Assembly: GCF_041381155.1 (NCBI RefSeq)
Contig: NC_091147.1
Span: 14,842,318 to 14,906,317, forward strand
Length of the DNA stretch: 64,000 bases
Reading direction: 5' to 3'
DNA from: Argopecten irradians
Lineage: Eukaryota > Mollusca > Bivalvia > Pectinida > Pectinidae
Shown in pieces: positions 1-64,000 of this stretch (position 1 is its first letter; each line of letters opens with the position of its first letter). Under the pieces are notes generated by a model. It saw only the letters and a program-made list of their open reading frames with translations. It ran no database searches and was not told the DNA's origin. The translations under genes and the position numbers were made by a program.

Positions 1-842
1 TATATGTGTCTTCGAAATGAACTGAAGGAGGTTGCCTAACGTCGTGAACGTGTGTATCAACTGTGATGTCGGTGTAATACGCGTGGAACTTTTGCGACGG
101 CTGTGTGTGCACCGTGTGGAAATTGGGTCACAGCGCAAGAGGCAATAGACTGTTGGTATAATTATAGTGTTATTGTGTTAACTCGACACCCCCTATTGTT
201 TTGTTATTATGTCTAATTAAATGTTAAATGTATCTCAACGTCTCTGTCGTCATTTCATAGTCCAGCTAACAAATATCTTCCAATATACCCTACGAAAGAT
301 CCCAAAATAAATTAGTCTAGGGATAAGGTGAGCGGAATCGTCTTTGGACGTGGTCTGTTTCGTCTCCGCCCCATTCTAGATATTTATCTAGATCTTTTTC
401 TCCTGACAGATAAACATTGCGAGTATTGCAGTTTGGGACCTTCACCCTGATCTTACAATGATGAATCTCCAACTAGCACCATATCCTTTTTAGTTTATAT
501 ATGGGCCATATTACCTTGACTAATTCTAACAATCCTGAACACCTGTGAAAGATTGTTGATGCTTTAAATAGGAGTGATTTATTCACAAAATTGTATAGAA
601 ACCAGCATTTGACGGAGAAATATCTATCTGTACCAACAGCGACATTTATAGATAAGCTGAAGACCCCAATGTCGATCTTTTCCCCTATTTTTACGTTACA
701 AACAATAATAAACAATGTTTCAAATAACTCAATCAATCGTTTTTGAATTTATAATCTGAAAACAAATATCCGAACAAACAGACAAAAAGGGAGTTCCCAC
801 TTTCGGTTTCAATCAGTATAACAGGATAAAATGCATACTCAC

Positions 843-922
843 AATCCAGGAAACCTGTGTTCGGTTACTATTGTCCTCCGGGTAAAACGACCCGGGATGA
901 ATGTACGGGTTGATTTGTGGAA
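843..922 (-). CDS. Receptor exon 7: start of third FN3 domain (last exon placed)
   Basis: Follows CATTTTCAG in phase 1 and ends in phase 0 before GTGAGT. It encodes VPQINPYIHPG and TQVSWI, like the beginning of another FN3 domain. A further open stretch at 317-451 (minus; VKVPNC, KYLEWGG) could belong to the next domain, but I found no convincing donor for it, so it is not added. Confidence 0.55.
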
Positions 923-3900
923 CTGAAAATGTTCAAATAATATATGTCTTATGTTACTTTTATGGGAAAATATATATGGAATCATTATGGAGCTATGGAA
1001 ATATCTTTCTTAACTCCAACAGTGATAAATAATTAAGCTCTTATTACTGACGTTTAATTTTTTCAAAAAGAAGTTCATAATGAAAATCAACAGAACAGCC
1101 GTGAATGAAATATCTATACGATATTTCTAACTATTCTTATCTAAATATCACATTATCATATCTTTGTTCGAATGGATCAATTGTCTCGCGAAGTCTAGAG
1201 GAAGGGAAATGAGGACTCCTTAAAAAAATGTCTTCATATCCATTGTAATGTTTTAGATTAATCAGACAGGCTAACAAAATAAGAGATCAGCTCAATAAAG
1301 ACATACATTGAGGATACACGGACGACAGACATACTTACCATCCGCTGCTGTGGTAAGGATGATAGAGACCGGATCACTCTGATGCTCCACTGTCTGGGCG
1401 GTGACGTCAAATGTATAGTTAGCGAATGGTCTCAAACCAGTAATAGTTATCGATGTGCGGTTGGTCGACAAGTTCTTAAAATAAAGAGTTGATTATGTCA
1501 TTTATGAAATTAATCTTTTATGCAGTTTGATTTGCTACCATTTATTCGCTTTGAAAAGCCATATTGGCTGGCGAAATGCTGGTAAACGTTCTTATGAAAT
1601 GGACGTTTTATGAAAAATATTGAAAATAATGAATTATTTTCTCGGTTTCCCCAAGCTTTATAATGCCTTAATGTTATTCTGGTTATTGAATACAAACACG
1701 CCAAAGAAACCAAATCCCAAAATAATAAATTGCGTAGTTTCTTTAATTTTTATTAATACAACGCGACTAGCGGTTGTATTAATGCTATCCGGTTTACTAT
1801 TGATGTGTAAGACTGAGTAGGACTTGCCCTACAATGACATCTAGTGGTGACCTCTTGAACCATTTCATTCATAAACTTCCATTCATAAATTCCCTATTCA
1901 TTGAATAATATTCCTTTGGACCAATCAGTAGTCATGGGAAGACTGCCTACTGATTGGTAGAATAAACAGAGTGTGTATAGAATACACAGAGTGTGTATAG
2001 AGTGTGTATAGAATACACAAAGTGTTATATAATACACAGCCCATCTAGGTCAACTGTTGCTTGCTGGTGACTCCTCTGTCCAACTTACATAATCTCTGTT
2101 AATGATAACTTACTATCTAAGGCTTATAGACATAAGAGTTTTAAAGTAAACTAATCATATGCCCTTTTTGTGTACTTTAAAATAATGTTTTTAAATGAAT
2201 GTTAAACACAGATCTGAGGTAAAGGCAGAATAATGTATAAGGCTGCCCTCATATGTGCATGGTTTTACCAAAATAGGTGTATGTGCAACATAAGAAACAA
2301 GAGTATATTAAGGATAAAAACTCATTTTAATGAAGACTTTTGTTTTCTTTGTAATTTTCATGTAGGAACTTTAATGAAGAAAAATGTCAAACAAAACATG
2401 TATTTTCTGTGATCAGTTGAATGTTCTTGAAATAATTGATATCAAAGTCTTTATAATATGGTTTATATATTTTGATTTTGGAAATTCATTTGATTTCATT
2501 TTATTTTTCTGTTTCTGTTGCGTTGTATTTGCAGTACTTTGAGTACTTTGATTTTTATCGATTTCAAAACACATTGAGTGTAAAAAATCGAAATCTCCCA
2601 TTAATTTTTGGGCAAAAAAATAGAAAAGAGTTGGGATGACATCTTCCGATATCATAGATATGGACATGCTAGTTTATATACCTGATGCATTGTGTTGTTA
2701 CATGAGGTGCTCCATGGTACGACATGGACCTTATAGACAACAGTATGACAAAGCGTGTGATTCCATTGTAGTGTCACCTCTGTACCGGTTATCTTTCTCC
2801 CTGATAAATCGGTGATTGGCCCGGGTTTTACTGGTAAAATTCATAAAAAATTATTGTGGTTTCTAAAGATGAAAAATAATACAATTGAAATACTAAAGTT
2901 CAAACACTGTTTTGTTCAAACACTTTCTATTTAGGAAAAACTTTATTTTTCCGTAAATGAAAAATAAAACAATTGAAATACCGAAGTGTTTTTTTCAAAC
3001 ACTTTCCATACAAGAAATGCATTATTTTTTCCGTAAATGAAAAATCATATAATAATATACCAAGGTTTTTCTTTCTATAAAAGAAATGCGTTATTTTTCC
3101 GTGAATGAAAAACCATACAATTGAAATACCAAGATATTTTACAAACACTTTATGTAAAAGAAATGTATAATTTTTCATTTATAGAAAAATAAATCAATTG
3201 AAATAAAAACGGGTTTTTATTACATTTTCTGTAATAGAAATGCATTATTTGTCCATAAAAACTTTTTACCAACACTTTCTACATAAGAAATGCATTATTT
3301 TTCAGTACATGAAAACTCATACAATTGAAATACCAAGTACTATTTTCAAACACTTTATATAAAAGAAATGAATTATTTTCTCATCAATGAAAAATAATAA
3401 AAATGAAATATAATTTTTCCGAAAATGAAAAAGAAAAAAAAATGCAATAAAAAACCAAGGACGTATATGAGAAGGATAAGTCACACTGAGTTTTGGGCAA
3501 AGACAGCGCAGGCGCTTTTGTGTTTGTGCACTGACCGTGACGTTGGGCGACGACTGATTTCCTTTGATATTCGCCGCCGCAGCCTTTGATGTAGCATGGG
3601 GGTGCGAGGGTTACCGTCTTGAAATTTAATTCACTTTACATTGGCGTTTCGTTTGACTCGATAAGACAAGTATTTGTTGAGAAAAACGGTTTTTATTCCC
3701 GGTTCATAAGCGTCTCGCGTGGTGTTTAGTAGTGTAAAGAGACAGACACGAATCCTTCTCACTTATAAATCCTTGAAAAAACCAAGGTTTTTTTCAAACA
3801 CTTTCTATAAAAGAAATGCATTTTTTTCAGGAAATGTAAAATCATACAATTGAAATACCAAGTACTTTTTTCAAAGACTTTCTATAAAAGAAATGATTTT

Positions 3901-6900
3901 TTTTACATAAATGAAAAATAATACAATTGAAATACCAAGGTTTTTTACACACTTTCTCATCAACTAAAGGGTAAACATGAAAACGTTCTTCGTGTACTTT
4001 GAATCAATATGAGTTTTTCACATTAAACATGACTTGGGGTTGAAATTGCTCTTCTACCACAGATAAAAATAAATGTAATTTCCTTTTAGATATACATGTG
4101 CCAGTATTACATGCTTTTGTTTGTATAATATACTTACCAAATACTGCTGTAGAAAGAGTAGCAATGGCGCTATCCCTCCTAAAGTTATTGGTAACATTGA
4201 CCTTGAAATCATATATCTCTGAGAATAACAACCCTTGCTCATTCCAAGTGCATGTGACGGTATCCCTAATCTCTATATTTGTGTAGGACAAGCTATCTCT
4301 AGAACATCTTGACCAGTTAAATCTGGAAGAAAAGATTAACAAGTCTTAATCCATATATTTACGCAGTTTTTATTTGCTAAAAATTCTTAAGATTTATCAA
4401 TAGCGTAAAATAATATTATCACTTTGATGATCTAATGATACCTCGCAAACTTGGATGACGTTTATTTTAGCATTTTATTGTTTCACGTTGGCATTTAAGG
4501 CATGATAAATGCCAAATAAAGCACGCTTGCATTTGATAAGATGTCAGAGAGGATTGAGGTTAAAATGTAACATCCAGTGAAATTTTCAAAACTTATCTGA
4601 AAAAACATAGCATATATTTTCCATCCCCTTTACTAAAAGTGAAATACATGTACAAATTAATTCAAAAGTAATTCAACAATTATTCAAAACATTGAGAAAT
4701 ATAATTACAATATTTTAGTGTTAATCTCATACAAACACTTTTCGCGCTTGAACTTGAACTGGGACGCTAACATGTGATCGCACTGATTGCATGTTATGTA
4801 TTTTGATTACATAGTCATCTTTCCGCTAACACGATGAAGTATTTTTGATAAATTTTAATATATAAAAATAAGTATGTTTACAGTCATCTATATTAATTTT
4901 TTTAAATACAAAAACATTTAATACCCCAGATATGTTAAACATCTGAAGGCTGCCAAGGTTGGGGCCTTGGGGTCAGCCTTCAAAAATATAAACAAATGTC
5001 CCCACACAGGAGAGCTCTCATTCACCACACCATCGACACCACTTACTTACATCTAATAAATGACTCATCACATTCATACAATAAACATATGCATTAATCG
5101 CAAAATAACATAAGTTTCACTCAATATCGCATAGTCTATTTATTATTAACGGATAGATAAACAATTTAAAATTAACAACTGTACTAGAATAACAGACAAG
5201 CATATAAATGTGGTCTATATAAAAATAATCTAATGTTTCTCATCATATAAAAAGTATGTATGTATTTGCAGCAGAAAGATTTATCAATTCTGTTTAAACA
5301 TTGAAATATTTGTTGGATGTCATGTCATGTTAAAGTAAATTCCTGTATGTTGTTTTGTTTTTGGGCAATTGTTTTATGTATTGTATGCATTTTTAATAGG
5401 TATGTTTTCAATGCGGTTATGTTTAAATTTGTCTTCTTTCTTTACATAAAATTATTTTGAGTAAAGTATAATAAAGTTGATTGGAATTAAGTTTTCTATT
5501 ATTTCTATATCTGCAAAACCAAATAATACCCTCTTTATGTCTAAATTCAAAACTTAATGTGATGTATCAAAAACCCACTGTGTAATATTATCCGATATTG
5601 GCTTAACTTTTAGGCAATTGACTGAAAGGTCATTCAGCAGCACTTATCACAATACAATGTAAAAATACAAAAAGCTGTTTGGCTTTAATGGATTTAAAGA
5701 TATATCTTTTGATTTACTTAACGCTTGTGTAAACCATACATGTACGGGATGTTTTGTTTCCGTGATCAATGCTATCGTGTAGGTCATTGCGTAATGGAAC
5801 AGGAATGTATGTTTCTATGGAGCCGAGGTTGTTATCACATCTTTAGTTGAGTACATTTACATGTCACTTAAGATGCATACTGTAAACCAACTGATTTTCG
5901 CTTGAGTTTCATTTTCACGAAATATCAATTGTCGCGTGAGATTAATTTTCACGTGGGATTAATTGTCGCTTAATTTTCGCGTATTTCGCAGTTATAAAGA
6001 AATCGGGAAAATTAATCACCGCTAAAATGTTTCAAGTGCAAGTAAAGTAGAGGCATTGCAGTGTCGATCGCGAAATCAAATCGCCATGATAAAGTCATTA
6101 GTAACTGTAAACCAAGTTTCATTAGCGTGCAATTTACTTTCGCGAAATTCGTGATCCAAGTAAATTTGCGAAAGTTTCTCTGCGAATTAATATAAAAATC
6201 AGCTATATTGACAGGGATTATTATTAAATTGTTAAATCCGTGAATATCATCTTCGCGAACTTGTTTCGATATGGAAAACGCGAAATTTGATAACCACGAA
6301 AGAAATCTGGCATACAATTTTTTAAAAACGCGAAAATTAAAAACGGCTTTTGATTTTATAAAACGTAATTTTCAAACGGGTTTAATACTTTTGTGGGATC
6401 TCAAACGTTATTCGCTCACTGTTAATTCTTCACTTATTATCAACTCCTGGACATTTTTAAAGAAGTATTTTCATAATCCGAATCATCTTAAAATTTCCGG
6501 CGTCTTCCTAACTAATTACCGTGCAGTAGCTTAACATGACTCCGCCACACGGTAAAAGAGCGAAATGTAAAGCGAATTTTGCATTTGTTTGGTTTTGTAA
6601 CGTCATTTTAGACCATGATATAAATGTTCTAATATTAAAGTTAATAATAATATTTATTCAGTTTTATTTCGGGAAGGTTTTGGATGTTTAAAGTAATGTT
6701 ATAGTTGATAGTAATGGTTTTTTTCAGCTTTGTTTCGGGAAGGTAGCGGGCCTTTAAAGTAATGTTATAGTTGATAATAATTTTTTTTCAGTTTTGTTTC
6801 GGGAAGGTAGTGGGCCTTTAAAGTAATCTAGATGTTATTTCAAATTCCTCTGCGTAGGTTGTATAATATTAAATGCAGAATCGGCAGTTTTGTTCCATTA

Positions 6901-9900
6901 GTTTAGATCTGTCACGGTGCCAGACTATACCCACCTCTCATATATTAATAGCTAGATAACATTACATAACTCGTTCAATATTCCCTGATCATTTCATGAT
7001 TGTTGCCACCATTAGCAAGCTTTATTAAGAGATTTTTTTTAATTTGCATACTCATACTGCAAAATTACCATTTTTTTTCTATTATGGTGAAATAATTATG
7101 ATGTTAATCTAGATCTAGATTTGTCCTTAAGTGAGTAACGGAATATAATTTGCATATTCATACTGCAAAATTACCATTTTTTCTATTGTGTTGAAATAAT
7201 TATGATGTTAATCTAGATTTGTCCTTAAGTGAGTAACAGAATATACAACTTTTTAAGATTAATTCATATCATCAAAAGGACTTTATTTACCGGGATTTAG
7301 ATAATATCTAATTTTTGTAAAACTATAACGTTTTGTAGCAGTGGGCTAGTGTTGACGATTTTAGTAAACTTTCTGAAATAATTAATATATACTCATCGAT
7401 ATCTTCGGGATGATGTTTTCGCGATTTTGTTGCACATTAAAAATGATTTGATCCGCGAATTGTGGAGAAAAGGTTCAATATTATATACCCGTATAGCTAG
7501 ATAACAAAAATTAAAACTGCTTAAATTTAACGGTTTTTTTTATTTAAAATCGCAAAATTTTGACCCGCGTAGATTTCTGGCTATACGGTAACTATAGTAA
7601 CTATAAAGATCATATAAATGACAATAAAAAACATTTCTAGTCGAGTTATTTATACATAGGAGCAATTGTGTTGGAATTAGTCCTTCCGGACCCTAAGAAA
7701 GTAGTGTTACTCAGCATGTGATCTTTATACCGCAGGTGTACTCATACTATTTACGTATTTACGTATCGGACAAGATTTTCTGACATTCTTTCCCTAATCT
7801 GTGAATTTTTGGCCATAGTTCGAGGCCCACATGTAATAATATGTAATGGTATTATTGCGATCGATATAGTCGACATAGGTTTTTGTGAAGGAAACATTGT
7901 TCTTCCTAAAATGACCACAGTTCAGAGAAGGCAAAATGCAAGCATTTAAATATAAATGAATGTCTGAGAATTAATCTCTATTAACGATACAAGATTTTCT
8001 TTTATATCTGACATTCTAAAATTAATCGGTTAAATTTCGGCTATACTGTAGTTCGATGCCCATATGTAATGGTATGTATAATTGTGATCGATATACTCGA
8101 CATAGGCTTTTGTGAAGGAAACATTGTTCTTCTTAACATTATCGCAGATTAGAGTAGGAAAAACAAAGTTATCTCTGAAACCTCTCTTTGAATAAAAATA
8201 ACGTGTGTTAAAAATTCAGCGTGATGTTTGTTTGTTGTAGCGGCATTAAATTCTACAGCCGTGACTTCTATATCCCACGTTGGACTGGTCATAACACGAA
8301 TATAAAAACTAGTTCATTTGGATGAATGTATTCTTTTTATCTGTTAGTTAATGAGTTCATGATCCCGAGAATTCCAACTTTGGAAACAATAGTAAGGCCG
8401 AGATAAAATCTAACGACGCAACGCTGATATGTGTGATTAATATCTCGATCGCATAAAGACTGACACGCAGTCAACGTGTGTCATGTAGACCTAAATGTAT
8501 TTACTCGTTTGTTTTTGAGATCTTTTAAAGAACTTTGGTAATCCCATTCATCAAAATGTGCAAAATCAATTAAATATTTCTCTCTGAGTTCATGATAAAA
8601 TGATACACGGTCACACAACAGATTAGAACTTACTTAAGTGTTTTGCGCCGACAAAATAAACAAAGTGACTTGATTGAAAGTGGTCAACATTCTACTAAAA
8701 CATTAAACATAATGTGTCAGACATAAATTAAGTGCCTGTAGTGAATTAAACGTTAGAATCAACGTATCAAAAAATAGATTTTTCAAAAATATAATATGCA
8801 TTCCACCAACAAACACACCAAATTAATTCTTTAATAATGGATTGAAAAAGTGTACTACTTTTGATTTCAATATCATATAATACTATGTCATTTTACTCAC
8901 ATTTTCAAGAGTAATGTACATGCATTAATTGTAACGTATAGTGTCTGTATTGTAGTGTAAGGTTTAGTTTTGTCCAATGTTATTGTATTCTATATGATAT
9001 GAAAGTAAGTAAAAGAAATTGAATGTTTAAAAAATTAACTCACATTTAGTGATTATGTATCTTCATATCAATATTTATGTGTATTACTTCACCTAAATTT
9101 TCGTTTGGACCCTATACATTTCTTGATCTATGCTTATTCTTTCATTTGATTTTACTTACATGTGATGATCATGTGACCGTGTCTTCATAACGATATCTTA
9201 CTTATTCTTTCATTTAATTTTACAAACGTGTGATGATCACGTGACCGTGTCTTCATAACTATATCTATGCTTATTCTTTCATTTAATTTTACTTACGTGT
9301 GATGATCATGTGACCGTGTCTTCATAACTATATCTATGCTTATTCTTTCATTTAATTTTACAAACGTGTGATGATCACGTGACCGTGTCTTCATAACTAT
9401 ATCTATGCTTATTCTTTCATTTAATTTTACTTACGTGTGATGATCACGTGACCGTGTCTTCATAACTATATCTATGCTTATTCTTTCATTTAATTTTATA
9501 AACGTGTGATGATCATGTGACCGTGTCTTCATAGCTATATCTTACTTATTCTTTCATTTAATTTTACTCATGTATGATGATCATGTGACCGTGTCTTCAT
9601 AACGATATCTTATTTATTCTTTCATTTAATTTTACAAACGTGTGATGATCATGTGACCGTGTCTTCATAGCTATATCTATGTTTATTCTTTCATTTAATT
9701 TTACTTACGTGTGATGATCACGTGACCGTGTCTTCATAACTATATCTATGCTTATTCTTTCATTTAATTTTATAAACGTGTGATGATCATGTGACCATGT
9801 CTTCATAGCTATATCTTACTTATTCTTTCATTTAATTTTACAAACGTGTGATGATCATGTGACCGTGTCTTCATAACGATATCTTATTTATTCTTTCATT

Positions 9901-12900
9901 TAATTTTACAAACGTGTGATGATCATGTGACCGTGTCTTCATAGCTATATCTATGCTTATTCTTTCATTTAATTTTACTTACGTGTGATGATCATGTGAC
10001 CGTGTCTTCATAACTATATCTATGCTTATTCTTTCATTTAATTTTACTTACATGTGATGATCATGTGACCGTGTCTTCATAACGATATCTTACTTATTCT
10101 TTCATTTAATTTTACTTACATGTAATGATCATGTGACCGCGTCTTCATAACTACATCTATGCTTAATCTTTCATTTAATTTTACTTACATGTGATGATCA
10201 TGTGACCATGTCTTCATAACTATATCTTACTTATTCTCTCATTTAATTTTACTTACATGTGATGATTATGTGACCATGTCTTCATAACTATATCTATGCT
10301 TATTCTTTCATTTAATTTTACTTACATGTGATGATCATGTGACCGTGTCTTCATAACTATATCTATGTTTATTCTTTCATTTAATTTTACTTACATGTGA
10401 TGATCACGTGACCGTGTCTTCATAACTATATCTATGCTTATTCTTTCATTTAATTTTACTTACGTGTTATGATTATGTAACCGTGTCTTCATAACTATAT
10501 ATATATGCTTATTCTTTCATTTAATTTTACTTACGTGTGATGATCATATGACCGTGTCTTCATAACTATATCTATGCTTATTCTTTAATTTAATTTTACT
10601 TTCGTGTGATGATCACGTGACCGTGTCTTCATAACTATATCTTACTTATTCTTTCATTTAATTTTACAAACGTGTGATGATCATGTGACCGTGTCTTCAT
10701 AACTATATCTATGCTTATTCTTTCATTTAATTTTACTTACGTGTTATGATTATGTAACCGTGTCTTCATAAACTATATATATATGCTTATTCTTTCATTT
10801 AATTTTACTTACGTGTGATGATCATATGACCGTGTCTTCATAACTATATCTATGCTTATTCTTTAATTTAATTTTACTTTCGTGTGATGATCACGTGACC
10901 GTGTCTTCATAACTATATCTTACTTATTCTTTCATTTAATTTTACAAACGTGTGATGATCATGTGACCGTGTCTTCATAACTATATCTATGCTTATTCTT
11001 TCATTTAATTTTACTTAAGAGTGGTGATCATGTGACCGTGTCTTCATAACTATATCTTACTTATTCTTTCATTTAATTTTACTTACGTTTGATGATCATG
11101 TGACAGTGTCTTTATAACTATACCTATGCTAATTCTTTCATTTAATTTTACTTACGTGTGATGATTATGTGACCGCGTCTTCATAACTATATCTATGCTT
11201 ATTCTTTCATTTAATTTTACTTACGTGTGATGATCATGTGACCATGTCTTCATAGCTATATCTTACTTATTCTTTCATTTAATTTTACTTACGTGTGATG
11301 ATCATGTGACCATGTCTTCATAACTATATCTTGCTTATTCTTTCATTTAATTTTACTTACGTGTGATGATCATGTGACCGTGTCTTCATAGCTATATCTT
11401 ACTTATTCTTTCATTTAATTTTACTTACGAGTGGTGATCATGTGACCGCGTCTTCATAACTATATCTATGCTTATTCTTTCATTTAATTTTACTTACGTG
11501 TGATGATCATGTGACCATGTCTTCATAGCTATATCTTACTTATTCTTTCATTTAATTTTACTTACGTGTGATGATCATGTGACCGTGTCTTCATAACTAT
11601 ATCTTACTTATTCTTTCATTTAATTTTACTTACGAGTGGTGATCATGTGACCGCGTCTTCATAACTATATCTATGCTTATTCTTTCATTTAATTTTACTT
11701 ACGTGTGATGATCATGTGACCGTGTCTTCATAGCTATATCTTACTTATTCTTTCATTTAATTTTACTTACGTGTGATGATTATGTGACCGTGTCTTCATA
11801 GCTATATCTTACTTATTCTTTCATTTAATTTTACTTACGAGTGGTGATCATGTGACCGCGTCTTCATAACTATATCTATGCTTATTCTTTCATTTAATTT
11901 TACTTACGTGTGATGATCATGTGACCGTGTCTTCATAGCTATATCTTACTTATTCTTTCATTTAATTTTACTTACGTGTGATGATTATGTGACCGTGTCT
12001 TCATAGCTATATCTTACTTATTCTTTCATTTAATTTTACTTACGAGTGGTGATAATGTGACCGCGTCTTCATAACTATATCTATGCTTATTCTTTCATTT
12101 AATTTTACTTACGTGTGATGATCATGTGACCGTGTCTTCATAGCTATATCTTACTTATTCTTTCATTTAATTTTACTTACGAGTGGTGATCATGTGACCG
12201 TGTCTTCATAACTATATCTATGCTTATTCTTTCATTTAATTTTACTTACGTGTGATTATGTGACCGTGTCTTCATAGCTTATATCTTACTTATTCTTTCA
12301 TTTAATTTTACTTACGTGTGATGATCATGTGACCGTGTCTTCATAACTATATCTTACTGAAATTTTTTCATTTAATTTTACTTACGAGTGGTGATCATGT
12401 GACCGCGTCTTCATAACTATATCTATGCTTATTCTTTCATTTAATTTTACTTACGTGTGATGATCATGTGACCGTGTCTTCATAGCTATATCTTACTTAT
12501 TCTTTCATTTAATTTTACTTACATGTGATGATCATGTGACCATGTCTTCATAACTATATCTATGCTTATTCTTTCATTTAATTTTACTTACGTGTGATGA
12601 TCATATGACCGTGTCTTCATAGCTATATCTTACTTATTCTTTCATTTAATTTTACTTACGTGTGATGATTACCTGACCTTGTCTTCATGATTATATTTAT
12701 GCTTATTCTTTCATTTAATTTAACTTACGTTTGATTATCAGGTGAACGTCTCTTCATATCTATGTTTATGCTTATTCCATCAATTGGATTATAGCTATTA
12801 GGTCGATGACGATAAAACTGCCTTAGGCCGAAGGTACACGTGATATTCTCGCAGTTATAGATGAGACACGATACATTTTCTGCCGGTATGGGGTAATCTG

Positions 12901-15900
12901 TAAAGAAAAGGAACCATCAAATATTTGAAAGGAAATTGAGACTTTCTTTAATCGATTTCATTATAGAATTTTCTGATTCACTTTATCATCTAGTTTATTT
13001 ATTTAATTCAATCTTGTTTGTTTGTTATATAGCTCATAGACAGCAAGTGCCTTTAAGGACCATACTTTAATCTGTCAAAAAGTGAACAGGTATTTTGTCA
13101 GGTAAAGCAAAAAATCAACGATAAAATGAAAATGGACGAAGGCGATAAAATGAGATAACGTTACATGATGCTGAGATTCAAAATGTGATATTAGTCGTTT
13201 GCTTTTAAGTAGCTAAACTAAACCTTTTCATTTTCATCATTACACTGAACATGAACTGTTTATACCTCGAATAGAAATAATCAATCTCTGTATTTTTCAT
13301 TTCATTTACTTTTTAAGACCAATTGCAAAATCATTCAATTACCATTTTAATCATTTAAGAATATTTAAAATCTTTTAATACATTTTTTTTCTCGAAGTGA
13401 TAGAATAGGTAAAAACATACGCCATATTTTACTGTATTTAGATGCAAGGAGCAATTAAGGAACCTAGCTGCTTCCGATGACGTAAATACTTTTAATAAAA
13501 ATAGTTGACTTGTTTTGCGATAATAATTAAATATCTTAAGTTGATTTAAATTATCTTAGGATCATGCCGTATTTCTTTGTGTTAAACGCATCAATGCCCA
13601 TTATTTATGCGGCGTTTCAATGATAACTTCGGAAGGATTATTGGGGGTTATTACTTTCATATTTTGCATTATTTTCTGCTGACTTGACAGATTGTCAATA
13701 TTGTCATAATTTGACCGGTTAGTGTGTTCCTAGTGGTGTCTTTGGTAGTAAACGTTAGAGATATTGCTTCAATCTGCCAACGTTTTCACTTAACACTGAC
13801 GGAGAAGGAGAGGAATTCCCTGCCTTAATAACAGAATAAATAGAATGATAAAATATTTCCTTTGGCATTTTCATGGAATTGGAATTGGGAGGAAATTGAA
13901 AGATATTTGGAACAAACCATATGGCGGATGGTGGTATGTAATGGTGGCATACTTCAAACGGAGTCCGTTAGGGCCGATATCCATTCTAATGGTTCAATTG
14001 ACGATAAACACGTGATGGTACACATGTGAGTGTGGCGATAATTTGAGGGATCCCTGTATTTCATCATAATTTCATCATATTAATGCATTAAAATCTAATA
14101 AGTAATATGGTTTTGCTCTCTGAATGAGTAATTAAAAAAAATGAAAATAAAACAATTTTAAGTTCAGTACTCGTCCATTAAAACAAAACTGTTTTTCCGG
14201 AAATTCCCGACACTTAAAGAACACACTCACCTTGACCCTTGATTATTTTTAAAAACCCGGTCACACGTGTGATTCAATTTCCCGCTGACTAACGGGAATT
14301 TTATTTGTGAAAAACACTGTAGCTTGCATTGACAATGTACGCACTGATTACCGAACTGACAGCGTACGGCTAGTTTTACCTGAATGGTTCAGATAATTTG
14401 AACGATCAGATAGGTGTTTGGTTACAAAAGCTATATTCATCGTCATGCATCTCCTTCTTCAGTCAGATCTATTTGTTTACCGGTTATAATTTACTTATAT
14501 GTAGTAGAATTTAATTAAATGAACACCGTCCAACCTTTTAATAAATCAAGACTGTGAAATTCAGGTAAATATTTTCAGTTAAAACTAATGAAAAATGTAT
14601 GCATTTTTACGCACAAAGTAATACATGACATAGTTTGTTTTAGAAAGAAGAATAGTGAAAATTGTGTTTGAATTGAAATACCTCCTTGGGAGTCTCAGAA
14701 TTTTTATTTTATTTGTTTTATAGCATATGAAGCCTTTTAAAGAACATTAGCTACAACACAGATTTAATACACTGTAAGAATCTTGTTTTCAATGACTTGT
14801 GTATGTTGACATGGAAACATACCTGTATAAATCACTTTACAGTTACTAATAAAACAGTAAAATGTGAACTAAGAATTGTAATCCACACATTGGCTTTATG
14901 GTTTGACCATATGCACACATTTTACTGCATTGTAGACGTAAATATCACAATTTTTGGCAGTACTTCAAGCTTCATTATAAGCTCTTATTTGTACATGCAA
15001 AGGAGTAGATATGATAGAACCAGTATTTGGCCATAATTTTTCAGGCCGAAAAATATTAACTCTGATCCACATCAATTTCACATCAATAAATACTCTCATA
15101 CTTGCCATTTATCAAAACATAACTTTTTATAACCATGTACACGATGTGCTCCACCTATGATGTCATCAAATTGATGATTTTCCTCTTCTCGCCAAATTTT
15201 GCTAGAAATTCATCATCTTAAGGTTAGAAAAGGCTTGAAATGGATTTGGCCGCCACCTTGGAGCAACTTTATATTTTGCATGGATATGCGTAAATACACG
15301 ATACACAACGTGTGAAAATCTCTTTCTGCTCCACGAAGGCGGCCACACTCATTTTTAGAGAAAACCGCTCAAAAAGAATGATTTTTCAAGGATTTTTGTG
15401 AAAAATGGCGGGAAACTGCATGTTGATGACGTCATAGTGAACATAATTAGCACATGCGGGATATTTTCGGGATGTAATGTGTTAGCATATGTATTCAACT
15501 GTTATATGGCAAAATATATTGTTCTTGACTGGAGAATTAATTTTGGGGCCATATTTGAGTCTTAACGTACCTTCTCCTTTGAAACCTATGTATTGCAAAA
15601 TATTGGTAATTATTGAGGGTAATTCTTGATTCGTGAGTATGAAAATTCCGGCAAATATAAAACTTTAAGGACATGATATCCTAGTATTCCATCTTGAGAG
15701 TTGCGTAACAGCAATGAATTAGGCCATAGCCAAGCATCTTCTGGTTTTGCATGTTTAAAGTGCATGCTTTTAATTTACTTAAGTTTGTTTTCTGATATAT
15801 TTGTTTGTTTGTTTGATTTATTAACGTCCTATTAACAGCTATGGTCATGTAAGGACGGCCTCCCATGTATGCGGTGTGTTGCGTGTATGTTGTGCGAGGT

Positions 15901-17524
15901 GAGTGGACTGGGAGACTGCGGTATGTTCGTGTTGTGTCTTCTTGTATAGTGGAACTGTTGCCCTTTTTATAGTGCTATATCACTGAAGCATGCCGCCGAA
16001 GACACCAAGCAACACACCCCACCTGGTCACATTATACCGACAACGGGCGAACAAGTCGTCCCACTCCCTGTATGCTGAACGCTAAGCAGGAGCAGAAACT
16101 ACCACTTTTATAGACTTTGGTGTATCTCGGCCAGGGGACAGAACCCAGAGCCTTCCTCACAGGGGCGAACGCTCAACTCAAGGCCAAAAGTGAGGCGGTG
16201 CCAAGGTAGGCATTAGGAAAGATAAAGTCAGTTAGGAAGAAGAGAAAAGATAAGATCCTAAATTTAGTCGCCTTTTACGATCATGCAATAGGGGCAGCAG
16301 GTACAATTCTAACGCCCTCTGATATGATAATACCAAGCGATACCTATACTATATGTATGATGTGAGAATGGTATATGTTGCCCCATTACATGATCGTAAT
16401 CGGCGACTAAATTACAAGCAGGAAATATTTATTACTTACTGTCTACTTCCACAAGAGTCATTTTTTCCTGAAGACGATAACATGAACTCCTAAGTGCACA
16501 GATATATTGAAACGATGTTAATTTTCTATTCTCTAGAGTCACCACGTCAGAAGTAGTTTTCCGAATGATAGTAGTCGAGTTCCGCACAGCTATTGTGGTG
16601 TTGATCGGTATATTATTTTCACCCTTATAATACATCATCATATCAACGTCTGTGCCATTATCCAGCGTGTGGTTGGCGCTTGCTTGGACATCACAAGTCA
16701 TATTTAATGATTCACCTGCATACCTGAATGGACTTCGAGGTGATATTTCTGAAAATGAAATTAAAATCTTTATTAAAAAACAATGATGTCACCATTTTTT
16801 AACTTCATCGTGATCAAAGAACTTTTGTTTTGCAAACTGTGTGAATCCGCCTAACGGATTCTAACGAAATTTTGCAAACAAAATTCATTTCATAACCCGG
16901 TGAAGTTAAAAAATAGTAATATCAATGTTTATAACTAATTTTTCAGACTACTTGATAAAATCCGTTTAAACGTACGAATCCATTGATGTTCCAATGGATT
17001 ATTATTTTCTAAATTGATACGCAACATCGATGTCTCTATTATGACGTCATGATAACGTCGGGTTTTCGCCTCAAAGTTGGATTTTTCTTCATAGTTGTAT
17101 GAAGAAAAAAGAATCTGCCAATCGGAAAGTAGGATTAAGTATGAAAACAAATAGAGATTTAATATTTCCTTGAGAATATAAACACCTTTACATTGAGACT
17201 TTTTGATGACACTCATGTAGAGATGGTTCAGAAGTAATATTATTTTATAATGATTGTATATAGAGACACCCTCAATCACAGTTAATGTAGGTGAGGAGCT
17301 TATTTTCCCATTGATACATGAAATAGCATGGAAACATATTTAAGATAAACTCGCGAATAAAAAATAAAACATGTAATATAATATTGACAACTTACACAGA
17401 ATAGGATCTCAAACTTAAACTTACCCAGTTTTGGTTGAAAATCATCGTCGCAGGAACATTTTCCAAGTCGGAATTGAGATGTGAACATAAAGATGTAAAG
17501 CGGCCAGCGGCGTAGTGATACCAT
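843..17524 (-). CDS. Class I cytokine receptor-like protein (gp130/Domeless type), N-terminal 376 codons, 3' end outside window
   Basis: Seven minus-strand exons join in phase: 17425-17524, 16440-16748, 12729-12897, 4138-4322, 2682-2830, 1339-1474 and 843-922, all with GT-AG borders (mostly GTAAGT donors). Seen: start Met preceded by an in-frame TGA, a weak signal peptide (residues 1-25), an Ig-like domain (about 34-136, with MTCDV and YICAL cysteines), then PIPAENVSC..NCENITCTF and WSRC..DTVTCTW, the four-cysteine pattern of a cytokine-receptor N-terminal fibronectin III domain, followed by VKPGPITDL opening a second FN3 domain (255-349) and a third (350 on). Known: class I receptors such as gp130 and Drosophila Domeless share Ig plus cytokine-binding module plus FN3 order and signal through JAK/STAT. 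The WSxWS motif is not recognisable; EHQSDPVS stands in its place. No transmembrane segment is in the window. The exon model is my manual assembly. Alternative: another Ig/FN3 adhesion protein. Confidence 0.72.
1339..1474 (-). CDS. Receptor exon 6: second half of second FN3 domain
   Basis: Begins in phase 0 after TTTTAAG and ends in phase 1 at GATG|GTAAGT. It encodes TSITITGLRPFANYTFDVTAQT, whose L-x-P-x-x-x-Y pattern is typical of FN3 strands E-F. Where a WSxWS box would be expected it has HQSDPVS. Confidence 0.75.
1965..2037. repeat. Short tandem repeat of GTGTGTATAGAATACACA
   Basis: Two to three imperfect copies of an 18-20-bp unit that is itself nearly palindromic (TGTATAGAATACA) lie in a receptor intron. 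Confidence 0.6.
2682..2830 (-). CDS. Receptor exon 5: first half of second FN3 domain
   Basis: Starts after TTTTACCAG in phase 1 and ends in phase 0 at CATCAG|GTATAT. It encodes VKPGPITDLSG, VTLQWNH and VVYKVHV, the A-to-C' strands of a fibronectin III domain. Phase agreement with the exons on both sides supports the assignment. Confidence 0.7.
2868..3945. repeat. Intronic AT-rich minisatellite of about 75 bp
   Basis: Diverged units built on CAAACACTTTCTATAAAAGA, ATGCATTATTTTTCCGTAAA and CAATTGAAATACCAAGG recur about every 70-77 bp from 2868 to 3455 and again from 3776 to 3945, in the intron between receptor exons 4 and 5. The array is interrupted by the element at 3456-3775. Confidence 0.75.
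3456..3775. mobile_element. Short TIR element inserted in the minisatellite
   Basis: A 320-bp segment unlike the surrounding repeat. It is bounded by imperfect inverted ends (CAAGGA..TATA..TGAGAAGGAT on the left, its complement on the right) and by AAAAAAC on both sides (3449-3455, 3776-3782). It has no coding capacity. Because the host array itself contains AAAAAACCAAGG, the duplication could be coincidental. Confidence 0.5.
4138..4322 (-). CDS. Receptor exon 4: second half of cytokine-binding FN3 domain
   Basis: Starts after TTTTCTTCCAG in phase 2 (matching exon 3 across an 8.4-kb intron) and ends in phase 1 at TTTG|GTAAGT. It encodes FNWSRC, DTVTCTW, then IYDFKVNVTNNF, the F/G-strand-like end of an FN3 fold. 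The two cysteines fit the second disulfide of the N-terminal cytokine-receptor domain. Confidence 0.72.
4323..5875. other. Intronic stretch without recognised features
   Basis: AT-rich intron of the receptor gene, between exon 4 and the MITE region. I see no exon, RNA gene or clear repeat. Confidence 0.4.
5880..6300 (+). mobile_element. TTTCGCG-type MITE cluster
   Basis: Two adjoining non-coding elements rich in TTTCGCGAA-like words, each starting CTGTAAACCAA. The second (6107-6290) aligns with the reverse complement of 61135-61310: both contain GCGTGC(A/G)ATTTACTTTCGCGAA, GCGAAAGTTT, CTCTGCGAATT and CTATATTGA(C/T)AGG in the same order. The 87-codon ORF overlapping the end is not a gene. Confidence 0.65.
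6650..6830. repeat. Three tandem copies of a ~68-bp unit containing TTTCGGGAAGGTAGCGGGCC
   Basis: TTTTGTTTCGGGAAGGT followed by GGGCCTTTAAAGTAATGTTATAG recurs at about 6660, 6725 and 6795. Its complement (GGCCCACTACCTTTCC) matches the ends of the elements at 37.3, 37.7 and 55.2 kb. Confidence 0.65.
7040..7245. repeat. Two-copy tandem duplication (~105 bp)
   Basis: TTTGCATACTCATACTGCAA through GTCCTTAAGTGAGTAAC is repeated with few differences. The first copy has an extra AGATCT. Confidence 0.8.
7769..8165. repeat. Two-copy tandem duplication (~215 bp)
   Basis: Both halves contain ACAAGATTTTCT, CTGACATTCT, TAGTTCGA(G/T)GCCCA, GATCGATATA(G/C)TCGACATA and GTGAAGGAAACATTGTTCTTC in the same order. 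They are diverged, so this is an old duplication. Confidence 0.75.
10457..11010. repeat. 277-bp four-unit block duplicated inside the satellite
   Basis: The distinctive unit TACGTGTTATGATTATGTAA starts at 10461 and again at 10738. It is followed both times by the same variants (GATCATATGACC, TTACTTTCGTG, TTACAAACGTG). One extra A separates the copies, so the block was duplicated recently. Confidence 0.85.
11410..12440. repeat. Higher-order trimer (~205 bp) within the satellite
   Basis: Units cycle A-B-C: A has CGAGTGGTGATCATG, GACCGCG and ends CTATG; B has CGTGTGATGATCATG with TCATAGCTATATCTTA; C resembles B with GATTATG or AACTATATCTTA. The cycle repeats about five times with minor breaks near 12.1-12.35 kb. 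Confidence 0.75.
12729..12897 (-). CDS. Receptor exon 3: first half of cytokine-binding FN3 domain
   Basis: Starts after TTTCTTTACAG in phase 1 and ends in phase 2 at CAAAC|GTAAGT. It encodes PIPAENVSCLIYNC, ENITCTF and then a basic stretch ending SPDNQ. The spaced cysteines followed by C-x-F match the first disulfide region of class I cytokine receptors. The last ~45 bp of this exon, its donor and the next 24 intronic bases are homologous to the unit of the adjacent 67-69-bp array. Confidence 0.72.
12898..14790. other. Intron 2 of the receptor, distal part: nothing recognised
   Basis: AT-rich, no coherent ORF, exon or repeat seen. Confidence 0.4.
14795..15015 (+). mobile_element. Dispersed non-coding repeat, family copy 1
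   Basis: Shares ordered blocks (ATGGAAACATACCTG, TTTACAGTTACTAAT, AGTAAAATGTGAA, GGTTTGACCATATG, ACTGCATTGTAGACGTAAAT, GGCAGTACT, GCTCTTATTTG) with 43960-44190, 46800-47010 and the reverse complement of 63125-63355. The 79-codon ORF inside is not a gene. Confidence 0.7.
15800..16240. mobile_element. Interspersed element with SINE-like core
   Basis: Begins TTGTTTGTTTGATTTATTAA, then CGTCCTATTAACAGC and GTCATGTAAGGACGG, the same core seen in the tRNA-derived SINE at 46.5 kb, followed by AGTGCTATATCACTGAAGCA and AAGACACCAAGCA. A diverged relative lies at 48340-48550. It sits in an intron of the receptor gene. Confidence 0.6.
16440..16748 (-). CDS. Receptor exon 2: Ig-like domain
   Basis: Enters in phase 1 after TTTTCAG and leaves in phase 1 at GACA|GTAAGT. 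It encodes one complete Ig-like domain of about 103 residues: GESLNMTCDV (B-strand Cys), YYKGE, a TLENRKL stretch, and SFQYICALRSS (F-strand Tyr-x-Cys), ending LVEVD. A single symmetrical-phase (1-1) exon is the usual arrangement for an Ig domain. Several N-x-T/S sequons suggest an extracellular position. Confidence 0.72.
17425..17524 (-). CDS. Receptor exon 1: start codon and signal peptide
   Basis: Encodes 33 residues beginning MVSLRRWPLYIFMF, then a Cys-Ser-Cys and acidic stretch. The in-frame TGA three codons upstream fixes the Met as start. It ends in phase 1 at CTGG|GTAAGT. The hydrophobic core is short, so the signal peptide is plausible rather than strong. The 27-bp satellite begins about 235 bp upstream, so promoter or 5' UTR sequence must lie in that gap or beyond the array. 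Confidence 0.65.
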
Positions 17525-17756
17525 ATTGGCTCATATATCCCAGGAAAAACTTCCTCCGAGATAGCGCCTATTTAATCAAATGAAAACTTGGAAATAATTT
17601 TGCTATACAAAATTTCAAAATGAATCAAACTTAAATTTACTTATGATTTACATTCCCCTATTATTTTTTCTTCGCAATGTAAGCTATATTGTTTCACTGT
17701 TATTCTACAATCTTCCTTGACGCCGACTCTTTTTCGGCTTTTAAGGTACATCATTT

Positions 17757-20700
17757 ATTACGTTATCATTCTTATTATCATTTTCTCCGTTATAACTATA
17801 ATTATCACACTCTCCGTTATAACTTTTATTATCATTTTCTCTGTTTTTACTATAATTATCACACTCTCCGTTATAACTGTTATTATCATTTTCTCTGTTA
17901 TTACTATAATTATCACACTCTCCGTTATAACTGTTATTATCATTTTCTCTGTTATTACTATAATTATCACACTCTCCGTTATAACTGTTATTATCATTTT
18001 CTCCGTTATAACTATAATTATCACACTCTCCGTTATAACTGTTATTATCATTTTCTCTGATATTACTATAATTATCACACTCTCCGTTATAACTGTTATT
18101 ATCATTTTCTCTGTTATTACTATAATTATCACACTCTCCGTTATAACTGTTATTATCATTTCCTCCGTTATAACTATAATTATCACACTCTCCGTTATAA
18201 CTGTTATTGTCATTTTCTCTGTTATTACTATAATTATCACACTCTTCGTTATAACTGTTATTATCATTTCCTCTGTTATTACTATAATTATCACACTCTC
18301 CGTTATAACTATAATTATCACACTCTCCGTTATAACTGTTATTATCATTTTCTCTGTTATTACTATAATTACCACACTCTCCGTTATAACTGTTATCATT
18401 TTCTCCGTTATAATTATAATTACCATTATCTGTGTTTTCATTATTATTATCATTTTCTCCGTTATTATCATTATTATCATATTATCATATTCTTTGTTAG
18501 AATTATTATTACTATTTTTTCCTTGTTATTATCATTACCACACTCTCCGTTATTACTATTATTATCATTTTCTCCGCTATCATTCCTATCATCATTTTCT
18601 CTGTATTTTTTTTTATTATTTGTACTTAACTTGCCGTTATTACTATTATTATCATTTTCTCCGTTATTACTATATTATTATCACACTCTCCGTTATTACT
18701 ATTGTTATCACATCTCCGTTATTACTATTGTTATCACACTCTCCGTTATTACTATTGTTATCACACTCTCCGTTATTACTATTTTATCACACTCTCCGTT
18801 ATTACTATTGTTATCACACTCTCCGTTATTTACTATTGTTATACACCACTCTCCGTTATTACTATTTTATCCACTCCCGTTATTACTATATTGTTATCAC
18901 ACTCTCCGTTATTACTATTGTTATCACACTCTCCGTTATTACTATTGTTATCACACTCTCCGTTATTACTATTGTTATCACACTCTCCGTTATTACTATT
19001 ATTATCACACTCTCCGTTATTACTATTGTTATCACACTCTCCGTTATTACTATATTGTTATCACACTCTCCGTTATTACTATTGTTATCACACTCTCCGT
19101 TATACTATTGTTATCACACTCTCCGTTATTACTATTGTTATCACACTCTCCGTTATTACTATTGTTATCACACTCTCCGTTATTACTATTATTATCACAC
19201 TCTCCGTTATTACTATTGTTATCACACTCTCCGTTATTATATTATTATCACACTCTCCGTTATTACTATTGTTATCACACTCTCCGTTATTACTATTGTT
19301 ATCACACTCTCCGTTATTACTATTGTTATCACACTCTCCGTTATTACTATTATTATCACACTCTCCGTTATTACTATATTATTATCACACTCTCCGTTAT
19401 TACTATTGTTATCACACTCTCCGTTATTACTATTGTTATCACACTCTCCGTTATTACTATTGTTATCACACTCTCCGTTATTACTATTGTTATCACACTC
19501 TCCGTTATTACTATTGTTATCACACTCTCCGTTATTACTATTGTTATCACACTCTCCGTTATTACTATTGTTATCACACTCTCCGTTATTACTATTGTTA
19601 TCACACTCTCCGTTATTACTATTGTTATCACACTCTCCGTTATTACTATATTATTATCACACTCTCCGTTATTACTATTGTTATCACACTCTCCGTTATT
19701 ACTATTGTTATCACACTCTCCGTTATTACTATTGTTATCACACTCTCCGTTATTACTATTATTATCACACTCTCCGTTATTACTATATTATATCACACTC
19801 TCCGTTATTACTATTGTTATCACACTCTCCGTTATTACTATTGTTATCACACTCTCCGTTATTACTATTGTTATCACACTCTCCGTTATTACTATTATTA
19901 TCACACTCTCCGTTATTACTATTGTTATCACACTCTCCGTTATTACTATTGTTATCACACTCTCCGTTATTACTATATTATTATCACACTCTCCGTTATT
20001 ACTATTGTTATCACACTCTCCGTTATTACTATTGTTATCACACTCTCCGTTATTACTATTGTTATCACACTCTCCGTTATTACTATTATTATTACACACT
20101 CTCCGTTATTACTATTGTTATCACACTCTCCGTTATTACTATTGTTATCACACTCTCCGTTATTACTATTGTTATCACCACACTCTCCGTTATTACTATT
20201 GTTATCACACTCTCCGTTATTACTATTGTTATCACACTCTCCGTTATTACTATTGTTATCACACTCTCCGTTATTACTACCCGTATTATTGTTATCACAC
20301 TCTCCGTTATTACTATTGTTATCACACTCTCCGTTATTACTATTGTTATCACACTCTCCGTTATTACTATTGTTATCACACTCTCCGTTATTACTATGTT
20401 ATCACACTCTCCGTTATTACTATTGTTATCACACTCTCCGTTATTACTATTGTTATCACACTCCACTATTTTATCTCTCCGTTATTACTATTGTTATCAC
20501 ACTCTCCGTTATTACTATTGTTATCACACTCTCCGTTATTACTATTGTTATCACACTCTCCGTTATTACTATTGTTATCACACTCTCCGTTATTACTATT
20601 ATTATCACACTCTCCGTTATTACTATTGTTATCACACTCTCCGTTATTACTATTTTATCACACTCCGTTATACTATTGTTATCACACTCTCCGTTATTAC

Positions 20701-23700
20701 TATTGTTATACTCTCCGTTATTACATTGTTATCACACTCTCCGTTATTACTATTTTATCACACTCTCCGTTATTATATACGTATATTGTTATCACACTCT
20801 CCGTTATTACTATTGTTATCACACTCTCCGTTATTACTATTGTTATCACACTCTCCGTTATTACTATTGTTATCACACTCTCCGTTATTACTATTGTTAT
20901 CACACTCTCCGTTATTACTATTGTTATCACACTCTCCGTTATTACTATTGTTATCACACTCTCCGTTATTACTATTGTTATCACACTCTCCGTTATTACT
21001 ATTGTTATCACACACTCTCCGTTATTACTATTGTTATCACACTCTCCGTTATTACTATTGTTATTTCACACTCTCCGTTATTACTATTGTTATCACACTC
21101 TCCGTTATTACTATTTTAACACCTCCGTTATTACTATTGTTATCACACTCTCCGTTATTACTATTGTTATCACACTCTCCGTTATTACTATTGTTATCAC
21201 ACTCTCCGTTATTACTATTGTTATCACACTCTCCGTTATTACTATTGTTATCACACTCTCCGTTATTACTATTGTTATCACACTCTCCGTTATTACTATT
21301 GTTATCACACTCTCCGTTATTACTATTGTTATCACACTCTCCGTTATTACTATTGTTATCACACTCTCCGTTATTACTATATTATTATCACACTCTCCGT
21401 TATTACTATTGTTATCACACTCTCCGTTATTACTATTGTTATCACACTCTCCGTTATTACTATTGTTATCACACTCTCCGTTATTACTATTGTTATCACA
21501 CTCTCCGTTATTACTATTGTTATCACACTCTCCGTTATTACTATTATTTATCACACACTCTCCGTTATTACTATTGTTATCACACTCTCCGTTATTACTA
21601 TTGTTATCACACTCTCCGTTATTACTATTGTTATCACACTCTCCGTTATTACTATTGTTATCACACTCTCCGTTATTACTATTGTTATCACACTCTCCGT
21701 TATTACTATATTATTATCACACTCTCCGTTATTACTATATTATTATCACACTCTCCGTTATTACTATTGTTATCACACTCTCCGTTATTACTATTGTTAT
21801 CACACTCTCCGTTATTACTATTGTTATCACACACTCTCCGTTATTACTATTGTTATCACACTCTCCGTTATTACTATTGTTATCACACTCTCCGTTATTA
21901 CTATTGTTATCACACTCTCCGTTATTACTATTGTTATCACACTCTCCGTTATTACTATTGTTATCACACTCTCCGTTATTACTATTGTTATCACACTCTC
22001 CGTTATTACTATTGTTATCACACTCTCCGTTATTACTATTGTTATCACACTCTCCGTTATTACTATTGTTATCACACTCTCCGTTATTACTATATTATTA
22101 TCACACTCTCCGTTATTACTATTGTTATCACACTCTCCGTTATTACTATTGTTATCACACTCTCCGTTATTACTATTGTTATCACACTCTCCGTTATTAC
22201 TATTGTTATCACACTCTCCGTTATTACTATTGTTATCACACTCTCCGTTATTACTATTGTTATCACACTCTCCGTTATTACTATTGTTATCACACTCTCC
22301 GTTATTACTATTGTTATCACACTCTCCGTTATTACTATTGTTATCACACTCTCCGTTATTACTATTGTTATCACACCTCTCCGTTATTACTATTGTTATC
22401 ACACTCTCCGTTATTACTATTGTTATCACACTCTCCGTTATTACTATTGTTATCACACTCTCCGTTATTACTATTGTTATCACACTCTCCGTTATTACTA
22501 TTGTTATCACACTCTCCGTTATTACTATTGTTATCACACTCTCCGTTATTACTATTGTTATCACACTCTCGTTATTACTATTGTTATCACACTCTCCGTT
22601 ATTACTATTGTTATCACACTCTCCGTTATTACTATTGTTTATCACACTCTCCGTTATTACTATTGTTATCACACTCTCCGTTATTACTATTGTTATCACA
22701 CTCTCCGTTATTACTATTGTTATCACACTCTCCGTTATTACTATTGTTATCACACTCTCCGTTATTACTATTTTATCACACTCTCCGTTATTACTATTGT
22801 TATCACACTCTCCGTTATTACTATTGTTATCACACTCTCCGTTATTACTATTGTTATCACACTCTCCGTTATTACTATTGTTTATCACACTCTCCGTTAT
22901 TACTATATTATTATCACACTCTCCGTTATTACTATTGTTATCACACTCTCCGTTATTACTATTATTATCACACTCTCCGTTATTACTATTGTTATCACAC
23001 TCTCCGTTATTACTATTGTTATCACACTCTCCGTTATTACTATTATTATCACACTCTCCGTTATTACTATTGTTATCACACTCTCCGTTATTACTATTGT
23101 TATCACACTCTCTGTTATTACTATTATTATCACACTCTCCGTTATTACTATAATTATCACACTCTCCGTTATTACTATTATTATCACACTCTCCGTTATT
23201 ACTATTGTTATCACACTCTCCGTTATTACTATTGTTATCACACTCTCCGTTATTACTATATTGTTATCACACTCTCCGTTATTACTATTGTTATCACACT
23301 CTCCGTTATTACTATTGTTATCACACTCTCCGTTATTACTATTGTTATCACACTCTCCGTTATTACTATTGTTATCACACTCTCCGTTATTACTATTATT
23401 ATCACACTCTCCGTTATTACTATTGTTATCACACTCTCCGTTATTACTATTATTATCACACTCTCCGTTATTACTATTGTTATCACACTCTCCGTTATTA
23501 CTATTGTTATCACACTCTCCGTTATTACTATTGTTATCACACTCTCGTTATTACGTTATTATATTATTATTATCACACTCTCCGTTATTACTATTTTATC
23601 ACACTCTCCGTTATTACTATTGTTATCACACTCTCCGTTATTACTATTGTTATCACACTCTCCGTTATTACTATTGTTATCACACTCTCCGTTATTACTA

Positions 23701-25455
23701 TTGTTATCACACTCTCCGTTATTACTATTGTTATCACACTCTCCGTTATTACTATTGTTATCACACTCTCCGTTATTACTATTGTTATCACACTCTCGTT
23801 ATTACGTTATATTATTACTATTGTTATCACACTCTCCGTTATTACTATTGTTATCACACTCTCCGTTATTACTATTGTTATCACACTCTCCGTTATTACT
23901 ATTGTTATCACACTCTCCGTTATTACTATTGTTATCACACTCTCCGTTATTACTATTGTTATCACACTCTCCGTTATTACTATTGTTATCACACTCTCCG
24001 TTATTACTATTGTTATCACACTCTCCGTTATTACTATTGTTATCACACTCTCCGTTATTACTATTGTTATCACACTCTCCGTTATTACTATTGTTATCAC
24101 ACTCTCCGTTATTACTATTGTTATCACACTCTCCGTTATTACTATTGTTATCACACTCTCCGTTATTACTATTGTTATCACACTCTCCGTTATTACTATT
24201 GTTATCACACTCTCCGTTATTACTATTGTTATCACACTCTCCGTTATTACTATTGTTATCACACTCTCCGTTATTACTATTGTTATCACACTTTCCGTTA
24301 TTACTATTGTTATCACACTCTCCGTTATTACTATTTTATCACACTCTCCGTTATTACTATTGTTATCACACTCTCCGTTATTACTATATTATTATCACAC
24401 TCTCCGTTATTACTATTGTTATCACACTCTCCGTTATTACTATTGTTATCACACTCTCCGTTATTACTATTGTTATCACACTCTCCGTTATTACTATTGT
24501 TATCACACTCTCCGTTATTACTATTGTTATCACACTCTCCGTTATTACTATTGTTATCACACTCTCCGTTATTACTATTGTTATCACACTCTCGTTATTA
24601 CTATTGTTATCACACTCTCCGTTATTACTATTGTTATCACACTCTCCGTTATTACTATTATTATCACACTCTCCGTTATTACTATTGTTATCACACTTTC
24701 CGTTATTACTATTGTTATCACACTCTCCGTTATTACTATTGTTATCACACTTTCCGTTATTACTATTATTATCACACTCTCCGTTATTACTATTATTATC
24801 ACACTCTCCGTTATTACTATTGTTATCACACTCTCCGTTATTACTATTATTATCACACTCTCCGTTATTACTATTGTTATCACACTCTCCGTTATTACTA
24901 TTGTTATCACACTCTCCGTTATTACTATTATTATCACATTCTCCGTTATTACTATTGTTATCACACTCTCCGTTATTACTATTGTTATCACACTCTCCGT
25001 TATTACTATTGTTATCACACTCTCCGTTATTACTATTGTTATCACACTCTTCGTTATTACTATTGTTATCACACTCTCCGTTATTACTATTGTTATCACA
25101 CTCTCCGTTATTACTATTGTTATCACACTCTCCGTTATTACTATTGTTATCACACTCTCCGTTATTACTATTGTTATCACACTCTCCGTTAATACTATTG
25201 TTATCATTTTCTCTGTTATTTTTATTATTATCATTTTCTCTGCTATTACTACTATCACACACTTCGTTATTACTTTTATTATCATTTTCTCCGTTATTAT
25301 TATAATTGTCATTTTCTCCGTTATTACTATTATAATCACACTCTCCGTTATTACTATTATAATCACACTCTCCGTTATTACTATTATTATCATTTTCTTC
25401 GTTTTTCTTTTTATTTTCAATTTCTTCTTTTTTACTATGATTATCATTTTCTCGG
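17757..25455. repeat. 7.7-kb satellite of a 27-bp unit (~285 copies)
   Basis: The core unit is CACTCTCCGTTATTACTATT plus GTTATCA. From 17.76 to 18.37 kb two variants alternate (54-bp dimers). From 18.66 to 25.2 kb the unit is almost homogenised, with scattered 1-4-bp indels, and the last 250 bp are again divergent (TCATTTTCTC variants). Minus strand of each unit: TGATAA (GATA-type) and TAACGG (MYB-type). The unit has no stop codon in any plus frame or in two minus frames, so spurious ORFs up to 2,491 codons arise. Indels at this density may partly be assembly error. Confidence 0.97.
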
Positions 25456-28155
25456 TTGTAATTAAATTTTGATCATATTGATATGGTAAAGGATTTATCG
25501 ACCGAACGATTTAAAAAAAAAGGTTTTAGAAAAAGAATATTTTCGATTTCATAACATAAGTTTTGTAAACCAACTTATTCGCGCCGACTTATATTCGTTT
25601 TAAAGGTTCTTATAAGATAATTTGAAAATTGTCGTTAAACTGTGATTAACCTAATCACCTTTTGAACAACTGGCGCCAGTTGAAAAGAAAGTAAAAGAAG
25701 TGGTCTAACATATTTCTGTAAATCTATTGTCTATTTTGTACCCGTTATAGTTTTTTTTAAACCATTATTCTTTTTAAACAAAGGGGTTAAAACTTAAGTT
25801 ATGACAGACTATGATACCGTAGAAAGAACAATTACAAGTATTTATGATAAAATTTACAACGGTTTCGAAAACGAATATGTTTTATCACATCTAACATACA
25901 TGTACCACATGTGCATTACTACTACTGTTAGACAAAACAATAATCCGTTCAGTAAAGCAAATAATTTTCATATAATGAAGTCAGCACGGGATGACAATAA
26001 AAGCTCAGAAACTACCACGACATTGACGTGCACCTAAACTCTTGTCTAATTTACTTCCTCAATTCTCTCGTGTTGTTATGAAAGTATAAACTTTGACAGA
26101 AACTTGACTTACCTTTTTTAACTTGTTAATCGGTCGGGCCACCGTGTACACCTATGACTGTTCAGAGCTTCACGACGCTAATTTCGACATGCATGGTAGG
26201 GTACAAGTCACAATAACAATGGAACGAACGGCTCGAGCATTGTCTAATAAATAGTTATCTTACAATTGACATATTCTGTAACACTACTACTAAAATACAC
26301 AAAAGCTTTAGTTAAATAAAACAAATATTTATAAAAAATTGAGCTTGTGACAACCCCACAAAAATGATTATTTTATATTTTTTGTTCTGAAAAAAAATCT
26401 AATTTTAATGAATTTGCATTTTGATATATATTTTAAGCTGTATCTACTTATGAACCAGTATTTTTGACAATAATTGTGACCGAGGTAGATTTAAAATTAA
26501 CACGGACATATTACAGACTTAAATACCTGTTGTTTTGTTTTATAGACAGGTAGGGAATTACACAATGGTCATACACAATCACTGTATCTCGAATAACTGA
26601 AAATTTCCACACATACTAGCGTACTTTTCTATATATGCTTAATAATTTCCTTATGGACAGTCAAGGGAAATAAGGGTGGAATTCCCATATGAATGTAGAT
26701 AATAAAACCTGATATCTATAAAGAATTTTTAACATATTGTTTTAAATATTTTAAATTCCTATGTAAATAACATAAGAAGTATGCCAAAAGGCATCCCTCA
26801 CTTGACATTAATGCTTTCATGAAATACCAGTAAAGCCGGTTCTTTTCGCGGGGATGGTATTTTCCCGATCTCGCGGGTCTTTGCTATGATCACGAAAAAT
26901 TGATTCGCGATATATTAACAAAATAGTTGATTGGCATCTACCTTTAAAATCCATATCGGGAAAATTGAAAATCGCTTATATATTATTTTCTCGTTTTTAG
27001 ATCAAAGTGCGAAAATTTTGTACAGTATACGGTTTTTGATAGTGGTATGAATAAGAAAATAATCGGACAATAAGAAAGTGCTTGAAAACAAAGAAAAAAT
27101 AATGATTATATCACGAAACAAAAATTAAGGAAACAGCTATTTGATTGCCAAAACACGTGTTCTCTGAAAGCCTCGATCGTGATGACATGAATATCTTCTC
27201 TAACCTCTTTAACAGTACCAAGTTTACAGTGTTTCCTGATACTTCGGGATCCCCCTTTACACTACTTCCGTTTTGGTCCATATCCAAGTCCTATTGTGTT
27301 ATAGTTGGATCAAGCCAACTACTTTTCAGAGTGAAAAAAAAAATATTATTAAAACAATTATAACATCAGAACGTCGATGACAAAAGATGGAGTTACAACA
27401 CTAGTAAATGCAAAATTGCGTGGTGTGTAAGTTTTATTTCGCTGTTTTGCTACGTGGTCTAGTGATCGCGAACTCCCGTAAGATTACCAGGACAACATCT
27501 CAAATAAAATTGGTGTTAATTAGTTGCTTATAAAACATTCTAATAGGAAGGCGGATGTGGGTTTTTTTTATTTGGGGGGGGTATTCTTTCTTATATTTCT
27601 CTTTTTTTTTGTACGGATCACTATGGCCGGGTGGTTAATATGTCCCGAAATATTACCACAAGCCCTCTACCTCTGGGTAACGAGTCCCAGGCATGTGGAG
27701 CAGTTAACTAACCGTCGTTCGGTAGTTTTTCTCCGGTCACTCAGGCTTTCCTCCACCGACAACCTGGGTCTAGCTATTAGATGTTAAACTAGTAGTAAAC
27801 TAATCAAAACAAAACAAAAATCTTCTCTAGAGTTTTAAACACATTTTAGCTTTTTCAATATTTCTCTTCCGAAATCTTTTATCAAAGTAGACGATAATAT
27901 CTGCAGGCGTAGTACTAGAGTTACATCTAATCTTTTAGTAGGACAAAACTCGAGAAGAAATATAAGAAGTGGGCCTAGATAACGTAGCTGGTGGAATGGC
28001 TCGGGTAGTTACGAAACCATAACAATATATAATGTTTCGTGCGGTTATCGGCACATACTGAAGATATTCGATATATTTCCATTGTGTTAGTTAAAGCCTT
28101 TGTATGACACGCGAAGAACAAAGCAGACATTTTTTTAAGGATTGTAGTGCGATGA
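25456..28155. other. Intergenic region, mostly unrecognised
   Basis: AT-rich spacer between the satellite and the 28-35 kb element. A 78-codon ORF at 25801-26037 has no recognisable domain and is not supported as a gene. TTTCGCG-type MITE sequence lies at about 26840-27025, and sequence related to the 37.3-kb element (GGAGTTACAACAC, TTTCGCTGTTTTGC) at 27385-27470. Confidence 0.45.
27625..27790 (+). mobile_element. tRNA-derived SINE fragment
   Basis: GGCCGGGTGGTTAATATGTC followed by CTCTGGGTAACGAGTCCCAG and GGCTTTCCTCCACCGACAAC matches, in order, the SINE read on the minus strand at 46.5 kb. The internal promoter boxes are mutated and no 3' core is clear. Confidence 0.6.
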
Positions 28156-28209
28156 CCTTTTCAGGCGCGGATCCAAGGGGGGGCGGACCCGGCGTACGCC
28201 CCCCCTAAA

Positions 28210-28325
28210 ATAGGAGAGAGAAAAAAAAGAAAAAAGGAAAAAGAAGGGAAAAAGAAAGAGGGGAAGGAAGGAAAAGAAGGAAGAAAGAAAAAAAAAGGGA
28301 GAAAGGAAAAGGGAAAAAAATAAGG
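28210..28325. repeat. Polypurine tract
   Basis: Over 100 bases almost purely A and G on the plus strand (GAGAGAAAAAAAAGAAAAAA and similar). The minus-strand ORF reading Ser/Leu/Phe through it is low-complexity noise. Confidence 0.85.
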
Positions 28326-29868
28326 AATTAGATAAAGAGTGAGAATTAGACAGAAAGCTCCATTTCCTACCTTTACCGTTTGATGTTATCATTTTAAAAT
28401 CTAAATGTATTCGACTGTGTAGTACATACATGCATGAACATACTTTTTTCCAGGCGCAATGGAATAATTATATTTTTTTTTCGTGTAAGTTAAGGTTTTA
28501 TCTCCATCGCTTAAAAGGTACAATGTCCCTTCAAGTATTTACTTTTTCCAAAAAAAAAAAAAAACCGATAAAATCCCAATATATTAGATAATTCATTGTC
28601 ATTAATATTCAATATTGACAGGTTATATCTCGATATCCTTAGCAATAAAAGAAAAGGGGGAGGGGATGGGTGGAAGGAATTGTACCTGGCCATGAGTCTT
28701 CGCTGGTTGACTATATGTCATGCCATTCGTTTTCCATGTTGTAAATGATATAATACACATTTTTGAATCAGCATTAAAGTCCTGTATTGAATCCGACTAT
28801 CAATTCACAAATGTGTGCGTACTTTCAAAACGCCAGTTACAAGATTACTACTGACGTCGAATGCTTCTAGAAGCCTTTTATTTGTCCTAAGAGAATGTGT
28901 GTAAAGAAAAAAGTGGAAAATTAAACCAAAAGGAGAACCAAATGCGACAGAAAATGAGAGCTTCTAGGGTCTGGGTGCACCCCATGGCCAGATGCCTTCC
29001 TTTTTTGTTTCAACAAAAACATATCTTAACGATAATGTTATAAGATAGGATAAACGATGTTAAACCCCTATTAGAAAACAGGATGATAGCAATGATTCCT
29101 GGCACCGTATGGCCATAGACAAGACCACTAGCCCTATTTTCTTTCATTGTCCAACACACGAATTATGAAGATTGTGTAAGTTAGGGAAAATGAATGATCT
29201 AATCTGACAGATAATGTATAAAAGTAAAAGCTTATATCGTTAAAAAAGGTTCACATACACTTTCATTAGTCCTATAAAAACCTTCAATAGGCGACCCCTA
29301 GCTGCAATATTGTAGCTCAAGAGACGTTTAGACTGAAAACTGATTATGCAAACCATTATAAAACGTTTGTTTTACATTTTATCGTACTTGTTTGATATAG
29401 CTTACCTACTAGGCAATAAAACCGAACCACATAAAATATCAAATTTTCATCGGGGCATTTTTTTACATTATACATATGAAGGTCTTTCAGAAGCGAATTT
29501 ATACGGCAAGTTCACAAAATAAAAAGTCTAGCAATAGACAACTTTTTTCACAAGCGCAGATACTGGATTTAAATTTCCCGGCTTTATTTATCACAATGCG
29601 TTTTCATTGGCTAATCGACATCACATGATCGATGACCCCTTTTTCCGAGTGTAAACCCCATAGGGGCCAGATCAAATTTTCAGCTGACCGCCATCTTTAA
29701 TTCCTCCAGCTGTTCCAGAAAACTTCTACACATAGATCACAGAAAACATTTTCAAACATCTGTTTCTTTTTCTACGTACAGGACACATAGGATTCCTGGT
29801 GAGTGAATTCGCTTGAGATATATGCGGTTTGTTTACATGATTGGGTCAAACACGTGTTCCAATGAACC

Positions 29869-30465
29869 ATGTCTGACAGCGTAATGGCGTCTCGTAGGAA
29901 TGTTTTAGTGTTGGGCCATAGCTTTATATCTCGGCTTTCACGTTATGTAAACGAGCTACCATCTCGGTCGAATCTAGGACTTCAGTATGATTCAGTTAGA
30001 TTTACTGGGCTTCCTGGCGGTAGTATCAATCGAATCGTAAGAGAATTTTCACGTAGTTATCGCGAGTCACATTTTGACTTGGTTTGTTTACAGTGCGGGG
30101 GCAATGATTTGAGTAGTCCTTCGGCAGACCCAGAGTCGGTTGTTCGGGAGTTGTGTGCATTTGTAGATTGGCTCTTAGATATAGGTGGTGTTAGAAAGGT
30201 TGCAGTTTGTAAGTTATTTTTCCGAGCCTCGACCCGCACTCGTAAAGGGGATGTATCGGTAGAAGTTTACAATGATCGTGTTTCTCAGGTTAATTCTCTC
30301 CTAGCAGAACGTTTGTGTATGCCTCGGGCTATTCTTTGGGACCATAGGCGGTCAATCTGGAATGTATTTCCTCTTTTACATACTGACGGGGTTCATCTTC
30401 GGGATCAGAAACCCTACTTTCGATCTATTAAAAGTTGTGTGATTTTTGCCCTCGGCTCAGATTAG
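29869..30465 (+). CDS. SGNH-hydrolase-like ORF, probably part of the retroelement
   Basis: An intact 198-codon ORF. The SGNH/GDSL esterase blocks are all present: block I VLGHSF (nucleophile Ser18), block II glycine in TGLPGGS (about 47-52), block III CGGND (Asn79) and block V TDGVH (Asp173, His176). It therefore has the catalytic triad and oxyanion residues of the family, which hydrolyses esters or acetyl groups. SGNH domains are known as passengers in several retroelement groups, including some DIRS-order and CR1-like elements (from memory). It lies 1 kb upstream of the gag start on the same strand, separated by 89-bp repeats and A-tracts. There is no intron or signal peptide. It is better preserved than gag and RT, which are frameshifted. 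Alternative: a host retrogene. Confidence 0.7.
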   Translation: MSDSVMASRRNVLVLGHSFISRLSRYVNELPSRSNLGLQYDSVRFTGLPGGSINRIVREFSRSYRESHFDLVCLQCGGNDLSSPSADPESVVRELCAFVDWLLDIGGVRKVAVCKLFFRASTRTRKGDVSVEVYNDRVSQVNSLLAERLCMPRAILWDHRRSIWNVFPLLHTDGVHLRDQKPYFRSIKSCVIFALGSD

Positions 30466-30892
30466 ACTTTCAGCTGTCGTTGTTCATGCGTGTTGATACG
30501 AGTTGTCCCCCCTTTCCCAATAGCTTTATTATGCGAAGACTGTCATTTCAATTCAGACAACAATATTTTTTAAATAGCCTTTCATAAATTGAATTTCTTG
30601 CAAGTTTATGCTTTTCAGTTATTATATATTATTTAGTTTTGATTCTTTTGGAGTCTGTTATAGTATTCTTGGAGCAACTGTATAGCAATATTTAGTAAAT
30701 CAATATAAGCTTATCTATTATTGACTATATTACAAAATACTTTTAAACTGTGTAAAAAAAAAAAAAAAAAAATAGTTGCTTTCTTTAATAATGTACCGCT
30801 TCTCAGGGCCTTGCTTCGGCATATACGCCATATTCTGCTTCGGTAGAGGTGTAAACCCAGAGCTGCTTGTACTATATATGAAGTTAGTAGAT

Positions 30893-31140
30893 CTTGTGAG
30901 TCTATGGCTCAGAATTTTGAACGTTTACAATACTAAATGAATTTTGCCCTGCCTTTGGCCGGCTTCATCAGAATAAGATTACTTGTGAGTCTCTGGCTCA
31001 GAATTTTTGAATGTTTACATTATTAAATGAATTTTGCCCTGCCTTTGGCCGGCTTCATCAGAATGGATTACTTGTGAATCTGACTCAATTTGCCTTATAT
31101 TAATTCTTGAATTTTGCCTTGCCTTTGGCCGGCTACTTGA
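30893..31140. repeat. 89-bp tandem repeats between the SGNH ORF and gag
   Basis: CTTGTGAGTCTATGGCTCAG begins copies at 30893 and 30982, with a partial third at 31071. Each full copy ends TTTTGCCCTGCCTTTGGCCG GCTTCATCAGAAT (written in two parts). A further degenerate CTTGTGAGTCTCGAG occurs near 31204. Such repeats could be part of the terminal repeats of a DIRS-order element. Confidence 0.8.
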
Positions 31141-31400
31141 TATCTATATTACATTACATAATCGACATTATTGGTTGAAATCATATCTTATTTAATAATA
31201 TGACTTGTGAGTCTCGAGTTTATGATAAGCATTTAGGCACCCTACAATATCATTTTACCCTGCCTTTTTCTCATATTATAGCAACATTTCTTTTCAAATT
31301 TTAGAGATTTGTTGTCAATGTATGGATATTTACCATTGCATTAAATGTTGGGGTGTACATCTGTTAAGTGCTCCTGTATCTTGTAAATAGGAAGGTGAAG

Positions 31401-31431
<31 letters not shown>

Positions 31432-31464
31432 TGTTCTGGCTTTCCTTTCTTTATTTCCTAGACC

Positions 31465-32622
31465 ATGCCTCCCAAGAAGCGCCGGACGGCAGCTACAAAT
31501 AATGTTCATGCGCCAGAGCCGCAACAACAACAGGCTAACACAGCTTCTGTGCCGGACGCCGATTCAAGGGATGTGTCCCAGGAACCTGAAAGGGGGACAA
31601 CCTCTATAACTGAAGACCGGTTAAAGGCCCTGATGAAGGAGGCCTTTAAAGCAGGCTTACAGGAGGCAAGGAACCAAACCGGGACAATATCAGCTGGCGG
31701 TATTGCTGCTAATGCACAGTCCGGCAGTGCCATGCCACAAGACGTAGTACCTCCACTCATGACCTCAAATACCCCAGCCACCTCTAATCATAGTGCGAGT
31801 GCTGTCACCGTGGAGGACTCTAGGTGGGTTAGATTCGATAATCCTTCCTGCTAATCAACTCGCCAGCATGACAACTACTTCTGATGAACTGACTAGTTTT
31901 TCAGCCGGGGCTCAGATAACCACCCCACTAGTGGATCTGGTTGATCCTAAAATTAAACAAAACATACTAATGGGCAAGTTTGTGGACATGAGTTCAATAA
32001 CAGAAAAGAACACTGACTCTTTACAAATGGTACTGTCTACAGATGACAGTGGAAATACAAACATTCAGTGGGTACACAAAGACACAACCAACAAACCCCT
32101 AACCATCGAAGAAGATGGACGACGAAATTCTCCATTTATATTGCCGTTTTTTGTTTAAATGATCAGGCAGCATATCCTCAGCTCCTCAAGTACCAGTCCA
32201 TGATACGCAATTTAGCATCAAAACCAGCTGATTGGCAATTTTATGACACCAATTTTCGGCGTCTCCGCGCAAATGCTAATTACTCCCTCCGTTGGGACAT
32301 GCTTCATCTCGAGCTATGGAATGAAGCTCTCTCCCGTCGTCCGACCTCGGGATCATCGACAAATAAACCGGGAATTTGTCACAAATTTGCTCGCGGCGAG
32401 TATTGTGGTGGTTGTCGCTACTCCCATAAATGTGGCATTTGTAATGCCAAACATCCGGTAACGCAATGCCCAGTTATGGCACATTCCCGTCCACATATAC
32501 AGACACCCCCGCGTTTTCGGCAAACTTTTCGTCCCCGTCAAAACACCTCCAACCAGCCAAGATTTTTCCCCCGCGGTAGTGGTTTTGGACCCCAACGCCC
32601 TCGACATTACTACCCCTATTAA
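31465..32622 (+). pseudogene. DIRS-order gag, frameshifted
   Basis: Begins MPPKKRR (nuclear-localisation-like) and a Gln/Ala-rich stretch. The reading then moves through three frames: 31465-about 31850, about 31840-32120, and about 32120-32622, so at least two frameshifts interrupt it. The last part carries CHKFARGEYCGGC, YSHKCGIC and HPVTQC, a Cys/His cluster of the kind found in gag of DIRS-like elements, followed by an Arg/Pro-rich tail. An uninterrupted run of A at about 31405-31430 lies just upstream. This copy cannot make a full gag without frameshifting. Confidence 0.75.
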
Positions 32623-34182
32623 TGTCAAAGCATTAGCACTGGTACTTGAGGAGTATGACAAGGATAAAGCCATGTTTTTAATCAATGGTTTCTCAAAAGG
32701 TTTTGAAATTCACTTTGAAGGCAGTCCCATGGGCCACACTTGCAATAATTTAAAATCTGCGATTGATATGCCTGAGGTGGTTGATAAGAAGTTAAAGAAA
32801 GAATTAGAGGCAGGCAGAATTGCTGGGCCTTTTGTAGAGCCCCCTTTCCTAATATGCATATAAGTCCTCTAGGTGTAGTTCCAAAGAAGATAGAAGGTCA
32901 ATTTCGTTTAATTCACCACCTCAGTTATCCCAATGGTAGTTCAGTGAATGATGGGATACCTGAAGAATATTCATCAGTACAATATCATAATATTCAAGAT
33001 GCTATTTCATTTATTAAACATCTACCAAATGCATTTTTGGCCAAAACTGATATAGAGTCTGCATTTCGGATAATTCCAATTCATCCAAGTCAGCGGCACC
33101 TACTCGGTTTTAAATGGAAAAATCAATTTTATTATGATAAGTGTCTTCCCATGGGACTTGCTGAAAGTTGTAGAATATTTGAGGCATTCAGTACGGCCAT
33201 TGAATGGGCGGCATATCGGCACTGCAAAGCATCAGCCATAGTTCATGTTTTGGATGATTTTTTATTTATCGAATCTTCCCTTTCCCAATGTGCTCAAAGT
33301 CTCCAAAATTTTACTAAATTATGTTCAGAGATAGGAGTACCCCTGGCTCCAGATAAAACTTTTGGCCCGGACCAGGTCATGCCGTTTCTTGGCATTACAT
33401 TAGATACAATATTACAAGAAGCTAGATTGCCATTAGACAAATTAGATGAATGTAGGAATCTATGTAGAGCATTCCAGAACAAAAAGAAAATAACTCTCAA
33501 AGAACTTCAGTCCATTATTGGAAAACTTCAATTTGCAACCAGTGTTGTGGTACCTGGTCGCCCATTTCTACGACGATTGATAGACTTAACAAAAGGTATT
33601 AGAAAACCTAGTTACAAAATTCGTCTTAATAGTGGTGGTCGAGCAGATCTGAACATGTGGGGCGAATTTTTAGATCGTTTCAACGGAAAGAGTTTTTTCC
33701 TCTCAGATACCTGGCTGACATCAGACACATTGAGTTTATATACAGATGCTTCATCCACAATAGGATACGGTGCTGTATTTGGCAACTCGTGGTTTTCTGG
33801 TACATGGAACCTCCCATGTGAAACACCACATATCAACATTTTGAAACTCTACCCCATTGTTGTAGCGTTAGTGGTATGGGCAGCACAATTTTCGCAAAAG
33901 GCTATTTGGTTATTCACTGATAACTTGTCTCTAGTGTCTATCATAAATAATCAGACTTCTCGGGACCCCCAGATTATGGCCCTAATTCGTATATTAGTCT
34001 TGAATTGCCTGCAACATAATATCATGGTACGGGCAACTCATATTCCTGGTGCTCAGAACGTTTTGGCTGATGCTTTGTCTCGTTCACAGGTAGAGCTATT
34101 CAAGACACTGCTGCCCTCTGCGGACAGACTTCCAACAACAGTCCCCAGTCATCTGAAGCCTGCAGCCTTATTCCAACGTTAA
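32579..34182 (+). pseudogene. DIRS-order reverse transcriptase and RNase H, one frameshift
   Basis: The first part (32579-about 32855) and the 442-codon main ORF (32854-34182) are in different frames; the shift falls just before HISPLGVVPKK. Visible RT blocks: FRLIHHLSYP, AKTDIESAFRIIPIHP (catalytic Asp), LPMGLAESC, and VLDDFLFI (the Asp-Asp box, about residue 132). RNase H follows: LYTDASS, LFTDNLS, and the closing LADALSRSQ. VLDD rather than YxDD, and LADALSR at the RNase H end, are typical of DIRS-order elements rather than Ty3 or Bel elements. Stop codons are absent in the 442-codon part, so decay is recent or limited. Confidence 0.85.
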
Positions 34183-34271
34183 CCAGCCTTGTACATGCAT
34201 CTCTTACCCCAGCATCCAGGAAATTATATAATAAAGCCCTTCAGAGTATTTCTGACTTTTGCAGGGTTTAA
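34072..34271 (+). pseudogene. Tyrosine-recombinase ORF, N-terminal remnant
   Basis: In a frame overlapping the RT/RNase H end, an open stretch reads SLIPTLTSLVHASLTPASRK followed by LYNKALQSISDFC, then a stop. This resembles the SAM-like core-binding start of the tyrosine recombinase that follows RNase H in DIRS-order elements. The catalytic domain (R-H-R-Y) is absent; downstream sequence is the repeated GGGCCTAGGCGG region, so the element is truncated here. The overlapping frame arrangement is itself usual in this order. Confidence 0.65.
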
Positions 34272-35601
34272 AGTTCACAAAATGTGATTTTGACGTCTTG
34301 TGAGCGGTACGGTAGATAGTAAGCATGGTATTTATGTTTGTTTTGGACAAAAAAAATAATATGTAAATGCATTTATATGCATAAAATAATCGGAAACCTT
34401 CAAAAAAGTATGAAAAACTGTGCCCGAGTGATTTTCGGAGGCAGTGCTCCACTACGATACCTAGGGACCAATTCGTAACCGGCCTAAAGGCATAGTAGGC
34501 GGGGTACGTATATTCGTTCTAGGCGGCCCCCAGACTCCCATCCTTTTCTTGCTTCGTGCCTCTATGAAAAGATATGCTGATTTTAGGCAGTGAAATTCTG
34601 TAACTTTATATTCAAAATCTGACATTAGACGTCAAAAATAATAAACGAACATTTTTACATGGCTTCAATTATTTTTTGGAAAAAGTATATATTTATTCGA
34701 GGGCTTCTGGGGGCCTAGGCGGTCCCTAGACCCCAGCCCTTCTTCGCTTTATGTCCATATAAATATTAAGATTTTGATATTGCAATTCTGTAAGTAAAAC
34801 AAATTAAATCAAAACTTCAAATAAAAAATATGACACTTGACACGAAAACCATAAATAAACATCCTTAAATGGCTTCAGTTATTTTCTGGAAATAGTGTTC
34901 ATGAAATCCTCAGAATGCAGGATTTTGCACCATTTATTCAAGAGCTTCTGGGGGCCTAGGCGGCCCCCAGACCCCTCGCCTGATTTGCTTTGTCTCACGC
35001 CCCCTCTAACCTCAAAACCTGAATCCGCCCCTGCTTTTGACAGTCAATCTGACCTGGCAATGCACTGACAGAGCAATCATTATAAGGCATATGGTTAGTG
35101 AACAATGATGCATTACGCATAAACGGAAGTTTAGCTAATATTAAAAACAACTCCGGAACTGGAAGTACTTATATACTTATATATATATATACATGTGTGT
35201 AATTTACATAACTTTTTCATAATCTTATTCTCTTATAACAGTTCATTGTGCTCCAGAACTTTCATGAAAATTAGATGTGATGAACGTTTCCACAAAAAAT
35301 ATAAAAACTTATTAAGAGAGGAAGTGGATAACTTTTAAATTTTCAAATAAGGATATTTTTCTATTAAAATCGTTTGTATTGTAGAAGCATCTATTTTATC
35401 TAAATATCATTTCATCATGATCAAGTTTCAGAATATTTTAATATTTTTCAGTAAATTTTCACATAGAAGACAACTCTCCATGACCTCTTGGGTACGTTCC
35501 GATGAAGGTTCATAGTATCAGTATCATAGAGCTTAATTGTAAATATTGGAAATTAGCATACATTGTATTCAGTATTAACATATAAGTAATGTGCAATTAC
35601 T

Positions 35602-35766
35602 TAAGCAATAAACAGTTACCAAATTGTAGTATATAGTCAATATGAATACAATTTGGGTGACAGATAAATTGAATGTCGCCCGTTAGGGCGACATGATTAT
35701 TTATCTGTCACCCAAATTGTATTCATATTGACTATATACTACAATTTGGTAACTGTTTATTGCTTA
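35602..35766. repeat. Near-perfect 165-bp palindrome (68-bp arms)
   Basis: Left arm 35602-35669 and right arm 35699-35766 are exact reverse complements over 68 bp. The 29-base centre contains a second perfect 9-bp stem (ATGTCGCCC / GGGCGACAT) around a GTTA loop. It has no coding content. It may be a fold-back element or a local inverted duplication. Confidence 0.95.
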
Positions 35767-35769
35767 TAT

Positions 35770-37290
35770 TTACATTCAACTATTTTTTGAAGAAACGTCG
35801 TTAATAATGCATTTAAATTTGCCGCTCGTCACATCGCTGACGTCAGCAGGTACAAATACCGGAACAGCGGATATTTTCCAGATATAATATAGTTCCCCAT
35901 GGTATCATAAATAAAGTAATCAAAAATGCATTTTATACCACATCAAACTTTATTTTAGCAATAATACCTAAAAAATCTACAAAATAAAATACACTTTTAT
36001 AATATTCAAACATTTTAACTCTTGATGTGACAGTTAATATCGCGCAATGTAGATACCCTTCTCTAGTAGTGATGTGGTTCCGAATCAGCCTTTGGAGAAG
36101 GACGCTGCTGAGGTGATTTTTATCTGATGATGGAATTCTATTCCGCGAGAGACAAAGTGATTTATTTAAACCACATATTTTGACGTAGGATAATGGGATT
36201 TTGAGCCACTAGAAAGGTAAGATGCAATCTTATTTAAATCTGACTTTTCTATGATAGTTTTGTAGGATATTGAGTGTGCCTGGTTTCGCTTTTATGAATC
36301 TTTATGTTTCTATCAGTCTGTCAGATATCTGTCGATATTAATCAATGAGTTCTTTGGATAAAGTTGGTTCTCATTAGTACTGTCGTCGTTTTTCTTCGGT
36401 CTAGCCTAGCTTCGGCATAATACCATGCCGAGCGCCTCCCCAAGACGTTCGCAGTGATGTAGAGTCTAGTGTACTCAGTAAGGGTTATCCCCCTTTAATC
36501 ATCAAAATTCACAACACTACAATTTAATTTCTGTTTTCGGAAGGCACGTCACTATTGCTGAGTACATTTTTATGCTGTGTAAAGCTCAAACGATGTGATT
36601 GTTCTTAAATTAAGTTGAACATTCCATCAGTTTAAGCTGAGTTTATCTCGAAATTACACGGTGTAATTCTACTTCAAACAGTCAAAAGCTTACCATGCCA
36701 GGTACACGTACCTTGAAAAACTCTCAAGCCCCATGCTGTATTTTTCCTTGTGTTTTCCAATCAAAGTAGACTAGTTTTTAATTTCCTCCAGTGTTCCGGA
36801 CACAGTAGCAGACGACGTTCTAAGACGCTGGACGATGTTTTTATGACGTTTTAATTAATTTGGTATTTGGAAAGCGTCCAAATAGTAATTACTGCAATTT
36901 TAAATGTTTTCGTCTTGATTTCCATTTTAATTTCATTATTAATGCTAACATTTTTAATTTAAAGTTTAATTATTTCGAATACAAATCCTATGTGATGATA
37001 GGCTACTAGCTTTGTTTATTGTTTACTGGCGGCCATGTTTGTTTACATTGTTTGTATTCCTACAAAGAGACCTCATCACTGTAAATTGCAGACATATGGT
37101 AATACAACACGAGTTGTGTCTCTTGTGATCATAGATTTTAACGGATATCACCGTCCAACATACTAAATTCCGCAAACTTCAGCCTATTCTGATATCATAT
37201 ATCTAAATTAAGATGTTTGAGTAGGATACCGGAATCGGCCGAGGTTTGCCGAAGGCAACATACTAGAAAATAGATAGCTGGTTGTAATTG
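35770..37290. other. Intergenic, nothing recognised
   Basis: No supported ORF, exon pattern or RNA gene seen. Confidence 0.4.
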
Positions 37291-37295
37291 TTTAA

Positions 37296-37925
37296 AGGCC
37301 CACTACCTTTCCGGAGCAAAATTTAAAGGTTTCCTAAAAACATTAATAAATATATATATATATATATATATATCGATGGCTTAAGATGAGGTTACAACAC
37401 CAAACTTATGCAAGATTTCCAGTCTAATGTACGATAACAGTGGAGATTCGTTTCGCTGTTTTGCCGTCTGGCGCAGTGAAAGTCAACTAACGCGCGGCAT
37501 TTAGGACGACGGCGGGAAACATAAAACGACCCGCGTTATGAAAATTAACATTTTATTTATTCTTATTAAACAGTTCTGAAGGTGATGATAAGTGTGCTAG
37601 TAAACGAATAGTTAATAACTTCTGCGACTCTACAAAATTATTGATCTCGTTTTACATTCCTATTTTAAAAATTAAAAACCGTTTATACTCAACTAACTGC
37701 TTATATTACAGTTCCATCATGTTGCGTTAAAGGCCCACTACCTTTCCGGAACGGCTTTTAATTTTTAAAATGGGAATGTAAAACAAGATCGATAATTTTG
37801 TAGAGTCCTAAAAATTATTAACTTACCTTTAATACTACATTTATCATCACCTTCTGAACGATTTGATTAAAATAAATAAAATGTTTATTTTCATAACGCG
37901 TAAACACCTGTGTAATGTGTCCATT
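37296..37925. mobile_element. Inverted-repeat element (AGGCCCACTACCTTTCCGGA family)
   Basis: The left part (37296-37690) and the right part are partly inverted copies: TGATCTCGTTTTACATTCC at 37640 pairs with GGAATGTAAAACAAGATCGA at 37770, and CTGAAGGTGATGATAA pairs with TTATCATCACCTTCTGAA. AAGGCCCACTACCTTTCCGG occurs at about 37296 and 37730. A second copy of the left part is at 55216-55500. It contains a (TA)12-like run at 37350-37372. Confidence 0.7.
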
Positions 37926-37978
37926 CGGCAAGTAATCAGTACAGGGAATTATTGTTTTTTTTTATATAACAATAACAA

Positions 37979-39796
37979 TTAAAGAGACAATTCACTCAGG
38001 CTAATTCTTTTACATAATCAAGAAGCAAATATGGCATAAATGTATTTAGTGTTTCCCACAGCCCCGATTAGCATGGCGCCGCGCCGTGCCCTTTTTACCT
38101 GACGCCATGCCCCTATGACATAACGCCGTGCCCTGTTTGTCCCCAGTACACTTCTACTAAACTACCAAAATACCAGGTAGTGGCTTGATAATTAAGTAAA
38201 CAAAAGAAGTGTGACCACTCCCTGACCCCCTGACCAACACCCCAGTGGCCCTAATTAGCAGCCTTGGGCTATTTCCACCTTGGCTTGTGGTGTCACATTC
38301 AGGTCTGTGTATTACGTAAGCTGAAGTCAAGCAGCCGATCGGCAGCCTAGAAAACAATCAGCTGGCCTTTCAATAAGTTTTATGACTACAGCTAGTGAGC
38401 ATTACTTCAAAAACAAATACTGCTTACAACTGTAAATGATTTACTCACGTTTTTAATGTTAAATAGGCCTATCTATATAGGATGGATGTCATAAGATTTG
38501 CAATCGTAATGGCCGCCATTTTGGGTGTATTGTAATAGTAGATCCGGAGGTATTGAATTTCAGGATTTTACTAATATTAACGTTTTTACAAATGAAAACG
38601 GTATTATTTTTTTTTAGAATTTCGGTGTGAATTTATTTTTAGAAAAGATACCTTAATAATAATAAAATTATTAATAGCAAAGTAATTAAAATAAATCAAA
38701 TTAAAAAGAAATAAACTTTTTTCTCTATCAGATTAAATTGAAATATTTTGCATACTACTCTAACGCTTATCTGTATTTTCTTAATTTAGTGCTTGTAAAT
38801 TTAGAACATTATTTTAATTAATTGTCCATTATTATGAAACATGTTATCTTATTCAAATCAATACAGTATTTTTAATATTTAAATAAAGATATATATTAAA
38901 ATAAAGGTAATTGGATTGAAATAAAGGAATACATTTTGAGTTTTCCCATTATTTTAATTAATATAAATGAAATTTAGATATTTATTGTGAATCAATTATA
39001 GTCATGATCATATGATCTGCAGATTACAATTTTCAAAATCATTTTTTTCACTCAGAATAATTAAATAGATGTCCTGATATTACTTAGCAATACAGAGAGT
39101 TTAAAGCATTTAAATGATATTAAGCTGAACCAGAATTAAATAAACAACAAGATAGTTTTAAAGATTTCCCCTTGTATTGGAAGTTGTCGATATAACCTTT
39201 GTGCCCTCTGATGGTTATTTATCGCGGTCAAGGTGCCCTTTTCAAAACCCAGCACCATGCCCTTTTTTTTCCTGTGGGAAACACTAGTATTGTTCTACAT
39301 TTCTTATGAAACATATAACACAAATTATTGACAAATTCCACGTCATTGTTTAGTATTTTAATTGATACCGTTGTAATGACAAATCGTTGATCAATACGAT
39401 TAAGCAGGTACATTATGTACGCTGTACCCATACCCGAGCCAAAGTCACGCACGTTAAACAAACGAACTACATAACAACTGAGGAAGCGATAAAATGATTT
39501 TTTTTTGCAAGACAATTCACCTTATAAGGTAAACACACTACTGTCAGAGCGATTTGAGCAGGTCTAGACAAAAGTTGCATTACTCTACGGGCAAGGGACA
39601 GGGTTCGGCATACAAGATGTTCGACCACAACATGTAATGGCGGACAGCGAGCGAGTTTGAACATTTCACACGCATTTCACAACCATGGGCTTTTCTGGCA
39701 TATCACAGAAAAAAGACTGATCTTTTCCATTAGAACTGGTTTGTTTCCGATATATGTACACATTTAATGTTCTCTTAGACTGAATTGTCCCTTTAA
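37979..39796. mobile_element. TTAA-flanked TIR element, split by a later insertion
   Basis: Termini TTAAAGAGACAATTCACTCA and (reverse) TTAAAGGGACAATTCAGT form TIRs flanked by TTAA. The sequence is near-identical to the uninterrupted copy at 44559-45136, apart from the 1,240-bp element at 38047-39286 and its duplicated GTATT. TTAA targets are typical of piggyBac-like elements; no transposase is present. Confidence 0.8.
38047..39286. mobile_element. Non-autonomous hAT-like DNA transposon, 1,240 bp
   Basis: Perfect 15-bp TIRs (TAGTGTTTCCCACAG at 38047 and its complement ending 39286) and 5-bp direct repeats GTATT at 38042-38046 and 39287-39291. The empty site exists at 44.6 kb (AATGTATTATTCTAC). 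Subterminal GCCGTGCCC / GGTGCCC / CATGCCC motifs recur near both ends. The TAGTGTTTCCC terminus resembles hAT families, though classical hAT duplications are 8 bp. No transposase ORF. Confidence 0.85.
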
Positions 39797-41960
39797 ATTT
39801 TACCGTTGATCAGATAGTATTCGTCTTCGTCACTGAAATCAGTTCAATACTTTCACATGTATATAATACCAACAGTTGGTAGGTAGCAGTATATCAGTTT
39901 TATTCACATTAGAAAGCTCAAATTTTGTTATAAAATAAATCCAAACGTTTAGTAAAAAAGGACGTCGGTAAATGTAGGTACCGAAAAGTCGGCTAAAATG
40001 TAGTTCCTCCCTACATCATTAATAACATGTGGATATGAAATGATTAAAGTAATCGAATGTTTTATTGATATTAAAGAACCGTTGTATTAATTTGTTACGT
40101 CTGATTTGTTAAAGTTGCCCTGCATACATATTCACATTCCGGTGTCCCGCAAAAAAAAAAAACGCTGAAAAAAACCCAAATAAAAACAGGATATTATACA
40201 TTGTATTTCGAAAAATGTATTCGAAGTATTTTTGCAACGGTACCACTCGAATCCTTTATACTGATTAAAGTTCTGGAATTGAACCGGATTGAACCACGTG
40301 CAGTCTATTTAATAATTTGTATCCGATTTGGCATGTGTCTTGTAGTATTTGCATTGTGTATAATACAAAAAGTATTTCTGAATAACTTCATGGAGGTAAT
40401 TACGTAATCCATAACCAGTCTGTGTACACTACCCCCTTGTACTACTATATTTACTGTCGTGTTTTCGCCATAATAGATTATTGCCGTTTGATTTAATAAA
40501 AACCGTCGGTCTGTCTGTGAAATCGAATCGCTTTTAAAAAGTTGCTTAACTATCCGGTAGAAAACGATTTGACAACTTTATCCGAAAGAGTTCGTCGCTA
40601 CTTTCATGGATTCCGGTTGACTGCTACATTGGCTATAATAATAGTCTGCAACATCCCAGTTAAAGTGAAAACTAAACTTCGCCTGAACTTGAACATTTTA
40701 GAATCAAAAATATGTTCGACAAGTTGATAGGATGGAATGTGTGCATAGCAACTGAATAACATTCTGATTTCCTCTAAACTTCATATATATCATTTCATTC
40801 GCTGAGGGAATTTTCGTGAGAGTTGAGTTTATATATCTTTGCGAATATTTGATATCAGTATGCTTGATTTGATGAATTAGTCTGACATCTCTCTAACTTA
40901 AGAAAATCGTTACATTTTACACGATTTCAATTGAGAATGCGGATAAATTTTGATTTTATGAAACGACTTTAAATGCACTTTGTGAAAGACAATTCTCGAA
41001 AAAGAGTTAATTGGAGTTTTGCCTGTATAGATGCACTTTTCGAATTCGTTCTGCAGTGGATTTTAAAACAACCACACTAATAGGTAACCTCTGTTTGAAA
41101 ACAGTATCGCAAGGAAAGGAACGTCAGAACTGATAAAGTTAAGAAGATCATTTGGTGAATTTTGCATTTGAACTAAATTCCTTAGATGAGATCAAACATT
41201 AGGAAGAAGTTTGTGTAAATGTACGTGGGAGGAATTCGCTTTATTCAACTCCGTCTCTTTAAAAGAATCTCAACCATAATTTATATGTGAACAGATCCCT
41301 TTGGAAGATCGTATCTTTCATACGGAAGCCGCTATTCTGAAAAAGACGATTGGATCTATTTAATGTGTGAACACCAGCTGAAAACATTTGATTGAACTTG
41401 AGTTTAGAAATCCTACACCATATAGAAGGTTTATTTCTCAGTGTTTATTTCAACAACATTAAGATTTCTTATCACCAGACTCAAGCTGTAAGATGCCTAT
41501 ATAGACTGATTTGTTATTGAACAGAAAAATATTATGTGACCACGACAACAGTTCTTGAAATAATAGAAAAAAAAATCTAGAGAAAAATGGCTTTACAAAA
41601 ATTTAACATAAACATTTGAAGTCATTTGATATATCAATTTAGATAATATTTTATTCATTGAAAGTAAGTGAGTACAAATATAATACATTATTAAGTGAAT
41701 GGTATTTAGTAACAAGCTAATAACTTATGTAAAATCATTTCCTTATTTGATATGTTATGAAGACAATATAGATTACAGTAGTCGCACATATATAGTGAGT
41801 AGTTGAACCTATTTGAATACAAGTAAGGATTTACCATTTCTAATCCAATTAATTCATTATATGTGTTTGATTTTGTACGGAAGTTCAACGTTAAATTTAA
41901 AGTATTGCCACATTTATAAAATATAAACTGATTTTCACAGTAATAGGTTCTGCAAGTAAG
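39797..41960. other. Intergenic region upstream of the membrane-protein ORF
   Basis: AT-rich, no supported gene. ORFs of 60-68 codons here lack any recognisable domain. Confidence 0.4.
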
Positions 41961-42905
41961 ATGAATGAGAGTATTAAGGGCATCTCAAAATTTTCAAAAC
42001 TATTACAGCAAAACTATGTTTCGGATATTCCAAGTAAAAAGCTAGATTTAAAGGCGGAATGGAAGGCCTTGGGGATATTTATCTCCGCTACTATAGTTAT
42101 CATCGTATGTTCCTCCATTGCGTTTGTGTTTGAGATAATTTATTCATTGTTACTTCTCTGTTGGTCTTTGTCGATGCTCATGATCATAGGGAAACCAGAT
42201 CCCAATAATCCTCAGTTACCTGTTGTTTTTTATCTTACCTTGCGTATTGTATACAGCACGTTGTTTCACAACGTTTGGTCCAACAATTTTATCGTTGCTG
42301 TCCTCCTCGACATATTGATTTATCCAGTAATTGATATTATCATATTTGCTATCCTACAAATATCACATATTCTGATAGTTCCTTTAATTTTATTTATTGT
42401 GTTTTCAGCCATTATCTTTGTTATCTTTCTCTTCACCTTCGCGTTTTGGCGTACGAAGCAATTGCAACAGCCTGATCGTGGTTGTTGTATGAAATTAAAT
42501 AATTTAATTTTTTTCAGTAAAATAGTGTCATTTATTTTGTCAATTATCTTATTGGCAAATCAGATAATGTTTGGAGAACTTATCGGAATGACGGGTGCAC
42601 TCACTGCATCTTTTGTCTATACATCTCTCAATATATTTTTTTCCTGTCTGTACTTTATGGCGCGGGGTTATCAGCATTGCTCAAAAGACCAATCTAGAGT
42701 TGACCCTTCTGATTCAGAGCATCAGAGAGTAAGTACAATTCAGATACGGACTGGTTCCTCAGCCCCACCATTACCATCTCATTCGCCTGGCTCACCAGCG
42801 ACAAGGCTTAAGTTACCTCCTTTATCGTTCAATCCGCCATCTACTAATACACCACACAAACAAAAAACAAGCAACAAAAACAAAAAACAACAACAAAAAT
42901 TCTAG
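41961..42905 (+). CDS. Unrecognised multi-pass membrane protein, single exon, 314 codons
   Basis: I do not recognise the family. The ORF has a polar N-terminus (residues 1-35), then clear hydrophobic segments at about 36-58, 59-77, 87-104, 110-128, 130-165 (long, probably two passes), 185-207 and 212-236, so six or more transmembrane helices. It closes with a hydrophilic Ser/Pro-rich tail (241-300: SAPPLPSHSPGSP) and a Lys/Gln-rich end encoded by a (CAAA)-type low-complexity stretch. The absence of introns could mean a retrocopy or a lineage-specific gene. The start is the first in-frame ATG. I see no nearby exon with matching splice sites. It could also be a long exon of a larger gene. Confidence 0.6.
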   Translation: MNESIKGISKFSKLLQQNYVSDIPSKKLDLKAEWKALGIFISATIVIIVCSSIAFVFEIIYSLLLLCWSLSMLMIIGKPDPNNPQLPVVFYLTLRIVYSTLFHNVWSNNFIVAVLLDILIYPVIDIIIFAILQISHILIVPLILFIVFSAIIFVIFLFTFAFWRTKQLQQPDRGCCMKLNNLIFFSKIVSFILSIILLANQIMFGELIGMTGALTASFVYTSLNIFFSCLYFMARGYQHCSKDQSRVDPSDSEHQRVSTIQIRTGSSAPPLPSHSPGSPATRLKLPPLSFNPPSTNTPHKQKTSNKNKKQQQKF

Positions 42906-43955
42906 CCAAAGCGTATTGTAATTTTAATCTACATATGAACATATTATTGCAACCGTTTTTACAAAAAGGAAACGAACATCGATTTGTTTCGTTACACAAC
43001 ACATATGTAATATATCTACCCCTTTCTCACATTCGACTTTGTAAAGTCTGATTGCGTAATACATTAGCGTATTAGCCTAGCAACCAGAGTGACCATAATT
43101 ACCAGTTTGATTCTGTGTAAAACCAGATCAGAGAAGTAAATTTAAGGACTGATATCCATTTTGACAACGTATAGGGTAGTATGAACTCAATTGGCAGTGA
43201 CCAAATTTTCATTTATGAAACAATAACGTGATTCATAGAATATGTTACAGTACAGTTATTTCAGACATGGATGTCCATAAAATGTGATTAGTATATATCT
43301 ATAGGTGCAGTTCACTACATGCAGTTCATATACTAAATATAACAAGTTTCTGCAATTTTAGTAACGACATCTGGACATTAATCAATAATTTACAGGAATG
43401 TCTCCTTTATTCAGCGAGTATTGATTGCAAAGAATTCACACTGAAAATAAAATGTCCTATATTTACATGCTCAAAATTCATCTCTGACGCAGTTTCATTG
43501 TTGAAATACATGTTTTACTACCACAATACATTTTTATGTGATCGAATGTATCTTGGATATAAACAGTATATCATTGTTTGTAGTGATGTAATTAATGACG
43601 CCATAATGCTTCATTATGAATTTCCTAGCAGTACATTCTTTTATTCCAACAAATGGTGGTTCATACTGTCTTGATTATTGTTCATGAAGAAGTTCTAACA
43701 GTTTAAAGTCAGGACGTGTTTCCAGAAACACCCTGTACTACCGTCTACGTAGGCAAAATGAAGATCATTTAAGTTATATGTGCTATAACTGGACGATAAT
43801 TTTAGCTGGTTATTTTTTCTTCAGTAATCTTTTGACAACCATCATGGTTTTTTTTAATTTAGCTGCGAAAATCATTCAAAGTATGTATAATGCTGTACAA
43901 TTATTTGCAACAACACAGATTTTATACTCTGTTACTTATACATTTTGTAGTTCTT
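42906..43955. other. Downstream spacer, nothing recognised
   Basis: AT-rich; an AATAAA-like site at about 43447 could serve the upstream ORF. No gene seen. Confidence 0.35.
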
Positions 43956-43959
43956 GTTT

Positions 43960-44190
43960 TTATGCTATATGCATGTTTAGATGAAAACATATCTGTTAAA
44001 AGAAGTTACTTTATAATTACTAATATCGATCACTGTAAAAATGTAAAATGAATTGGTAGATCACAACTTGGCTTCTTTGTTTGACCACGTATACTCATTT
44101 TTACTGCATTGTAGACGTCTGTAATGTGTTTCAGCAGTACTGTCAAAATGCATTCTGAGCTCTTATTTGACGACTTTGTATAATTAACAC
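43960..44190 (+). mobile_element. Dispersed non-coding repeat, family copy 2
   Basis: Carries ATGCATGTTTAGATGAAAAC, TTACTTTATAATTACTAAT, TGTAAAAATGTAAAATG, TTTGTTTGACCACGTATAC, ACTGCATTGTAGACGT and GCAGTACTGTC in family order (see 14795-15015). Confidence 0.7.
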
Positions 44191-44558
44191 ATATTCTTTG
44201 TAAATATTATATTTCTAAAAATAGTGGTATTTTTTGGTAATGATAATACATTAAAAGTTCATCTTATTTCATCAGTATGAAATTTACGGCACGTTAACTT
44301 TAAATATTTATATTTTCACTTCTCTTCGCCATATCGAAACTAGTTAACTCCATTCAAATCATTTCGCAATAAAAGAAAATTAGGTTAGATGCTTTTATTT
44401 TGATGACTTCAGATAACAATGTGTAAGTAAACCACATTCGAATACATAGATGACTTAGTTTTAACTGTTTATTTTGTTTGGTGTTTTTATTTAGATTTAA
44501 ATGGACTTTTTAAACATAATTTTTGTTTGTAATATTGTAATAAAGTCCTTATAATATA

Positions 44559-45136
44559 TTAAAGAGACAATTCACTCAGGCTAATTCTTTTACATAACCA
44601 AGAAGCAAATATGGCATAAATGTATTATTCTACATTTCTTATGAAACATATAACACAAATTATTGACAAATTCCACGTCATTGTCTAGTATTTTAATTGA
44701 TACCGTTGTAATGACAAATCGTTGATCAATACGATTAAGCAGGTACATTATGTACGCTGTACCCATACCCGAGCCAAAGTCACGCACGTTAAACAAACGA
44801 ACTACATAACCACTGAGGAGGCCATAAAATGATTTTTTAGGCAAGACAATTCACTTAATAAGGTAAACACACTACTCTCAGAGCGATTTGAACAGGTCTA
44901 GACAAAAGTTGCATTACTCTACGGGCAAGGGACAGGGTTCGGCATACAAGATGTTCGACTGGACAACATGTAATGGCGGACAGCGAGCGAGTTTGAACAT
45001 TTCACACGCATTTCACAACCATGGGCTTTTCAGGCATATCACAGTAAAACCGACTGATCTAATTTCCATTAGAACTGGTTTGTTTCCGATATATGTACAC
45101 ATTTTAATGTTCTCTTACACTGAATTGTCCCTTTAA
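44559..45136. mobile_element. TTAA-flanked TIR element, intact copy (578 bp)
   Basis: Uninterrupted copy of the element at 37979-39796, with TTAA on each side and about 18-bp TIRs (AGAGACAATTCACT / AGGGACAATTCAGT). Non-coding; the 84- and 82-codon ORFs in it are shadows. Confidence 0.8.
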
Positions 45137-45336
45137 ATCCCCGGTAATATATACGGATAGTTTCGAAGATCACTCACTATCACTTAGATCCTCCCATATT
45201 TAATAATATTTTGACCACTAACTAATTTAGTAATGTGGAATGAATCAAAGGATCCTCTCGGTTTTTTAAAATACCTTTTGTCGTGTTTTATGTAATTATA
45301 TTGTTACACAATCTGTGGAAAGTGTATATAATATGT

Positions 45337-45485
45337 GTGACGTTTCGAAGGCCTAGTACGATGTTTGCACTGTCACCTTCATCAGACATTTCTAGTGTAA
45401 CGTTTCGAAGGCATAGTATGATGTGTACACTGTCACCTTCATCAGACATTTCTAGTGTAACGTTTCGAAGGCCTAGTACGATGTT
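45337..45485. repeat. 60-bp tandem repeat, 2.4 copies
   Basis: CGTTTCGAAGGC starts at 45341, 45401 and 45461, exactly 60 bp apart, with TGTCACCTTCATCAGACATT in the first two. Confidence 0.9.
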
Positions 45486-45549
45486 TTACTTGTTTCACCC
45501 ATCTGAATTCTTTTTATTTATTTATTTATTTTTTTATTCTTATTTATTT

Positions 45550-45935
45550 TAATTTTATCTGTATATGTAATTATGTTCCGGCAATGATCACGGTGTGGTC
45601 ATGATGAAATAACTGTACATTGGCGAGCGAGTTTTTTTTTACTTTTATATTTTATTTATTCATCTTCAGATTTTTTAATCATTTATTTTCATTTTTATTT
45701 ATAGGGATTTTATCTGTATAAGTAGTTATCTTTTGGGTAATGACCATGTGTCACAATGAAATGATTATAGAATGGGGGGCGAGATTTTACCTGTTTTATT
45801 CACTTGATTTATTTTTTTATTCATTTTCATTATTTGTTGTTATCTGTATATATGTAGCTATTTTAATGGGAAATGAATGATCACGTGGTCATAATGAAAT
45901 GATTATAAATTGACGACTGAGTTAAAACACAGAAT
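45550..45935. repeat. Diverged ~145-bp tandem repeats (3 copies)
   Basis: TTTATCTGTATA, GTAGTTAT, ATGATCACGTGGTCATAATG or variants, and GGCGAGCGAG recur at about 45555, 45709 and 45838, with T-rich spacers. Confidence 0.6.
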
Positions 45936-46017
45936 GTTTACCTTTTGTTTTATATATTTTTGTTATCTTTATTTTGTTTATTCATATACATTTTATCTGT
46001 ATATATATTCCATCTTT

Positions 46018-46190
46018 GCATATTACAGAGTTACCTCCCTTGCGTGTAGATATCTATTGTGACGTTATTATTTGTGGGCTCAATTCACGTCGTTTCTCCC
46101 GAAAAGTATGACGTTACGCTCGCAAACACATGACGTCACAATCAATACCTATTCGCATGGGCAGATAACTCTGTAATATGCAAATACAGA
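46018..46190. mobile_element. Palindromic MITE with ATTACAGAGTTA ends
   Basis: Left end ATTACAGAGTTACCTCCCTT and right end (reverse) ATTACAGAGTTATCTGCCCA. The interior is also inverted (TCTATTGTGACGTTAT versus TTGATTGTGACGTCAT), so the whole element folds on itself. A related copy is at 58090-58250. Confidence 0.75.
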
Positions 46191-46497
46191 ATATAGCTAC
46201 TTTACTGTCTTCGTTCTTATTTGTTGTTACGACAATTCATATAGATGTTCAGATATATCTGTTAAGAAATAATATCATTCCTTTGCCGTGTACTTGTGTA
46301 GTAAAATTGTCCTCTAGTGCGAAGCAAGATGGACAAGGATGATATTTATTATTATTATATATTGTGTTGTTTTTAATATACATTATGTGCCATAAATAAT
46401 AAAAAAAAAAACTTTTTTTCACATGTTAGTCTTTTTTCATTAATCTATTGGAACCATAACGTGCGATGAATTAAGCTATGAAAACCATTCATTTGTT

Positions 46498-46708
46498 TGA
46501 TTAGTTTAACGTCCTATTAACAGCCAGGGTCATTTAAGGACGTGCCAGGTTTGTTGGTGGAGGAAAGCCGGAGTACCCGAAGAAAAACCACCGATCAGCG
46601 GTCAGTACCTGGCAACTGCCCCACATGGGATTCGAACTCGCGACCCAGAGATGGAGGGCATGTGGTAATATGTCGGTACATCTTAACCACTCGGCCACCG
46701 CGGCCCCC
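46498..46708 (-). mobile_element. tRNA-derived SINE
   Basis: Read on the minus strand: GGGGCCGCGGTGGCCGAGTG (A box within), then GGGTCGCGAGTTCGAATCCC (B box GTTCGAATCC), a tRNA-like head about 90 bp long, then CCGGCTTTCCTCCACCAACA and TTAAATGACCCTGGCTGTTA, the core shared with several bivalve SINEs. The presence of body and core shows it is a SINE and not a functional tRNA gene. Confidence 0.8.
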
Positions 46709-46799
46709 AAAAAACACTCAAACACTCAAAAAAAAACACAAGAAAACCATTCAAACGGACAGACAACCATGTATGATGCCTTAAAACATTATAAACAAC

Positions 46800-47010
46800 A
46801 CAAGTATTTATGCATTGTAAAATTCTTTTTATGCCTTATGTTTAGATGAAAAAAATACCTGCATCACTGATAAAATGTGAAATAAAAGTGTCGACCACAT
46901 CTTACCATCGTGGCATCACGGTCTGTTTTACTGTACTGTAGACGTAAATATAGTGAATTTCGGCAGTACTGCCAAATTCATTTGTAGCTCTTATTGGTAA
47001 TTATCGTGAT
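46800..47010 (+). mobile_element. Dispersed non-coding repeat, family copy 3
   Basis: Contains TATGTTTAGATGAAAAAAAT, TGATAAAATGTGAAATAAA, ACTGTACTGTAGACGTAAAT, GGCAGTACTGCC and TAGCTCTTATTGG in family order (see 14795-15015). Confidence 0.65.
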
Positions 47011-48335
47011 TCTCAAAATGTTGGTACATTGTAACTTTTGGTAGGGAAAGGAAATGACGGCACATATAACGTTCAGACTTTGCCTGTACTCATGTTCGCA
47101 ACCATTGTATTTCTGTGAGTTTGTGATAGATAAGATGAAATTTTATCTATTTCATATTTCGTATAAAGATCTAATCTTTTCATGTATATTAGTATTATTT
47201 TATTGTGATTGCCTGAAGTAGAGTTTTGAACATTAAAAGAAAATTCGGAACACACTTTGTCTTTGAAATGTGTTAGAATGAACGTTTTGATATTATGTGA
47301 CAAAATTATATGTGATGTTTAAAATACAAGCAAGATACAGTATACTTGATTTTTTATTCTCGGCCAAAAATTTAGCTATACTCGTGGTCAAATTAATTTC
47401 TGATGAAAGAAATACCCGTGAATAAAATGAAAGGACCTTGTAGGAGAATTACAACTGTCAAAAATCGTCAATTCTACCTGCAGATTAATGTCGAAGAGAA
47501 AATCTCGGAAACTAAAGAGCTATACCTTACTATATTACCTTATCTGACGAGCGTCAATGAAAGCATGAACACAAAGATGAGCGCAGCTCTCTGCGCGGCC
47601 GAAGGCCGCGTAGAGCGAAGCTCTACTAACCATAACACGTGTGTGAGCATATAGAATCCAATACATTCCAGTACCCCTTGGACTTTGAAATCGTGTTCTG
47701 CGGGAAAAGTCTCGCGCCTCCATGCAGGCAGCCATGTTTTAATTCTCGTTAACAGCACGACGGGATTTAAAATTTTCTCTATAGACAAAACGTGCCATCA
47801 GGATACACTTTGAAATTACTGTAAGTAGTTTTAGATAACTACATAAAGACAATAACGACACAATAAATGTACAAGTCAAAATGGTATACTGTCTGTGTGT
47901 TGTCAAGCGCACGGCACCGCCAACCGTGACGTCAGGAAGCTTGATGCCAAAGATGACGGCACATATTCCCGCGTAATTTTGATACATGGCATGTTGCCAA
48001 GTTTTCCGCATTGGAGAGAAACAAGATCGAAAAAAATGAAATAATCCAGTTGAATATTTCTTTCAACTGTATATTGACGACTGCTAGACACAAATATTGA
48101 AGAATAGCATTTACTAAACATTAATGATCGGACTACAAGTTTAAACAGTTTTAATCTCATTCTGAGGTTATAATCCTAACTATATTTACATTTTTTATAT
48201 GTAGCTGCGCTCTTCTGAGGCTTTGCCTTAAATTCATATTATACAAGATATACTATTGATCGACATCTAGTGTTGCCATGTTTCTGTGTTTAACACTATT
48301 CTAGGACTGATTTGTTAGGTAAATTAAATTCCTTT
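47011..48335. other. Intergenic, nothing firmly recognised
   Basis: A GC-rich hairpin (CTCTGCGCGGCC GAA GGCCGCGTAGAG) lies at about 47589-47615. Overlapping ORFs of 60-90 codons have no recognisable domain. Confidence 0.4.
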
Positions 48336-48339
48336 AAAA

Positions 48340-48550
48340 GTCAGAGTAATTTAAGGACGGCTTTCTATGTACACAATATGTTGCGTATATAAGTGTCTAT
48401 ATGTTTTGTTAGGCAACGGTATATATATAGTGCTATCTCATAGAAGACACCAAACAGCTTACCGGGTCACATTAAACTGGATAACGAGTTACCCCGTTCC
48501 TAATCTCTGTGGTACTATAATGGGCCTTATTCTCGTACCACGTGATACCC
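48340..48550. mobile_element. Diverged copy of the 15.8-kb interspersed element
   Basis: GTAATTTAAGGACGGCTTTC, ATATGTTGCGTATATA, TATAGTGCTATCTCATAGAA and GACACCAAACAGCTTACC follow the same order as in 15800-16240. Confidence 0.55.
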
Positions 48551-48559
48551 GTTAACTTT

Positions 48560-50394
48560 TGTGCGGGACTAGTATCTCCAGTGGTGATGGAACGTTATCC
48601 GCTGAAATGACGTTAGCGCGGGATACCATCTTTTGACGTCATTCCATCACCAATACAAACAATAGCACACCCAAATATCATTACGTGGTACGTGAATTAG
48701 TCCCACTTAAGGTTTAAGATCCCGTTTAAACTAGTGATTTTTTATGCCTATATATCACTTCTTGGGTGTACTTGAACATAACTTAGATTATATACAGTCA
48801 ACCGCATCCGTCCTAACCTTTGATGTCACTGTTGACTCGTAGATTGTTGTGATGTGTGTAAATTTTGGCAAAATATGCATAATGCATAATACATAATGGC
48901 GTGACTGTTTAGAAATATTTACTGAACCATGTGGTCATCTACATTTTTTGCTTATTTTGTCAAAATTTACAAACATTACAACAATTTGCGAGTCAACAGT
49001 AATATATAAAATGTATAATGTTCCTGTACACCTAAGATATGATATATAGGATCTTACATGAGTGTTCATTTCATATGAGATTTTATGAAATGAGTCTCAG
49101 AAGTTTGTATTTTTGCGAGCCGTGGCAAGCAAAAATTAAGATACTTTTTATCACATATATACAAATACCTACATATCAAAGAATTTCACGTCAAAATGTC
49201 ATTTTTCCTGACGTCATTTTATTGTTTCTGTCTGACGTCACAATGAATTTCCAGCCAATGAAAATCGCTCCAGGTCATATTACATTAGTGACATATGCAA
49301 ATATATTACACGGGTGAAATCACTGGATATCGGACAGATTATGATAAATAGGCATTTTGTGTGAATCACAGACTCTTCAATTTTGCCTTGACATAGTCCA
49401 GGCTTGGATATAACGACAGTGATGTGAATATTAGTTACAAGAAGAACGATGACCATAGCACGCCACCCTGAAGAACTATACGTTTAATGTTACAAGTGCA
49501 ACGTAGACTAGATTGTGTTGTCACAATGAATGGAAACACCGAGTGGATGTGCTAAGTTTTCTCCGTGTGTAGAAATATTTCTACGTTATCTTGGTAACGA
49601 TGATAATAAAAAAAAACCCACTTTTTTTCATTTATATTGATAGTTCCATGAAAAAAAAAGGAAAAAACCCAGCAAGTTTCTACAGAACGAAAACTTAATG
49701 CCATGAAGTTATAGTTTTTTATTATTATCATCGGTATTTAAAAAAAAATGGTGAGCAATAGATAGCTACCGCGGTAATAGTTTGATTGCAAAAAAAACCC
49801 ATACAAATATGCGTTTTAATCTAATAAAAATTGGGAGAGGCCTGGAAAAGTATCATTAGAAAAAGGGTACCTGTTCTCGACCTAGTCAAAACATTTTAAA
49901 GATCAAACATTATTAATACTTAAATATTGAATTGCTTTCATTTGCCAATGATGGGATGATGAACTGGACAATATAACTAAATGACGTATGATATATTGTA
50001 AATGCTCTGTACAATGCTACAGTTGTAAAATAAATATGATCATGTCAACTGTATTGATATCTCGGGAAAATTAAAATATGTTCAATATGTTTATGAATAA
50101 GCGATGTTAACTAAGGAAGAGTTTCGGTAATTTTGCCGCAGGTATCAACACACGTAGTATTCTACCGTTTGCAATGATTGGTCTATTGTATATGTCTTTC
50201 ACGATTATATAATTATATCGCTGTAGAAATGAAATTGTGTTATACAACCTGAGGCGTCTGTTATCAATATTTGCATTGCACGCTATCCCTGTACATGTTA
50301 CTTACATGTTACAATGGAAATGTGAATTCGCACGTAAAGTGTGGAGTGGTAGGGCGTGTGAATACAACATATGAAAATATAATATATCTCCAAA
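48560..50394. other. Region upstream of the first sulfotransferase gene
   Basis: No gene recognised. Several A-run/CCC clusters at 49600-49800. The promoter of the downstream gene must lie here, but no TATA box can be singled out. Confidence 0.4.
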
Positions 50395-53289
50395 ATGACA
50401 GGAACCAGTAACAGATGGAAGAAATGTATACTTATAGTGATATTTACAATCAGTGTTATTTGTTTCTGTAAGTATATTTGTAAAATTATTTTATTACCGA
50501 CTTATTTTCGCGGTGACTTGATTTCGCGTTTAGAAGTCTAACGACTTTTCCGGGGCGATTTATTGTCGCGTTTAGACGTCTTTAGTTGTGACCTGTACTT
50601 TTGACATATTGGCGGATATTTATATTTATTCACTCGAAATACGCTAAAATTAAATCCCACGCGTAAATAAGTTGGATATTATCGTCATCATCCTTTGTGT
50701 CTATGAATATATTATCATATTTCCATGCATAACAATTAATATTTCCCTTACTGGTATACTATTTACATAATTGGAGTAGGGTTTAACATTGAGAGTGAAG
50801 ATAAATTATTTCATATCCAATTACTGTTAACCATGAACTATGAAGCAATCGATGGGAAAACATGATAATGTAATACCTTTTGGTTATTGTTTTAAGTACA
50901 TTTGCAAATTATTTGATAATTATACGTTATTTTAGTTACCACTCTTGTTTTCTTAGTACTTTGTCATTTCGAAAACAAAACGCATCTACAGCATTGTAAT
51001 AGATACATTTTATAATACATTCAGACGAGTATACTATACAGACAAAACCGACGATTCACGAAACAGTTCAAATTGGAACCACGGAACTACAGCAAACGGA
51101 ACAACCCACAAGTTCTGAAATAAAAAAGATAACAAAAGTTGAGAGTAAAAACAAATCATCAAATAAAAAAAAGAATTCTTCTGGAAAATCCAAGGAACGT
51201 CTCGACGCTATATCAGAATCCAAAGGTGAGTGATAAAGCATATCAAATTTTGTTTTTCCTTACTTTAAATACGATATTTAAACCACGTGCCCTGTTGTCA
51301 GATAATAAAGATTTTCACAAGTGTTTTATTATTATTATCTTGTAATAACAGGAAAAAATATCGGTGGTCCTATTCGGCTTCCGAAGTATAGTAGTAATTC
51401 ATTATAAAAACACTAACTTTATAAATAAGCTGATTGATAAATTTGAAAGCCAAATAAACAACGATACATTCTAAACATTAGGTAGAACAGAAACAGAACA
51501 ATAAAATCTGTTGGTTGAAACCTCGGCTATTTCTTATGACATTGATAGATGATTCATCTTAATTAAATAGGAACTTTTTTTTTACATCATCTTTCTTTTT
51601 TTCTTTCTTTACTTTTTGTTATAGGATCTATGGTATTATTGGTGACCTATTTGCGGTCTGGTTCAAGTTTTCTTGGGGAGATTGTGCAGCAGGTGCCCAA
51701 TGCGATATATTCGTTCGAGCCCATCAGACCGTTCATGCGCGACCAAACTTATTTATCAACAGAGCGAGGCACGTGCTTGTTCTCAAGTGATAACTGTAGG
51801 TGAGTAGATATGATTTTTGTATAACAAAATAATTTATATTCAAGACATACTAGTTGAATGACAAAAGCGTCAATTCAAGCCTGTGTAATTTTTTTCGTTC
51901 CTGTATTCACTTGAAATTGTTTTCTTCGTGAGATCATCAACATATTTACTGTAAATCACAATATTTTCGTGGTGACTTTATTTTCCATTATTCTGCTGAA
52001 CGGCTTATTTACAACTGTTTAATTTCGCGATCTGTACCCTTATGATTTTACTTAAAACAACAAATACCTTATGCTATATACAGTACGCGGTTTGTGGCAA
52101 TTGACGAATCTCACAAAATAATTCCAAATTCAAAGCTCAGTGCTAGCTATAATCCTACCCACGTGCTTGTTGTATTGGAATAATGTAAACGTACTTATTT
52201 AAGCGCACTCAAATTTTAATAAGAATGGAGAAAACTGTGAATTAGGATTTACTATCGCGCGGATATATATACATGCAATGCAGTGATTCAATACTGGAGA
52301 TACACTTTTACAAAATTGTGTCCTACACTTGAATCGGCTTATCAAAGAAAGCGAGAAAAACGCTTAAATGTACAGTGTTGTATTCTACATATAAGGTAAG
52401 GATGAAGCCATATTGTTGTTTACTGCATCATACGTTTTTCCATCCCTAATATTCTAATTGAGGATTATAAATATATAATATTCTTTATTTTACATACAGC
52501 CGCACTCCCGACAATGTATACAACGAAGTTCTGAAAAGCATCAAGGAATTTTACGAATGTAATTTAAAACGTTTACCTAAGAGTGTATTGAAGAAACTAG
52601 CATGGGGAGGACCAAAGTGCTACCAGGAAAAAGAAATAGAAAAGTGTCTATCAGAGATGAATTCAGTTTGCAAATCTGGAACTAGAATTTTAAAAACTAT
52701 CCGATTATCCATGGACGTAGTGGATGATTTAATGTACATGTTTCCTGACCTAAAAGTGATTCACCTCTTGAGAGACCCACGTGGTATGTTGGCTTCCAGA
52801 ATGAAAACACTCCCAGGCATTGGTACTAAACAACTAGGTATGTCTAGAGCAGGACGTGCAGTGTGTGATAGGTATGACCGTGATATCAGAATAGCCGCGT
52901 CTTTTGGTGTGAAATATCCAAACAGAATCAAAACTGTGCTTTACGAACAGGTTGTGGAAAACCCACTTGACACCTCCTTTCAAATATTTAATTTTTTGGG
53001 ATTACAACCCAAAAGCAATTTTGATAATTGGATGAAGGAGCATATGACGGGAGACCAAAGTACCGCCAAGCCACCAGATAATCGCTCCGGCGCGTACAGT
53101 ACATACAGAGCTAATTCTTCTCTTACCATGAACGGGTGGAGAACGCGTCTAGACTTTAAAGATGTCGTAAAAATCGACAAAGAATGTTCTTATTTGTATG
53201 AATACACCGGCTATCTTGCGGTAGAGAATCCAGCTCAGTTGCAAGATATGAAAATATCTCTTCGACAGAAAAATGAAATATTTCCATAA
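50395..53289 (+). CDS. Golgi carbohydrate sulfotransferase, paralog 1 (388 aa, 4 exons)
   Basis: Exons 50395-50467, 51025-51225, 51625-51799 and 52500-53289 (phases 1, 1, 2) join into 388 codons plus stop; all borders are GT-AG. Order: short cytosolic tail with basic residues, signal-anchor helix (about 11-25, CILIVIFTISVICF), Thr/Lys/Ser-rich stem (26-91), then the catalytic domain. The 5'-phosphosulfate loop is TYLRSGSSFLGEI in exon 3, and the 3'-phosphate motif is KVIHLLRDPRGMLASRM in exon 4. This layout is that of type II Golgi enzymes of the GlcNAc/Gal/GalNAc-6-O sulfotransferase group (CHST1/3/5 relatives), which transfer sulfate from PAPS to glycans. The acceptor sugar cannot be told from sequence. 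The 4-kb downstream neighbour is a paralog of about 60% identity in the last exon by eye. Confidence 0.88.
50500..50700. mobile_element. TTTCGCG-type MITE in intron 1
   Basis: GACTTATTTTCGCGGTGACT, TGATTTCGCGTTTAGA and GATTTATTGTCGCGTTTAGA, similar in character to the copies at 5.9, 26.8, 52.0 and 61.1 kb. Non-coding. Confidence 0.5.
51945..52100. mobile_element. TTTCGTGG/TTTCGCG-type MITE in intron 3
   Basis: TACTGTAAATCACAATATTT followed by TCGTGGTGACTTTATTTTCC and TTTAATTTCGCGATCTGTAC. Non-coding fragment of the same general family. Confidence 0.45.
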
Positions 53290-54585
53290 CATAATCGAAG
53301 TTATTTCAGGTTCATACTTTTTGCAATTACAAATAGAATTTTTTTTATGTTTCTTCGTTTTTCAATTATCTCTCAATCTCGATAATATAAATTAAGTCTG
53401 ACGTACCAAACTAGAGACGGCTTGATGTCCTGACAAATATCAGATTATAGTATAAAAAAAGATCTCTATACTTATAGTTCAAGATTCACATGTACATACG
53501 ATGACATATTTTGATATTGTATTTAATAATTTATTTAATTTATAACAATGTATAATAGACCATGTATATGAATATATCCCATATCATTTTATTAGTCTTG
53601 TGTATCTTTTCAAAAACCCTTGTGAGTAAATTTCATTTGAAAATGGTTTTTGTCAAAACGACATTAAATCTGCGACATTTCAAATGCTTCAACGTCACCG
53701 GTAATTTACAAAACCAAATGTCATAAATGCTCTTGGACAAAGGGAATTACTTTTAACAGATACCGTATTTTCATTTTTTAGCATTCAAAATGTGTTTGAA
53801 CCAATGCATTAATCGGGTAGATCCTCAACACATGATTTTAACATTCCACATACCGAAATACATACTACCAAACAAAGCAAATGCGTGTTAAAAATGCACG
53901 CGACATCATAATATAGCTTACGTTGACTTTAGTACATTTCAGATGCTTGGAGTATACATTATCGTGGCATGTCGATCGTCCAGTACCACCTACATTATTG
54001 GACAACAATGGCTTTATAAAATTGGACAAAGAAAATTACTTTTAAAAAATACTTTATTTTCCAAAAAGATTTTTCAGCATTTCAAAATTTAGTTTAAATA
54101 ATAGTTTATTCAATAAAGAAACGGTTCAAAGTACAAAGTCATGAAAGGTTGGATTCAGAAACAAGTTCAATGCACTTATTTTAATCCGTCACCATATATA
54201 TAACACATAAGCAATTGGACGCAATCTTTAGATTGAATTGGACGGTACTGATTATTCCTACTTTGGGTGCTAAGGTGCTTTGTTAGGAAAAAGGAAGGGT
54301 GCAGAGATCGGGTACAATAAAATGGTGTATATTTTCCGACCATACGAAACTAGAGATTTGTTAAAAAGATTATGTAGTTCAATGTTAAGTAAAACTAACA
54401 CGGGTCTGAGTATATAACCCATATACGAATAGAGAAAAGATTGATTTTGATATTAATTATAAGATAGTACTGATGTATACATGTGTATTTATATCTTCTT
54501 GAAACGGTTCGAGCGACTCATAACATTTTAAATTGTATCAAAAATGTTAACATTGAGTAAAATGCTAACATCATAGTCATGGGAT
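53290..54585. other. Spacer after paralog 1
   Basis: Contains two partly similar stretches (around 53640-53780 and 53960-54080, both with GGACAAAGAAAATTACTTTTAA-like text and TTTTCAGCATT), suggesting an old duplication. No gene seen. Confidence 0.4.
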
Positions 54586-54599
54586 AGGTTTCTAAAACA

Positions 54600-54920
54600 T
54601 ATCATTCTTTTTTGTTGATAACTTGGACAACGGATAAGGAAATGTTCTGAAGTTTCGCCCGATGGCTAACATGAGCAGTGATGACTACCTACAAGATTGC
54701 GGTAATATAGATGAGAGTTTAGGGAACTGCAATGCATGCTAAGGCGGAAGTGGTGAAACTGACCATGTCTTCTTTTACATTAATAATAGTATATGGGGAT
54801 AGTTGAGATATCAGTTTTCAGGATTTTTTGAGACAGGTTATAGATGAATTAGATTTTATAATGTCCGGAAGCGAGTTCTTTGGCTTAACGGAAGAAGGTA
54901 GAAAGAAATCTTTGTAGAGG
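54600..54920 (+). pseudogene. Possible LINE 3' remnant
   Basis: A reading of about 54720-54800 gives a Cys-x-Cys, GES/GGSGETDHVFF-like pattern reminiscent of the Cys/His ending of LINE reverse transcriptases. Stops and shifts are frequent. It precedes the clearer LINE remnant at 55.56-56.5 kb. Weak call. Confidence 0.3.
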
Positions 54921-55215
54921 TTAGTAGGGCATGGAAGTTGACAAAACATTTGTTTGAACTTTTGCATTTAATGTGTTAAATCTTTTGAAATAACACTTTA
55001 CTGTAATGACCATTTCAATTGGTTTATCAAAACATTACTTTTCCATCTCATAATTTAAAAATGACGTCATAGTTTGTTATGTCGCTTCTGATTGGCTGAT
55101 AAAACGGCTTAAAAATCTAATATTAAAAATACTGCCTCAAGAGAGTTTTTTCAGCGGAAAAGATTGAATTATAAGTACGACCTTAAATATCTTTTTCTGT
55201 TATGGAGTTTATAAG

Positions 55216-55505
55216 GCCTACTGCCTTCCCGAAAAAAAGTCTCTCAAGACATTAAATTGATGAAATAAAATGTATATAAAATTGATATCGATGGCCTCAG
55301 ATGAGGTTACAACACCAATCAAATAGTCAACAAACACGCAGTAATTAGGACGACGTCGGGAAACATCAGGCGACCCGCGTTATGAAAATTAACATTTTTT
55401 TAATTAAATCGTGCATAAGGTCACGATAAGTGTTGTAACGGAAAGCAACTTTTTAATCTCGGTTTACATTCCCATTATGAAAATTAAAAGCTTCGTAGCA
55501 ATCTT
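55216..55505 (+). mobile_element. Second copy of the 37.3-kb inverted-repeat element (left part)
   Basis: AAGGCCTACTGCCTTCCCGA, ATATCGATGGCCTCAGATGA, GGTTACAACACCAA, AGGACGACGTCGGGAAACAT and CGACCCGCGTTATGAAAATT occur in the same order as in 37296-37560. Confidence 0.75.
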
Positions 55506-55559
55506 TTTATAATTATGTACACTGCTGTAAACAATTTGATATTTTAAATGAACTGTTTA

Positions 55560-56505
55560 AATCATTAACTGAGAAGGAGAACGACATTATTACAACCAAC
55601 GATATCGATAACTCTGTACCTACTATTAGTGATCAAACCAATAATAAAACATAGTTAAGAAATGATTTTCATGAAAAGAGAAAAGAATTCCATGCAGCTA
55701 AGTATAATTTATTTCGCCAAAATAAATGCATTTGTGTAAGTTATTTTTATAAGAATAAGAATTATTTTTCTCAAATATCCGTATCCATATATACAGTGTT
55801 GTTGGCTCTTGTATAAAGATAGGAATTACAGCCGTTGGTCATCTCTTTGGATAGGGTGATAATACCCACATATTGTGGGCCTTCACCCAAATATGTATCA
55901 TATGGTCATCATCGGTGCCATAATTTGTACCCCATCTACAATAATTCATTTCGGCAAAAAAATTAATGTTTGTCATTATCTTAAATTCAAGTATTTTTTT
56001 TTTCAATTAAACTCGTATGAATTAATAATATCATTAATAAATGACCTTTTAACATGTCATTCTTGTTTATTATTTATAGTCAACGTATATAGCAACAGAA
56101 CAAGCTTCAGTCTCTGAACATAAACAAGCTTTCACAAAATTAATATAAACTTTGTAAACATTTAGACAATAAATCAACACTAAAATACGCAAGCAAAATT
56201 TACAGACAAACTTTAAATAAAAATTCATAATGCATAAGGAGAAGAAACAGAATCAAATAAGACACATTGCAAAGCGTAACCCGAAAGCATTTTGGGCATT
56301 ATTAAATGATATTGATGGTCATTTAAATGAGAAAAAAACGTTGATAATAAAATCGACGAGCTATACGATGGAGAAAATACTAGAAGAACATTTTGATAAT
56401 TTAAATGATGGTTTGTTTGATGATATCTTGAATGAGGTAACTACTGTGGATGAAATAAAGAAATGCCGTGTTGATGATATTTTTGCTTTACATACCCTGA
56501 TATGA
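55560..56505 (+). pseudogene. LINE fragment (region between endonuclease and reverse transcriptase)
   Basis: Reading 55640-55720 gives LRNDFHEKRKEFHAAKYNLF, and 56150-56505 gives a basic YRQTLNKN followed by the 91-codon ORF with RHIAKRNPKAFWALLNDIDG and EEHFDNLND, then a DDIL..VTTVDEI stretch. This order (basic helix, NPKxFW, HFxxLN, then the first RT helix) is typical of the linker between endonuclease and RT in CR1/RTE-type LINEs. It is interrupted by stops and by unrelated sequence at about 55740-56130; no RT palm is present. Confidence 0.6.
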
Positions 56506-57047
56506 GACAACATCACAATTAAAATCTGCTACATAAGTAATTGCATTTACATTATATGGTGTTGGCGTTTCCATTTCTATTTTATTGCCGAAGGCAGGTT
56601 GATCCAGGTGGAGTTTACCTATACCTGTATATGTCCTGAGGTGAACATAGTTACTATACGCAACATAGGTTATAAACCAATTATCACATTTTCATTTGAA
56701 AATATCGACCATTTATATTGACCATTGTAATGACACATCATATAGGTGATATTAAAAGTGCAGTATAACTAATTTAACCGTTGGCTATAGTGTTATCGTT
56801 TGTAGGTACATTAATGGCAAAGTGTTCTGGCTAAATGAAATACAAACCGTCTGTTATCAATAAGAATCAAATCAATGTGAGATTGGATGATACTGTAATG
56901 TGTTTATTAGTCTATCAATAAGCATAGAACACACTCGGGTTCATTCTGAAGACACAAGATGGAAAACTAACTCCATATATTATGTAGTGGTTGCTTGGCG
57001 TTTATAGCTGTTTGAGTGATGCATTATAATACTATATCACTTTTGAA
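56506..57047. other. Region upstream of paralog 2
   Basis: AT-rich spacer; no gene or distinct promoter motif can be singled out. Confidence 0.35.
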
Positions 57048-60000
57048 ATGAATTGTTCACGTAAAACGACGGTTGGATTCCTACTAGTGATATCAACAGT
57101 CACATTTGTGTGTTATTGTAAGTATAAAGAACAAGTTTAAAGATGCTACACCGCTGACGAATGGTATTTTTCTCTATCAATTTTTTTAAAATTTACTCGA
57201 AGGTAAAAATATTACAAATGAATTGCGTCCCAAAAAAGCCCTTGGCATGATGCCCTATATGGAATGAAGTACTGATTGCGCATGTACCAAAAGCAAAACA
57301 ATTATTTTGTACATGTATGTATTTTTGTGATAATTAGACACATATATACAGAAACTTTATAGCAAGTTATGACATAATTTTTTTCAAACGAATGGTCTCG
57401 TTTATGCTCTGTTGGCGGTGAAGCATCTTTAATAACCTCGTTCAACGTTAATGTTTTATGGTCCGTTGGTTACATGTTATTGTCAACTCGTTCCATTTTA
57501 TTTATTTAGTTCATTTTAATGCCTATCGAAAGTCAGCGTCATTTAAAACACAATGACATACTTCTAAACCCACATTAATATAACAAGTAGGCAAGTTCGT
57601 TCCAACAAATGGTGTTTCTAAGGGCATTTAAAATGTTGCGAATTGTAAAATAGCTGATCAGATAAAATAAAAAGAAGAATTATATCAGGATTGAAAAGAG
57701 CACTAACGTCTGATGAATATATTAAGGTTCAAAGCCTGTGAAACAAGTCGATTTCTATTCTGTATACAAATAGCATTGACCCTCACGACGTGATGGTTGC
57801 CTTATATTGATAGCAATGCTTTATTCGTTAATAGCATCAATTTGTGTTTTCATATTATTAAACATGTCATTCATTCATGGTTTGAGGTCTTGTTTCTTTT
57901 TCGTAGATATGAGACAAAGAAGTAATTCTAACCGTGTGGACAAAAACAAAATGTCAAATTTCCGAGGCGACCTGTCCCGTTATCAAGACACACAAAACGA
58001 ACACGATTACATAATATGATGCGAACAGTTATACGGGACAATGAAAGAAGATATTTCGTAGATGCAAACTATTTTGCATTGATATTTGTAAACAGTGTAT
58101 TTGCCCCTGTGGGTAGGTATTGATTGTGACGTCATGTGTTTGCGAGCGTAACGTCATAATTTTCGGAGAAAACGACGTGAATTGCGGTCACAAAATAATG
58201 ACGTCACAATAGATACTAACCCGCAAGGGAGCTAACTCTGTAATATCCAAAGACGGAATCGTTGACCGTAAAATTTAGTTGAATAAAATAACATGTTTAT
58301 ATATTGTTATTGATATATTCACACCTCTATTCTGCATTCGTGGTTGAAAATAAACATTTTTTCACATTATAAACCATACGTGATAAGTATCAATATTTTC
58401 ATTTCTTAGTTGAGTTTACTAAACTTTACTCAAAACCAAACCCAGTGAAGATGGAGGCTACCGACCCACACCGAGAATCGTCAATATTTCAAGAACGTTT
58501 AAACGATCCTAGAAAGTTGGAAGGCAAGTAAAATTACTGCACAGTATTATTAAAATAATCCACTAGAAGCATGTTTAACTAAACAAACATTTTACATTTT
58601 GGACAATAAACCCCAATATAAACAGATTCGTTATCGTTTTACAATTTCCTAATATATCATATTGTGTTTTAATACTCTATTTACAATGTATATAAAAGCA
58701 TGATAATGTCCTTGTGCTTCTGAAGATATAATCATAAAAAGGCAATATTGCCTGGTGATAATGATAAAATGGTGATTAAAAAACCAATAAATCCTTTTAT
58801 TCATCTTGATCGTCCAATCCTTAAGAATCTTTTGCCATCAGTATTGGGTTGGGTTGTTCTACAGTATCTCTGGTGTCATGCTGTAGTGAGTTAGCACTAT
58901 AAAAAGGACAACATTTTCGCTATAACAATTTTATATACCCTTATAGCCATATCACTTATATCTAATTTTCTGGGTCCGGTTGTTCAAAGACTGATTAGCT
59001 TGATTAGTGAAACTTTCGTTTCTCATTTGCTATAAGACCTGTTGTCATATCTTCACTAAAATGAGTTAGTAGGTAAATGATAGAGTTAGTAAGAATCTTA
59101 TACAAATTTGTAAAGTTATCATAACAAGAAATTATTTTATCTTGATTTGAAAATTGCCGATAAACTGCGATTAAGCTTACACCTTTGAACAACTGGGCCC
59201 TAATTTTTAGTCCAAATTGCGACAATTTTGACCGGTGAGAATAGCCGTCTATACGGTAATACTAAGTACCAAATACCAATAAAGACAATAACGTGTTGAT
59301 TCTATACAGTATATCTATACATGATCATGAGCTGACATGCGCAGAATTACTTTCTACACAACTTCCTATGAACACGTGTCTCAGTTACGTAAGTCATGTC
59401 TGTTATTTCTATGTGCGTGAAAAATTGTTGTAACTGCAGTTGATGAATCGATATTTTGGATTGATTTCGGTTTAATTGTTATAATTTTGCAACCACCATC
59501 GACGATTTTGATATCTTTTTCGCTCACATCGGTTTACGACACGGAACAAGTAGATATATTACCATGTAAAGAGATCGTCAGTAGACTTAATTAAGTACTC
59601 GCTTAATTCGAACACTCGGATAACTCGAAGTTTTATCTCGGTCCCTTCGAGTTCGTATTAACCGAGTTTCACTGCATTTTGTTTTCACAGAGGAGTCCAC
59701 CACACATTCGTCAACAATGAGTTTTACGGAAACAGGACAACAATTTAGCTCAACTAAAGTTCCAGATATGAGTAAAGTAACTTTATCATCACGTAACGGA
59801 CCTTTAGGTGATTCAGAAAAGTCTGAAGATATGTTGTATTAGTTCCCGGTTTAAATGAACACTCATAAGACACATGACCAAACTCACCACATATAAAACA
59901 CTGTCGTTGAGAAAGTCTTTTACTATTCCTAGCCTTATGATTCTAATGATTAAGCTCCACTTATACAAAACATTATGTTGAATGGAAACTATTGTTAGAG

Positions 60001-62770
60001 ACCCACTGTTGAATGCACTACACTGAGCTACACTTATCGACCGTGGGTTACCGACGACGAATAACATTTAACTGTCTGTAATCTTTACTCACGCACCCCT
60101 AAAGACACATTTTTAATCTTCAAAATCAAAGTTTATACTAGTTCATTATGATATCGCAGGGGCAAATTACACATGTCAGTTATGTTTCTGTATAGTATAT
60201 ACATTATGGGTTTTTTTTCAGATGAGCCCACTATATATTCGACGACAATGATTGCCATGGAAACAGGACAAGAATCGAACACAAGTAACGCAACAGACAC
60301 GAATAAAGTAACTTTATCACCATTTAACCGACGTTTCAATGATTCTGAAAAGTCCGAAGGCAAGTGGCATTACTGATACAGAGTTCCGACGATGAATGGA
60401 AGTTTCGATATTATATTGAACTCCCTTTCACATTTTTGTATATCCTCTATACTGTCAACTATATCATGCACCCCTAACGACACATTCAGGAGGCTCTGTT
60501 AAGACCCGACCATTCCATTATAAATTCTTCACGGAAGAATGAGATTAGGTACTTTATATCATATTTCTATGCCTGCTTGTGTTTTTGTACAAAGATAAAT
60601 ATTAGCCCCTATCACCGATTTCGTTTTTAAATATACATAGTACCTACATAGGGATTTAGGTTATGAATTTTATATGTACTTTAGAAATAGTCCAACCATT
60701 GAGCCTATTTAGAAGAGAAACCATGGAGAACTAATGCACTCGACCAACAGTTCCCTGTTGTTTCCCTTCTTCTACATATACATCACAACAATGACTTAGA
60801 GTCTCTCAAACAAAATAAATGTGTTGGATTTCGTCATAATCATTTGCATGAAGATTTGTATTCTTTTGAAAGTGTCACTTTGTAATTTCATGTAAATGGG
60901 TTGAAACGTGTTAAATGAAATTTTATATCGCAACAACATATAAACTGGAGAATGAATTGGTGGTAAGTTAATTTCGTGTTCATGAAAACAAAAAAAATCG
61001 TATGAATTTTCTTTTGATATTTAAATATAATTGGTATTTCATGTGCATACTCTGTGTGCTTTGTTAAATGAATAATCGTTAGCATGATACGGTCATAGTT
61101 GCGTTACTGTAAACAAACGTCCTTTCGTGGCCATTAAATTTCTCGATATCCATTTCAAAGCAAGTTCGAGAATATTAACATTAGTATTCCTATCAATATA
61201 GATGATGCAGTTATCAATTCGCAGAGATAAACTTTCGCGAGTTAACTGGGTTAGCAAAATTCGCGAAAGTAAATCGCACGCGAATGAAAATTGATTTTGT
61301 ACAGTAGTCTATGCCTTGTATAATTTTTAAGTATATATTATTCTAACCATCCTACTTACAGGTGGGCTACAGGTGTTATTGTTGACCTATTTACGGTCAG
61401 GGTCCACTTTCCTTGGAGATATTGTTCAACAGGTACCAAGAGCACTTTACTCCTTTGAACCTGTCAAATATAGCATGGACAATATAAACAACTACATGTC
61501 GCTAGAGCGGGGCATGTGTAGCTTTGCCAACGATACCTGCAGGTACGTCAGTATACTTTAGAGGTCGCTGGATTCCATCACCTTTTTTGCGACATACAAA
61601 AGTAACTGTTTATTGTGGTGATCTGTTGTCGTTACATTTATGTTTTGCTTTCTTTCCTTTTTTCTTAGTGTTTACAATTTTCAGTTATCGAATAAGCTTC
61701 TTAATTTTGTGTGTGCTTTGTAAATCATTTTGGTAAATAAGTGGCGATGTTTTGAAAAAAGTCTTCGGTTTCATATTGGTTTCAAAGAACAGACAGGATA
61801 TATAATTTTCTTTCGGTAAAAAATGTTATCGAGCATGACATATTTTTGCGAAGCGTATTTTCAAAGCTTTCCGATTCTTGTATTATTTATAAGTGGTCAA
61901 AAGGATACGCTTCCTTATCTGTTTCAATAGTGTATTTTCTGCTAAAATTGTATTTTTCTATCCAGCCCGTTGTCAAAGGATGAATACAACAATGCAATGG
62001 AATTCTTCAAAGCATTTTATAACTGTGATCTACACCAATTCCATTCAATCACGAAAAATGCTTTCGCAAAGATGTTTGGTTACAAATGCGATGAGGAGAC
62101 TGATACTGAAACGTGCATATCAGAGATGATTCCCTATTGTAAATCTGCCTCCAGGATTGTGAAAACTATCCGATTATCTATGGACATAGTGCAATTATTA
62201 ATGTCAACGTTTCCTAAACTGAAAGTGATTCACCTAATAAGAGACCCCAGAGGAATGCTAATATCGAGAATGCGTACCATTCCCGCACTTTGTATAAAAC
62301 GGAATGACATGGGTTTACCTGCACGGGCAGTATGTGGTAGGTATGACCGTGATATCAAAATAGGGAAATCTTTGGAGGCGAAATATCCCAACAGATTAAA
62401 GACAGTATTATACGAACAAGTAGTGGAGAAACCATTTGATACATCCCTTCAAATATTTAAATACTTGGGTCTCCAGCCAAAAAGCACTTTCGAGACATGG
62501 ATGAATGAGCACATGGCGAATGCGGAAGACAAATTGAAAGAATCTGACAAACGACCTGATAACCGCGTTCAACAGTTCAGTACATATCGCTCCAATTCGT
62601 CTGCTACCATGAATGCTTGGAGATCAAAACTTCGATTCGATGATGTTAAAAACGTTGACAAAGAGTGCTCTCATCTGTACCAATACACTGGTTATATGGC
62701 AGTGAAGAGCCAATTGCATTTACAAAATCTAAATATATCTCTTCGAAGAAGTAATGCTATGTTTCCTTAA
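57048..62770 (+). CDS. Golgi carbohydrate sulfotransferase, paralog 2 (up to 481 aa, 6 exons)
   Basis: Exons 57048-57117, 58410-58523, 59691-59828, 60222-60359, 61362-61542 and 61966-62770 keep phase 1 through the stem, then phase 2. All six together give 481 codons plus stop; without exon 3, 435. Order: short basic tail, signal-anchor (about 9-23, VGFLLVISTVTFVCY), a Ser/Thr-rich stem from exons 2-4, then the sulfotransferase domain: 5'-phosphosulfate loop TYLRSGSTFLGDI (exon 5) and 3'-phosphate motif KVIHLIRDPRGMLISRM (exon 6). Role as for paralog 1: PAPS-dependent sulfation of glycans in the Golgi, acceptor unknown. Odd points: exons 2 and 4 end at GC donors (AAG|GCAAGT), and exon 3, a duplicate of exon 4, ends at AAG|ATATGT with no usable donor, so it is probably skipped. 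Confidence 0.85.
57908..58020 (+). other. Candidate alternative or relict stem exon with stop
   Basis: After a strong acceptor (TTTCTTTTTCGTAG) an open stretch continues exon 1 in phase (Y-MRQRSNSNRVDKNK...) for about 37 codons and then meets TGA. Its composition resembles the stem. With no donor visible it would give a soluble-domain-free truncated product. It may be a decayed stem exon. Confidence 0.3.
58090..58250. mobile_element. Palindromic MITE, second copy
   Basis: GTATTGATTGTGACGTCATG, TTTGCGAGCGTAACGTCATA, AACGACGTGAATTG and CAAGGGAGCTAACTCTGTAA match the reverse complement of 46018-46190. It lies in intron 1 of paralog 2; the left TIR is degraded. Confidence 0.7.
59691..59828 (+). 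CDS. Stem exon 3 of paralog 2 (duplicate, donor lost)
   Basis: 138 bp after TTTTCACAG. It shares TTCGTCAACAATGA / TTCGACGACAATGA, GGAAACAGGACAA, AATAAAGTAACTTTATCA and GATTC(A/T)GAAAAGTC(T/C)GAAG with exon 4, which is also 138 bp. The base after GAAG is ATATGT where exon 4 has GCAAGT. Confidence 0.55.
60222..60359 (+). CDS. Stem exon 4 of paralog 2 (GC donor)
   Basis: 138 bp after TTTTTTTTCAG, encoding a Thr/Ser/Asn-rich stem segment. It ends CCGAAG|GCAAGT, the usual consensus of GC-AG introns. The intron after it shares GCACCCCTAA(A/C)GACACATT with the intron after exon 3, so the duplication included flanking intron. Confidence 0.75.
61110..61312 (-). mobile_element. TTTCGCG-type MITE in intron 4
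   Basis: The reverse complement aligns with 6107-6290 (CGCGTGCGATTTACTTTCGC, TCGCGAAAGTTTATCTCTGC, TCTATATTGATAGGAATA). It ends 50 bp before exon 5 of paralog 2. Confidence 0.7.
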
Positions 62771-63124
62771 ACGAGCATATTAATGAACGAGGTGATGTGC
62801 AACAATTACCTCGATGACCGGAGCAGGCTAGCGCGCTGGGGAACAGCATTCCGAGCACATCTGTTGGCTCTGCAAGCTTTTTCGGAACATTCTACTTTCC
62901 AAGGTGATTTGTGTGACTACGGACAACTCTACAGATGCCGTGTGTCCGGAGTGATAACGGGAGTAATGTCTTACGTTCTCTATGCCCTCGCTATCCTTAT
63001 ACTTCTTCTCTATCTGGAAATGCAGGGATTTTGAAATATTATTCACAGCCAAAAGTTACCCACATTTTCAGAATTACAATAATTACAGTGCATAGGTTTT
63101 AACCTTACAAGTATAGATAACGTC

Positions 63125-63355
63125 TGAAAATGATTTTGGCAGTACAAATGTACTGTCAAAAAGAATTATAATTACATTTACAATGCAGTGAAATGAGTAC
63201 ATACGGTCAAACCATGAATCCAAGGTGTGATCTACAAATTTATTTCACATTTTTACAGTATGATTAGTAATTGTAAAGCGATTTTAGTAGGCGTGTTTCC
63301 ATTTAAACCTACATCCAGCATAAAAAAATGCAGTGCATAATTTTTGTTTAGTTTA
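63125..63355 (-). mobile_element. Dispersed non-coding repeat, family copy 4
   Basis: Read in reverse: ATGGAAACACGCCTACTAAA, TTTACAATTACTAATCATAC, TGTAAAAATGTGAAATAAAT, GGTTTGACCGTATGTACTCA, CACTGCATTGTAAATGTAAT and GACAGTACA, in family order (see 14795-15015). Confidence 0.7.
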
Positions 63356-64000
63356 AACATATTTTATTGTATCAAATATGTACAATAGGATTGGGCATAA
63401 GTTTTTCCAACTTATATCAAGCCCTTTCCATACAATATTAGGTAACACATACAAAATTATACAAGATGACATTAACAATAAAATAGTATATTTTGTGAAA
63501 GTGTGGATAAGGGAAGGGTAAAGATATGATGTAAAAAGGTGCAGGTATGTGAAAAAAATGTGACAGAGGCCTTCATTTATATTATCATAAATTATAGTTA
63601 AGACATTTTCACTAAAAAAGAAGCATTGTTTAAGACTGCGTGAATGATCTTTCTCGACCCAGATGGCACAAGTACACAATCCACTACGCACAACTTTCGG
63701 CTTATCAATGTTCATCATATCTCCTTCAATGGTTTTCCTTCACTTTGTTCATTCCCTTCCTTCTGATATTTCCGTTTCGCAAGTGTCATATGAGTCGAGA
63801 AAGATAAAAGACGCAGTATTTGCTAAAGTTAAAGTAGGTAAACAGTTCATATATATATATAGAACGTTTGCGTAGGAAGATGAAACGTAATGGGGGGGGG
63901 GGGGCAAAGGTCCTTAATATTTTGTAACCCCCCCCCCCCTCCGCCGCACCTACAGGAGGAGATTAATTCAACTCCCAACCATATATGCTTTATGTACATT
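63356..64000. other. Right end of window, no supported gene
   Basis: ORFs of 70-121 codons are unrecognised. A run of 13 G (about 63892-63904) followed within about 25 bp by a run of 12 C (about 63928-63939) can pair into a hairpin. Confidence 0.4.

Follow-up and report, generated by a model that had tools for sequence, protein, structure and literature searches.

A splice-donor minisatellite of about 50 head-to-tail copies sits in the intron directly 3' of exon 3 of a putative receptor gene, within the 64,000-nucleotide stretch of Argopecten irradians DNA analysed here (the window), as an earlier, sequence-only reading had observed. The array most likely arose by amplification of the exon 3/intron 3 border, judging from comparison with the rest of the genome and with a paralogous gene. 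We consider it quite probable that this is a mirage-type minisatellite formed by border duplication, that the true donor is normally used, and that the decoy donors in the array are drifting by-products rather than a maintained bank.

Receptor gene and array structure

The host gene of the array appears to be a minus-strand gp130-like receptor gene, with weak matches for its first domain. Exon assignments and the exon 3/array border were made from sequence (Table 1). The five-exon conceptual coding sequence was open over 315 amino acids with matching phases (1-2, 2-1, 1-0, and 0-1), and residues 225–307 of the conceptual protein matched fn3 (E = 2.3e-11). The initial half of the first cytokine-receptor-like domain (YPIPAENVSCLIYNCENITCTF...RRSPDNQ) is encoded by exon 3, which lies between TTTTCTTTACAG and GTAAGTTAA and whose best PDB match was a weak one to IL-31RA (E = 0.21). 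Matches to exon 3 on C2 and C15 were weak (E 1.1 to 3.3) and were not counted as paralogs, those on C15 being repetitive frames. No further 3' exons of the gene were found in loci L009–L010 (tblastn, exons 2–6 as queries).

A paralogous gene on another scaffold, C6, has five corresponding exons in the same phases. The first domains of the two genes aligned with a score of 58, compared with a shuffled mean of 8.7 (sd 4.9, maximum 27, n = 500), and the paralog matched IL13RA2 (E = 0.011) and gp130 (E = 0.03). No Pfam family exceeded its cut-off for either gene's first domain, and inspection of the translations found the WSXWS motif absent from the end of the second domain in both.

Table 1. Features of the receptor gene and its intronic array, in window coordinates
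Feature	Position	Strand	Details
Upstream exon, Ig-like by inspection only	16440..16748	-	leaves in phase 1
Exon 3, 169 bp	12729..12897	-	in after codon phase 1, out in phase 2
Segment homologous to the unit, spanning the exon end, donor, and start of the intron	12713..12785	-	57 bp exon, 16 bp intron; 61/73 identical, ungapped
True 5' splice site GTAAGT	12723..12728	-	read-through meets TAA stop at 12727–12725
Intronic array	9127..12712	-	52 full units and a partial one; 39/52 with GTAAGT; 21 GTAAGA
Degenerate exon-end unit copy past the distal array edge	9057..9091	-	score 35; shuffles (n = 500) maximum 32
Exon 4, second half of first domain	4138..4322	-	phase 2 to phase 1
Exon 5, first half of FNIII domain	2682..2830	-	phase 1 to 0
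Exon 6, second half of FNIII domain	1339..1474	-	phase 0 to 1

TRF reported one array at 9126–12777, with a period of 69, 53.2 copies, and 91% matches, and gave the same array at periods 137 and 205. The unit derives from the final ~50 bp of exon 3, the donor, and ~16 bp of intron, and the array runs in the same orientation as that border and directly adjoins it. Divided into units, the array starts with the exon-end copy and continues through 52 intronic units (12712 to 9144) to a partial unit that begins at 9143; intronic unit lengths are mostly 68 or 69 bp, with four exceptions of 66, 70, 71, and 72 bp. None of 500 shuffles reached the score of the degenerate distal copy (9091–9057). No second contig matching the array was found in the host assembly, and the data represent one allele in one assembly.

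Direction of duplication and turnover of units

The exon end aligned with the unit consensus over 12785–12713 without gaps (73 columns, 12 mismatches), with a score of 86 compared with a maximum of 34 among 300 base-order shuffles. The ungapped alignment described in the sequence-only reading was therefore upheld, and its division into ~45 bp of exon and ~24 bp of intron was close to the actual 57 and 16 bp. Homology between array and exon end is by itself directionless, and the earlier reading had allowed either that the border was amplified or that a pre-existing satellite supplied the exon end. We inferred the direction from unit uniqueness and the C6 paralog. With up to three mismatches allowed, all 48 genome matches to the unit lay in the array; no match was found outside it in the 846-Mb host genome, and a backwards-read pattern had none at all. 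The paralog's counterpart of exon 3 matches it in phase and ends differently, and the paralog's intron at that border is ~500 bp long and lacks an array. Because the unit has no match elsewhere, and because exon 3 belongs to an open frame of five exons and has a same-phase paralogous counterpart, we favor border amplification and regard recruitment of the exon end from a satellite as highly improbable.

Variation among units points to concerted evolution inside the array, with the boundary units (exon copy, first unit, and distal copy) set apart by divergence. An A at column 17 is confined to the exon copy and the first intronic unit (0/51 other units). The first unit is no closer to the exon copy overall, since it shows 13 differences from it and the other units show 9–15. 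Higher-order repeats were apparent: units differed least at lag 3 in the proximal 24 (3.95 differences) and at lag 4 in the distal 28 (4.38). The 24 intronic units nearest the exon all carry GTAAGT, and all 13 losses fall within the distal 28. We read this pattern as recent homogenization; it would also fit retention near the exon.

The proposal of a decoy bank was not matched by conservation of the array donors. Diversity of the donor hexamer was 0.138, compared with a unit mean of 0.081, and 60 of 67 six-column windows of the unit were less variable than the hexamer. The exon-like part of the units carried 9 synonymous and 22 non-synonymous variants (13/7/11 by codon position), showing no coding bias. 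Given both results, we see no sign of selection for decoys.

Donor sites and predicted effects on splicing

On the minus strand, GTAAGT occurs 40 times in 9127–12777 including the true donor, which makes the earlier hand count of 39 among 52 intronic units exact; of the 53 occurrences over the whole window, 13 fall elsewhere. GTAAGA sites, listed in Table 1 and absent from the earlier reading, are also present in the array, where GTAAG totals 61. Computed U1 pairing is at least as strong for the intact decoys (-7.1 to -7.3 kcal/mol) as for the true donor (-5.7 kcal/mol). This slightly stronger pairing would permit heavy decoy use, a point against the explanation we prefer. Pseudo-exons within the array were considered and rejected, as no acceptor has a good pyrimidine tract (best YAG sites, 6/15 pyrimidines).

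The suggestion that the array encodes in-frame extended receptor isoforms gains something from 69-bp units in which GTTTGT replaces GTAAGT, some of which are open in the exon frame (ORF 9430–9296). However, the true donor reads AC-G TAA in the exon 3 frame, and 39/39 conceptual extended isoforms end at this same TAA, after residue 159 of the conceptual protein, 65 nt or more ahead of each isoform's own junction. In-frame extension via donors downstream of 12728, spliced to exon 3 in its frame, is thus refuted for the window gene, and the lack of coding bias among unit variants also stands against it; we give an encoded extension almost no chance.

The array shares several properties with mirages: the unit spans an exon–intron boundary, the authentic boundary (donor 12728) lies at one array edge with intronic copies at 12712–9127, many but not all units carry the splice signal, and concerted evolution excludes the boundary units. 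In the mechanism we propose, tandem duplication over the exon 3/intron 3 border would have put the exon end and donor into the intron, and unequal exchange would have expanded the copy to ~52 units with higher-order repeats. The cell would normally use the first, true donor; splicing out of the intron would likely take the array with it, and few truncated forms would leak through. Many intact decoys would be open to U1, with exon definition leaving only the first few units as real competitors. Because leaked mRNA would stop at once at the TAA, it would become a decay target or yield a truncated receptor. The decoys would be by-products of the array's origin, drifting away.

A functional splicing rheostat, in which productive splicing is reduced by many equal donors and the level of full-length receptor, or increased skipping of the next exon, follows from array length, seems unlikely to us. 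It draws on the many intact, well-pairing decoys, on the uninterrupted run of intact units nearest the exon, and on the premature stop in every extended form, because of which decoy use would lower receptor output. In the human ABCA7 account, the length of a donor-carrying VNTR is likewise associated with reduced expression and with increased skipping of exon 19, yet unit retention is reported there as independent of VNTR size (PMC5954066). The variability of the donor hexamer gives no sign of selection, and amphioxus mirages do not interfere with regular splicing (PMC3087553), both of which favor drifting by-products over a rheostat.

Exon-border arrays in other genes

Contrary to the sequence-only reading, which knew of no described case of this form, precedents exist in amphioxus mirages and in human ABCA7, IFI6, and CBS repeats. 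Turri et al., in 1995, reportedly found units of the IFI6 minisatellite acting as splice donor sites in transcripts. As described in PMC4526556, repeat units of the human IFI6 (6-16, G1P3) minisatellite serve as donors in transcripts, whereas those of the window are candidate donors. Amphioxus mirages are reported in Adh3, the globins BflGb6 and BflGb9, TnC, and PGBD5 (PMC3902484; PMC3087553), with fewer units than the 52 here (6 and 3 in two BflGb6 haplotypes; PMC3902484). According to the ABCA7 report, the intron 18 VNTR resembles the window array in having a donor-bearing unit directly at the exon border, and splicing from the following unit's donor introduces a premature stop, as predicted here (PMC5954066). 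Its 25-bp unit starts at GT, and so lacks exon sequence, unlike the 68/69-bp window unit with ~50 bp of exon, and its observed alleles span 298–10678 bp, compared with one known allele of the window array (PMC5954066). The human CBS 31-bp VNTR c.1444_1467+7, by its designation, joins the last 24 bp of exon to 7 bp of intron, like the window unit; the unit is shorter, and its 16–21 copies are described as polymorphic in people (PMC2630376). In human duplicated genes, variable internal tandem repeats at exon–intron boundaries, averaging four 30-bp units, may cause novel introns, and half of those detected are reported in coding sequence (PMC2812944).

GTRAGT occurred in 6/85 arrays with units of at least 20 bp compared with 5.9 in shuffles (113/200 shuffles reached 6), showing no excess of donor arrays, and an acceptor-like string occurred in 15/85 compared with 13.2, in a 314-kb sample (window, L009, L010, and L017–L039) that includes receptor loci we had chosen. 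In two receptor regions, 4/12 hand-listed arrays straddled known exon borders compared with 1.6 expected (P = 0.043, a weak, post hoc result). Ten of the window gene's borders were compared by BLAST against the gene region, and the exon 3 donor was the only one to have such copies. The exon 5 acceptor matches seven upstream places, over 20–22 bp of intron sequence only.

What is new here is the presence of exon-border arrays in the C6 paralogous receptor, one of them possibly coding. The paralog has three more such arrays, of donor, acceptor, and in-frame donor type. The in-frame donor array has a 45-bp unit, adjoins a putative transmembrane exon, and could insert repeats of 15 residues, in frame, close to the membrane; the differences among its five in-frame intronic units are all synonymous (4/4). 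If coding, it would lengthen the product in 45-nt steps before that exon and give peptides of GELSPLYTTVQHPIK. A broader idea, tentative and in our view doubtful, is that receptor genes of this family repeatedly grow border minisatellites, some of them coding. The C6 ladder of identical strong donors would then add 15-residue repeats to a juxtamembrane stalk one by one under protein-level selection, and the window array would be an untranslated member whose decoys only lower receptor output.

The window array amounts to a natural competition assay: a true exon is followed by a series of 39 intact 5' splice sites, each of them behind its own close replica of one ~50-bp piece of the exon. The assay has a built-in readout, since any wrong choice runs into one and the same stop codon. 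Together with the C6 arrays, it means that cDNA from one animal could test the effects of position, number, and strength of duplicated splice sites, and whether border arrays turn into protein repeats.

The array and its unit

Exon 3 of the window gene, a predicted minus-strand receptor gene, borders an intronic minisatellite whose unit is built from the exon end, its donor and the start of the intron (see the table). Divided into units, the array comprises 52 full intronic copies besides the one at the exon end, plus a partial unit, and a degenerate copy of the exon-end unit lies directly beyond its distal edge. Unit and exon end align without gaps over 73 columns (57 exon, 16 intron) with 12 mismatches, scoring 86, whereas the best of 300 shuffles reached 34. 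The homology proposed in the sequence-only reading is thus borne out, as is its count of units carrying GTAAGT (39 of the 52 intronic units). The remaining 13 read GTTTGT (7), GAAAGT (2), GTTTAT (2), TTAAGT (1) and ATGAGT (1). Most 68-bp units contain a second donor-like site, GTAAGA, which occurs 21 times across the array.

Such an array is known in kind, contrary to the earlier statement that no described case was known. Border-spanning tandem repeats are named mirages in amphioxus Adh3 and also occur in its globins (PMC3087553), TnC and PGBD5 (PMC3902484), and ABCA7 (PMC5954066) and IFI6 (PMC4526556) are human cases. The human CBS 31-bp VNTR spans an exon end, judging by its designation (PMC2630376), and a survey of human duplicated genes mentions repeats at exon-intron boundaries (PMC2812944). 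A limited search of open-licence literature turned up neither the window locus nor any coding donor array resembling array (c) of a related receptor gene on scaffold C6, the C6 paralog.

Exons, arrays and other features (positions without prefix refer to the window; L017 and L018 are stretches of scaffold C6)
Feature	Position	Strand	Description
Window gene exon	16748-16440	minus	AG/GT flanks
Window gene exon 3	12897-12729	minus	AG/GT flanks
Window gene exon	4322-4138	minus	AG/GT flanks
Window gene exon	2830-2682	minus	AG/GT flanks
Window gene exon	1474-1339	minus	AG/GT flanks
Window array	9126-12777	minus	68/69-bp units, 53.2 copies, 91% matches (TRF)
Array (a)	L017 4700-4859 = C6:10899699-10899858		83 bp x 1.9; Ig-like exon end and donor
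Array (b)	L017 7407-7654 = C6:10902406-10902653		64 bp x 3.9; acceptor type (TRF)
Array (c)	L018 754-1097 = C6:10905753-10906096		45 bp x 7.7; donor type (TRF)
C/T-skewed array	17750-25457		7.7 kb, 27-bp unit
ORFs	29866-34182		includes reverse-transcriptase-like frame 32788-34182
ORF pair	52471-53289; 61946-62770		resemble each other
fn3 match run	C1:62.65-62.70 Mb		spacing ~0.92 kb in part of run
fn3 match run	C9:11.07-11.15 Mb		spacing ~3.2 kb in part of run

Exon 3 and the origin of the array

Joined conceptually, the five window exons stay open over 315 residues in a single frame. The last four have phases 1-2, 2-1, 1-0 and 0-1, and the final two encode an fn3 domain (E=2.3e-11). Exon 3 by itself gave no match in a Pfam search, and its best PDB match, to IL-31 receptor alpha, was weak (E=0.21). 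A better anchor was an exon of the C6 paralog, located by searching the host genome and 39% identical along 33 residues (E=0.64). The paralog has five corresponding exons with equal phases and one open frame, and the first domains of the two genes align with a score of 58 (500 shuffles: mean 8.7, sd 4.9, maximum 27). Searching with the paralog's first domain gave IL13RA2 (E=0.011) and gp130 (E=0.03) as matches. We take exon 3 as real because this exon structure is common to both genes, the individual E-values being weak, and we call the window gene a predicted gp130-like receptor. The phase pattern of both genes is typical of class I receptors. No WSXWS motif was seen on inspection of the translated second domains of either gene. 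A tblastn search for the window gene's 3' end did not find it. The splice structure of gp130 is described as largely conserved across class I receptors (Liongue and Ward, PMC1963337).

Other features of the window include an array upstream of the gene's Ig-like exon, with strong C/T skew on the plus strand and several frames open over long stretches. There are also ORFs that may be DIRS-like, and a presumably sulfotransferase-like pair that is perhaps a tandem gene duplication.

Exon 3 is most likely older than the array, since searches found the unit nowhere else and the paralog's counterpart exon has equal phases and no array at that border. Allowing three mismatches at most, all 48 matches to the unit in the 846-Mb assembly lay inside the array, the pattern read backwards gave none in the same 846 Mb, and the matches listed for a 141-base query, whose counts are lower bounds, were all at this locus. 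At the corresponding border, the paralog has a different exon end and an intron of ~500 bp. One exon-specific base recurs in the first intronic unit and in none of the other 51, as expected for an edge unit; overall, that unit is not nearer the exon copy (13 differences, compared with 9-15 in the remaining units). Unit-to-unit differences were fewest at lag three in the proximal 24 units and at lag four in the distal 28.

Decoy donors in the window gene

Lying in phase 2, the true donor reads AC-G TAA. In-frame extension of exon 3, which had been suggested earlier, is ruled out for this reason: all 39 possible extensions meet the stop at the donor, which ends the conceptual protein after residue 159 and lies 65 nt or more upstream of their own junctions. 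The first extended exons would measure 238, 306, 375 and 443 nt, and exon length, as a general rule, restricts which donor gets chosen. A simple, crude measure of pairing with the 5' end of U1 gives -7.1 to -7.3 kcal/mol for intact decoys and -5.7 kcal/mol for the true donor.

Variability of the decoys argues against selection to preserve them, because 60 of 67 six-column windows of the unit vary less than the donor hexamer (diversity 0.138 vs a unit mean of 0.081). The exon-like part of the units holds 9 synonymous and 22 non-synonymous variants (codon positions 13/7/11). The placement of intact donors points the other way: the proximal 24 intronic units all keep theirs, and all 13 losses fall in the distal 28, within 11070-10588 and 9966-9212. 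Recent homogenisation explains this pattern, and retention of donors near the exon is a possible alternative. Because several losses recur with the higher-order repeats, the 13 may go back to a smaller number of independent mutations.

Exon-border arrays of the C6 paralog

TRF found three further exon-border arrays in the paralog, bringing the total across the two genes to four. The second copy in array (a) has a degraded donor. In array (b), the true exon start (L017 7619) lies inside the last copy, and AG is kept in two of three upstream copies. Across the two receptor regions, 4 of 12 arrays straddle exon borders vs 1.6 expected (P=0.043), a weak clustering, and donor-like strings showed no excess in array units over 314 kb (6 of 85 arrays vs 5.9 expected). 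Elsewhere in the assembly, two runs of fn3 matches whose scores are close to equal may represent tandemly amplified exons.

Array (c) precedes a hydrophobic, putative transmembrane exon and contains seven identical AAG/GTGAGTTA sites, including the true donor (-10.7 kcal/mol by the simple U1 pairing measure). Its regular unit is 15 stop-free codons. Among the five in-frame intronic units (units 2-6), 4/4 variable sites are synonymous third positions against 25% expected (~0.004 by hand for independent sites, 0.016 should two adjacent changes be a single event), a test on few sites picked post hoc. With the exon-end unit included, 12 sites vary, 8 synonymous and 4 non-synonymous, the latter all in that unit's first seven bases, before the TRF array boundary. 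Five of six extended isoforms would stay in frame, adding GELSPLYTTVQHPIK per step, and the sixth crosses a 43-bp unit that shifts the frame and alters the residues. The idea of in-frame extension, which fails in the window gene, therefore fits array (c) of its paralog better.
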